Below are positions 1 to 64,000 of a DNA stretch of 64,000 nt, piece by piece. Every line of letters starts with the position of its first letter. Position 1 is the stretch's first letter. The notes beneath the pieces were generated by a model that was not told where the DNA came from, did no database searches, and saw only the letters and a program-made list of their open reading frames with translations. The position numbers were made by a program, and so were the translations under genes. Source of the stretch: Limnoperna fortunei. Taxonomy: Eukaryota; Mollusca; Bivalvia; Mytilida; Modiolidae. The stretch lies in NCBI GenBank assembly GCA_944474755.1, contig OX104124.1:46391342-46455341 (forward strand), read 5' to 3'.

Positions 1-240
1 TCCTGTTGCAGATACAAAATGGTGCAAATTTAAATCAACAAGAATTTTCTACAATTAATCAGCAATTTGAAATTCGGTTGTGTTTTCATTTTGATACAGT
101 AAATTTTTTGCGGTGGATTCGGGAAAAGTCTCGTGGTTTGTCCAGATATCATTGAACGTCATTGTAAACTTAACGCAAGGTCGCTTGTAAAAACACAATG
201 TAGCAAAAGTTAAGGGCCATTTGTGACATGTAAACAATAA
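1..240. repeat. Dispersed repeat copy A (unclassified)
   Basis: This stretch shares long blocks with 38150-38350, for example TGGTGCAAATTTAAATCAAC followed by TTGTGTTTTCATTTTGAT. A more diverged copy lies at 59039-59520. The three copies contain no coding capacity that I can recognise. It is cut by the window edge, so its left end is unknown. Confidence 0.7.
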
Positions 241-523
241 AGGAAATTATGATTTTGTATATTTTGTAGGAGTTATTCCTTCGTTAAACTTACGAATTTC
301 TCAAAAAATATATACGAACAACTTGTTTGCGCTTAAACTCTTATCACAATTTTATAGGTATGTGGGAGCGTGGGGTATATGTTAGAGCATTTAAAGCATG
401 TCACGTTAGAATAGTTGACATCTTCTGATGGATGTCATTAAATCTGCAAAGTGCAAAAATATGTACAAGTAGAATCTCACAAATTATGAATTGTAATTTA
501 CCCCTATGTTTTTTGTTTAACAG

Positions 524-698
524 ATCTGCAGGCAGATTCCTAGTTTCATATTTCTGTTTCATCACAGTTCTGTCAGTTTAACATTTAGAAAATTGACTAC
601 AATTTTGAAACCAGTTTTTACAGTAGAGGGAAGTAACAGAAATGTATTTGAGAACGCAACTTATTCAGCATTCATAAGATACCGGCGGGAAGTTGCTG
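524..698 (+). CDS. Penultimate exon, HECT-like E3 ligase (G2E3-like), partial gene
   Basis: This is an open exon of 58 codons plus 1 base, bounded by an acceptor (TTTAACAG|) and a donor (GCTG|GTAAGA). Its second half reads KPVFTVEGSNRNVFENATYS and then AFIRYRREVAG. The 'F...EGSNR......Y..F..Y..E' pattern is characteristic of the C-terminal HECT-like domain of G2/M-phase-specific E3 ligase-like proteins, which are abundant in molluscs and fish. The 1-base overhang joins the 2-base start of the exon at 1009 in frame and forms a Gly codon. Upstream exons lie outside the window. The HECT family transfers ubiquitin from an E2 to substrates. The G2E3-like assignment comes from remembered family patterns, not from a search. 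The first third of the exon (524-590) is weakly conserved, so the acceptor could lie further downstream. Confidence 0.7.
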
Positions 699-1008
699 GT
701 AAGATTTCAACAATGGTTTTTTTTTAACTACATGTAGTGGTAATTCAGAACGTCTGGCCCCCTTTTAAGCTATTTCTAACTGAATTTTCAAATCATACAC
801 AATTTATCTCGTCAGAGACTTCCCTCTCAAAAGTTGTGCTGTTAACTGAAATTTCCTATTTTCATTATTTCAGATAATGTCAAGACCAGCAAATATATTT
901 TACTTTGGAATACATGTCTTATTCATAGTGTACAGAAAACAGTATAGTAGATGTATATTTATTATTTGTATTGTTTCATTATTGTTCACCTTTGTATTTT
1001 TTCAACAG

Positions 1009-1214
1009 GTGGACGTAAGGAACCTGTCACATTACGTAGTGTGTTGCAATTTGTCACTGGAACAGAAGATGAACCTGTTCTAGGGTATAAGCTGCAGCCA
1101 TGCATCGAGTTTCCAGAGGCAGAAGTAACATTTTTACCAACTGCCAACACGCTGAAACTACCAAGGCCTAACCAGTTCACTGTTCATTTGCCAGAAGATA
1201 CAAAATCTTTTTAA
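1009..1214 (+). CDS. Terminal exon, HECT-like E3 ligase (G2E3-like)
   Basis: The exon starts after the acceptor TTTTTTCAACAG and runs to a TAA stop at 1212-1214. The key stretch is VTLRSVLQFVTGTEDEPVLGY, followed by IEFPEAEVTFLPTANTLKLP. 'LQFVTGT..xP.LG' and 'LPTANT..L.LP' are hallmark segments of the HECT-like C-lobe. Usual family members carry a catalytic Cys in an '..ANTC.N.L.LP' segment. Here the segment reads TANTLKLP, without that Cys, so a catalytically altered or decayed copy is possible. The phase matches the exon at 524-698 exactly (1 + 2 bases). A neighbouring frame is also open over part of this stretch and is a shadow. The gene ends here; the next real gene is more than 30 kb away. 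Confidence 0.75.
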
Positions 1215-1374
1215 GCTCACCTGGATCAGTGATTTTGAGGAGATGCATGTATTGCCATCATTTGGCATTCTTAACTCTGCATTTGCGAACTTTTCAACTC
1301 AAAATCGTTCTTAACAGTATTTATCTTTTGACCTCATCATTCAGTCAATATGGGAGCTATTTAATTCAATATGA

Positions 1375-1380
1375 AATAAA
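1375..1380 (+). promoter_or_regulatory. Candidate polyadenylation signal AATAAA
   Basis: AATAAA lies about 160 bases after the stop codon of the HECT-like gene, at an ordinary 3'-UTR distance. The motif is common in AT-rich DNA, so position is the only support. Confidence 0.4.
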
Positions 1381-1399
1381 AATTTTATTGTAATAGAAT

Positions 1400-3100
1400 T
1401 GAAATTAATTTAAGTTGCAAATAATAAAAAACCAGTGAACCTAAAGATGTTATATGTATTCTCTTTGTGCTTCAAACATGGCAACCATAAGGAAACTTAA
1501 TTTCTTATTGGCTGATTTTTTTAAAAACCTGTCACTAAAAATACAAGGCCAAAAGTATATAATTTTGTAGGAGTAATGCATGGTGGCCACTTGTAAATGA
1601 CCTCTTTTCTTTTGAACATTTATGGATGCCAGTCTGAATAATTTTTTTGCTTCACCATTTTGATAATTTGATATTGGCCAATTAAACATGCAGATTGTGA
1701 CAGGTAGAGGAATTTTTTCCCAAAATAAGTTTTCTCTCAATAAGTTCATTATTAAGAAAAAACTGGTTTCTTAATACATGTATAAGGTATGTGATGTATG
1801 TAGTTCGGTTGGAGTATTGTAAAAACATTTTTAGCTAAACACACTGATTTTGTATTATTTCTAAGGCTAAACATAGACAGCCTTTTTGCTTAGCTTGGTT
1901 TAGATAACTTGTAGACATCACTGCTTCCATCATTTTCATCAATTTTCAATCTTATCTGTAACCAAACTTGGTCGCAATGTTATTAGGATGGTCAAACCTT
2001 TAACAGTTTGCTTTTTATTCCTATTGAAAATTAATAAGGGTCTTGACTGGAGGACTTGGTTAACATAGGGACCTTAGATAAAGAAATGAGAAAACCCCTT
2101 TTTGAAAGGTAAAGCTGATTAAACATGTTGGATCCATATTGTATGTGAATATGTTTTTGATAGTCTTAGAAATTTTTTGTTCAAAATTGACTGCCACAGC
2201 AGCAGGACTTGGTTCTAAAAGCTTTAACCCATTAAGCTAATTGAAAATGTTGAATTGCTTTCTTCCTGTGTAGTTACAAGGGTGTCCAGTGCATTCAGCC
2301 TTCTTCAGGGAGATACATTATTGTCAGGTTATAGTAGGCATGCTTCATGCATTTGATGATGTCGAGTGTAGAATCATTCTGGCAAATGAGGCTAATTTGA
2401 TTTCATTTGCCCATCGAGTTGTTTGTTCTGGTTTTGAATAAAGCAGAAATGTGTTTCACAGGACATTTAATAATCATTCCATGGTTAAATCAATCAGTCG
2501 AATGCATTGTTCATTGCCTACATAAATTGGGTGAACGATATTTCTTCAAAGACTGGTTTTGTAAGATCAACATTTTTGAAATCTTCGTTTCTTTTTATTT
2601 TTGTATGTGTAAAATAGTTAAACATTTAATTGTGTCTAATTTTAAAACATTGTACAACTACCTGGTTCTCATTCATAAAAACAACTTGCTGCAATAATAA
2701 TGCCAAATTTCTCTATTACCAGTTCACCAAATTGCATTATACCTTCAAGGAAGGTAATTCTGCATTATAGAAAAACATGCTTATTCGTATGTCTGTATAG
2801 TATTATGCATTCCCATATGTTGCTGTTTTGTGCCACTTTTTGGCTGTACTGAATGCAGAAGGTCAAGCTTCATTCTGTTGGTGTTCCAAAATTTTTGTAA
2901 CACTATACAGTTTATTCTCGGTGTTTGTTTAAATGTACAAATTAAAAATTGCAAAATTTCATTTCATCCCTTATACATTCTCAGTTTTATCAAGTCTATA
3001 TCACATGCATTTACCTTTTGCTGATAACATATTGCAACTGTTTTAAACTAAAAATTTTGCCATTAGTGTTTTTGCTAGCTTAATTGATTTAAAGTTGAGC
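1400..3100. other. Intergenic, no gene recognised
   Basis: This is AT-rich sequence with only short chance open frames. At 1210-1225 and 1900-2230 there are faint similarities to the dispersed 'GCTCACCTG' repeat seen at 39122 and 57205. Nothing else can be supported. Confidence 0.5.
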
Positions 3101-3179
3101 TAATGCCTTCACATTTCTATAAACATTTCTGACTTCTCTTAAAACGACCTGGGCAATTGAAGCCAAACTTTGTAGGAAC

Positions 3180-3690
3180 AATACTTGCGACATTCTAGCT
3201 AGTAATGGGGGTGTCATGTTTGTCCGTTACACTTTCTCTTATCTGCAACTCCGACAACACTACTGAATGAAATTTGTTATTGAACTTGCACAGAATCTTA
3301 GTCGCATGGCCATTATGCACCCAATATTTAACATTTTGATAGGAATGATATTTGGGGTTTTCATAAAAAACGTGGACTTTGTCACTGAAATTAAAGGTAC
3401 CCATCTCTTATCCGTAACTCCTCCTACACCACTGAATGGAATTAGGTCAAAACTATCACAGAATTGTTGGCACATAGCTCATTGTGCATATGATATTTAA
3501 CATTTTGATATTTGGTGTTTTCCATAAAAATGGACTTTGCCATTCTTTGACATGGGGATGGAGGTTTACCCACGTTTTATCTGCCCCACTGAATGGAATT
3601 TGATTTTATTGGAATGATATTTGGGTTCCGAAATAAAAACTTAGACTGTCATTCTTTGACTTGGGGGTACTTATTTTGTGTAACCATCTC
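3180..3690. repeat. Degenerate tandem repeat, about 3 units
   Basis: Related blocks recur in order: a 'CACTGAATGGAATT' block, an 'ATATTTAACATTTTGATA' block, then 'TTTCATAAAAA..GGACTTTGTCA'. Spacing is roughly 150-190 bases and the units are strongly diverged. The open frames on both strands here follow from the repeat and do not look like genes. Confidence 0.55.
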
Positions 3691-3719
3691 TTCCTACAGT
3701 TTTCTACCCAGATGTTTTG

Positions 3720-5270
3720 AAGATTTGGAAGTGGGCTGCATCAGTTAAGTTTTTCTATTTATAAATTCTTATTTCTAGCTGATTTCAATTTCAAACATCT
3801 TCTTGAAGTTCGTGTACGAACATTTGATTTGGTGATGGCCAAACCTCAAACATGCCCTCAAAAAAGGAATCGTTTCTGATTGGCTAAAACTTAAGAAGCC
3901 GCTGCTGTGCAACAATAAATAGAATGGATTTCGAAGGCATTGAAATGTAGTTCGTCGCTTAAAAGAATCTTCTTTGTCTTAACTGAAAAATATTTCTTCT
4001 GACTAAATGCAAGTTAAGTTTGTCACAATGATATTTGATACCTTATTTGGCTTCCCACCAAGAAGTATGCAATGAATAGAATATAAACCACATATGCATC
4101 ATACTTTGTCCAGGTGAGATAAGAGACTCTTTGCTAAGTTATGTCTGCGTATCTATATGCATTGCTTAGTTGGTATCATGTGAAGCATATCTTTATCATT
4201 TGGGTATAACAAAATGCAACTAATTGCATCTAGTCAATGCCTGCAGCTTGGCTTTTGTGACGAAAAAAATTTGTCAAAAACCGTTTTTAATTGGAATAAA
4301 ATATTAGCTTGGCTAGTTATTTGCAATCAGTTTATAATACCTACCTACCTCCAAACAAATCAATATGGTCAGTTGTTTTGCAAATTCCACTATTATTCGG
4401 CAAAGTAAACTTGAACGTGAACGGTTGTCTGGTGTAGAAACCCCCCCCCCCCCCATTTTTTTAAAATTCTTCACAGGGTCAAGTTGGACATTCTGAACCA
4501 ATCTTTGTATGGTTGAAGGTAAAAAAATTTCCAAGAAAACTGTCAAAAAAAAAAATTAATTCACGAAGACAAGTACAAGAAACCGGCAAACTTCAGAACC
4601 AATATCCTAAAATATAGCAACAGGCATTTCAAAAGAAGGTTTTACGGCATGCCAAACCCGCCGCCTCCATTACTGTATTGTGCGATTTGGTTTGTTGGTG
4701 AAAATGGCTTGGTGTCATAATAGTCTATTCAGTAATTGGTGTTGACGGCTAATGCAATCTACAACCAGGGAATATTGTATCCAATAGCCAGCCCTAATAA
4801 AAGATAACCCGTTTATAAAAATGGAAAATGCTTTTTATTTAGTTTCAGGTAGAGCAAACTTCGGCTAAAATGAGACTTCTAATATGACGTCCTTCAAACG
4901 CTTGAGAAAAATCAGAAATAGTATCACGACAGGAATAGTTTAAACAAATATTTCGAATGTGCATATAAAGTTTAATTTGACAAAAAAAAATTAAGTAAAA
5001 ATCTCTGAAGCCACCGGTTTAATTTGAACGAAGCTCGGCATCTTTGAACTTAGTTTAACATTGACGTGTTTCTTTTGGAAGGTTTTGACTTTTTGTTTCG
5101 TCATATATTGTTCAAGTAAGCAATGATGGGATCTTGTGAGCCTCTAATTTAAATTGCTTAACCCACACTTAAGGATAAGTAGATCAACACCATAGTAGGA
5201 TTTATTCTAAAAAAGTGTTGTATTTCTGTTTGAATAATGATAAGAGCCATTTTCAGCTGTGTCATGGCGT
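3720..5270. other. Intergenic, simple repeats only
   Basis: No gene is recognised. It includes a 14-base C run at 4441-4454. A short block near 4870-4905 (TAATATGACGTCCTTCAAAC) reappears inverted at 41165-41195, so it marks another piece of a dispersed repeat. Confidence 0.5.
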
Positions 5271-5280
5271 CCTTTTTTAT

Positions 5281-5466
5281 TGAGGGTGGGGGTGACCGGA
5301 TAAAATCCCCGACCTTCGGGTAGGAAAACTGGCTAACCATGTCAATTAAGTTGAGAGTCGAGTAAACCCTGCCCGCAGCAAGACTAGAACCCGCAATCTC
5401 ATTGTTGACACGCCCGTGACTAATAGAAGACCAACTACCTTAACCACTCTGCTACCGAGGCCCCCT
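5281..5466 (-). mobile_element. tRNA-derived SINE, head half, minus orientation
   Basis: Read on the minus strand, it begins with the GGGGCCTCGGTAGC head. It then has the B-box region and the '..AATTGACA..GTTTTCCTACC' body shared with the intact SINEs at 21923 and 53605. The tail half with the CAAA repeat is missing. It is an older, diverged copy. Confidence 0.8.
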
Positions 5467-5559
5467 ATAGAAAAAACATTTGTGTATTTGCTATAGTTTT
5501 ATAGCGTGCATTTCCAATAGATATAATGAAACTGTCGTAGTGTGTAAAACTGTTTTCTG

Positions 5560-5730
5560 AGAAGAGGGGATTATGGCCTTAATAGTTATCGGTGATAGTA
5601 ATTGTCGTGTCAACACGGGTTGCGCGTTCGAAATCTACCTCGGGCAGGGCTTATTTGTTTTACTGAGGAAGGTCGGGGTTCTTGCCGTGTAATCTGTCAT
5701 ACGCCTTGGTAATGCTGACAAATTTCCGAA
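5560..5730 (+). mobile_element. Highly degenerate SINE copy
   Basis: The block 'GTGTCAACACGGGTTGCGCG' followed by TTCGAAATC corresponds to the centre and B box of the SINE. Body traces follow (GCAGGGC..., GGTCGGGGTT). Large parts are unalignable by eye. Confidence 0.45.
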
Positions 5731-6350
5731 AATTGGGTTCTATGTTGTACGTTGTTCCAATTTGAATTATTGATCTAGTAATTATGGGATAATCAATTGC
5801 GCAGAGTGAATATTGAAAATTATGATGCTAAGTGCCGTAGAACGCAATATATTAAACAGATTGAAAGTTTAAAAATGCGCGCGCACGAGTTTAATCTGAA
5901 TGTGTTTCGGCACAACATACACGATGCGTTATTGATTATCTTGTTTATTACATGGACGATTATTTAATATATCGTCAAAAACTTGGAGGAACTCTGTTTT
6001 TAATTTATTTCACATGTGATTTACCTGAATTTATTTCACTGGGAAATCTCGGTATTTCATTGTTGTCAATGTAATAATAAAAGAAAACATACAAGTTTCA
6101 CGACTTAATTTATTACATCAAAACTTAAAATCAACTAATAATGTGTTGTGTTTATTAAACAAAAGTAAAAACGCATATTATTAGGAACTGTCTGTGTCAG
6201 TTGTGATTATTTGCAAAACATTTAGATAAATATCAACACCAAATTGCGAAGAAATCCATGTCAAAGGAATTTGACGTTCCAAACGATCCGACAATTTTTG
6301 CTCAAATTATAGCTTGGAGTTGACACATTAGGACGCACATCTACTAAAGC
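5730..6350. other. Intergenic, nothing recognised
   Basis: This is AT-rich sequence downstream (in minus-strand terms) of the integrase remnant. No repeats or exons were recognised. Confidence 0.4.
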
Positions 6351-6353
6351 ATT

Positions 6354-7539
6354 TTATTCCCAACAATACCTTGTAGTCAGTAATTGTCCAAATATGTAAC
6401 ATGTATATCTGTTCCTATTGGGTTGCGCAGCTTCCCAGCTACCCACATATCGTGGTGACAAATGAATTGTTCGCACTCTGTGATTAGCCCATGCGTTTGC
6501 CCATATTTTCATCTTTTCATTTATTTTGGGCAGATATGTGTAGTGTATGGCGAAAATGTGAATTTCATTTAAAGGATCCAGAATGCCTTCCTCTTCCATG
6601 AAAGAGAACAAGCCGTAGTAAAAACTGAGAACCCCGAAAACAACATCTCTCCACATCCTTTCCACCCTCTGATTATGTACTTTTTCTGGTGATAATACTG
6701 CCTAGGCCTGGTCCACGATGTTGGATCATTTAATCGGCAATTCTAACGTTTTCCATACCTTTTTCCGATCAAACTCGCCTTGGAAGACCATAGTTAGTTA
6801 CCGCCTCACGAAAGCATTGTAACAATTTTTCCGCTTTATTATTGTTTAGGCACTGCAGATAGACAATCATATGGCTGAAGCCATCAATACCTCCAATACC
6901 TAATGAAATGCCAGCGTATGAGCTTATGATTAGTATCAATATGCGAAAGGTGGTTGGTCCTTTCACATTGTACACTCTACGTTTTAAAAAATCCCGTTTC
7001 CTTTCATGTACACCACCCTAATCTAAGGATACTTTCTCGTAATCTACCTCGTTGAATTTGTAAATATTTCTGTTTTAGCATATGATTTAACAAATTTTTT
7101 CCGCAAAATGAAAAATCTTTAATAGCATTTAGAAATCTACTTCGTTGTCGTCCAAATCTGAAAAACTTGCTTTTGAAATACCAAATTGGATCATTCTACG
7201 ATATGCATTGCTTTTATTAACGGATACAAGTTTTGAAACGTCTGAGATTACAAATCCCTGATCTATTAGGTTTTCTAGAAGATCTTTTGGAATATCAAAC
7301 ATGGGGTGACCAGCACCCAATTTAACCTTTTGTGGCTGACTGGCACCATATTTAATACATTCTGTACGGAGATTTACCAGATCCTCAGTTTTACTTACTT
7401 CCTTAGACTGAAGTTCGACGAAGGATAACAAGCAAACAATGTCGGGAGATACTTTTTCTCTATTAAGTATATCAGCAAGATCTTGAATACCAAGTTTTAG
7501 CAGAATATTTTCCATATTGCTATACCTTGAGACAGCCAT
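6354..7539 (-). pseudogene. DDE integrase-core protein, decayed
   Basis: Three minus-strand pieces belong to one protein, in order. The N-terminal piece (7539-7129, 136 residues) ends with a helix-turn-helix-like part, FVISDVSKLVSVNKSNAYRR then FGISKASFSDLD. The second piece, near 6980-6780, holds HIDTNHKLIRWHF in one frame and GGIDGFSHMIVYLQC in the next, so a frameshift separates them. The C-terminal piece (6686-6354) has HNQRVERMWRDV, then EEEGILDPLNEIHIFAIHY. This order matches the 'integrase core domain' proteins common in fish and invertebrate genomes. The Asp of HIDTNHK and the Glu of VERMWRD would be two members of the DDE triad; the middle Asp was not located. Such genes derive from DDE transposases or integrases. 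Frame breaks and a missing middle part make this a remnant. No LTRs or terminal repeats were found around it. Confidence 0.75.
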
Positions 7540-7669
7540 ATTGAATTTAACTAATATTTGTTTTTAAAACATCACAATATATTTCAAGATCAGATCGAAA
7601 AGAACTGCTTAAATAACATAACATTTGATAACTTAGGCTTAATCAAGTATGTTAAACATTAAGATTATG

Positions 7670-8365
7670 ACAATCTGAAAACACAAAAGGACATTGTGAA
7701 AAAATAAATCTACGTACCCAATTATTACCTTAACAATACGTCATATGGACTTGATACTATACATACGCAACCGAACGTTAAAAACATTTAACCCAACATA
7801 TTTTTAAGCAGACAATACAACATGATGTTCAATTGAACATTAACAATTATAAACACAACAAACCATGGAACTGACCCTGCATAAAAACCAATTTACTTTA
7901 AGTTTCGACTAAACATAATCATTAGTTGACAATAGACACCGTTATTTGAACTGCACAAAAATAAGTTTTAACATAACGTAATAATACATGGACAAGACAA
8001 CATGTTGAGTTTAACGTGTTTAAACATAAGATAACAACATCGTGAAAAGATAAAACCTACGTACCCAATTATTACCTTAGCAAGACGTCATATTGACTTT
8101 ATACAATAAATAGTAAACTAAACGTTATAAACATTAGACTCGACATATTTGTAAGCAGACGATACAACATGATTTTCAGCTGGACATTATTAACAATGAA
8201 CGCATCAAACTATAAAATTGACCAGGCAAAGCAATTGATTTACTTTACAAACTATGTTTCGACTAAACATAATCACTGATTGACAACATATAAAGTTATT
8301 CGAACTGCACAAAATAAGATTTAACCTTACGTAATAATATATGAACAAGACAACATGTTGAGTGT
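7670..8365. repeat. Direct tandem duplication, about 350 bp x 2
   Basis: Blocks such as CTACGTACCCAATTATTACC, GTTTCGACTAAACATAATCA and GACAAGACAACATGTTGAG occur in the same order near 7710, 7905, 7993 and again near 8061, 8264, 8347. The two halves have diverged by many substitutions and small indels. No coding content is seen. Confidence 0.8.
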
Positions 8366-8369
8366 AAAC

Positions 8370-9485
8370 ATAAGACATCTATAGCGTTCCATAGTATCGC
8401 GATAAAGACACCATTTTGTTGTCTTCGAAAAGAATAGGATCATTGTTGCCATGTTTGTGCACATACATAATACTGCAAACGTTTCAAGTGACAGTCACAA
8501 TGTTCTGTTTTAGTCCAAGCTGATTTATTCTTTGTGAATTGTTCTTATCTGTATACACATATAACCGAAACACTGCTTTGCCGGATGTTAAGAAATCTTT
8601 AAATAAACCAATGTATTCAAAGTGTTCAATGTTTTATAATGTAACTGTCAATGTATTACACAAAAAACTGACATCACAAAGCAACCATTCATCTATAGCT
8701 TCAAGTTTGTTATATCTGCTAAATAACATACTTTTAGTTGTTAAAATTACTAATAAGTCAATTATTATGTCTATAAGCAATCAATTTTTTTTTGAAAGCA
8801 GACACGTAACATCTGTCTACATGGCAGTAATAATTGTTATAGAAGTAGTAAAAAGTAACTTGTTTAACCAACATCAGAAATGTTATTTATGCTACATGTT
8901 TACAGTGTTGCAACTCATCTATGAAATAAACCTTTACCTCTATACATTATACTCAAATGTTTATAATTTTTCATCGACTCATTTAAATACTTAAAAATTC
9001 ATCTTAATATTAACAACACACCAAAACAGATTTCATTTTACAGAACGAATAATTAATTGGTGATTATAATTTAATTAACACCTACTAAACAGTTTGATAT
9101 TTGCTCGAGGCACAATCTTGTTTAGATAGCAAATTATATAACTTTAATTGGCCACCCCAATTTCATTTTTTTGGTTTTTTTGTTTACAATATTAATGCAG
9201 GTTGATATTAAAACAATTACTATTTAAATGTGGGAAAAATACATCTTTTATAAAGAATGTGCAGTTTAGTTTCCGCAAATGTACTCTATAAACACATATT
9301 TTGAAAAAAGATCTTGATAATGTTACCTGGAGGTATAAAATATACATTTTCTTAATAGTAATAAATTAACATAAATTAGCTAACATTAAAATCCTTTTTT
9401 CCATGTGGTGGGCTTTAATGGGCAATAAGCTTATTCTCACATTCCCTAGGCGCCAATTGGAAAAATGGTACCCTTAAAATAGGGT
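8370..9485. other. Intergenic; one 151-codon chance ORF
   Basis: An open frame at 8539-8994 is low in complexity, rich in Leu/Asn/Ser/Tyr as expected for AT-rich DNA, and shows no domain. I do not regard it as a gene. Confidence 0.4.
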
Positions 9486-9489
9486 TTAA

Positions 9490-11535
9490 GCCCAATTTTA
9501 GCTATGTCCATCTTCTACTTCTGGGGTATAGTGGTAAATGGAAGGGGCTTTCTGCCTGAAGGTGAATGGTAGAAGGGATAGAGTGTGGTTGAGAAGGGGG
9601 ATGTTAGGGGTGGAAAAGAAGCCGAGATGGTAGGTGTTTCGGTGAAAAGGGGGATGGTACGGGAGGGTGAGAAAGGGAGATGGTTGGGGTGTGGGTGAGA
9701 ATGGGGGATGGTAAGGGGGCGGGTGAGAAAGTGGAATGGTAGGGGGCGGGTGAGAAAGGAGCATGGTAGGGGTGGTGAGAAGGGCGATGGTAAGGGTGTG
9801 GGTGAGAGGGGGATGTTAAGGGGGGGTGGGTGTGAATTGGAGATGGTAGGGGTGTCGGAGAGAAGGGGATGGTAGGGGTGGCTGAGAAAGAGAGATGGTA
9901 GGGTATCAGGGAGAAGGGGAGATGGTAGGGGTATCAGGGAAAATGGGATGGTAGTGGTGGGTGAGAAGTGGGGATATTAGGGGGTGGGTAAGAATTGGGG
10001 ACGAGAATGGGGGGTGTGGGTGAGAAATAGGGGATGGTAACGGGACGGGTCAGAAGGTGTGGATGGTAGGGGTTGAGAATGGGGGGATGTAAGAGGGGTG
10101 GTTGTGATAAGGGTGTGTGGGTGAAAAGGGAAGATGGTAAGGGTGTCGGGGAGAAGAGGAATGACAGGGGGCGGTGAGGATGGGGGTGGTAGGTGTGGCT
10201 GACAAGGAGGGATGGTAGGGGTGGGCCAGAATGGGGGAAGGTAAGCGTGTGGATGAGAAGTGGAATGGTTGGGGTAAGTGTGAGAAGAGGGATGGTAGGG
10301 TGGATGGTAGGGGAAGAATTGAGAAGGGAGGATGGTAGGTGTTGTGAGAAAGGGAGATGGAAGGGCGGGTCAAAAAGGGGGGATGTAAATGTGTTGGTAA
10401 GAAGAGGGATGGTTGAGGTGTGGGTGAGACGGGGAATGGTGGAGTTGATGGTAGGGTGTGGGTGAGAAGAGGGATGTTAGAGGGATTGGTTTGAGAAAGG
10501 GGTGTGGGTGAGAAGGGGAGATGGTTAGGGTTTCGGGGAGAAGGGGGATGATAGGGTGGATGGTAGGTGCGGGTGAGAAGGTGGGATGACAGGGGGCGGA
10601 TGAGAAAAGGGATGGTATGGCGGGTCAGAAGGTGGGAATGGCAAGAGTGTGGGTGAGAAGGGGGGTGGTTGGGGTGTGGGTGAGAAAAGGTATGGTAGGG
10701 TGGATGGTAGGGGCGGGTGAGAAGGGGAGATGGTAGGGGTGGGTCAGAAAGGGGGGCAGGTAATGGGCGGGTCAGAAGCTGGGGATGTAAGGCTGTGGGT
10801 GAGAAGGTGCTTGGTAGGTTGGTAGGTAGGGACGGGTGAGAAGGTGGGATGATAGGGGCGGGTCAGAAAAGGGGGATGATAAGAGACGAGTCATAAGGAT
10901 GGGGTGTTAAGGTAATGGTAGGGAAGATAGGGGAGAGAGGGAAGGAGGATGTCTAAGGTAGGTAAGGAAGAAGGAGGAGTGAAAGGGCGAAGTGTTGGGA
11001 ATGTAAGGGTGAGATGGAGAAAGGGAGTGGTTGAGAAGGGCGTATGGTAAGGGGTAGATGTAAGGGGGATGGGGAGTCGAAGTGTGATGGGAAGGGGAGA
11101 GGGAAAGAGAACGGTAGGAACGATAGGGGAGGGAGGGAAGGAGGATGGATAAAGTATGGTACGGTAGAAAGGGGAGTGAAAGGATGAAGGGTAGGGAAAG
11201 GGTGGGAGGAAGAAAAGGAGCGTAGGTTGGTGGTGGAAGTGGGTAGAGTAATAGGGTCGGGTCTTGTAGGGTGGTATGAATGGTGGGAGAACGGGTTGTA
11301 AGGGGTAAGAATAGGATAGAATGTTGGGGAATGAGGTAGGGTTGAAGTAGGTGGAGTTGTTAAGGATGGTAGGATGGTGGTTAGCAGAAGAGGCTGGAAA
11401 GCAAAAGTCGAGTAAGAGGGTTGGGTTTTGGGTTGGAAAGCGGTGTTGGGTTATGGAATTAGAAAGGAGAAGTGGAAAAGTAGGTTGGGTTATGTGAAGG
11501 GAGGGGTAGAAAGAGCCTTGAAAGTGTGGAAAGAG
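9490..11535. repeat. 2-kb purine/G-rich minisatellite
   Basis: Degenerate units of about 25-35 bases, built on GGGTGAGAAGGGGGATGGTA plus GGGGT, fill the interval, with almost no C on the + strand. From about 10920 the pattern changes to longer, more degenerate GA-rich units. Many G-runs of 3-6 are spaced by a few bases, so G-quadruplex potential is high. Open frames here (Pro/Ser/His-rich on the minus strand, Gly/Arg/Val-rich on the plus strand) come from the repeat. Confidence 0.9.
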
Positions 11536-11539
11536 GGTT

Positions 11540-12255
11540 ATGGTTGAATACAGCCTTATACATGTTAATTAATACTAATTACCACATCTTGTGGTTATTG
11601 TTCATTAATTGTTAATAAATTAGGCAAATGTCTTTATCGTGGGGCTGAAGACATGGCTTTGTCGTCTGGCTATTTAACTTGATATGGGTTTTGTCTTTAA
11701 TTTTTATATCTGTATAGACAGAGCTATTGATGTAGCGTGTTGTGGTTTTTTTGCATTGAAAACTTACTTATAGAATATTCTAAATACTGTGGTAGTTGTT
11801 ATCTTGCTCTCTGGGAATATTATGAAAGATATGATTTACGGTTTATGCTTTAAAAATGTGTCGGTGATAAAAATCTTAGCACTAATGATCTTTCTTCGGT
11901 CAGCAGGTTTTTGTTGTTGTTGCAAAATTAACTAATGTATAATTCCAATAGTCATTTTTACGTAATTTTTTATTGGTTGGTCGTCGTCGTTCATTTTTTG
12001 ATGCACTGATCTAAATACGAATACATGTGAGTTTATTTTATGAAATGAAAATTAATCTTAAATGAGTGGAATAATAACGAATAAAAGTTTTGAAGTTCAT
12101 GCATTTCTTCAAAACAGCTTGTATTTGTATGCTGAACTATAGACTCATGAAAAGGATTGATTTATTGAATGTTTGCTAATCGTTAATGAGCCAAATTCAA
12201 TCAAGTGTTATAATAGGAAAGCATACACATTACATGAAGTCAGGAATATTTTGTG
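11540..12255. other. Intergenic, nothing recognised
   Basis: AT-rich sequence between two minisatellites with no recognisable exon or repeat. Confidence 0.4.
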
Positions 12256-12259
12256 AGAC

Positions 12260-13060
12260 ACGTTGCAGCTGGAGTGTTCTTGGTTAGTTGATACTTTACA
12301 GGCTGTCAGTAGAATTTGATAACATAAGTATTATCTGAGGTATTATAATTAATTTGTTAGTTTGTACACTACAAGCGGTCAGTAGAATTGGAGGAAATAG
12401 GAATGATATGGTCTGGTATGGAGTGTTCAAATGTGTTCTTTGTAGATTACATGCTTTCATTAGAATTTGAGGACACAGGTTTAAGCTGGAGTGTTCTAAT
12501 TTTTGTTTGTACATTAAATGCCGTCAATAGAATTGGAATACATAGTTAAGAGCTGGAGAGTTCTTATGTGTTCTTCGTACATTTCAGACTGTCAGTAGAA
12601 TTTAAGGACACGGGTATGAGATGGGGTGCTCCAATTTGTTTCTTTTACATTACAGGCTGTCCGTAGAATGAGATGACACGGGTATGAGATGGAGTGCTCT
12701 TATTAGTTCTCTGTACATTATAGGCTGTTGGTAGAATGAAAAGACACAGGTATGAGATGGAGTGCTCTAATTTGTTCTTTGTAGGCTGTCAGAATAATTC
12801 GAGGACCCAGGTATGAGATGTAGTGCTCTAACTTGTTCCCTGCACATTAAAGGCTGTCAGTATAATTAGAGGGCACAGGCATGAGATGGAGTGCTCTAAT
12901 TTGTTCTTTGTACATTACGGGCTGTCAGGAGAATTCGAGGACATAGGAATGAGGGGTGGTGTTCTTATTTGTTGTATATTACGTCCTAAAATAAGTAGAA
13001 ATGTAGCACACATGCATGAGTTGGAGTATTCTAATTTATTTGTTTGTACTTTACTGTATA
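12260..13060. repeat. Degenerate minisatellite, about 70-bp unit, about 11 copies
   Basis: The recurring order is ACAGGCTGTCAGTAGAATT, GACACAGGTATGAGATGGAG, TGCTCTAATTTGTTCTTTG, TACATTA. The period is about 70 bases. Middle units are the most alike; units at both edges are more diverged. Confidence 0.85.
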
Positions 13061-13739
13061 AAATTCGAATAACGTTGTCTTCACCTAGTCCAATTTAGCT
13101 AGCCTGACCTAAATAAGTCAGACGACATTAATAAAAGAAATAATGACCACACTGGAATTCTTACATGCAGTCATTAATTTAATAATACACGGTATTTTTA
13201 CTATTGTTACTGTATGAATGTATTGATGTTTTAAGAGTTTGTTCATTATTATATGTAAATTGTGTTGTTTGATGAATGTATACCAGGTTACAACCTACAT
13301 ACACAAAACTACCATGAGTTTAATTCTCAGTATTGTTTCTACAGTGGTAGGTAAAATAATCGTAAGATCTTTTCCCACTCTGGAAATTATGTATCTAGGA
13401 AGTCAACCCAACTTACCTTCTACAGGAAGAGTGTTAAAGTGATAGAAATGTTCTACTCTGTACCAGTATATTAAATGTATTATATTACGTTTTCGAACAA
13501 AACAATTGTCTTTGGTTACATGTATATTTATATATTTGTCAAACTTTTAAAAATCTCTTAACTCATTTGGGGATAAATAGCAACAGCAAAAATAGAGGAG
13601 ATTCATTACTGTTTAATGTGAATATGCAGTAACCATCATGGTCCTGTAGGAGGCGAATAAATATCAATGGACACACATGTTAAGTGTACAAGGGCACACA
13701 TCATATACATAGTGTACTGATGATCAAAACATTGTCAAC

Positions 13740-14495
13740 TTCATAAATAGCCTTAGATAAATAAGAAAATTGTCTATAGTAAAGATTAAATAAACAGTAT
13801 AAAGTAAACCTTAGTTTAACGAAAAACCAGTCCAAAGTAAACCTGTCTTTAGTCAGCCTGAGATTATTTAGAATTCTTAGATAAACCAGTCAATAGTAAC
13901 CCTTAGTTAAAAACAGTCTATAGTAAACATTAGTTTAAACCGAAACCAGTTAAAATAAACCTCAGATAAATAAGACACCAGTTTGTTGTAAAACTTTGAG
14001 AAACCAGATACCAGTATGTAGAAGGCATAAGATAAATCAGAAACCTGTCAATAGTAAACATTAGAGGAATCAGAAACCAGTCTAAAGTAAACCTTTTATT
14101 ACTCAAAGCAGACTAAAGTATTCCATAGAAAACCATATATTAGTCATAAGTTAATATTAGATAATTCAGTCTGTGGTAAACTTTGGAGAAAAAAATCCAT
14201 TCTATAGTACACACTTTATATAAGTCGAAAGAAAACCTTAGATAAACCAGTAAACCTTAGATAAATCAGATACCAGTCTAAAGTAAACTTTAGATAAATC
14301 ACAACCAGTCTATATCTAATCTTAGATAGATCAGATTCTAGTCTGCATAGTAAACTTTAAATTAATAAGCCAGTCTACAGGATACCTCAGATCACTTAAA
14401 CACCAGTTTAATGTCAACCTTAGATAAACCAGATGTCAGTCTGAAGTAAACCTGAGATAAATCAGAAAACAGTCTATAGTAAATCTAAGAACTGT
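13740..14495. repeat. Degenerate minisatellite of the AACCAGT...TAGATAAATCAG family
   Basis: Units of about 30-40 bases carry 'AGAAACCAGTCTATAGTAAA' and 'CCTTAGATAAATCAG'. This is the same sequence family as the regular 41-bp array at 24808-25815, here old and scattered by indels. Confidence 0.8.
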
Positions 14496-14559
14496 AATTT
14501 GTAAATAAATAAAGCAAGGAAAAACTTGATAGGACCATTCCAGATGATATTAAAATTAT

Positions 14560-14690
14560 GAATCTTTAAGAAATTATTGGATTAAGTCAATTCCTTAGCA
14601 ACCATGCATGGTAGTTTATAGGGTGTTGATGAAAGGTATATGGCAGTCTGGTAGGTGTCACCTGCGTGAAAATTGTTACACAACTGATTA
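14560..14690. repeat. Dispersed repeat fragment, also at 62950-63060
   Basis: 'TTAGCAACCATGCATGGTAG', then a stretch ending in ATGGCAGTCTGGTAGGTGTC, corresponds to 'CAGTAACCATGCATGGTAGC' and CTGGCAGTCTAGTAGGTTTC at 62957-63045. The shared order over about 100 bases indicates a dispersed element of unknown type. Confidence 0.65.
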
Positions 14691-15339
14691 AGATCTCTCC
14701 ACTGGCAAAATTTTAGAGGGCAGTGCAAAATATCTTATGCTTGACTGATTTCGAAAAAGGAGGGCGTTTCACAATATGTACAGATGAGTCAGTTGGACAT
14801 CGTTTTCACTGAAACACATTTTCTTGTTTGATCTTGATTTATTTATAGACAGTCAAAATTAGGATACGCCCAGAATATATCAAAACACCTTTTTGTAGGA
14901 ATAATTTGTTTCTAGATATCCATATACCTTTCTTTACAGGAATTGTTTTCTGTCATATGGGCATATAAACATGTTTATTGAAGAATGGTAATTGTTTGAT
15001 ACTATTATAAAATCATAAAAAATGGTTGGCGTCTATGAATATCAACATTTGTTGCGGAGACAATTACATGTGTTCATAGTTTTACGTAGATTTTATTTCA
15101 GGTATAAAGATTTCCCTTTTCATTTGTTTAATCAAAATAAACAAATCAAGTTTTAGGTTGTAGGAAAAATATGATCTGCCTCTAGGATACTAATTGCTGA
15201 CAGTTAACCAAACATTTGCTGATTTCATATCTTTTATTGCATAGTAAACCATCTTACATATGTATATATTGTTACGTGTCATGTGTGGTGATGATAGATG
15301 AACATTTGTCTATTTGTGATGTGGTACAAACCGAAAGTA

Positions 15340-15540
15340 TGATACCTGTCAAGGACTGCTACAGTGAACACCAGTCATACTAAATCAAGGTAAGAACTGA
15401 TGATGACTATCAAGGACTGCTATAGTGAACATCAGTCGTACTAAATCAAGGTAAGAACTGATAATGACTGACAAGGACTGCTACAGTGAATTTCAGTCAT
15501 TCTAAATCCAGGTAAAAATTTAAAAGTACTGTCACGATCT
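15340..15540. repeat. Three-copy minisatellite, about 63-bp unit
   Basis: 'CAAGGACTGCTACAGTGAAC' followed by CAGTCATACTAAATCAAGGT and AAGAACTGATGATGACT repeats about three times and then decays towards 15790. Each copy includes CAAG|GTAAGA, a perfect 5'-splice-site-like sequence. No coding content is seen. Confidence 0.75.
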
Positions 15541-16324
15541 GATGCAGTGACTAACAGTTCTTTTCGATCATACAAAAGTACTGTACTTAACTGTCATGAA
15601 CTGTTTTGAGTTCAGGACAGAAGCAATCAAAAAAAGATAAAAATTGTTAATGACTGACATGAACTGTATCAATTGTATACAGTAATTTACAGATCGTGAA
15701 CAGTAAATTTACGTTAACTATCAGTTTCTATAAATCATATTTGAACTGTATATGGTAATGTCAGTCCTTGTTTGGGTTCATAGTGAAATTATAAAACAAA
15801 AAAGAAAAATATTCACAACTTTTTAACACTGGCGTAAAAAATAAACACCCATAAACACATAATGCAGAAAAATAGTCCACTATTACAACCTGGGTCACTC
15901 GGCATCTCGATATTACATGGACTATCGTGATTACAACATATTTGTTCGACTGTTATGAGAATTACTTTTTATAATTGGTAGAGTTGATAACCCACGATTG
16001 ACTTCACAGAGCCAAAATTGTTTTCACAAGGTCTCAATTCTTTTCTTTGCAATCTTTATCCGCAGCCAGGCGGAAGCTTGGAAGCCATGGCTTATACATC
16101 GTTTTTGCAAATAAAGCCCCAAATAACAAAATGGAAGGATGGACTGACACCCGGGTTTCATAACAAGGACTTTGCTCTGAACGTGTGCAAAAATGACTGA
16201 ATGTGAAAATAGTAGTTTTCAATGTCTTGTCTGTAAGTGAATTATGGAAACTGTACATGTATTAGGTTTCAGCGCCATTTCATTTACTTTTAGACCATCA
16301 TTTTCATTCTAGTTTAAAACACTT

Positions 16325-16465
16325 CTGCCCCAGTTTTCCTGCCTAACATTGGGGATTTTCTCCTGGTTCTCAGGCTTCCTCCCTTAATAAAAACTCTACG
16401 CCATGATATAGCATAACAAATGTTGACAGTGCCGTAAAACAACATTAAAACAAACAAACAAAACA
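16325..16465 (+). mobile_element. SINE tail fragment
   Basis: The fragment contains the body 'CAGTTTTCCTGCC...GGCTTCCTCCC', 'AATAAAAACTCTACGCCATG' and 'TATAGC', then the (CAAA)n tail. It is a diverged 3' half of the SINE found intact at 21923. Confidence 0.75.
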
Positions 16466-16479
16466 CTTGTTTTTAGATT

Positions 16480-17340
16480 GTTTGAATACAATTTTACAAT
16501 AATTTTCTAACAATGTCGCTCTAGTCATTTAAGTTTTTTATTGTGTACTTAGCAGTGGCCACCTAATGCATATGATGGTGAAGTTTGTATTTGCTTTACT
16601 GGTTTTGTTTGTTTTTGTTTTTGTGTGTGATGTTTGTTTGGTAGTGGTAGGAATTGATTTTGAATGTATTTTGTTTATGAATTGTTCATTGTTTTGCCAC
16701 TGGAAACTAATTTAAAAAAAAAAAACCAAAGGAATGTCAAAAATTGGCTCTAATAACACAAATATATTTCTGTATATTAAGGCACAATTCAACATGATAA
16801 CTTTTTTCCAGGACTTTATAGGCTTTTGGTCTGCAGATTCTCTTCGTTTCCTTGGCATTCTAAAAAGGAGGAGATATTTAAATTAAAACAGTCATGTTAA
16901 GTGAAATAAATGTTTTTTAAATCTAAATAAAATAAATAGTATGTCTTTTGTAATACACATCAGGGCTCGCGTTGGAGGGCGACTCGGGTAAAGAAATCGC
17001 GACATCCTTACCTGCATCTAGTTCTACTTCATTATACTTCAATTAATTTGTGTACGAATGACAAAGTAACATCTATATTAATAAACAGTTTTGTGACAGT
17101 TGAATCTTCTTTTTATTGTAAAGTTATAGAATATATATAACAATGCGTGATATTAGAATAGAAGAGATATTATTTAGTCAAGCTTTTTTGTTCTTTACTA
17201 TCTTTGATTCTTTATCCTCAATGAATTAACTGCTCAAAATAAACCCATATAAAATAAAAATGCAAATGACAACACTATTTTAAAAAATAACAAACAAAAC
17301 AGGACGCTTTTAATGCGATTTCGCGCTGTTGTCTACCCAC
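16480..17340. other. Intergenic, nothing recognised
   Basis: AT-rich sequence with poly-T/TTTTG runs; no exon or repeat family recognised. Confidence 0.4.
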
Positions 17341-17360
17341 TTCTCCCAGTCAGCCTAAAA

Positions 17361-17460
17361 AATGAGTGGCCGTGTGGTTAAGGTAGTTTGTCTACTATTG
17401 ATCAGGTGGTTTGTCAACACTGAGGTTGCGGGTTCGAGTCTCACTGCGGGGATGTATTGT
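17361..17460 (+). mobile_element. SINE head fragment with tRNA-like A and B boxes
   Basis: GAGTGGCCGTGTGGTTAAGG (A-box region) and GCGGGTTCGAGTCTCACTGC (B-box region) match the heads of the intact SINEs. The body downstream is unlike theirs except for 'CTCGCTCCCCCAATAGAAAC' at about 17521. Confidence 0.75.
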
Positions 17461-17599
17461 ATGTATTGATGTATTGGACTCCACTCTTAATCTGTCGAAG
17501 TTCTCTTCGAGTACTGCGGCTCGCTCCCCCAATAGAAACTTGACGAGTTTAGCTGAAAAAGTGCTAAAATCGCGAGTTTTCTATTAAAATGAATAGTGG

Positions 17600-18970
17600 A
17601 TATCTGATTATTAACACGCCAAGAGATAACAGTCCGAAAACCAAGTTTTCATATTATATTAGTCATTATCGTATAAATCACTCTTGCTTGGTTAAATGTG
17701 TTCTTACATTACCTTTCCAATTTTTAAACTTTCACAACTCATAAAACAAAAAAAGACACTTATAGTCTTGCTACAGATAATCTTTAAGCATTAATACTGA
17801 TGACCACAGCGTGATATCTTTTAAGAAAAACCTTTGGTGTTTTCTAGGCATGAAGGATTTTTTCTTCAATTCAGTGAAAAAAATTCATATTCAATAATAT
17901 AAGTGCAATTTCAACAGTAAATATTATGTCATGTAAGAAAATTAACTGAATATAAACATACATTTTACAATCAGAAACAAAATTTTTTGCTTAGAGTGGT
18001 TTTCAACAAATTTGTATCCAGGTTACAAAAATAAGGTATTAAATAATATGTTTTTAATAATACCAAAAACATGCTGAAAATTGCATTTAACAACATTGAA
18101 ACGTACACAAATATTTGACATTTTTAAATTATCTATAGTTAGACATATGCACTATTAATTAAGTTTCTTTTGCTTCAAACAAATTATACGTATAAGGAAG
18201 GCTAAAGCTCAATTATCAATGTTATTAATAGTTTAAAGTCTATGAATCTTTTCCTTCTTTCCTCGTCGGAAAAAAATACGTTTTTTATCAGAAAGTTACA
18301 AAGTTAACTCCACAGACCCTCTTCAGGAAGTGTTACAGTGATCAAAATATTGTACAGCCAATGTAAGTAATCTTTAAAGAGAAATATTTATTTCAAGAGG
18401 ATTGTTAAACGGAAAAAACAAATATTATGTAGAATTGGTCATAAATTGTCCATGGATATTTTTATTGAACCCTTTAATGTTAGCTGTTTTCTAATATCCC
18501 AAACAATATGGCAACTATGGTCCTGACTCGGTCAGCCATTCCCAAAGCATTAAACCATTTTTTATAGCATGCCAATCTTCCCGCGTTCTTTATTGTATGA
18601 CTCGGTGTGTTGATAAAATATATTTGTATCATAAACCTCTAGTCAATAAAAGGTGTAATAAATTTCCTGTTCAAACCGAATTCTGAAGGAATCGAAATCA
18701 TATGTAAAAGAAACAAAACGTTTTGTCACTCTCCTCCCAATCATTGGTAAAAGTAAACTTTAGAACATAAACCATTCTAACGTAAATCAGAAACTAATCT
18801 GAAGGCATCCATATGTCTCATATAAAAAGAATAACGAAAACCGACTGAACAACAAGAGCCAAAAGTGAAGGGACAGTTACAAATCCGGATAAAGACAAAC
18901 GCAACAAAAAAAAAACAAAAAAAAAAAACAAAAAAAACAAAACAGAGAGTAACACGAACTCAATAAAATA
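17600..18970. other. Intergenic, short repeat remnants
   Basis: AT-rich. A short remnant of the AACCAGT/TAGATAAATCAG family lies near 18740-18800. The run at 18905-18945 is A-rich simple sequence. No genes were recognised. Confidence 0.4.
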
Positions 18971-18975
18971 ACATG

Positions 18976-20251
18976 GGTGCACTCAGGTGCTCCGGACGAA
19001 TACAAATACAAATACAAATACAAATTTATTTAATCCAATTATGGAGCCCCCAGAGAGGCAGAACAATTATTCATAACAAAACAAAATGAGTAAAAATCAA
19101 AATATCAAAACATGTGATTAGTCTAATTAGTTTTAGTAACAATTCAATAACATATAAAAAATAGTTTTATGATAAAAACAAATTAATTTTAGTCTCTGTC
19201 TGGATGAGGGGTTGGGGGGGGGTGCAGCTCTTATCTTTGGAACTTATAAGAATATTTAATATACTATTATAAATTATACAATATATATATACTTTATGAA
19301 GACACTTGATTAACACAAAGTAAGGAATCTCTTTTCAAGAATAGTTCTTCTAGCATTTGGAATAATTTTATGATGATTTCTCTATCTTCATTGCTTAACA
19401 GCCAAATAAATTTATTTGTAGAAGATAATTTGCTAAAGTTCTTACATTTATTCTCAAAAAAAGATAAAAAGTGTGTTCTTATACAGTTAAGAGCATTACA
19501 CTCTATGAGAAAATGAATCTCATCTTCAATATTATTTTTACAAAGATCACAAATTCTATTGTTACATTCAACTTTAGTGTAACGTCCTGTTTCTATTTTG
19601 AGATTATGAGCACTAAGTCTAAATTTACTCATCAATCTCCTCTGGTCTTGATTACCATACTTTAGATATGGTTCAAGTTGGAGATGGGATTTAAATTTTT
19701 TGTATGTTCTTAGTTTACCTTCCTCATTTGTTTGTTTATCAGTCCATAGTTCCATAAATTTAGAGTGTATTTTATATTTTAAAATATTAAACACTGATTT
19801 ACTTTTAAATTCTACATTTTTCTTAAATAAATGACTGGCATTTAAAAATTTAAGTAAATGATTAATACAACTTATCCATGATTCTTTATTATTTTCATGC
19901 ATAGACCAAGATTCATTTAGAGCTGCCTTGAGAATAAAATTTTTATCCGATTCATCTTCTTGCAGTCGAGTCCAATATTTGAGCATATTTGTTAGTACAT
20001 AATAAAGAATTGATAAACATCCGAGTTCTGATCTTACACCGGAATTACTGGTTTTTTTACTAACTCCCAAAATAAATTTACAAAATTTTGTTTGTATTTT
20101 TTCAAGAACTAACTTATCTAATTCCATAGTAATGTATTTCTCAGGATTTTGTATAAATTTAGAGGTGTTGAAACTTCCCCATATTTCAGAACCGTATAAT
20201 AAAAAGGGTCTTACTGTATGATTAAAAATATGAATAAGTGTAGATGCATTT
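18976..20251 (-). mobile_element. Tandem duplicate of a LINE 3' region
   Basis: This 1276-base block is an almost exact copy of 20252-21531. It includes the open frame at 20127-19294 (277 residues), which equals the C-terminal part of the neighbouring LINE protein, and the 3' (TATTTG)n tail. Only a few substitutions and a G-run length change (9 versus 13) were noticed. Both copies start with GGTGCACTCAGGTGCTCCGG and identical tails. That favours a local tandem duplication; a second, 5'-truncated insertion sharing a 22-base target duplication is also possible. Confidence 0.85.
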
Positions 20252-20273
20252 GGTGCACTCAGGTGCTCCGGAC

Positions 20274-23200
20274 GAATACAAATACAAATACAAATACAAA
20301 TTTATTTAATCCAATTATGGAGCCCCCAGAGAGGCAGAACAATTATTCATAACAAAACAAAATGAGTAAAAATCAAAATATCAAAACATGTGATTAGTCT
20401 AATTAGTTTTAGTAACAATTCAATAACATATAAAAAATAGTTTTATGATAAAAACAAATTAATTTTAGTCTCTGTCTGGATGAGGGGTTGGGGGGGGGGG
20501 GGTGCAGCTCTTATCTTTGGAACTTATAAGAATATTTAATATACTATTATAAATTATACAATATATATATACTTTATGAAGACACTTGATTAACACAAAG
20601 TAAGGAATCTCTTTTCAAGAATAGTTCTTCTAGCATTTGGAATAATTTTATGATGATTTCTCTATCTTCATTGCTTAACAGCCAAATAAATTTATTTGTA
20701 GAAGATAATTTGCTAAAGTTCTTACATTTATTCTCAAAAAAAGATAAAAAGTGTGTTCTTATACAGTTAAGAGCATTACACTCTATGAGAAAATGAATCT
20801 CATCTTCAATATTATTTTTACAAAGATCACAAATTCTATTGTTACATTCAACTTTAGTGTAACGTCCTGTTTCTATTTTGAGATTATGAGCACTAAGTCT
20901 AAATTTACTCATCAATCTCCTCTGGTCTTGATTACCATACTTTAGATATGGTTCAAGTTGGAGATGGGATTTAAATTTTTTGTATGTTCTTAGTTTACCT
21001 TCCTCATTTGTTTGTTTATCAGTCCATAGTTCCATAAATTTAGAGTGTATTTTATATTTTAAAATATTAAACACTGATTTACTTTTAAATTCTACATTTT
21101 TCTTAAATAAATGACTGGCATTTAAAAATTTAAGTAAATGATTAATACAACTTATCCATGATTCTTTATTATTTTCATGCATAGACCAAGATTCATTTAG
21201 AGCTGCCTTGAGAATAAAATTTTTATCCGATTCATCTTCTTGCAGTCGAGTCCAATATTTGAGCATATTTGTTAGTACATAATAAAGAATTGATAAACAT
21301 CCGAGTTCTGATCTTACACCGGAATTACTGGTTTTTTCACTAACTCCCAAAATAAATTTACAAAATTTTGTTTGTATTTTTTCAAGAACTAACTTATCTA
21401 ATTCCATAGTAATGTATTTCTCAGGATTTTGTATAAATTTAGAGGTGTTGAAACTTCCCCATATTTCAGAACCGTATAATAAAACGGGTCTTACTGTATG
21501 ATTAAAAATATGAATAAGTGTAGATGCATTTGGTTTAGATGAGTTGAATGCTTCGGTAAGCTTAAAAGTAGCTTTAAGGCCTTTTTGATATAGTTCATTT
21601 TTTGCATAAGAAAATGTACCAGAGGCTGAAAAACAAATGCCCAGGTATATATATTTCTGAACAGATTCTACAATTTTATCATTTAATCTAAAGTTTTTTG
21701 TAATTGAACGACCAGCCTTATTAAATATTAAAACCTTTGTTTTGTTTGTATTAACAGTTAACTGCCATTTATCAGAGTAAAAAGATAGTTTATCAAGGCA
21801 GTACTGAAGACCTCTCTCAGTTTCTGACAATAGAACTAAGTCGTCTGCATAAAGCAGACAATTAATTTTTTCACCATTTAAGGACACAGCATCACATTTA
21901 GTGTCAAAATATGATGGTAAATAGGGGCCTCGGTGGCCGAGTGGTCAAGGTAGTTCGTCTACTATTGATCACGTGGTCTGTCAACACTGAGATTGCGGGT
22001 TCGATTCTCACTGCAGGCAGGGTGTACTCGACTCCAATCTTAATTGACAAGGATTGCCAGTTTTCCTACCGCAGGTCGGGGGTTTTCTCCGGGTACTCCG
22101 GCTTCCTCCCCCAATAAAAACTGGACGCCATTATATAGCTGAAAAATTGCTGAAAGTGGCGTTAAACACCATCAAACAAACAAACAATGATGGTAAATCA
22201 CTGAGGTATAAATTAAACAGACTAGGGCTTAGGTTATCACCCTGTCTTACACCTATATTTGATGAGAAAAAATCTGATCTAAAATTATCAATTTTTACAC
22301 AAAGCTGGATTTTGCTATACATAGATTTAATTATACTATAAAATTTGCATCCTACTCCAAGTGACTTCAGTTTGTAGAATAATCCAATATGTGGTACAGA
22401 GTCAAATGCACTTTTGAAATCTACAAAACATGCATAAAGTTTCTTTGATCCATTTTTCACATATTTATTTATTAAAGTATTTAAAACAAACATATGATCT
22501 GTTGTTCTGCAACCAGCAGTAAAACCAATTTGTTCTTTACATATACTGTTTGACTTCTTAAAGAATTTAACCAATCGGTTATTTAAAATTTTATTAAATA
22601 ATTTGCTAACATTGTCACTAATAGTTATACCTCTGTAGTTTGTCACTTCATATATTGATCCTTTCTTATGGAGAGGTACTATATAACCTAATGACCACAA
22701 GTTAGGATAATATCCGTTAATTAAAATTTTATTGAATAAAATTTCCAAAATGGGTGTTAATATTGTTTGTCCATGTTTTAACATTTCATTCAGTATTTTA
22801 CTGAACCCACTAGCTTTTCCATTTTTTAAGGATTTTATTGCCTCAGATATTTCTTTTTCTGTTATTTTATAATCTAACTCGTTAAAAATAGTTTCCTGTT
22901 CCATTGTACATAGCCTCTCTGATAGATCATTATTTGTATTTACAGATATATCATTCCTATTACTAACATCATTTAGTTGTTTAAAATGAGACTCCCAATC
23001 TGAAATATGAACATTAGTTTCTGGAGGGGCTTGTCTGTTTTCATTTTTAATTTTATCAACTAATTGCCAATATTCTTTTGGATTTTCATTATATAAATTA
23101 TCCAACTTCTCAATTAAATTCTTTCTAAAATCTTTTTTAGATTTTTTTCTACATTTTCTATATTTTTTAGTAATTTAAAGAACCCTCCTCTTACAACTGG

Positions 23201-24350
23201 ATCTGTACATGTTTTAAGTTTTTTACTTTTATAGTACAGCTCTGTTTTCATTTGTTGTAAATTACCATCAAACCAAGGCTTATTCTTTGGTTTTCTACCA
23301 TGTCTCTTTATCTTATTGGGTTTGGTTTTTAGAGACATATCAGCTGATTTGAGAATGATATCATTGAAATCAGATGTAACTTGTTCAATATCGTCTGACA
23401 TGTTTATGCTATTTTTAAATACAGTAATCATATTATTAATACTATTTGAATTTAAAGCTTCCAAAACTTTATTTGCAGAGTCTTCACTCCAAATATATTT
23501 ATCTGGCATTAACTTAATTTCACTATTTAAGTTATTAAGAATGTTATAATTGCATTTAATCATACATGATATTTGACAGTGATCAGAGAGATCAGCAAGA
23601 TATTCATGAACTTTAAAATAGCCAAAAAAGAGAAATTAAATCCTCAGATGCTAACATATAGTCAACTACGCTGCTTCCTAACGGTTGGTAAGAGGTAAAA
23701 CTACCCAAGACATCACCAATTAGTCTACCGTTTAAAATTCTCAGACCAGAGGAGATGCAAAGTGATAAGAGTTGTCTCCCCCTTGTACACAGAACTTTAT
23801 CATAACTCTTTCTTCTTAATAGAGAACTATCAAATTTATAAGATTCATATAAAGGCAAAAAATCATCTGAATCATTTTCAATAAAATCTAATGTATCAGC
23901 CACCCTGGCATTTAAATCACCTGCTAAAATTATCTTCCCTTTTTTCATATACTCTATCATGTCTTTTTCAACAAGCTCTAAAATATCATAATTTATACGT
24001 TTACAATATGAAGAGTTTTCTGGTGGATAATATATGAAACAGAGAAATATATGACAGTCAAGTCCAAAAAAATCTTTTTGTAATTGTAACCAAATATAAT
24101 CATTGGATGGATGTGGTAAAAATTTTATACCTGGACGAATTGTATCTTTCACATAAACAGATAGACCACCAGAATGTTTTCCAGATTTTTTAAACTTTGG
24201 TCTTATTAAATGGATTGGATTTGAAAAACCTGGCAACATTAAACAATCATTTAAAGAACAGTGAGTTTCTTGTAAACAAAATATGTCTTCCTTTAAAACA
24301 CAATTAATAAACTCATTTTCATTAAACTGCCTACCTCCATTTAGACACCA
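20274..24350 (-). pseudogene. Non-LTR retrotransposon (LINE), APE endonuclease + reverse transcriptase, frameshifted
   Basis: The element is read on the minus strand. The endonuclease part starts inside the domain: WCLNGGR near 24350, LQETH at about 24270, GDLNAR near 23930, then VDYMLAS near 23655 and LSDHCQI near 23590. These are APE-type catalytic motifs. A frameshift in a T-run near 23630 separates DYMLAS from SDHCQI. A second frameshift lies near 23110. The reverse transcriptase follows: PLHKKGS, NYRGITISD, FVDFKSAFDSV, GVRQGDNLSPSLFNLY, then, past a SINE insertion, CLLYADDLVLLSE with the YADD catalytic motif. The C-terminus has a CDLCKNNIEDEIHFLIEC zinc-knuckle-like segment. The 5' end is truncated at the endonuclease N-terminus, where it abuts minisatellite DNA. 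The clade (Jockey/I/Nimb-like) was not resolved. The copy cannot move on its own. Confidence 0.9.
21923..22186 (+). mobile_element. Intact tRNA-derived SINE inside the LINE
   Basis: The 264-base element starts AGGGGCCTCGGTGGCCGAGT, has A box TGGCCGAGTGG and B box GGTTCGATTC, and a body ending in GGCGTTAAACACC plus a CAAA-repeat tail. It is flanked by the 12-base direct repeat ATGATGGTAAAT (21911-21922 and 22187-22198), the target-site duplication. It splits the LINE reverse transcriptase between the SDLPS codons and the YADD segment. The head resembles a Leu/Ser-type tRNA, but there is no tRNA gene here. Confidence 0.93.
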
Positions 24351-24354
24351 GTCG

Positions 24355-24807
24355 AGTTACTCTTTGTCATATCTAGGTAAAAGTCAAATTCAGTAATAAG
24401 AAACACTTCCTATGACAGATCGTACTTTAGACACTGATTTCTAATAAAAATAAGACATACAGAATCTTAATTAAATCAGACGTTCAAATCAGAAACAAGT
24501 AAGTCAACTTTAGATAAATCAGACGTGCAGAAACGAGTGCGTACTTTATAGATAAATCAGACGTACAGAAAGATATAAATATACATGTACGTTAGATAAA
24601 TCAAACGTACATAAACTAGTTTACAGCAAACTTTAGATTAACTAGAAGTAAATTAAAAACACAAGTAACTTTAGCAAAATGCAAGTAAAGTTTTGCTTTA
24701 TCAGATGTACAGAAACGTGTAAGTAAAATCAGACTACGGAAACAAGTTAATAAACATAAGATAAGTGGGAGTACATAAACGAGTAACTATGTAGATATTA
24801 ATTAAAT
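24355..24807. repeat. Degenerate AGATAAATCAGACGTACAGAAAC minisatellite
   Basis: Short units with 'TTTAGATAAATCAGACGTAC' and 'AGAAAC' at irregular spacing lead into the regular 41-bp array. It is the ragged 5' edge of that array and belongs to the same family as 13740-14495. Confidence 0.75.
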
Positions 24808-25815
24808 CAAACGTTAAGAAACCAGTTTATAGTTAACTTTAGATACATCAGACATATAGAAACCAGCTTATAGTTAACTTTAGATACATCAGACATTTAG
24901 AAACCAGCTTATAGTAAACTTTAGATACATCAGACATATAGAAACCAGCTTATAGTTAACTTTAGATACATCAGACATATAGAAACCAGCTTATAGTTAA
25001 CTTTAGATACATCAGACATATAGAAACCAGCTTATAGTTAACTTTAGATACATCAGACATATAGAAACCAGCTTATAGTTAACTTTAGATACATCAGACA
25101 TATAGAAACCAGCTTATAGTTAACTTTAGATACATCAGACATATAGAAACCAGCTTATAGTAAACTTTAGATACATCAGACATATAGAAACCAGCTTATA
25201 GTAAACTTTAGATACATCAGACATATAGAAACCAGCTTATAGTAAACTTTAGATACATCAGACATATAGAAACCAGCTTATAGTAAACTTTAGATACATC
25301 AGACATATAGAAACCAGCTTATAGTTAACTTTAGATACATCAGACATATAGAAACCAGCTTATAGTTAACTTTAGATACATCAGTCATATAGAAACCAGC
25401 TTATAGTAAACTTTAGATACATCAGACATATAGAAACCAGCTTATAGTTAACTTTAGATACATCAGACATATAGAAACCAGCTTATAGTAAACTTTAGAT
25501 ACATCAGACATATAGAAACCAGCTTATAGTAAACTTTAGATACATCAGACATATAGAAACCAGCTTATAGTAAACTTTAGATACATCAGACATATAGAAA
25601 CCAGCTTATAGTAAACTTTAGATACATCAGACATATAGAAACCAGCTTATAGTAAACTTTAGATACATCAGACATATAGAAACCAGCTTATAGTAAACTT
25701 TAGATACATCAGACATATAGAAACCAGCTTATAGTAAACTTTAGATACATCAGACATATAGAAACCAGCTTATAGTTAACTTTAGATACATCAGACATAT
25801 AGAAACCAGCTTATA
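24808..25815. repeat. 41-bp minisatellite, about 24 near-identical copies
   Basis: The unit is CAGACATATAGAAACCAGCT plus TATAGTTAACTTTAGATACA plus T. Copies differ mainly at one base (TAGTTAAC versus TAGTAAAC). The array breaks off at 25815 because of a transposon and resumes at 28649. Confidence 0.95.
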
Positions 25816-27379
25816 CACTGTAAAAAATAGTGTTACGATTTAACATGTTAATGCGTTAAAAGTTTTATGCAGGCGTTTATACATTAACGTTGGGATGTTA
25901 ATATTGAAACTCCATGTGTTATTTTAAAACATATTAGACATGTTAAAGTGTTAATTAAAATTACTACTATCGCAAGAGTAGATCGGCGGCTACAAACTTT
26001 TACAAAATGACAATGCTTGTAACGTAGAATGTTTTCTCCCCAATAATTGATTGCAATACATTGTAGTTGGGATTTAGGAACACTTATTTTCTATCTTTAT
26101 AATTATACTTTAAAAGACAGTCACATTTGGGTTCAAGTCATTTCCAGACAGAAATGGTCTATCCGTACAAATATAATTTTTGAATATTTCGACGTATATA
26201 TAATTAAATCTTGTTTCATTTATCCGTTTAAAACACCAGTATTGGCTTCAATATAATACCATATTAACATGTGTGTTAAATCCACTACGCCTGGGTTAAT
26301 ATTAAGATGTGTTAATTGATGTTCCTACTAGATCATCACGTGGTCGATGTCATGTTGTCATTAAAATGTACCGCGCAGATTTTAATTGTTAGCACCATTC
26401 CTTTGTTTGAAGTCGAAAGACAGAGTTTTCTCCACGACAGTTGTTGTTTAATTACCAATTCTGACCACAGAACTTCTTTTCCGTAAGTAATATACTATTG
26501 TATTTACAAATTTGTTTCAATAAATTAACACAGAATTTAATTGGCATCTGCATGCATATGATTTTGTGGCACGTCTTCAAGATGGACGGACAGAGAGTTA
26601 CACTTGTCTTCATTTTAAGTCCTTAAAATTACCAACAGTCTGTTTTGTTTTTAATGTAAATTAAGTACCAGCCCTGTCGAACATCAACGCCGTATTGATT
26701 TGTGCATACATGCCCTGTGACTAGTCAAGTTAGTTTTGTGTATACTGTTAACATACAGTTTGTGGCTAGTTTAACGAAAACTTTGGTAGGACCCGTGCAT
26801 ATGTATATGTAGTGCGCAAACAGTGCTTGTACACTATTTTTTTAAATTTCCAGTCATCACAGTAATCACAGTAGATTAGTTACATCTTTTGCCTCCTCCC
26901 ATTTCAAATAAATTCTTGACCAAATTTTACTTCCATAAAGATTTTTTTTGGGGGGTGGAGGGTACACAATGTGCAAATACAAACTTTCTTCGTCTAGACA
27001 AAATGTAGACGGAATGTAACTACATGTGCTTTGAACACAAATCGGCTTTGATGTTATTGAAGTGTCTTTGTTACAAATAATTCTGCATAATTCAATATGT
27101 AATATAACTGTACAATGTATATTTATAAAAGATTTTTGTAATCGCATAGTAAGTGTGTACAAGAATGATTTAAATTTACTAGTATAGTATTTAAAGTTGA
27201 AAATATGGGTTCGGTATGATGAATTGAAAAAGTTAAAAATAATAATTTGATTATTCCCGTCAAAATATACTTTTGATGTCTTCCTTCAGCATGTTCAGTC
27301 ATATTTTTGTCATAGAATAAGGACTTATAATTTCTTTAAAAAATTGTTAATTGAAATCATATACATGTATTACTTATAG

Positions 27380-27482
27380 GGATCAGACAGCAATAAAAGT
27401 ATAGAATTATTCCATGCATTGGCAGATACTGAAGCACAAAAAGAAAAGGAGTTAAATGCAACCTTGCATGGGAGTTATACAG
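27380..27482 (+). CDS. Exon-like segment inside the transposon, unidentified
   Basis: The segment is bounded by an acceptor (ACTTATAG|) and a donor (ACAG|GTATGT). One frame is open over 34 codons, beginning GSDSNKSIELFHALADTEAQ; both other frames contain stops. I do not recognise the protein. The 1-base overhang does not match the frame of the next exon-like segment (27711), so the two are not simply consecutive. It may be a piece of a host gene captured by the transposon or a remnant of the transposon's own gene. Confidence 0.4.
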
Positions 27483-27710
27483 GTATGTTGAAGTCTAAAT
27501 GAATTTAATTGAATAAAAAAAAAATAAAAAGTTCTGTCAGTCTGAAATACCACCACTAAAGGATGTTTAATCATGTTAAAATCATGCTTAATCTGAAGGG
27601 TGGATGAATGTATGTTATAGTTGTACAGTCTTATAAAAATTGTTTAATAGTCATTTTTTAACACTGCTGTCTGACATATTTATTTATGGCTTTTATATTG
27701 TAAATTACAG

Positions 27711-27890
27711 GATATTCACAGTGTAGATCAACTCCAGGAAAAAATGTTCATGACTGATGAGGAGGAGGCACCTAAAGTGTTATTTTTTCTGGACAGTGAT
27801 CCTTATACCAAAATAAAGCCAACAACTGGATTAAGTTCTCAGATAAACAGTCAAGAAGAAATGACAAACAACTACAAGAATCACGACTGT
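27711..27890 (+). CDS. Exon-like segment inside the transposon, unidentified
   Basis: After the acceptor AAATTACAG the frame is open from DIHSVDQLQEKMFMTDEEEA through KVLFFLDSDPYTKIKPTTG. It stays open to a stop at 28047-28049. A donor-like GTACAT follows GACTGT at 27890. Composition (acidic, polar, no low-complexity run) looks protein-like. No domain is recognised and the frame does not match the overhang of the segment at 27380-27482. The end coordinate is a guess. Confidence 0.35.
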
Positions 27891-28648
27891 GTACATTCAT
27901 TTATTGGTGTTGTGTTTTCTTACTCGGAAATTAAGCTGCTTGCAAACTGGACTGAAACATCTAACATTTCCAATGTACATGTAGTATTTTGTGCTATAGA
28001 AGTATATGATCTGTTTGTTATTATGATATATGACTATCAATATAGGTAAAATTAAAGATATCAGATATTTTTGTCTTTGTTTAAACAAGAAATATCACAA
28101 AATAACTATCAAGAGCAGAAGATCAAAGATACTGTGGGTTTTTTTTCCACATTTGAAAGCAACGATCTTTTAAGTCATGTTTCATGAATTCTGATAGTTT
28201 AAACCTTAGTTTTTCTAGTTTAGTGTTCTGCTATTTTGATGGCCTAACCCTATCCCACAAATCTTCCACCTTTGTCATTTTTTGTTTCCTAGGTACATTG
28301 ATTAACATGTTATTTGTGTAACACTAGGTTATAACACAGTGTTAAGTTATTAACACATTCCATTTATTAACACAGTTAATGTGTTAATTAAGTGTTATTG
28401 GCCATTTTAACGTGTAACATGTTTTTCTATACACACATTAACATGTTATTTCAATAACACATGTGTTTAGTCTTTCACATATGCGTTATTATATTAACAT
28501 TACAGAATGTTAAAAGCCTATATAACACTAAATGTTTACAGAAAAACACTTTAACATGTTATTTTATATACACTTTAACGTGTTAATTAAGTGTTATTGG
28601 TAAGGTGTTAATAAATGTGTTAAATGATTAACACTTGTTTTTACAGTG

Positions 28649-28769
28649 TAGTAAACTTTAGATACATCAGACATATAGAAACCAGCTTATAGTTAACTTT
28701 AGATACATCAGACATATAGAAACCAGCTTATAGTTAACTTTAGATACATCAGACATATAGAAACCAGCT
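28649..28769. repeat. Continuation of the 41-bp array
   Basis: Nearly three 41-bp units identical to those before 25815, resuming in register right after the TA duplication. They show that the transposon landed inside an already existing array. Confidence 0.95.
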
Positions 28770-29400
28770 TTAGATAAATCTGACAAACAGCAACAAGTTA
28801 GTCTTAGATAAATCTGACAAACAGCAACAAGTAAGTCTTAGATAAATCTGACAAACAGCAACAAGTAAGTCTTAGATAAATCTGACAAACAGCAACAAGT
28901 TAGTCTTAGATAAATCTGACAAACAGCAACAAGTAAGTCTTAGATAAATCTGACAAACAGCAACAAGTAAGTCTTAGATAAATCTGACAAACAGCAACAA
29001 GTAAGTCTTAGATAAATCTGACAAACAGCAACAAGTAAGTCTTAGATAAATCTGACAAACAGCAACAAGTAAGTCTTAGATAAATCTGACAAACAGCAAC
29101 AAGTTAGTCTTAGATAAATCTGACAAACAGCAACAAGTAAGTCTTAGATAAATCTGACAAACAGCAACAAGTAAGTCTTAGATAAATCTGACAAACAGCA
29201 ACAAGTTAGTCTTAGATAAATCTGACAAACAGCAACAAGTTAGTCTTAGATAAATCTGACAAACAGCAACAAGTTAGTCTTAGATAAATCTGACAAACAG
29301 CAACAAGTTAGTCTTAGATAAATCAGACAAACAGCAACAAGTTAGTCTTAGATAAATCTGACAAACAGCAACAAGTAAGTCTTAGATAAATCAGACGAAC
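28770..29400. repeat. 34-bp minisatellite, about 18 copies
   Basis: The unit is TTAGATAAATCTGACAAACA plus GCAACAAGTAAGTC. It joins the 41-bp units at the shared TTTAGATA. The last units become ATCAGAC..., linking it to the degenerate family at 24355. Copies are nearly identical apart from GTAAGTC/GTTAGTC. Confidence 0.95.
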
Positions 29401-31930
29401 AGAAACAAATAAATAATCTCTGGATCAATCAGACGTACAGAAATAAGTCTAAAGTAAAATTAAGATAAAACAAACGTCAGTGAACGTTCAGAAACAATTA
29501 CGTAAATAAAATGTCATCATAGATACCAAGATAAATAACTACGCTAGTCGCGCGTTTTCAGGGCAGTAACGTCGGATTTCACCTATATTTATAGATACAT
29601 TATGAAATGTATAGTTCTCTAGTGAATCAACATTACACCTCCATATCATTTCGACACCGAATTTAAATATGATAATATTTTGGAGATTTAAAAAAAACAC
29701 TAGGCAATAAAATGTATATATCGGACCTAACAGGATGATGTATTACGTTATGTAGGGTAATTTACATATTCTAATGTATAATGATTTATTGATTCATTGA
29801 TTAAATATGTCCAGCGAGCACTATTTCAGTATATTAAGGACGACATGCATATTGATAGTGTATATTGGAAATGTTCATGTACTGAAACACGTTTTATTAA
29901 AATGATGTTCATGGTAAATTTACAGTTATATACGTTTACTTTGTAATTTAAAATTTTTAAATTAATGAAGATTTACATTGCTATTTTACATTTATAAACA
30001 TTTACATTGAAATTTTACATCAACACGTAATCAATTTACGGTTTGCTTAAATAGTTAATGCAGTAACATATAAATTAACTTTTATGAATTTAATTTATTT
30101 TAAATAAAATAAACAAATACAGATTTATTTTAATGAACAAATAGTATTAATTAATTTAATTAAAGTCTAAAAAATAATTGATACATATCGCTAATAAAAA
30201 AACGTGATCCAATTCAGAAAATTCGAATGAAAATGTTTTCGGAAATTTCCAGAAATAATAGAATATATCATTACATGTATTGCTTTACATGTTGTACTTT
30301 TAAAAAAATAAGATGTCATATCGATAACCATGTAAGATGTCTTTGCTTGTATGGAAAATCTGTCAACACAAATTGCATATGTCCCTTTCCTCCTCTGATC
30401 ATGGTTAAATTTAACATCGAAAATTATCAGAACAAGAAATCACATACCGTTAAAAGAAATACACAGTTTTTTTGCTGTATGGAAATATTTTTGTTTTTAA
30501 TCATAGTAAAACAATAACATCCTTTATCAGCATGTGATCATAGCTTCTTAAGATTTGGTTTCCATGCATAACACTCATTACTGTTTAAAAACCAGTTGAA
30601 CCCTTGTCTTGGCTTTAATCGTCCCAATGTTTGAAACCATGCATATCAATGAATATTCATTATTGCAATATATGGCAAGTTCAACCCATATATGGATAGT
30701 CTACACCATACATGGGCAGACATGCCCCATGTATAGGCAGTCTACATTGATATAAAGGTGGACTTCAGAGTTGAACTTAAAAAAAATATATAATAATATC
30801 GCCTTTAAGTTTTCAAAATGTGGCTAAAACCAATAAACGAAAGCCTCCTCTAATAATTTTTTATTTTTACACGTATATAATGTGAATAAATGACAAAAAC
30901 AGTTCAGTATGCGCAAGTTATTTGACTGCTACACCTGAAAGTCTTTTGGAATTTTCACTACATATTTTTTACAAAATGGCCAGTCGACGTCTTGAGAGTG
31001 AGGTAAGGCGGGCCCGTCTCACCCTGGTAAAGTGAGATGGGATACTACCGCACATAACGATCAAAGGAAAATATTGGAAAATTGCAATAATATTCCCTCT
31101 TTAAATTAAATCTGAAGAAAATCTTTAATGAAAAGTAACAATTCATAACAAATGCATTCATACTACAAAATACATATTGCTGTAGAAGTCACCTGTCACA
31201 ATAAGCTTGCTGTAATATAATTCTTTGAATTTTCGCCATTACAACAAAGACTAGAGCTGAGATGATAATCAAGATATGTTCTCTGTTATCGTCCACAGCT
31301 GGCATAATAAAAGATAACTTGTGAATAAGTGGATTAGATTTTTATGCATCCTGCTTAATAATTCCTCAACGATTTCCCTCAGACAAATAAATAATATGCG
31401 CAAGTGCCAGCAAAATAAATTTGTCAGCAAACTTTAATGACATAACAAATTTGGTAATATCCAGGCTATGATTAGTATACATAATTTTTACATACTCATA
31501 AGCTAGGTAACTAAATTGAAGCGGATATAAATTAATTTAAAAATCTGTTAATAAAGCAGTACGTTCTTGTAAATACATTTAGTATTTGATTTTAATTAAG
31601 ATTTAATTATGTTAATATAGGTTTATTATTGTCAGAAAGCCTATCAACAAGTCCAAACTCTCTGGGTCATTTTAAGTACATTTTAATGTTGACAATTGTT
31701 TTATAAGTAAAGAACATACATTGGTAAATAGTATTAAAGTCATTTTCTGCAATTTTGAAAGTCTGAATAATGTATTTATTTGTTATAAAATACCCTTTAA
31801 CAGTAATGCATACTAAAATAACATGGCTCAATCAGGTAACACCGTACTCTCGATAATGTCAAACTTAATATTTACAAGTCTATATAAATACTAATATTGT
31901 ACTTCGAAGATTTATTTTTCAATGATTTCT
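29400..31930. other. Intergenic, nothing recognised
   Basis: Very AT-rich. A small cluster of CCATATATGG / CCATGTATAGG palindromic motifs lies at 30670-30760. No exon or known element was recognised. Confidence 0.4.
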
Positions 31931-31944
31931 TTGTAAGCACAAAC

Positions 31945-32012
31945 GGTCCATATAATCGTATATAGACCGGCCGGAGTATATGGACCGGTCCATATATTGT
32001 ATATGGACCGGC
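31945..32012. repeat. Cluster of TATATGGACCGG motifs in both orientations
   Basis: CGGTCCATATA, TATAGACCGG, TATATGGACCGG and CCGGTCCATATA alternate within 70 bases, making local hairpins. The same motif is inside the large palindrome at 32217-32399, so this is probably part of the same element. Confidence 0.6.
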
Positions 32013-32216
32013 TGTGGATAAAATGTGCATTGGATTTACACATCTGTTGAAAAAACACAAATTTGTTATTAGTAATCTCAGTGAAGATTATTTATGACAA
32101 GTAACTGATATGCAAAATGAGTTTTCAGAAAAAAATAACCTAAAATGATCAGTAATGACAGTACATGTTGTGCATATGGAGCAAATAAGTGAGCACAGAA
32201 GCTTACTAAAAGTACT

Positions 32217-32399
32217 AGTATAATATAACAAATAGTTCATGACACTTCGGGTCATATGGCAGTATATGGACCGGTTGGTGGCCCCAAAAACAATATGGAC
32301 CTCAGCTGCGCTTCGGTCCATATAAATTTTTGGGGCCACCAGCCGGTCCATATACTGCCATATGACCCTCAGTGTCATGAACTATTTGTTAATTATACT
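32217..32399. repeat. Large near-perfect palindrome, about 85-base arms
   Basis: The left arm runs AGTATAATATAACAAATAGT to CCCCAAAAACAATATGGACC. The right arm is its inverse, ending CTATTTGTTAATTATACT. The loop is about 14 bases around TCAGCTGCGCTTC. Mismatches and one small indel are few. Such foldbacks are typical of MITE-like elements. Chance open frames on both strands cross it. Confidence 0.9.
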
Positions 32400-35089
32400 C
32401 AACGTCATTCAATCAAAACTGCAATTTGAATTTGATGAAACCTGCTATCAGAGTGATTCACGCGTCAACTTACGTCAACTTACGTCAACTTACGTTAATT
32501 CTGTAATACTGATAAGTCTACTATTTTTTCTGTTATATAAGTTATATGGTCGTCACCATGACTTAATTGATCGTTATGGGAAATCAATCTCTCAAATATA
32601 ATCGGACATTTTTGCTGAGTAGTGTTCCTATTCCTGGATTTGACTTTCTACTAAACATAACAATAAGTAACTCGATATATCATGTCTGGGAGGTGTATAT
32701 ATGAAAAATACCAGTCTAGAGATAAAAAATGTCCCGAGCCGGTTCACAAATACCCCTCCCTGAAATGAGTTAGCTGTTAAATTACACTGAATATCATGGC
32801 TTTAATATGATAACAGACCACTTGTGTGCTGTTTATTTACTCTTTACTATCGGAATGCTTCATGTTTTCAAAACTGATTACTTATGTTACGTTTACTTTG
32901 AGGTAAAATCAAATCTTCCGAAAGAAATGTTCTGGGATTTTTATATGCTAGGGTAACTTTTTAGCAAATACCACGGCACATAGGGTAGCTTTCTGTCGAA
33001 TACCCTAATGATGACAAAATCGATGCGAATTTCCCTCCCAGCGGTAAAAAATAGGAAATGTGCAAAAATATATATTAACCAGTCAAAAGCCAGCACTTTT
33101 ATATGATGTGTAATTACAAAAAATACTGGCCACTATTTATGACATATGTTGAAGTTATGCTGTCGTTGGTCTGGGATTTTCAACATTTTTAGCACAAAAA
33201 TAAAATATGACTAAAATTCCTTACATTCAGCATATGATTCTTGTTGATGTTAGACAATTGATGTGCTTTTATCACTTATTTATTTTATATTATGTAAACT
33301 TTTAAAACTATTTAAACATTCTATTTTTAAAGGAACCTTCTGTACTAAAAGTCAATATCCAAACCATGGGAGCCTCTTTGTTGATAAGCTAAGGTAGTGA
33401 GTCAACTATTAATCACGTGGTTTTGACAACACATATAAGTTGTAAATGCACTGTATTGGAAAGCAAATAAATTGTGTTTCTCTATAAAAGTTATCATGTA
33501 ATAGTTCACAAATAACTGTGGAAACATTTTAACTCTTGTGTAATATAAACACCATGATTTGGTTAATTTGTAATACTACAAATGATCGAGTCCCTGGGCG
33601 ACCTGTTTTTTCTGTGTCGTGGCTGCGAGGACCAGGATTGGCCTCGATGTCACCCCCAAGTAACAATACCAGACTTATTAGCAACGACAATCTTATAACC
33701 AAAGATAAACTGTTTGTCTATGTTGACATAATGGCGGCACATTTGAATTTACTCACTGGGTGTGTGAAAAATCCAATTCTGGCTCACCAAAGACATAGAT
33801 CGACACCCATTCTTTAAATGTCTCTTTTAGAACAGTCACTTACAGTTTTTATCATGCAAAAACAAAATTCTGTACTTCTTTGCAACCACAAAAGTGTATT
33901 TTTCACGAGAGCAATTTTGTTTACATTCTTCGACATTAATGTAGGTGGTGCTAATGAACTGTTTACTTAGATTGGTTTCAATAAAATGAAATGTTTATTA
34001 ATTATGTTAATTATGTTTACAGCTACAAAACAAAATCTGTTTAATCTTTAATCTTTATTACTTCATGTCCCTTTGAAAACAAAACAGTCATTACGCCGTT
34101 TTCAAGAGAGGTAACTAGATGCACTCTATCGCCTGATATATGGTATCGCATAATTTTAGTTAAGGCACAGTCTTTTAAAATTTTGTTTACAAAAGACACA
34201 AAAATGCAAAAAACGCCACCTATTTATTTATGTTTAGTGTGGGCTTTGCACCACTCCAGCAAAAAACAGGTTTCGTTTTGCATCTTCTTTCTTAAGCCGT
34301 TCCATTTAGTTTTAATGTTGCCGCTTTTCAAAAAGTGCAATAAATTTCTATGAAATCCCGTGATCAGCATTACAATTGTCACCTCTCGAGAGCGATTATA
34401 TCTTGAAAATGATGTATAAGAAAATGTACAGACTAACACAGTATGACAGTATGAATACAGAAAATTTGTAAGAAATTCCCTCATTTTGTATTTTTATATT
34501 TTTTTATCCCGCGAACCACGAATTTAAGAATCCCAGGAACTGTCTTTTTTTTCTCCAACCACGAAAATTGATACCCACGAAAATAAATGAAACCACAGTA
34601 TATCTGGCCCTGCTTATTTGCCCAAACCACCGCCTTTAGTTGATCTTTTTTATTTGTTAATATCTTGTATAGCTACAAGTATTGAAGTAGAAAGAAAAAT
34701 AGTTGCTGTATCTGGTGCCTGTTGTTCCTATGATTAACAGTGAAGGTGTGTGATGTCATTGCTTATCATAAAAATAATGAAAACAACGGAGAAACTGAAT
34801 CTGATTGTATTAAGGTTTAAACACACGATAAATGATCACGGACAACTACAGATAAACTGTTTGATGCAAATAAAAGAAAAAAGTATGAAACAACAGAGAA
34901 ATGAAGGTTTAGCATAGTAGAGGAACAACAGAGCTTTCCTTTTTGTAATTTCCTCTGTATTGATACTTCTACTTACTTAACAAGCTGGATTAATTTTCTT
35001 TTATCTTAACGGAGAACTCAGAGAAGATGCCCAACAACATACACATACACATTCATAATTGCTACATAATGATACCTTCTATATTCCAG
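32400..35089. other. Upstream of NSUN2 exons, no exon found
   Basis: The first NSUN2 exon(s), expected to end in an acidic 'ENxxFExYY' segment, should lie upstream of 35090. I could not find them here. A trace of SINE head lies at 33380-33435 (CTAAGGTAGT..ATCACGTGG). The open frame at 33536-33817 shows no domain and is probably chance. Confidence 0.4.
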
Positions 35090-35184
35090 GAGCAAGGAAT
35101 AATAAAACCAGAAGAATGGGCAGAATTTCTAGATTCCATGCGGCAGCCATTACCTAAAACATTTAGGATTACGGGTTTTAGAGG
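35090..35184 (+). CDS. NSUN2: NSUN2 exon: N-terminal EQGIIKPEEW segment
   Basis: After the acceptor ATATTCCAG it reads EQGIIKPEEWAEFLDSMRQP then LPKTFRITGFR. Human NSUN2 has ELKIVPEGEW..FMDALREPLPATLRITGYK at this place. It ends with two bases (GG) before GTTCGT. These join the first base of the next exon to give Gly, continuing ITGFRG-EAQEML, where human has ITGYKSHAKEIL. The codons read past the donor run to a nearby stop and are intron. The GTTCGT donor is less canonical than the other donors in the gene. Confidence 0.85.
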
Positions 35185-35189
35185 GTTCG

Positions 35190-35940
35190 TTGTATTACTT
35201 CACTCTAAAGGGAGATAATTATGTGTTGTACCACTTTACTTTATAGGGAGCTATATTACTGTGTTGTGTCTTAACTTTAAGGGGACCACCACAGTGTTAG
35301 GGTTAATTAGCTAAAGAGTGTTTGTTAGTTTCAAACTTTGACAAGTCATCCTTTATAAGTGGTTTAGTGTGCTGTTAATATTTGATGTTATGGTTGAGAG
35401 ATTTCACCTTATTCAATATAAGTGTATATGACATAAACATTATTAATTTATCAATCAAGGTTTACTTCACTGATTTTCCTACCTTTTCAAATGGGGCCTG
35501 GGCCCTTGATAATTGGGAAAATTACGACGTAAACTCCACAATTGGGAAAAAAGTCTTCAATCTGAATAAAGTAAAAACATTGCTTTTTAACATCAATGTT
35601 CTTAACAAAATGTTTCATAGAAACTTTATTTAGTCAGATTACAGAAACAAAAACTTGTCTGTTAATTAGTTGAGAATGACAATGTATAAGCCTGACCCTA
35701 AAACTGTTTTCATACAGAGTTTGGAAAAAGTTAGCAAAATTTACATTTGTAGCCAATTGTACATGTGTTGACATAATATTTAAAGAAAACTATTTCCTGG
35801 AATCTTGTGGCATCATTAATAAGAAACTAAATTGCAAACATTACTTTTTTAGATTTTACTTTCACTCCAACTCTTTTGTTCTGGAGTCTTAATAAATGAC
35901 TGGATACTAACTAAATCAGATATACTCATTTCAAAGATGA
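35190..35940. other. NSUN2 intron, nothing recognised
   Basis: AT-rich intron sequence. The open frame at 35382-35633 has no recognisable domain. Confidence 0.4.
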
Positions 35941-35966
35941 TTTTTTTTTATTATATAAAAAACCTT

Positions 35967-36020
35967 AACCTGCCTACCGACCCTTATTATTATATAATGA
36001 TAGGGGTCGGTAGGCAGGTT
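35967..36020. repeat. Hairpin, 20-base arms
   Basis: AACCTGCCTACCGACCCTTA is followed 14 bases later by TAGGGGTCGGTAGGCAGGTT, its reverse complement with one mismatch. The stem is more GC-rich than the surroundings. The loop is TTATTATATAATGA-like. Confidence 0.85.
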
Positions 36021-36851
36021 CGGCTTAATGACGATAATGGATGGGTCTATGGGTGCAAGAAGACTCATAATTTTCTATTTATCTATATTTTATTTCTTAA
36101 TAACAGAATTCCCCAGTTTTCGATTCCCACCCATTCTGTAGTATTTCGCGTCGTAATGCCATTTTGAACGTTACTGCAGGGTCATGCTTCATCCCAAATA
36201 TTTTCCTCTGGCATCTTCCTTAATAGACAACGCTGTTTAAACAAAAAACCAGCCCATAACACTGGTAATATACATCATAAATATAAAGAAATATTTATTA
36301 ATTGCTCATTTATTTTTTAATATGATTTAACAAAATTTGCGTGACTTATAAATCAAAGTTTTTGTTTAAAATTTACCGGAATACACTTATTGTTATAAAA
36401 TAAGCAAGCTAGAAACAAAACAATTGGTTGCCGTTATGATTAAAAATAAATACCTGGAACAGTAATTATAACCAAAGTTCGCAAAGTAATCATGGCTTGA
36501 CATCTTTGTAATATTTCGGCTTTGCATGACTGAATTTATTTTTAAAATCGGGATTACAAAACCTTCTGAATTGGTGAATTTTCACTACATAATTATGAAA
36601 AAATATGGTTTTTGTCATTGGGAATGGGGCCGAATATCGTTTTATCATTTCCATGTAACATGATGATCTACAAATTTAAAATTTGATGCGATTGTCTGAA
36701 TCTAGAAATATACACTTTTATATTGATAGTCTTCTACTAACCATATGATAATATGATTTTTGGCCTGGCTACCTTTACTGACGTGTTGTTTCAAGTGGCC
36801 GCCAGTGGCCTGTTGATTTAATTATCATTTATTACATTTGTTTGTTTACAG

Positions 36852-36941
36852 AGAGGCACAAGAAATGTTAAAGATCATCAAGAATGAGTACATTAATAAT
36901 CTGGTTTCTGATGGGGTATGTCCAGTTCATAGCTTACCATG
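36852..36941 (+). CDS. NSUN2: NSUN2 exon: EAQEMLKIIKNEY segment
   Basis: The exon lies between the acceptor TTTACAG and the donor ATG|GTAAGC. It codes EAQEMLKIIKNEYINNLVSD and then GVCPVHSLPW. Human: [20 protein letters not shown]..QPLSW. It starts with one base completing Gly and ends with two bases (TG) of the Trp codon, which the next exon completes. No lesions. Confidence 0.9.
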
Positions 36942-37118
36942 GTAAGCTTACTTGAGTTGTCTCCCTTGCAAACATATTTGTGAAGAAGTTATTGAGAGTA
37001 TTATTTGTTTAAAATTTGAAAACATTTCTGTTGTTTTAATAAATAAAATTTTAACTAGGCTAATTGAAAGTTACATGGAGTAATCATGTTGGCACTGTAA
37101 ATAAAAGGGAAACTATTG

Positions 37119-37312
37119 GTTTGTTTGTTCGATGGTGTTTAACTCCACTTTCAGCAATTTTTCAGCTATATCATCATGATCATTGTGTCCAGATTTTATT
37201 GGGGAAGGAAGCCGGAGTACTTGGAGAAAACCCCCGACCTGCGGTAGGAAAACTGGCAATCCTTGTCAATTAAGATTGGGGTCGATTACACCCTGCCTGC
37301 AGTGAAGTTAGA
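37119..37312 (-). mobile_element. SINE, tail half, minus orientation, in NSUN2 intron
   Basis: The plus strand starts with a GTTTGTTTG tail and GATGGTGTTTAACTCCACTT, then GCCGGAGTACTTGGAGAAAA and CCTGCCTGCAGTGAAG. This is the inverse of the SINE body at 22000-22186. The tRNA-like head is truncated just before the B box. Confidence 0.85.
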
Positions 37313-37532
37313 AAACTAGTAGAACTTTGATTGTGAGAAATCATTCAACTTCATTACAAGATTAATTCATGTTAAGATTGTACATAAATGGTAGTTATAC
37401 ATAAAATACAGTTCAAATAATAAAAATCATATTTTCAGTTTGCAAACATGTATAAATTGAGTAATAATATATATTTTTATTGGCAGGAAGTTGACTGTGT
37501 ACCAATCTTTGTGAGTCTTTCTTTCTTTATAG

Positions 37533-37638
37533 GTATCCAAATGAACTGGGATGGCAGATAGATTTATCTAGGAGGGAGATACGTCACCAACATGACCTGC
37601 AGGCTCTAAAAGATTTCCTACTAAATGAAACAGAAAGT
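37533..37638 (+). CDS. NSUN2: NSUN2 exon: YPNELGW...NETES segment
   Basis: After the acceptor CTTTCTTTATAG the first base completes Trp, then YPNELGWQIDLSRREIRHQH and DLQALKDFLLNETES follow. Human: [34 protein letters not shown]. The donor is read as AGT|GTAGAT, ending phase 0. A second possible donor lies 2 bases upstream. Reading on gives VDLRN and a stop. The expected continuation (human GNISRQEAVSMIPP) is not here; its second part is found in the array beginning at 41331. Confidence 0.85.
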
Positions 37639-37683
37639 GTAGATTTAAGAAACTGATCACAATTGGAAATAATCCGATTAAGA

Positions 37684-37843
37684 AATAATTCAAGGCTGTC
37701 CAAATTTTATGGATTATTTAAATGTAAGTAGGAATTATATTCATGAATATTTTGCCACGAGCGTTAGCAATTGGTAAAATGTCATGAATATAATGCTACC
37801 CATATTTAAATAATCCATAAAATTTGGGCAGCCTTGAATTGTT
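37684..37843. repeat. 160-bp hairpin element in NSUN2 intron
   Basis: The left arm AATAATTCAAGGCTGTCCAA, TTTTATGGATTATTTAAATG, ...ATTCATGAATATTTTGCCA is matched inverted by TGGTAAAATGTCATGAATAT ... CATTTGGGTAGC-like sequence ending CCTTGAATTGTT. The loop is about 14 bases. It sits 46 bases after the end of the NSUN2 exon and looks like a MITE-type foldback. Confidence 0.85.
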
Positions 37844-38149
37844 TCGATTCTGATATGAAAATAGTGAAATTTTACATTTCGCGACTACATAGGTACATGT
37901 TCATTTTGGCTGTTCCAATTTCCAAGATACTCTATTGTTACAAAATTAGTTTTGTTCTCTTGGAAAACTTCATAGAAAACAGGAAGAAATATAAATTAAA
38001 AAAACAAACTAACATATTTATTAAAATTAATATAATTTAAAAATCAGAACAAAGAACGACAAAATTAAATCCTTCGTTATATCACCGTGTCTGTGACTGT
38101 GTTGGTGTGTTAGCTGTGTTATGAAAACTGCTGACCGGATTTTGGTTGA

Positions 38150-38500
38150 GCTTATGCTCCTGTTGTAAATCTAAAATGGTGCAAATTTAAATCAACAATT
38201 ATTTTCCACAGTTAATTAGCATTTTGAGAAATTTGGTTGTGTTTTCATTTTGATTCAGTAAATTCGTTTGCTATGGAGGCGGTTGTTGGAATAACATTGA
38301 ATGTCATTGTAAACAACACAATGTCCATTGAGAACACAATGCATCGTATTAAATATGGACGTGTTATCAGTGGAAATTTTTTCTATTGGATTGTTGTAAT
38401 ACAGGGGTACAATATAATAATCAAAAAAGGCAAGCAAAAACATAAGGGCTTTTCCAGAAAAAAAGGTACAGTGGGGTCGGAACGTAGGTAATTTTTTTTC
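38150..38500. repeat. Dispersed repeat copy B (same family as 1-240)
   Basis: It shares TGGTGCAAATTTAAATCAAC and TTGTGTTTTCATTTTGATTC with the window start. The right part (TTTTCCAGAAAAAAAGGTAC, GGGGTCGGAACG) reappears inverted at 41040-41085. It lies in an NSUN2 intron. Confidence 0.75.
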
Positions 38501-39120
38501 CATGGTGGGGGGCGGGGTTGGGTTGAGGGTATTTCTATTTTGGTGGGTTTATGAACATTTTTATTAAAATAATCGCGGTTTTCGGTGTTTTTCTGTTTCT
38601 ATTTCGCCAAACGCGGTGCTTTTGGCGACGTCCGTGCGATTTTTGACTGACGATTTTGTCGGAATGAATGCAAGGAGAATAACCGATCATCATGAACTTG
38701 TGAATGGTGTACGCACGAAAGTTCCGAATGGGACTGGTTGCCGATTTTCTATTTTGCTCTGCTCTCTCATTAACCAGATGTAAAATTCAGAGTATACCAA
38801 AAATGCGTAAAACACATGGCAGAATGTAAGAATGGAGCGTTGACAACGTATTTAACCAACGGCCTATCTCAATATGCTGATACATTTAAGGGTAACTTTA
38901 TTAAATCCTTTTTTGTTTGGTTTTAATTTTAAAATACTATAAAAGTCATTTACGTATTTTATTATATTGTTTTTATTTAACTTTTTATTTTTTTTTTTTG
39001 GGTTAACTAACAATACATGTACACCATGTTCATTGTTCTTGATAATAATAAGAGATTTTTATTGTTTTAAAATTATTAATTTCATTGCCGTCTAATATAA
39101 TAAAGTTGAGATCTGAGTTT
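38500..39120. other. NSUN2 intron, nothing recognised
   Basis: No exon or named repeat was recognised. A T-rich run is present near 38990. Confidence 0.35.
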
Positions 39121-39656
39121 TTAGCTCACCTGACCAAAGGGTCATGTGAGCTATTGTTATCACTTTGCGTCCGTCGGCGTTGTTGTCTGTAAACTTTTTA
39201 CATTTTAATCTTCTTATCACAATCCACTTGGCCAATTGAACCCAAACTTGGCGATTATGTTCATTTGAAGGACCTTTACAAAGTTTGTGTTTTTTATTTG
39301 GATTGGAAAACTAATATGGCTACCACAGCATTACATATATTAACATTGGACCCTAAGGAAAAAGTTTTAAAAGGCTTCTTCTCTGAAACCGATTAACCAA
39401 TTGAAACAAAACTTACTGGCAATATTGTTTGAATGGTCTTCTTTAAATTTTGTTTTATTGCCAATTGGAAAAACATAAATCTTCTGTAAAACCGGTTAAT
39501 AACCAATGGAAATACAATTTTATAGCAATATTGTTTCGATGGTCCTCTATAAAGTTTATTGAAAATTACAGAACTTAGTTTAACATCAGGGAAATGCCAT
39601 CTTCATTGCCTATAAAATCAGGTGAGCGATACAGGCTCTTAAGAGCCTCTAGTTAA
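39118..39656. repeat. 'TTTTTAGCTCACCTG...GAGCCTCTAG' dispersed element, short copy
   Basis: It begins TTTTTAGCTCACCTGACC and ends CAGGTGAGCGATACAGGCTC then TTAAGAGCCTCTAGTT. The same ends bound the copy at 57203-58716. The ends contain an inverted CTCACCTG/CAGGTGAG pair. The 3' GGCTCTTAAGAGCC hairpin followed by CTAG|T is reminiscent of a Helitron 3' end, but the 5' end does not fit the TC start rule, so the class is open. Confidence 0.7.
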
Positions 39657-39659
39657 TAA

Positions 39660-40930
39660 AGTGTTCAATGAGAGGACTCGTAAGTGCAAATCCTATTTTT
39701 TGCAATAAAGAATCAGAGGTATCATTTTGTGAGCACGCTCACAGAATTACTTGTTTACACTTAATACACAAATTGCTTTATAAAGTTAATGTCCCAAACC
39801 TGCCAATAAATGAAAAAATATGGTTGATATTAATTCAAACCACAATAGGACTGGTTGATTTTTAAAAATATCTATTGTGTACTGAAATACAAGATATAGA
39901 CCTGTACTATTTTATGAAACATGAATTAATGACCTAAAGAACACTGCTAATTTGTGAAAATATAATCTGTGTATACTGTTTGTACAAAAAATACTGTTGG
40001 TTTCAGTTTTGATTAAAATTGATATTGGCAAGCTTTATATTTTTTTTAAGAACACCAAAGATAACAGCACAAGAAAACGGACAACTTAAAACTCAGGTGC
40101 TCCAGAAGGGTGCAGTTCCTGCTTGTTGCAACACACCTGTCACGCTTGTGAAAGATGAGCTTGGATCATGATTTTTTTTGACAGATGCAAGTCATTCAAC
40201 ATGTTTAAACACACAAAAAAACTATTTCACTACATGGTGTAAAAAAAGAGTGAATCAATTTCATAAACATTTTATTTCTTATTTAGAACCCTTATACAGT
40301 GTAGTCATAAAGACATCATACAATACATACTACATTTATCACAATGCATTTAGATACAGTTCTCTAAAGGGTTGCTTCAGTATAAACTGGATAGTAGCCC
40401 AAATATAAAGTTAAGAAAATTAATGCCAATTAGTTAAAATAGAATCCACTCGATAGAATTTCATAAGGATTTCCTTTGCTGTTACATCAAGTGGTCTAGT
40501 ATCAGCTTGACTCCACCTGTCCATTTGTTAAAGTTAGGGTAATACCTGAACTATGTGAAATCTCCAAAATATTGGTTTCACAGGGCATCAAGGAAAACCT
40601 TTTCTGTGATGTGACATGTCAATAAAAATCCTTCATGCACATCTACATATTATGTACTTCCTTTATGCTAAGTTTCATTGAATTTCATCAAGCGGTTTAG
40701 GAGGAGTTGCGCTTACAAGGTATGTGGACATACGGACAGACAGACAAACAAGGTGATTCCTATATACCCCCCAAACAAGTTTGTGTGGGGTATAACAAGA
40801 TGAACAGACCAGTTATAAAGCACATACATTATACAAGAGCCAATAGTATCCTTCAGACAAAACAAAATATTTAATCCTATCTGTGGTTTTTTAGCATTCG
40901 AAAAATGAGCACGAATATAATCAAAGAATC
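39660..40930. other. NSUN2 intron, no exon found
   Basis: The short segment CTCAGGTGCTCCAGAAGGGT at about 40094 resembles the sequence flanking the LINE at 18980. Otherwise only chance open frames were seen. Confidence 0.4.
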
Positions 40931-40939
40931 ATATTGATA

Positions 40940-41200
40940 TATCAATTTTATTTATAGGTGGGGGTACTTTCCATAAAAACATTTTCTAGGTTGTGCCTCT
41001 AAAAAAATTAAAATTTAAGTGGTGGTACCACATTTTTTGAGCTGCGTTCCGTCCCCCCACCCCTGTAACTTTTTTCTGGAAATGCCCTCAGCACACAAGG
41101 GTGTAATTTTTTTAATGTCTGATACAGCCACATTCTGTTGATATTTAAATAGAGGTTTGTTTCCATAGCGTTTGAAGGACGTCATATTAGAATAAATCAT
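40940..41200. repeat. Dispersed repeat, inverted copy of the 38150 family
   Basis: The reverse complement contains CCAGAAAAAAGTTACAGGGG and GGGGGACGGAACGCAGC, matching 38453-38487. It also contains TAATATGACGTCCTTCAAAC, matching 4875-4895. The copy is diverged. Confidence 0.65.
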
Positions 41201-41330
41201 AAAAAGTTTTTATAAAGTTAATATGTTATTCAAAGCACAAGTCAAATGACAATGGAAGAGTATTTTGATATAAAATCTTGTACATGAAGGTCAGATGACA
41301 CAAGGAGTAAGTAATCAGACAATGATGCTT

Positions 41331-41382
41331 GCTTTGTCAATGATACCCTCCCTTGCTTATAGATGTCAAACCCCATCATAAG
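41331..41382 (+). pseudogene. NSUN2: First array unit, closest to the ancestral NSUN2 exon
   Basis: Apart from one extra C in the ATACCCTCCC run, which shifts the frame, it would code SMIPP, LLID and VKPHHK. It keeps the Leu-Leu found in human NSUN2, where later units have Leu-Val. It ends AAG|GTAATC. The sequence before it (AATCAGACAATGATGCTTGC) may hold a decayed form of the preceding SRQEAV codons, but this is weak. Its place at the 5' edge and its ancestral-like bases suggest that it is the founder exon. Confidence 0.6.
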
Positions 41383-41442
41383 GTAATCAGTGTCAATGAT
41401 ACCCTCCCTTGGTTATAGATGTCAAACCCCATCATAAGGTAA

Positions 41443-41493
41443 GCAGTGTCAATGATACCTCCATTGGTTCTAGATGTCAAACCCCATCATAAG
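41443..41493 (+). pseudogene. NSUN2: First array unit with the exon frame fully open
   Basis: These 51 bases code AVSMIPPLVLDVKPHHK exactly in frame and are followed by GTAAGC. It is the third unit of the array. It has no recognisable acceptor of its own immediately upstream, only the GTAA of the unit before. Confidence 0.85.
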
Positions 41494-44400
41494 GTAAGCA
41501 GTGTCAATGATACCTCCCTTGGTTCTAGATGTCAAACCCAATCATAAGTTAAGCAGTGTCAATGATACCTCCCTTGGTTCTAGATGTCAAACCCCATCAT
41601 AAGGTAAGCAGTGTCAATGATACCTCCCTTTGTTCTAGCTGTCAAACCAGATCATAAGGTAAGCAGTGTCAATGATACCTCCCTTGGTTCTAGATGTCAA
41701 ACCCCATCATAAGATAAGCAGTGTCAATGATACCTCCCTTGGTTCTAGATGTCAAACCCAATCATAAGGTAAGCAGTGTCAATGATACCTCCCTTGGTTC
41801 TATATGTCAAACCCAATCATAAGGTAAGCAGTGTCAATGATACCTCCCTTGGTTCTAGATGTCAAACCCAATCAGCAGTGTCAATGATACCCTCCCTTGG
41901 TTCTAGATGTCAAACCCAATCATAAGGTAAGCAGTGTCAATGATACCTCCCTTTGTTCTAGATGTCAAACCCCATCATAAGGTAAGCAGTGTCAATGATA
42001 CCTCCCTTGGTTCTAGATGTCAAAGCCCATCAAAAGGTAAGCAGTGTCAATGATACCTCCCTTGGTTCTAGATGTCAAACCCCATCATAAGGTAAGCAGT
42101 GTCAATGATACCTCCCTTGGTTCTAGATGTCAAACCCAATCATAAGGTAAGCAGTGTCAATGATACCTCCCTTGGTTCTAGATGTCAAACCCAATCATAA
42201 GGTAAGCAGTGTCAATGATACCTCCCTTGGTTCTAGATGTCAAACCCAATCATAAGGTAAGCAGTGTCAATGTTACCTCCCTTGGTTCTAGATGTCAAAC
42301 CCAATCATAAGGTAAGCAGTGTCAATGATACCTCCCTTGGTTCTAGATGTCAAAGCCCATCATAAGGTAAGCAGTGTCAATGATACCTCCCTTGGTTCTA
42401 GATGTCAAACCCAATCAGCAGTGTCAATGATACCCTCCATTGGTTCTAGATGTCAAACCCAATCATCAGGTAAGCAGTGTCAATGACACCTCCCTTGGTT
42501 CTAGATGTCAAAGCCCATCATAAGGTAAGCAGTGTCAATGATACCTCCCTTGGTTCTAGATGTCAAACCCCATCATAAGGTAAGCAGTGTCAATGATACC
42601 TCCCTTGGTTCTAGATGTCAAACCCAATCATAAGGTAAGCAGTGTCAATGATACCTCCCTTGGTTCTAGATGTCGAACCCCATCATAAGGTAAGCAGTGT
42701 CAATGATACCTCCATTGGTTCTAGATGTCAAACCCCATCATAAGGTAAGCAGTGTCAATGATACCTCCCTTGGTTCTAAATGTCAAACCCAGTCATAAGG
42801 TAAGCAGTGTCAATGATACCTCCCTTCGTTCTAGATGTCAAACCCAATCATAAGGTAAGCAGTATCAACGATACCTCTTATGGTTCTAGATGTCGAACCC
42901 AATCATAAGGTAAAAAAGTGTCAATGATACCTCCCTTGGTTCTAGATGTCAAACCCAATCATAAGGTAAGCAGTGTCAATGATACCTCCCTTGGTTCTAG
43001 ATGTCAAACCCAATCATAAGGTAAGCAGTATCAACGATACCTCCCTTGGTTCTAGACGTCGAACCCCATCATAGGTAAGCAGTGTCAATGATACCTCCCT
43101 TGGTTCTAGATGTCAAACCACAGCATAAGGTAAGCAGTGTCAATGATACCTCCCTTGGTTCTAGATGTCAAACCCAATCATAAGGTAAGCAGTGTCAATG
43201 ATACCCTCCCTTGGTTCTAGATGTCAAACCCAATCATAAGGTAAGCAGTGTCAATGATACCTCCCTTGGTTCTAGATGTCAAACCCAATCATAAGGTAAG
43301 CAGTGTCAATGATACCTCCCTTGGTTCTAGATGTCAAACCCAATCATAAGGTAAGCAGTGTCAATGATACCTCCCTTGGTTCTAGATGTCAAACCCCATC
43401 ATAAAGTAAGCAGTGTCAATGATACCTCCCTTGGTTCTAGATGTCAAACCCAATCATAAGGTAAGCAGTGTCAATGATACATCCCTTGGTTCTAGATGTC
43501 AAAGCCCATCATAAGGTAAGCAGTGTCAATGATACCTCCCTTTGTTCTAGATGTCAAACCCAATCATAAGGTAAGCAATGTCAATGATACCTCCCTTGGT
43601 TCTAGATGTCAAAGCCCATCATAAGGTAAGCAGTGTCAATGATACCTCCCTTGGTTCTAGATGTCAAACCCCATCATAAGGTAAGCAGTGTGAATGATAC
43701 CTCCCTTGGTTCTAGATGTCAAACCCAATCATAAGGTAAGCAGTGTCAATGATACCTCCCTTGGTTCTAGATGTCAAACCCAATCATAAGGTAAGCAGTG
43801 TCAATGATACCTCCCTTGGTTTCAGATGTCAAACCCAATCATAAGGTAAGCAGTGTCAATGATACCTCCCTTGGTTCTAGATGTCAAACCCAATCATAAG
43901 GTAAGCAGTGTCAATGATACCTCCCTTGGTTCTAGATGTCAAAGCCCATCATAAGGTAAGCAGTGTCAATGATACCTCCCTTGGTTCTAGATGTCAAACC
44001 CAATGAGCAGTGTCAATGATACCCTCCCTTGGTTCTAGATGTCAAACCCAATCATAAGGTAAGCAGTGTCAATGACACCTCCCTTGGTTCTAGATGTCAA
44101 AGCCCATCATAAGGTAAGCAGTGTCAATGATACCTCCCTTGGTTCTAGATGTCGAACCCCATCATAAGGTAAGCAGTGTCAATGATACCTCCCTTGGTTC
44201 TAGATGTCAAACCCCATCATAAGGTAAGCAGTGTCAATGATACCTCCCTTGGTTCTAGATGTCAAACCCAATCATAAGGTAAGCAGTGTCAATGATACCT
44301 CCCTTGGTTCTAGATGTCAAACCCAATCATAAGGTAAGCAGTATCAACGATACCTCTTATGGTTCTAGATGTCGAATCCAATCATAAGGTAAAAAGTGTC

Positions 44401-47400
44401 AATGATACCTCCCTTGGTTCTAGATGTCAAACCCCATCATAAGGTAAGCAGTGTCAATGATACCTCCCTTGGTTCTAGATGTCAAACCCAATCATAAGGT
44501 AAGCAGTATCAACGATACCTCCCTTGGTTCTAGACGTCGAACCCCATCATAGGTAAGCAGTGTCAATGATACCTCCCTTGGTTCTAGATGTCAAACCACA
44601 GCATAAGGTAAGCAGTGTCAATGATACCTCCCTTGGTTCTAGATGTCAAACCCAATCATAAGGTAAGCAGTGTCAATGATACCTCCCTTGGTTCTAGATG
44701 TCAAACCCAATCATAAGGTAAGAAGTGTCAATGATACCTCCCTTGGTTCTAGATGTCAAACCACAGCATAAGGTAAGCAGTGTCAATGATACCTCCCTTG
44801 GTTCTAGATGTCAAACCCAATCATAAGGTAAGCAGTGTCAATGATACCTCCCTTGGTTCTAGATGTCAAACCCAATCATAAGGTAAGAAGTGTCAATGAT
44901 ACCTCCCTTGGTTCTAGATGTCAAACCCAATCATAAGGTAAGCAGTGTCAATGATACCTCCCTTGGTTCTGGATGGCAAACCCAATCATAAGGTAAGCAG
45001 TGTCAATGATACCTCCCTTGGTTCTAGATGTCAAACCCAATCATAAGGTAAGCAGTGTCAATGATACCTCCCTTGGTTCTAGATGTCAAACCCAATCATA
45101 AGGTAAGCAGTGTCAATGATACCCTCCCTTGGTTCTAGATGTCAAACCCAATCATAAGGTAAGCAGTGTCAATGATACCTCCCTTGGTTCTAGATGTCAA
45201 AGCCCATCATAAGGTAAGCAGTGTCAATGATACCTCCCTTGGTTCTAGATGTCAAACCCAATGAGCAGTGTCAATGATACCCTCCCTTGGTTCTAGATGT
45301 CAAACCCCATCATAAGGTAAGCAGTGTCAATGACACCTCCCTTGGTTCTAGATGTCAAAGCCCATCATAAGGTAAGCAGTGTCAATGATACCTCCCTTGG
45401 TTCTAGATGTCAAACCCCATCATAAGGTAAGCAGTGTCAATGATACCTCCCTTGGTTCTAGATGTCAAACCCAATCATAAGGTAAGCAGTGTCAATGATA
45501 CCTCCCTTGGTTCTAGATGTCAAACCCAATCATAAGGTAAGCAGTATCAACGATACCTCTTATGGTTCTAGATGTCGAATCCAATCATAAGGTAAAAAGT
45601 GTCAATGATACCTCCCTTGGTTCTAGATGTCAAACCCAATCATAAGGTAAGCAGTGTCAATGATACCTCCCTTGGTTCTAGATGTCAAACCCAATCATAA
45701 GGTAAGCAGTGTCAATGATACCTCCCTTGGTTCTAGATGTCAAACCCAATCATAAGGTAAGCAGTATCAACGATACCTCCCTTGGTTCTAGACGTCGAAC
45801 CCCATCATAGGTAAGCAGTGTCAATGATACCTCCCTTGGTTCTAGATGTCAAACCCAATCATAAGGTAAGAAGTGTCAATGATACCTCCCTTGGTTCTAG
45901 ATGTCAAACCACAGCATAAGGTAAGCAGTGTCAATGATACCTCCCTTGGTTCTAGATGTCAAACCAAATCATAAGGTAAGCAGTGTCAATGATACCTCCC
46001 TTGGTTCTAGATGTCAAACCCAATCATAAGGTAAGAAGTGTCAATGATACCTCCCTTGGTTCTAGATGTCAAACCCAATCATAAGGTAAGCAGTGTCAAT
46101 GATACCTCCCTTGGTTCTAGATGTCAAACCCCATCATAAGGTAAGCAGTGTCAATGATACCTCCCTTGGTTCTAGATGTCAAACCCAATCATAAGGTAAG
46201 CAGTGTCAATGATACCTCCCTTGGTTCTAGATGTCGAACCCCATCATAAGGTAAGCAGTGTCAATGATACCTCCCTTGGTTCTAGATGTCAAACCCCATC
46301 ATAAGGTAAGCAGTGTCAATGATACCTCCCTTGGTTCTAGATGTCAAACCCAATCATAAGGTAAGCAGTGTCAATGATACCTCCCTTGGTTCTAGATGTC
46401 AAACCCAATCATAAGGTAAGCAGTATCAACGATACCTCTTATGGTTCTAGATGTCGAATCCAATCATAAGGTAAAAAGTGTCAATGATACCTCCCTTGGT
46501 TCTAGATGTCAAACCCAATCATAAGGTAAGCAGTGTCAATGATACCTCCCTTGGTTCTAGATGTCAAACCCAATCATAAGGTAAGCAGTATCAACGATAC
46601 CTCCCTTGGTTCTAGATGTCAAACCACATCATAAGGTAAGCAGTGTCAATGATACCTCCCTTGGTTCTAGATGTCAAACCCAATCATAAGGTAAGAAGTG
46701 TCAATGATACCTCCCTTGGTTCTAGATGTCAAACCCAATCATAAGGTAAGCAGTGTCAATGATACCTCCCTTGGTTCTAAATGGCAAACCCAATCATAAG
46801 GTAAGCAGTGTCAATGATACCTCCCTTGGTTCTAGATGTCAAACCCAATCATAAGGTAAGCAGTGTCAATGATACCTCCCTTGGTTCTAGATGTCAAACC
46901 CAATCATAAGGTAAGCAGTGTCAATGATACCCTCCCTTGGTTCTAGATGTCAAACCCAATCATAAGGTAAGCAGTGTCAATGATACCTCCCTTGGTTCTA
47001 GATGTCAAAGCCCATCATAAGGTAAGCAGTGTCAATGATACCTCCCTTGGTTCTAGATGTCAAACCCAATGAGCAGTGTCAATGATACCCTCCCTTGGTT
47101 CTAGATGTCAAACCCCATCATAAGGTAAGCAGTGTCAATGACACCTCCCTTGGTTCTAGATGTCAAAGCCCATCATAAGGTAAGCAGTGTCAATGATACC
47201 TCCCTTGGTTCTAGATGTCAAACCCCATCATAAGGTAAGCAGTGTCAATGATACCTCCCTTGGTTCTAGATGTCAAACCCTATCATAAGGTAAGCAGTAT
47301 CAACGATACCTCTTATGGTTCTAGATGTCGAATCCAATCATAAGGTAAAAAGTGTCAATGATACCTCCCTTGGTTCTAGATGTCAAACCCAATCATAAGG

Positions 47401-50400
47401 TAAGCAGTGTCAATGATACCTCCCTTGGTTCTAGATGTCAAACCCAATCATAAGGTAAGCAGTGTCAATGATACCTCCCTTGGTTCTAGATGTCAAACCC
47501 AATCATAAGGTAAGCAGTATCAACGATACCTCCCTTGGTTCTAGACGTCGAACCCCATCATAGGTAAGCAGTGTCAATGATACCTCCCTTGGTTCTAGAT
47601 GTCAAACCACAGCATAAGGTAAGCAGTGTCAATGATACCTCCCTTGGTTCTAGATGTCAAACCCAATCATAAGGTAAGCAGTGTCAATGATACCTCCCTT
47701 GGTTCTAGATGTCAAACCCAATCATAAGGTAAGAAGTGTCAATGATACCTCCCTTGGTTCTAGATGTCAAACCACAGCATAAGGTAAGCAGTGTCAATGA
47801 TACCTCCCTTGGTTCTAGATGTCAAACCAAATCATAAGGTAAGCAGTGTCAATGATACCTCCCTTGGTTCTAGATGTCAAACCCAATCATAAGGTAAGAA
47901 GTGTCAATGATACCTCCCTTGGTTCTAGATGTCAAACCCAATCATAAGGTAAGCAGTGTCAATGATACCTCCCTTGGTTCTAGATGTCAAACCCAATCAT
48001 AAGGTAAGCAGTATCAACGATACCTCTTATGGTTCTAGATGTCGAATCCAATCATAAGGTAAAAAGTGTCAATGATACCTCCCTTGGTTCTAGATGTCAA
48101 ACCCAATCATAAGGTAAGCAGTGTCAATGATACCTCCCTTGGTTCTAGATGTCAAACCCAATCATAAGGTAAGCAGTATCAACGATACCTCCCTTGGTTC
48201 TAGACGTCGAACCCCATCATAGGTAAGCAGTGTCAATGATACCTCCCTTGGTTCTAGATGTCAAACCACAGCATAAGGTAAGCAGTGTCAATGATACCTC
48301 CCTTGGTTCTAGATGTCAAACCCAATCATAAGGTAAGCAGTGTCAATGATACCTCCCTTGGTTCTAGATGTCAAACCCAATCATAAGGTAAGAAGTGTCA
48401 ATGATACCTCCCTTGGTTCTAGATGTCAAACCACAGCATAAGGTAAGCAGTGTCAATGATACCTCCCTTGGTTCTAGATGTCAAACCCAATCATAAGGTA
48501 AGCAGTGTCAATGATACCTCCCTTGGTTCTAGATATCAAACCCAATCATAAGGTAAGAAGTGTCAATGATACCTCCCTTGGTTCTAGATGTCAAACCCAA
48601 TCATAAGGTAAGCAGTGTCAATGATACCTCCCTTGGTTCTAGATGACAAACCCAATCATAAGGTAAGCAGTGTCAATGATACCTCCCTTGGTTCTAGATG
48701 TCAAACCCAATCATAAGGTAAGCAGTGTCAATGATACCTCCCTTGGTTCTAGATGTCAAACCCAATCATAAGGTAAGCAGTGTCAATGATACCCTCCCTT
48801 GGTTCTAGATGTCAAACCCAATCATAAGGTAAGCAGTGTCAATGATACCTCCCTTGGTTCTAGATGTCAAACCCAATGAGCAGTGTCAATGATACCCTCC
48901 CTTGGTTCTAGATGTCAAACCCAATCATAAGGTAAGCAGTGTCAATGACACCTCCCTTGGTTCTAGATGTCAAAGCCCATCATAAGGTAAGCAGTGTCAA
49001 TGATACCTCCCTTGGTTCTAGATGTCAAACCCCATCATAAGGTAAGCAGTGTCAATGATACCTCCCTTGGTTCTAGATGTCAAACCCAATCATAAGGTAA
49101 GCAGTGTCAATGATACCTCCCTTGGTTCTAGATGTCGAACCCCATCATAAGGTAAGCAGTGTCAATGATACCTCCCTTGGTTCTAGATGTCAAACCCCAT
49201 CATAAGGTAAGCAGTGTCAATGATACCTCCCTTGGTTCTAGATGTCAAACCCAATCATAAGGTAAGCAGTGTCAATGATACCTCCCTTGGTTCTAGATGT
49301 CAAACCCAATCATAAGGTAAGCAGTATCAACGATACCTCTTATGGTTCTAGATGTCGAATCCAATCATAAGGTAAAAAGTGTCAATGATACCTCCCTTGG
49401 TTCTAGATGTCAAACCCAATCATAAGGTAAGCAGTGTCAATGATACCTCCCTTGGTTCTAGATGTCAAACCCAATCATAAGGTAAGCAGTGTGAATGATA
49501 CCTCCCTTGGTTCTAGACGTCGAACCCCATCATAGGTAAGCAGTGTCAATGATACCTCCCTTGGTTCTAGATGTCAAACCACAGCATAAGGTAAGCAGTG
49601 TCAATGATACCTCCCTTGGTTCTAGATGTCAAACCCAATCATAAGGTAAGCAGTGTCAATGATACCTCCCTTGGTTCTAGAAGTCAAACCCAATCATAAG
49701 GTAAGAAGTGTCAATGATACCTCCCTTGGTTCTAGATGTCAAACCCCATCATAAGGTAAGCAGTGTCAATGATACCTCCCTTGGTTCTAGATGTCAAACC
49801 CAATCATAAGGTAAACAGTGTCAATGATACCTCCCTTGGTTCTAGATGTCAAACCCAATCATAAGGTAAGCAGTGTCAATGATACCCTCCCTTGGTTCTA
49901 GATGTCAAACCCAATCATAAGGTAAGCAGTGTCAATGATACCTCCCTTGGTTCTAGATGTCAAACCCAATCATAAGGTAAGCAGTGTCAATGATACCTCC
50001 CTTGGTTCTAGATGTCAAACCCAATTATAAGGTAAGCAGTGTCAATGATACCTCCCTTGGTTCTAGATGTCAAACCCCATCATAAAGTAAGCAGTGTCAA
50101 TGATACCCTCCCTTGGTTCTAGATGTCAAACCCCATCATAATGTAAGCAGTGTCAATGATACCTCCCTTGGTTCTAGATGTCAAACCCAATCATAAGGTA
50201 AGAAGTGTCAATGATACCTCCCTTGGTTCTAGATGTCAAACCCCATCATAAGGTAAGCAGTGTCAATGATACCTCCCTTGGTTCTAGATGTCAAACCCAA
50301 TCATAAGGTAAGCAGTGTCAATGATACCTCCCTTGGTTCTAGATGTCAAACCCAATCATAAGGTAAGCAGTGTCAATGATACCTCCCTTGGTTCTAGATG

Positions 50401-50904
50401 TCAAACCCAATCATAAGGTAAGCAGTGTCAATGATACCTCCCTTGGTTCTAGATGTCAAACCCAATCATAAGGTAAGCAGTGTCAATGATACCTCCCTTG
50501 GTTCTAGATGTCAAACCCAATCATAAGGTAAGCAGTGTCAATGATACCTCCCTTGGTTTTAGATGTCAAACCCAATCATAAGGTAAGCAGTGTCAATGAT
50601 ACCTCCCTTGGTTCTAGATGTCAAACCCAATCATAAGGTAAGCAGTGTCAATGATACCTCCCTTGGTTCTAGATGTCAAAGCCCATCATAAGGTAAGCAG
50701 TGTCAATGATACCTCCCTTGGTTCTAGATGTCAAAGCCCATGTTCCTATAGGCTGTTTTGTAATTCAGCAAAATGTGTTCATGAATAATTAAAACAATGC
50801 AACGTGGTGCAGTATCATTTAATGTCCTATCTAATGCCTAATTTTTTATATTGAGCATTTATGTAAATTCTGGAAGTTTTTGCTGATGCTTCACGTAGAG
50901 TTTT

Positions 50905-51414
50905 TGAGTTTTGTGGGGCCCTTACACTGTGATGTTACAAGTAGAGGATTTTTGGTTAAAATGTCTTTTGTGTGACCCTTACACTGTAAACAAGTATAGG
51001 ATTTTTGGTATACATGTCTTCTCTGGTGCACTTGCACTGTATACAAGTATAGGATGTATGTGTACACGTCTTCTGTTGGGCCCTTACACTGTACACAAGT
51101 ATAGGATTTTGGTATACATGTCTTATGTAGGGGCCTTACACTGTATACAAGTATAGGATTTTGGTATACACGTCTTATATGGGGCCCTTACACTGTATAC
51201 AAGTATAGGATTTGGGTATACATGTCTTATATTGGGCCTTTACACTGTAAAAAAGTATAGGATTTTTGGTCTACATGTCTTCTGAGGGGCCATTACACTG
51301 TATACAAGTAAAAGATTTGGGTATACACGTCTTATATGGGGCCTTTACACTGTAAACACGTATAGGATTTTGGTATAAATGTCTTCTATGGGGCCCTTAC
51401 ACTGTATACAAGTA
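50905..51414. repeat. 52-bp minisatellite, first part
   Basis: The unit is GGGCCCTTACACTGTATACA, AGTATAGGATTTTGGTATAC, ATGTCTTATGTG, about 10 copies. It belongs to the same NSUN2 intron as the end of the exon-derived array. It is interrupted at 51414 by a MITE and resumes at 52313. Confidence 0.92.
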
Positions 51415-52312
51415 CAGTCGAACCTCGTCTCGAACTTGGTTGACTCGATACTTTGGTTATGTCAATATAATTTTTAAGTCCGGGCGTTTTTCCCATATCA
51501 ACAATGACTTTCTACCTCGGATGTGTCGATCTCGATTTTTGCAATCCGGATAATAAAAATTAGTGTAATTTTGACCTCTTTGTCTCGAAGTTAATTTTAC
51601 TCTCGATATCATATCTCAAAACTAACAATTTCACTTGTATTGTTACTTAATTAGCGCCTGTTTATTTTAACACCTGTGATACAGTTAACACGATAATTGA
51701 TTGGCTTATACCATTTGAATTGACAATTTAATAAAAACGAATTGATTATCCAAACGCACTACAAGCATTACTAAGGTTAATTAATGATACGCTCGTTACT
51801 GTCCGAATTATTTGTTATGTTTGATTAATAATGATTATAACTGAAAATTTCATTTGATCTGATCAATGATATATGTAGTCGAGTTTCGTTTCTTTAAAGA
51901 CATTCTGTTATTTTTGTTGACTTGTGTGTTGTTGTCAATTACGTTCAAAACAATCTGTATTGTTTAATTAGTTCTTTCGAACTGTAAGTTGATAAGCGTT
52001 TTCTTGAAAAAATTTTCCATGTTTGCGTTATAATAAAGATTATAAATTTGATTACACTATTTATTAATTATTGTTTCAATAATGTTTGATTTATTTCAAT
52101 GGATATATAGAAAAATACTTCATATATCGCACGCTACAAATACAAACCATGCCGACGTTCAAAACCAATATACATGAAATAAATACCCTTAGATTTTGTT
52201 TAAAATCACATAATGAAAATGACGTCACGCCCTAAACTTGGTTGACTCAAACTTCGGATAACTAGATATATTATAACGGTACCACAAACTTCGACTTATC
52301 GAGGTTTTACTG
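51415..52312. mobile_element. pogo/Tc1-mariner-like MITE, about 0.9 kb
   Basis: The left end CAGTCGAACCTCG and the inverted right end CAGTAAAACCTCG agree at 11 of 13 bases. CTTGGTTGACTC occurs near both ends. It sits in the minisatellite with TA on the left; on the right there is one extra T before TAAGG. Termini of the CAGT..AACCTCG type with TA target sites are typical of pogo/Tigger-like elements. No transposase frame is seen, so it is non-autonomous. Confidence 0.8.
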
Positions 52313-52730
52313 TTAAGGATTTTGGTATACACGTCTTCTGTGGGGCCCTTACACTGTATACAAGTAAAGGATTTTGGTATACACGTCTTATATGGGGCCC
52401 TTACACTGTATACAAGTAGAGGATTTTGGTATACACGTCTTTTGTGGGGCCCTTACACTGTATAACAGTAAAGGATTTTGGTATACATGTCTTTAGTGGG
52501 GCCCTTACACTGTATTCAAGTACAGGATTTTGGTATACATGTCTTTTGTGGGGCCCTTACACTGTATACATGTAAAGAATTTTGGTATACATGTCTTATG
52601 TGGGGCCCTTACACTGTATAAAAGTTGAGGATTTTGGTATACATGTCTTTTATGTGGGCCCTTACACTGTATTCAAGTAGAGGATTTTGGTATACATGTC
52701 TTATTTGGGCCCTTACACTGTATATCAGGT
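52313..52730. repeat. 52-bp minisatellite, second part
   Basis: About eight more units of the array that starts at 50905, with TGTGGGGCCCTTACACTGTA as the most constant part. It ends 26 bases before the acceptor of the next NSUN2 exon. Confidence 0.92.
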
Positions 52731-52756
52731 TATATAAAACCTACATTTTGTTGCAG

Positions 52757-52822
52757 GTATTACATATGTGTGCAGCTCTAGGGTCAAGACTGCTCAGTTG
52801 ATAGAGTTACTACATGCTTAAG
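52757..52822 (+). pseudogene. NSUN2: NSUN2 exon with SAM motif I, damaged
   Basis: The splice sites look normal (TTTGTTGCAG| and TAAG|GTGACA). The beginning reads VLHMCAALGS in frame 1, where human has ILDMCAAPGSK. The rest reads TAQLIELLHA in another frame, where human has TTQLIEMLHA. A 1-base deletion in the Ser-Lys codons joins the two. The expected motif-I Asp is His, the Pro of APGSK is Leu, and the penultimate codon before the donor is TAA. The outer phases (0 at the start, 1 base at the end) still match the neighbouring exons, so this is the true exon position. Loss of motif I would abolish SAM binding. A sequencing or assembly error could explain one change but hardly all four. Confidence 0.85.
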
Positions 52823-53074
52823 GTGACAGTATCCCAGGTATTTATAATTCTTATCTTACATTTGTTTACATTTATAGTCATTTTTGATTTGTCAATAGGC
52901 CTTAAACCAGTAATTCCCAGCTCCGTTCACACTTTCATTAATGACTGTTGTGGAACTACATTTTTGTTGCTATTAAAACATACACAAAAAAAATATGGCA
53001 GTCATGTGTCCTGTGTAATAATTCGAGCCAGTACACTCAAATTTGTGTGATTAAAATATCTTGAGCAACCTTTT

Positions 53075-53376
53075 GTAACAGATTTCTCGGCTTCTACTAA
53101 AAGGATTGACTTCAGATTTGTTGCACAGCTTTAGCATGATGATTTTCAGGCGTCCCCTTTCCAGGTCAGTCAGTTATCTACGTTCTGTTTTCCGAGCCGA
53201 CTTAGACTGTTTCAAGGGTCAAAATAAGAAAATTTTTTCGTAGCAGATTTCTCGGCTTCTAATAAAAGAATTGATTTCAAATTTAGTGCACAAATTAAGC
53301 GAGATGAATTGTACCCTGCCTCCCCTTTCCAGGTCAGTCAGTTATCTACTTCCTGTTTTCCAACCCCAAAAATGGT
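53075..53376. repeat. Tandem duplication, about 165 bp x 2
   Basis: AGATTTCTCGGCTTCTA, AAAAG.ATTGA.TTCA.ATTT and CCCTTTCCAGGTCAGTCAGT followed by TATCTAC each occur twice, about 165 bases apart, in an NSUN2 intron. Confidence 0.8.
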
Positions 53377-53604
53377 TGAGTGGGGATATACTTTGCACGA
53401 CTTAGTTCATTTTTTAACAGTACACTTTGCTTTGGATTCATTTTCAAATTGCTAAATGAAGGAATTTATCTAAATTCAAGTGTGGACTAAATTCAAGTAT
53501 GACGGCATATAAAAACGAAGCTACTCATTTCAATTAAATAAATCATTTAAAATACACGCCATAACCGTAACGGTAAAACTATCTTCTCATTCACAACAAA
53601 TCAA

Positions 53605-53867
53605 GGGGCCTCGGTGGCCGAGTGGTCAAGGTAGTTCGTCTACTATTGATCACGTGGTCTGTCAACACTGAGATTGCGTGTTCGATTCTCACTGCAGGCA
53701 GTGTGTACTCGACTCCAATCTTAATTGACAAGGATTGCCAGTTTTCCTACCGCAGGTCGGGGGTTTTCTCCGGGTACTCCGGCTTCCTCCCCAATAAAAA
53801 TTGGACGCCATGATATAGCTAAAAAATTGCTGAAATTGGCGTTAAACACCAACAAACAAACAAACAA
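53605..53867 (+). mobile_element. Intact tRNA-derived SINE in NSUN2 intron
   Basis: It is nearly identical to the SINE at 21923: head GGGGCCTCGGTGGCCGAGTG, B box GTTCGATTC, tail GGCGTTAAACACC plus CAAA repeats. It is flanked by the 12-base duplication ACAACAAATCAA (53593-53604 and 53868-53879). The close match between two copies indicates recent activity of the family. Confidence 0.93.
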
Positions 53868-54298
53868 ACAACAAATCAACAGCTTTGCCACAAATTTCAT
53901 GTTTCAGCACTTCTGCTCCTTTCATTTTCACTGATAAATCAATTTAACAATGCCAACTTTTTGTTTTTCCTGCTTGTATTTAAAACAGATCGTCTAGCTA
54001 GGTTTACGTTGCGTTTGAAAAGCTATGACGTTACATATAAACCTCTTTATAATGAGGAACATTAGTATATGGAAATTAATAAATTTTGCGAGAATACTGA
54101 CTTTTGATTGGCTGGAAAATATTTTCTATCAGAGGATGGAAAACTAATTTGATCGTCATGGAGACACGCGCTCTTTAATGTCATATATTACTATACGGGA
54201 AACTAACAGTTTTTGTGTTGATCTCTTTTTTCAAAAATGTCCAGTTACAAAAATAAAATTGTTGAGTTTATTTTATTGTTTGAATTTATTTATAAGTA

Positions 54299-54440
54299 TT
54301 AACTTCAAAAAATATTTTCTCCATCTAGGGATAACAAAATTTCCGTTGTGCACATTTAATATAATCCGCTACGCGGATTATACAATGTGCAAAAAGGAAA
54401 TTTTGTTATCCCTCGATGGAGAAAATATTTTTGTAGTTAA
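54299..54440. repeat. 142-bp hairpin element
   Basis: The left arm TTAACTTCAAAAAATATTTT, CTCCATCTAGGGATAACAAA, ATTTCC...ATAATCCGC is answered by GCGGATTAT...GGAAAT and TTTGTTATCCCTCGATGGAG, AAAATATTTTTGTAGTTAA. There is almost no loop. It is a MITE-type foldback in an NSUN2 intron; the open frame crossing it is a by-product. Confidence 0.88.
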
Positions 54441-55103
54441 TCCTTAATTAAAGAAAATATTGTTTGTTGTTCTGTCTTATTTTGTTTTCAGTAGTAATCT
54501 TCTCGGCAAATCGTATAAGGTATCTGTTGTCAATACCAGTTATTCCCTCCAAACCGACAACGTCTTTGTCTGCAGTTCGTTGTTTTATATTCCTACGCGT
54601 TACACACTTATAATGAAATTTTTTGTTGGGAAAAGATAATAAATATGTAAAAACAATTTTGAAAGAATTATAAGGAGTAGACGCATATTTTCAGTAATTC
54701 ATTGATATATGAACGAGGTCGACTCATTCCCAAACTTATCGTAAAGGACCATCGGTTGTTTCAAGTGAGTTGACCTCCTTCAAACATTGATGAATTACCA
54801 AAAATATGCATATAATCCTATAATGTTATCGACTGTATAGTCAGATGTATACAATGTGACACCATGCTAAATTTCGTGATATAATTTTGTATATTCCATC
54901 TATACCACGGAACAATTTGTTTTTGTCATGATAAGCATCACTAACAATTTTATTTTAACTCCTCACTTTTCATTCAGAAGTATAAATGTAACTGTAAGGG
55001 TCAACTTGGTGACAGACTGAAAATATCTTTTAAATGTGTTTCACAGTTAATAAAAATACACAAGTGAATGTTTTATTTTACAAATAGGTTAATTTTAACG
55101 TAA

Positions 55104-56460
<1,357 letters not shown>

Positions 56461-56468
56461 TTATTTAG

Positions 56469-56524
56469 GATGGAATCAAAGATTTTATACAGTATGATAT
56501 AATTCTGTGTGATGTTCCATGTAG
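56469..56524 (+). CDS. NSUN2: NSUN2 exon with catalytic PC motif (DVPC)
   Basis: It is a 56-base exon after TATTTAG, coding DGIKDFIQYDIILCDVPC plus two bases of Ser, with donor AG|GTAAGG. Human: [22 protein letters not shown]. The Cys of the Pro-Cys motif (human C271) is present. The phase joins the next exon as C-S-GDG. Confidence 0.92.
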
Positions 56525-56529
56525 GTAAG

Positions 56530-57200
56530 GATACACTTACTCTTTTTATACACTTAACTGTAGGTTACTGAACCTTGACTGATGAATGGACTTTATTAAA
56601 TGTTTTATCCTGAGTATAGCTGAAATAGTGGTCATTGGACGTAAAGCAAACATCCAATAAATCAATCTATCAAATATTTTCTGTTGATCATAGATATGTG
56701 AAAACGTCTTTGATTTAAGAACATTCTTTATATTCACACATATTGTAAAATATATGCATATATAACAGAGATCCGTGGATTGGCTGATTTCCGTTTTTTA
56801 ATTGGTAATATTGGACATTTTTTTAGATGGGTAAAAATGTGTGAGAAAACTATTAGTAGAGCTGTAGGTCTGTTCTGATAATTTTCTACCTAATTTTAAA
56901 CGTAGAAATGTATCTGATTAGACAAAAACCATGTCAGTAAAATCATAAAATCTAATGGTTCTTCACATTTTATTTAATGACAACAAGTAAACTTTATACT
57001 GGTTCAATTTCATATTCCAGTATAAAATACAGGTAACAACTGTCCTGACTACCCCACCCCCCAAGTCATAAAATACAGGTAACAACTGTCCTGACTTCCC
57101 AACCCCCAAATCAAAAATCCTACCAAAAACTAGTTTATTGTTTACTGTCATATACAACTACTTCAAAGAACTGGGTAAGAACAACTACACTGTCATCATT
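56530..57200. other. NSUN2 intron, one short duplication
   Basis: AAAATACAGGTAACAACTGT followed by CCTGACT occurs twice (57025 and 57067), a 42-base tandem pair. Nothing else is recognised. Confidence 0.5.
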
Positions 57201-57202
57201 AC

Positions 57203-58716
57203 ATTTTTAGCTCACCTGTTGATCAAATATTAGACAAATATGGCCGCTGTTACTAAAAATAGAACATGTGGGTCAACACAGGTTTTTTTATCATTATCTC
57301 AAAAATTATAACAGCTATAGAAAACCGTTACTTCAAATTGATCAGCACATTAAGGTCTATAATAGTTGCTATTAGTGTTAAGTTGTGTATTGGTTTCTCG
57401 TAGGAGTTATTGCCCTTTATTGAGGATTTTTGACAAAATTTTTGGTATTTACAATATAACCTGAAAACTATACGAGGTAGAGTGAAACTACAAATAGCAA
57501 AACTGATCAGCAATAAAAGCCCTACAATTCAGTTGATTGGTTTGAAATAGTCAAATGACTCCTTATATGAGTTATTGCCCTTAAATTTATGAAATTTTCC
57601 GTTTTTGTCCTGTTACTTTAAAACTATAACAGCTAGAGTAAAACTGTAAATAGCAAAAATGATCAGCAATACAAGCCTTACAATTCACTGTTAGTCTGAA
57701 ATTGTCAGATGACTCCTTATAGGAGTTATTGCCCTTAAATGGCAATTTTTATGAAATTTTCCGTTTTTGTCCTGTAACTTGAAAACTATAGCAGCTAGAT
57801 TGAAACTATAAATTGCACAAACGATCAGCAATAAAGGCCGTACAATTCACTTGATTGGTCTGAAATTGTCAGACAAATCATTAAATAAGTTATTGCCCAT
57901 AAATGACAATTTTTTATGAAATTTTCCGTTTTTGTCCTGTTACTTAAAAACTGTAACAGCTAGAGTGAAACTGTTAATAGCACAAATGATCAGCAATACA
58001 AGCATTACAAATTACTTTTTAAGTCTGAAATTGTCAGATGAATTCTAATAGGAGTTATTGCCCTTAAATTGCAATTTTTTATGAAATTTTCCGTTTTTGT
58101 CATGTAACTTAAGAACCGTAACAGCTAGAGTGAAATTATAAATTGCCAAAATGATCAGCATTAAAAGCCCTACAATTCACTTTATTGGTCTGAAATTGTC
58201 CGATGACTCCTAATAGAGCTTATTGCCCTTAAATGACAATTTTGTGATGAAATTTTCCATTTTTGTCCTGTAACTTGAAAACTACAGCAGCTAAACTGTA
58301 AATTGCACAAATGATCAGCAATAGAAGCCCTAAAAAATGATTGCTTAGTCCAAAATTGCGAGATGACTCTTTATAGGAGTTATTGCCCTTTCATTATGAA
58401 TTTGGACAAATGAATAGTTTTTGAATTATAAATTAGTCTATAACACACCTGCAAGTAGAGTAAAACTGTAAATTTCTAAAGTAACCTAAAGGACAATGCC
58501 TACAAACCATTTAATTTTCAGAAATTGTCTGATGGCACCTTATAGGAGTTATTGTATTTAACTAAAATTTTTGAAGAAATGTTTCGTTTTTGCACAGTAA
58601 CTTAAAATAAAAGCTATAACAACTAGACTGAAACTGTTAATTTCAAAAATTTAAATATAGTTGAAGTCATTTGGATTCCAGGTGAGCGATTACAGGCTCC
58701 TGGGAGCCTCTAGTTT
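57203..58716. repeat. 'AGCTCACCTG...GAGCCTCTAG' element, long copy with about 8 internal units
   Basis: The ends match the element at 39118-39656. The inside holds about eight tandem units of about 164 bases, each with GGAGTTATTGCCCTTAAAT, GAAATTTTCCGTTTTTGTCC and ACTATAACAGCTAGAGTGAA. The units are 80-90% alike by eye. It is non-coding and sits in an NSUN2 intron, ending 70 bases before the next exon. Confidence 0.85.
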
Positions 58717-58786
58717 TATTGTGTCCTTAAATCTACACTGATGTTTAATTATATCATGCCTAAGTTTATATTTTATTATTTTGCAG

Positions 58787-58861
58787 TGGTGATGGAACTT
58801 TGAGAAAGAACCCTGATATTTGGCACAAATGGAACCCAAATATAGGCCCAAATCTTCATAA
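58787..58861 (+). CDS. NSUN2: NSUN2 exon: GDGTLRKNPDIWHKW segment
   Basis: The acceptor is TATTTTGCAG and the donor CATAA|GTAAGT. It codes GDGTLRKNPDIWHKWNPNIG and then PNLH. Human: [24 protein letters not shown]. One base at the start completes Ser and two at the end begin Lys. No lesions. Confidence 0.93.
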
Positions 58862-59034
58862 GTAAGTTTTTGGTGAGGGCAAAACATTGGGATTGGCTGA
58901 AATCATTACAATTTAAATTCTGAAAGGAACCTAAACATAGCTTGAAATCTTTATATGTAACTTCAGAATGAAATCCCAACATTAGCCCAAACATTTGTAT
59001 ACTAAATTTTGACATATTTTGATTATTGTTTTTG

Positions 59035-59525
59035 CGTGACCAATGAAAACTGCTTACCGGGTATGGTCCAGATTACACTCCTTTTGTAGTTCCAAAAATG
59101 TGCAAATTGAATTCAACAATAATTTTCCACAATTATTAAGCATTTTAAAATGTGGCCGATTTTTCATTTCGATAGAGCAATTTTCTGTAGTACAGTTTGA
59201 CTTAAATCACAACGAATGTGTATGTTTGGAAGAGTTCATTGTTGTCTGTTCGAAATCCTTCGGGTAATATCGTGTGCAGGAAAAGCCTTGTGGTTTGTCA
59301 AAATACCACAGAATGTTACGAAAGCTGTAAATTTCCCGTAGCAAATGTCAAGGACGATTTCGAACATGTCAACAACAAAGACATATTATAAACTATGGAC
59401 ATGTTATCGTGAGTAATTGTTATAAATTGGATTTTAAAACAACAAAGGTACAATATGGAATAATAAAAAAAATGCAAGCGAAACACTGAGCACAAGGGGA
59501 TGAAACTTTTATTATAGGTGTGTTT
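59035..59525. repeat. Dispersed repeat copy C (same family as 1-240 and 38150)
   Basis: The order AAAACTGCT.ACCGG, ATTCAACAATAATTTTCCAC, GGAAAAGCCTTGTGGTTTGT, ATAATAAAAAAAATGCAAGC follows copies A and B with more divergence. It is intronic. The open frame at 59043-59267 is a chance frame in the repeat. Confidence 0.7.
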
Positions 59526-59860
59526 TCTATGGAACCCAAATGTTGGCCCAAACGAAGTAAGTTTATAATAGAACCCAGATCTTCCTAACTAAGTTATGCA
59601 TGAAACTCAAAATGTACCCAATACTTAAATATGGACCTAAGTATTTTTGAACGGAACCCAAACGTTGATTTAAACCATTGAAAAGTAATATCTTATTAGA
59701 ACAGAAACATTTGTCTTATTCATTCAAAACCACCAAATATATTTATTGAGGACATAAATATCACATGTACATCATGTAGATTTTCAAATATTTCGGTAAA
59801 AAAAAGTTGTAAACATCAAATACCTGCTTTCAAAAATGACAAATTTTTATTTTAAATTAG

Positions 59861-59991
59861 AGTACAGATGAAGATATTAAAGAAAGGCCTAGAATTATTG
59901 GCTGTCGGTGGTAGAATGGTGTACTCTACATGTTCACTGAACCCAATAGAAAATGAAGCTGTCATTGACAGCATTCTTAATCAATGTAAAG
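59861..59991 (+). CDS. NSUN2: NSUN2 exon with catalytic TC motif (STCSLNP)
   Basis: The exon codes [20 protein letters not shown] and [20 protein letters not shown], then QCK plus one base. Human: [42 protein letters not shown]. The Cys of STCS corresponds to the second catalytic cysteine (human C321). The acceptor is TTAAATTAG and the donor AAAG|GTAGGT. The frame remains open past the donor for about 20 codons but that part is intron. Confidence 0.94.
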
Positions 59992-59997
59992 GTAGGT

Positions 59998-60868
59998 CAC
60001 AGGTCAGCTGTAAATATACCTCTAAAGGTTATATGTTGGTGTACCTCTAAAGGTCAGCTGTTATTTTATCCATAAAGGTCAGATGTCGGTGTACCACTAA
60101 AGAACAGTTGTTGGTGCACTCAAAAGATCAGAAGTTGATTGCACATCTAAAGGTCAGATATCTGTGTATGTCTGAAGGTCAGATGTCTGTGTTCCTCTAA
60201 AGGTCAGACTGTATCTCTGAAGGTCAGATGTCTGTGTATCTCTGAAGGTCAGATGTCTGTGATCCTCTAACGGTCAGACTGTATCTCTGAAGGTAGGTCA
60301 CAGGTCAGCTGTAAATATACCTCTAAAGGTTATATGTTGGTGTACCTCTAAAGGTCAGCTGTTATTTTATCCATAAAGGTCAGATGCCGGTGTACCACTA
60401 AGGTCATATGTTAGTGTACCTCTAAAGGTCAGCTGTTATTTTACCTATAAATGACAGATATCGGTGTACCACTAAAGAACAGTTGTTGGTGCACTCAAAA
60501 GGTCAGAAGTTGATTGCACATCTAAAGGTCAGATGTCTATGTTCCTCTAAAGGTCAGACTGTATCTCTGAAGGTCAGATGTCTGTGTATCTCTGAAGGTC
60601 AGATGTCTGTGTTCCTCTAAAGGTCAGACTGTATCTCTGATGGTCAGATGTCGGTGTATCTCTGAAGGTCAGATGTAAGTGTATCTCTGAAGGTCAGATG
60701 TCTGTATCTCTGAAGGTCAGATGTCTGTGTATCTCTGACGGTCAGATGTCGGTGTATCTCTGAAGGTCAGAAGTCTGTGTATCTCTTAAGGTCAGATGTC
60801 GGTGTATCTCTGAAGGTAAGATATCGTTGTATCTCTGAAGGTCAGATGTCTGTCTATCTCGAAACGTC
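59998..60868. repeat. 25-bp minisatellite, AAGGTCAGATGTCTGTGTATCTCTG type
   Basis: About 30 imperfect units of about 25 bases. They begin right after the donor of the preceding exon, whose sequence (TGTAAAGGTAGGTCACAGGT) is itself recalled in the units (CTCTAAAGGTCAG; GAAGGTAGGTCACAGGTCAG at 60288). A longer repeat of about 300 bases is visible (59990-60085 versus 60288-60385). Confidence 0.88.
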
Positions 60869-61376
60869 ATATGTTGGAGGAAGTCAGTACAGGACTTACG
60901 ATGTCGGATAAGGTCAGTATAGGACTTACGATGTTGGAGGAAGTCAGTACAGGACTTACGATGTTGGAGGAAGTCAGTACAGGACTTACGATGTTGGAGG
61001 AAGTCATTACAGAACTTATGATGTTGGGGGAGGTCAGTACAGGACTTACGATGTGGAGGAAGTCAGTACAGGACTTACGATGTTGGAGGAAGTCAGTATA
61101 GGACTTACGATGTTGGAGGAAGTCAGTATAGGACTAACGATGTTGGAGGAAGTTAGTGCAGGACTAACGATGTTGGAGGAAGTCAGTACAGGACTTACGG
61201 TGTTGGAGGAAGTCAGTACAGGACTTACGATGTTGGAGGAGGTCAGTACAGGACTTACGATGTTGGAGGAAGTCAGTACAGGACTTACGATGTTGCAGGA
61301 AGTCAGTACAGAACTTACGATGTTGGAGGAAGTCAGTACAGGACTTACGATGTTGGAGGAAGTCAGTATAGGACTT
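60869..61376. repeat. 30-bp minisatellite, about 17 copies, open in several frames
   Basis: The unit is ATGTTGGAGGAAGTCAGTAC plus AGGACTTACG. Because 30 is a multiple of 3, frames stay open and give MLEEVSTGLT repeats on + and SSNIVSPVLT or CTDFLQHRKS repeats on -. It lies wholly within an NSUN2 intron. There is no splice-site support for coding use. Confidence 0.92.
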
Positions 61377-61708
61377 CTTAGTAACTGTAAAGGTTGACAT
61401 AGAATTTTACAGAAATCTAAAATAGAATAATTAATCATATTATCCTATTCAAACAGTTCATTCACCTTAAAACATGATTTGATAATTACACTGAAACAGC
61501 AACTGTCTTAAAAACAAGATGTTACATGAATTCTCATTGGGCCTTAGTCTATTTCAGATTTCCTGATTGAAGATATCTGTTTTACAGACTCAGCACATCA
61601 CACGTTAAAATTAATTAAATACATATTAAAAACACTATACAGGATCTTAAAGATCAACATTGAGTTCGTATTGAAAGGTACACATTCTCCTTTTTATCCT
61701 CATTGTAG

Positions 61709-61782
61709 GTTGTGTTGAATTATTAGATGTCAGTGGTCAGCTTCCTAAACTGAAATACACAAAAGGTTTATCTACATGGAAA
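61709..61782 (+). CDS. NSUN2: NSUN2 exon: CVELLDVSGQLPKLKY segment
   Basis: Between CATTGTAG| and AAA|GTGAGT it codes CVELLDVSGQLPKLKYTKGL and then STWK. Human: [24 protein letters not shown]. Two bases at the start complete Gly and the exon ends on a full codon. No lesions. Confidence 0.92.
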
Positions 61783-61894
61783 GTGAGTACAAAGTCTGAA
61801 AATTTAAGTTTTGTTTTAGAAGCAGTAATTAACAAATCAAAATTTGTAGAATTTGTAAAATTCTCTTCATACCTTTTGTTGTTGATCAGAATCA

Positions 61895-62600
61895 TAATGT
61901 CAAACTCTAACGAGTACTTCTGGCAATGGTTCAAAGGAGGGTAGACCCCCCTCTTATATGATGTTAAACTCTAAGGATTACTTCTGTCAATGGTTCAAAG
62001 GAGGGTAGACCCCCCTCTTATGTGATGTTAAACTCTAAGGATTACTTCTGTCAATGGTTCAAAGGATGGTATACCCCTTCTTATATGATGTTAAACTCTA
62101 AGGATTACTTCTGGTAATTGCTCAAAGGAGGGTAGACCCCCCTCTAATATGATGTTAAACTCTAAGGATTACTTCTGTCAATGGTTCAAAGGAGGGTAGA
62201 CCCCCATCTTATATGATGTTAAACTCTAAGGATTACTTCTGGCAATTGTTCAAAGGAGGGTAGACGCCCCTCTAATATGCTGTTAAACTCTAAGGATTAC
62301 TTCTGGCAATTGTTCAAAGGAGGGTAGACCCCCCTCTTATATGATGTTAAACTCTAAGGATTACTTCTGGCAATTGTTCAAAGGAGGATATACCCCCCTT
62401 TATGTGATGTTAAACTCTAAGGATTACTTCTTGCAATTGTTCAAAGGAGGGTAGACCCCTCTTATATGATGTTCAACTCTAAGGATTACTTCTGGCAATT
62501 GTTCAAAGGAGGGTAGACCCCCTTTTTATATGATGTTAAACTCTAAGGAGTACTTCTGGCAAAGGTTCAAAGGAAGTTAGACCCCCCCCCCTCTTATATG
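61895..62600. repeat. 64-bp minisatellite, about 11 copies
   Basis: The unit is GATGTTAAACTCTAAGGATT, ACTTCTGGCAATTGTTCAAA, GGAGGGTAGACCCCCCTCTT, ATAT, with length change in the C run. It is intronic in NSUN2. Confidence 0.93.
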
Positions 62601-62695
62601 ATTTTGTTTTTATTAATAATCATTTTATATATGCTACTCAACTCAATGATACCATATGTATTGGGCTTGGAATTTGTCATCACTGTTATTTTTAG

Positions 62696-62817
62696 GTGTT
62701 TAATAAGAAGATGGAGAGATTTGACATCATAACAGAGGCTAGAGACAAAGGTTATCTACATAACGAGGTATCCATGTTCCCTCCCGATGATACAGATAGC
62801 CTTCATTTAGATCGATG
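62696..62817 (+). CDS. NSUN2: NSUN2 exon: VFNKKMERFD...MFPPDDTDSLHLDR segment
   Basis: After TTATTTTTAG it codes VFNKKMERFDIITEARDKGY and LHNEVSMFPPDDTDSLHLDR plus TG of a Cys codon, with donor GTATAT. Human: [39 protein letters not shown]. The middle is less conserved, as is usual for this part. The next exon (human RILPHHQNTGGFF) is not in the window in a usable phase. Confidence 0.9.
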
Positions 62818-62939
62818 GTATATTGTTTAGTTTTATTCTCCCTTTGTGACAAATTTCTAGTGGCATTAACTTTGAACATTTGCTCTATATAATTGTAAGC
62901 TTTAAACAATTGGACCACAAGCTAATGACTATGTAAGAG

Positions 62940-63260
62940 ATTTGGGTCTGGTCAGTTACTCAGTAACCATGCATGGTAGCTATAGGATGACAATATTTGG
63001 TATATAGGTTGCTGATGAGCAGTACCTGGCAGTCTAGTAGGTTTCTCCTGACTTTGATATCTATATCTCGGTCCAGTTACTAAGTTAAAGTTTTTGCAGC
63101 ATGATAGTTATTCTCTCTGTAACCATTCATGGTAGGATGCCAAAGTCAGTGTTTAGGCTGCTTATCAGCAAAGTTTAACCTGACCTTGGCTTCAGTTTCA
63201 TGGTCCAGTGGCTACCTTATAGTTTTTGGATCTAGTCAGTTCCTCAGTAACCATGGATGG
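62940..63260. repeat. Degenerate repeats of the 'GTCAGTTACTCAGTAACCATGG' type
   Basis: Three to four diverged units carry TCAGTAACCATGCATGGTAG-like cores. The first is shared with 14560-14690. Confidence 0.65.
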
Positions 63261-63667
63261 TAACTAGGATGACCTCAGTTGACCTTGAAATATGATTATA
63301 TAATGTTTTTATATGTTGTCAAAAGAATAATTTGTTCACTACTGATAAAGATGAAATAAAACATGAACAAGCATCAGTTATTTCTTTTTTATCCCAAATC
63401 CCAATATGAATGCAGAAACATTAAAGTTTCCCATGAATCCTGAAAAAAAACCGAAATCATCAATACACACAAAAATGTTTTTTTAACATCTACCATTTTT
63501 GGATTTAACACTTAGATAAGTTGATTCGTAAGATAGGTAGAGGCTAGAACTCTCAAGAAATCATACGCAAAATATGGTAATATATAAAGCCAAATAAGAG
63601 GTCATCTAAACATACCCACAACAAATAAGCATCTTTTGTTTCTAGCTGTTGGTATCCTGCCACATAC

Positions 63668-63805
63668 TACTTCATGTGACTGCTTCCAGCCAATAGTTTC
63701 TACCCTCTCCCTTGTCATGTGACTGCTTCCAGCCAATAGTTTCTACCCTGTCCCTTGTCATGTGACTGCTTCCAGACAATAGTTTCTACCCTCTCCCTTG
63801 TCATG
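63668..63805. repeat. Three-copy minisatellite, about 46-bp unit
   Basis: CATGTGACTGCTTCCAGCCA, ATAGTTTCTACCCTCTCCCT, TGT repeats three times almost exactly. It is followed to the window end by sequence in which I recognise nothing. Confidence 0.9.
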
Positions 63806-64000
63806 AATCTTAGTGCTGAATAGAGTTAATACAAACAAAGGAACATTAGAACATTAGTTTATGTTTCTAAAAATAGCCGGAAATGTTACATGGGTTTTGC
63901 TTATTTAAATGAGTACAGAAATTGTTTATTTTCTTGGCACAGCCAGGTTTTAATTGAAAATGAGATTATAAGCCTGACACTATTTGTTAGTTAATAGGTG

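Follow-up and report, generated by a model that had tools for sequence, protein, structure and literature searches.

Where did the long minisatellite in this bivalve locus come from, and does the gene that carries it still make its protein? The locus was analysed in a window of 64,000 nucleotides from Limnoperna fortunei (contig OX104124.1), to which all positions below refer. In the first-pass annotation, the array had been described as a coding exon of NSUN2, an RNA-methylating enzyme, amplified in place about 170 times together with its 5' splice site.

Wraparound alignment of positions 41331-50741 (~9.4 kb) gave 172 tandem units, 51 of them distinct, and Tandem Repeats Finder reported an array at 41335-50740 with a period of 55, 171.7 copies and 94% matches, the copy number being that of one assembly and one haplotype. 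The unit was 55 nt long in 144 of the 172 cases, followed by 56 nt (15), 54 nt (6), 47 nt (6) and 45 nt (1); the sole 45-nt unit is the cut right edge of the array, where the rightmost unit ends before its donor, and in each of the two leftmost units an additional C puts the sequence out of frame. The 27-base core of the unit was matched 151 times with at most 3 mismatches, versus 0 matches in 100 shuffles.

The motif AGGTAAG was found 151 times in sense and 0 times in antisense within the array, strong donors reached 16.0 per kb there versus 0.75 per kb elsewhere in the window, and no AATAAA was found in the array. Selection could have kept the array as a set of decoy 5' splice sites to which U1 snRNP would bind, as the 151 strong sense donors, the lack of antisense ones and the missing AATAAA might suggest, but all of this follows from copying one unit, and the donor positions vary like the other unit positions with no sign of selection seen; such a role is regarded as highly improbable.

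Read in one frame, the unit gives AVSMIPPLVLDVKP[H/N]HK, followed by AAG|GTAAGC. The H form is identical at 17 of 17 residues to the NSUN2 of Mytilus edulis (P0121, where the sequence is AVSMIPPLVLDVKPHHK), supporting the proposed derivation of the unit from NSUN2 exon sequence and its 5' splice site, and the unit alignment reproduced the copy number, the composition of 51 exon bases plus 4 intron bases and the donor as previously described. P0121 was the best full-length relative among the matches listed, with 73% identity to a partly composed query. By coding content, the 172 units comprised 16 with the exact H form, 64 with the N form, 27 whose exon part contains an indel or a gap, and 65 other variants.

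The relatives were taken from two lists, each holding the best 120 of thousands of matches. The stretch GNISRQEAVSMIPPL (up to 6 substitutions) was present in 228 of these 240 relatives, including 120 of 120 full-length ones (P0121-P0240), and the 12 lacking it all come from the other list, whose shorter proteins include partial sequences. The segment would have been doubtful as an NSUN2 exon if bivalve orthologues lacked it, but it is kept in all 15 nameable bivalve rows (14 species) among P0121-P0149. Exact matches of the unit core numbered 0 in viral contigs and 0 in prokaryote contigs, searches from which records near the genome of the window were possibly excluded, and no RNA family reached its gathering score in the comparison with RNA families.

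To place the array within the gene, P0121 was compared with the window by tblastn with the array masked. Matches on the plus strand started at 35084, 36853 and 37534 (ending ..NETES) before the array and at 52754, 55116, 56469, 58782, 59859, 61708 and 62696 after it, indicating that the array lies between flanking NSUN2 exons in the expected order and on the same strand, as had been proposed. The features are collected in Table 1, in which the exon numbers E2-E12 are our own; NSUN2 exon 1 was looked for in the window and was not recognised.

Table 1. Exons of the NSUN2 copy, the main array and smaller boundary repeats in the window.
Feature	Position	Strand	Evidence
NSUN2 exon E2, open; weak donor AGG|GTTCGT	35090..35184	+	tblastn of P0121, splice sites, donor score 3.0
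NSUN2 exon E3, open	36852..36941	+	tblastn of P0121, splice sites
NSUN2 exon E4 (..NETE), open; weak donor AAA|GTGTAG	37533..37636	+	tblastn of P0121, splice sites, donor score 1.5
Array of 172 55-bp units: last 51 nt (17 codons) of NSUN2 exon E5 plus 4 intron nt	41331..50741	+	Tandem Repeats Finder, wraparound units, residue identity, donor count
NSUN2 exon E6, broken: D to H, P to L, 1-base frameshift, in-frame TAA	52757..52837	+	tblastn of P0121
NSUN2 exon E7, open	55117..55250	+	tblastn of P0121, splice sites
Degenerate E7 pieces 3' of the E7 donor: one donor-spanning (55280-55322), two exon-only	55280..55431	+	probe matches
NSUN2 exon E8, open; conserved R to I	56469..56524	+	tblastn of P0121, splice sites
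NSUN2 exon E9, open	58787..58861	+	tblastn of P0121, splice sites
Two degenerate copies of E9 end plus donor	58923..59010	+	probe matches
Two more degenerate copies of E9 end plus donor	59529..59595	+	probe matches
NSUN2 exon E10, open	59861..59991	+	tblastn of P0121, splice sites
E10 donor copy with 3 exon nt only, inside the 25-bp minisatellite 60017-60877	60290..60317	+	donor probe
NSUN2 exon E11, open	61709..61782	+	tblastn of P0121, splice sites
NSUN2 exon E12, open	62696..62817	+	tblastn of P0121, splice sites

What the protein lacks between E4 and E6 is the segment encoded by the unit, which in Mytilus is preceded by GNISRQE. A regular-expression search for GNISRQE, the 5' half of the exon, in six frames of the window with up to 2 substitutions found no match, and at codon level the best fits were 15 of 21 compatible bases in the flank 37637-41340 (versus 16-17 in 10 shuffles) and 15 of 21 in the flank 50741-52757 (versus 15-17 in 10 shuffles). 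The amplification of a whole exon is thus not supported, since the unit holds only the last 17 codons, and the agreement in phase that had been claimed for both ends of the array stands at the 3' end, where the unit ends in HHK at phase 0 and the next exon begins at phase 0, and has no support at the 5' end, where the first half of the exon was not found. An intact copy of the exon elsewhere in the window, which would have spoken for a different source, was not found either.

The exons E2-E4 and E7-E12 together give 881 nt that are open, free of stops and frameshifts, and contain the motifs CDVPC and STCSLNP, to which we ascribe a catalytic role in NSUN2. A working NSUN2 would need an intact GNISRQEAVSMIPP.. 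exon and an intact SAM motif I exon, and neither was found at this locus. In E6, which we take to encode SAM motif I, the conserved D and P of the motif are changed to H and L, and a one-base frameshift and an in-frame TAA are also present. Judged from these lesions, this gene copy probably no longer makes a normal, working NSUN2.

Could the lesions and the missing half of the exon be specific to one haplotype or to the assembly, so that another haplotype would carry a normal exon 5 and a normal E6, whether or not the array is there? Assembling long tandem arrays is difficult, and the frameshift in E6 falls in a short run of A, a context in which sequencing errors arise, and could, taken alone, be an error; however, two missense changes and a stop in the same exon are untypical of such errors, and the array holds 51 distinct units, not one read repeated. 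We consider this explanation improbable, at a level close to that of the exon-skipping gene discussed below and slightly under it.

Decay in the remaining exons was assessed against the relatives, with those having more than 60 scorable columns taken into the percentile comparison. Outside E5 and E6, 3 of 72 columns conserved at >=95% were changed and 15 of 293 residues were unseen in relatives; both rates exceed the 95th percentiles of the relatives (3.0% and 3.4%), with M. edulis itself at 2/66 and 10/293. This is a mild rise and no wholesale decay. The proportion of changed conserved columns was 2/13 in E6 versus 3/72 in the other exons, a difference that was not significant (Fisher p = 0.17). 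Because 881 nt remain open and M. edulis comes near on both measures, the gene is either lost only recently or partly still in use.

Partial use would take the form of a living NSUN2-derived gene in which E4 is spliced to E7 over 17.5 kb, skipping both ruined exons and ignoring the 151 decoy donors, while the freed exon decayed into the 172-copy minisatellite. The predicted product would resemble NSUN2 but lack motif X and SAM motif I; it would probably be unable to methylate, a methylation-dead but conserved RNA-binding protein. The E4-E7 join keeps the frame with 293 codons open, although this happens by chance in one of three exon pairs; the joined protein scores as Methyltr_RsmB-F from profile position 31 onward; and both disabling lesions fall in E6 while the other 881 nt are free of them, a distribution with p = 0.007 if decay were uniform, in a post hoc test. 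On the other side, conserved-residue changes are somewhat raised, no near-identical protein lacking the segment occurred among the matches listed, and the E4 donor is poor. With a donor matrix, E4 scored 1.5 bits, E2 3.0 bits and the array unit 11.0 bits, and among all GT sites in the window (n = 4176) 28% reached the score of E4 and 19% that of E2. A recently lost copy is ranked above a skipping gene because the E4 donor is weak, and the skipping gene is considered unlikely.

The evolution of the array was followed in its units. Distinct variants in the coding part included 9 synonymous and 36 nonsynonymous ones, with 24% synonymous expected (p = 0.79), so that variation within the array looks neutral and without coding constraint. 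At unit position 43, the Mytilus-like C is present in 59 units, including the three leftmost, and A in 107. Blocks of variant units recur, the longest being 9 units (starts 46090 and 48991) versus at most 7 (mean 4.3) in 300 shuffles, and therefore multi-unit blocks were duplicated.

The likely start is a short tandem duplication across the exon-intron boundary, although the first duplication is no longer visible. A possible trigger is short homology between the exon (..GCAGTG) and the start of the intron (GTAAGCAG), which is plausible because the unit junction reads AAG|GTAAGCAGTG. Growth would then likely have proceeded by unequal exchange or slippage of both single units and multi-unit blocks. 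In sum, the array is read as the final 17 codons of an NSUN2 exon with its donor, repeated 172 times, likely begun by a boundary duplication and likely grown by exchange or slippage, in a gene copy that probably does not work, and we give this reading a probability of roughly three in four.

Repeats that span exon-intron boundaries have been published for amphioxus under the name of mirages (PMC3087553, PMC3902484). In the excerpted accounts, their units measure 10-72 bp in Adh3 and ~150-160 bp in the globins, and splicing is reported as undisturbed (PMC3902484). The NSUN2 array resembles them in having boundary-spanning units, many of them with AG/GT signals, and in amphioxus variants have also spread between units (PMC3087553, PMC3902484). 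The NSUN2 unit itself spans the boundary of its host exon, with 51 nt of coding sequence plus the donor, and AG/GT signals recur in most of its copies, as counted above. The array sits between E4 and E6 and no authentic exon 5 was found, and the published mirage definition refers to repeats that span the boundary. The difference is in scale and state: the amphioxus globin BflGb6 has 6 and 3 units in two haplotypes, an authentic exon alongside and normal splicing (PMC3902484), whereas the NSUN2 array has 172 units and 151 strong sense donors, lies in a mollusc and leaves no intact exon that was found. As DNA, the array would now act as a noncoding intronic minisatellite of the mirage type.

Two further systems bear on the comparison. 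Introns can be gained when AGGT segments are duplicated in tandem, a route that has been reviewed (PMC3443670), and the NSUN2 array likewise is a coding segment with AG|GT duplicated in tandem; the AGGT route yields a working new intron, whereas here the boundary pre-existed and no intron gain is shown. In human paralogs, new introns have been connected with repeats at exon-intron boundaries (PMC2812944). In molluscs, intron 3 of an abalone TSSK1-like gene contains a length-variable minisatellite with a 27-bp unit, an intronic minisatellite in a molluscan gene as here, but the excerpted account names neither an exonic origin nor a splice site for that unit, unlike the NSUN2 unit (PMC6905558). 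The literature search, judged by titles and the starts of abstracts, gave no account of this locus or of any molluscan case.

The array would extend an amphioxus phenomenon to a mollusc. It indicates that coding exon sequence with its splice donor can turn into a kilobase-scale minisatellite in place, with an origin still readable residue by residue. Should the gene still be transcribed, its 151 near-identical strong donors within a single intron would form a natural test of true versus decoy 5' splice sites; if it is not, the locus would be a clean case of an exon becoming satellite DNA.

The remaining exons were also probed for boundary-spanning repeats. Probes of exon end plus donor for 10 donors gave downstream copies for E7 (score 45), E9 (41) and E10 (56), with shuffle maxima of 37, 34 and 31, and acceptor probes gave downstream copies for 0 of 9. 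Two further matches downstream of E7 were short or low-complexity, and downstream of E9 there were four degenerate donor-spanning copies and one further partial copy. Donor-specific seeding (3 of 10 exons, 0 of 9 acceptors) is not shown, since 22-24% of random anchors (n = 600, outside the main array) score as high. The locus is minisatellite-rich, and the copies after E10 count as marginal.

Among 18 arrays of the window, the donor score was higher in sense than in antisense in 13, and those at 15349, 28770 and 41335 reached donor-motif shuffle p <= 0.006 (18 tested); a donor motif in the other minisatellites of the window is suggestive only. A sense-strand AAG|GTAAGA that resembles a strong donor occurs in the unit of the 61-bp tandem repeat at 15346-15550 (shuffle p = 0.006, 18 arrays tested), and the 34-bp repeat at 28770-29412 (18.9 copies) has a donor-like sequence, CAA|GTAAGT, on the sense strand (shuffle p = 0.002, 18 tested). 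A degenerate 68/136-bp tandem repeat at 12418-12973 has a unit that looks like an acceptor, a 26-nt exon-like stretch (GCTGTCAGTAGAATT..GGACACAG) and a donor-like GTATGAG, and is possibly a second boundary-type minisatellite.

Within the NSUN2 introns, shortly before the broken E6, a stretch without repeats is enclosed by two arrays (50914-51414 and 52315-52724) whose 52-bp units are almost identical, and the similarity of these arrays to the E6 acceptor was not above shuffles. Minisatellites without recognised exon sequence were also observed in NSUN2 introns at 60871-61376 (30 bp x 16.9) and 61897-62587 (64 bp x 10.9). Elsewhere in the window, G-rich degenerate 26-28-bp repeats at 9583-10903 give long stop-free proline-rich frames on the minus strand, and a minus-strand ORF at 6354-6701 matches an integrase core domain (Pfam rva_4). 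A LINE-like element lies on the minus strand at 19294-24356, with a reverse transcriptase (PF00078) in the ORF at 20574-21944; at 19294-20301 the end of an ORF occurs a second time in nearly the same form. The best relative of the element was 49% identical.
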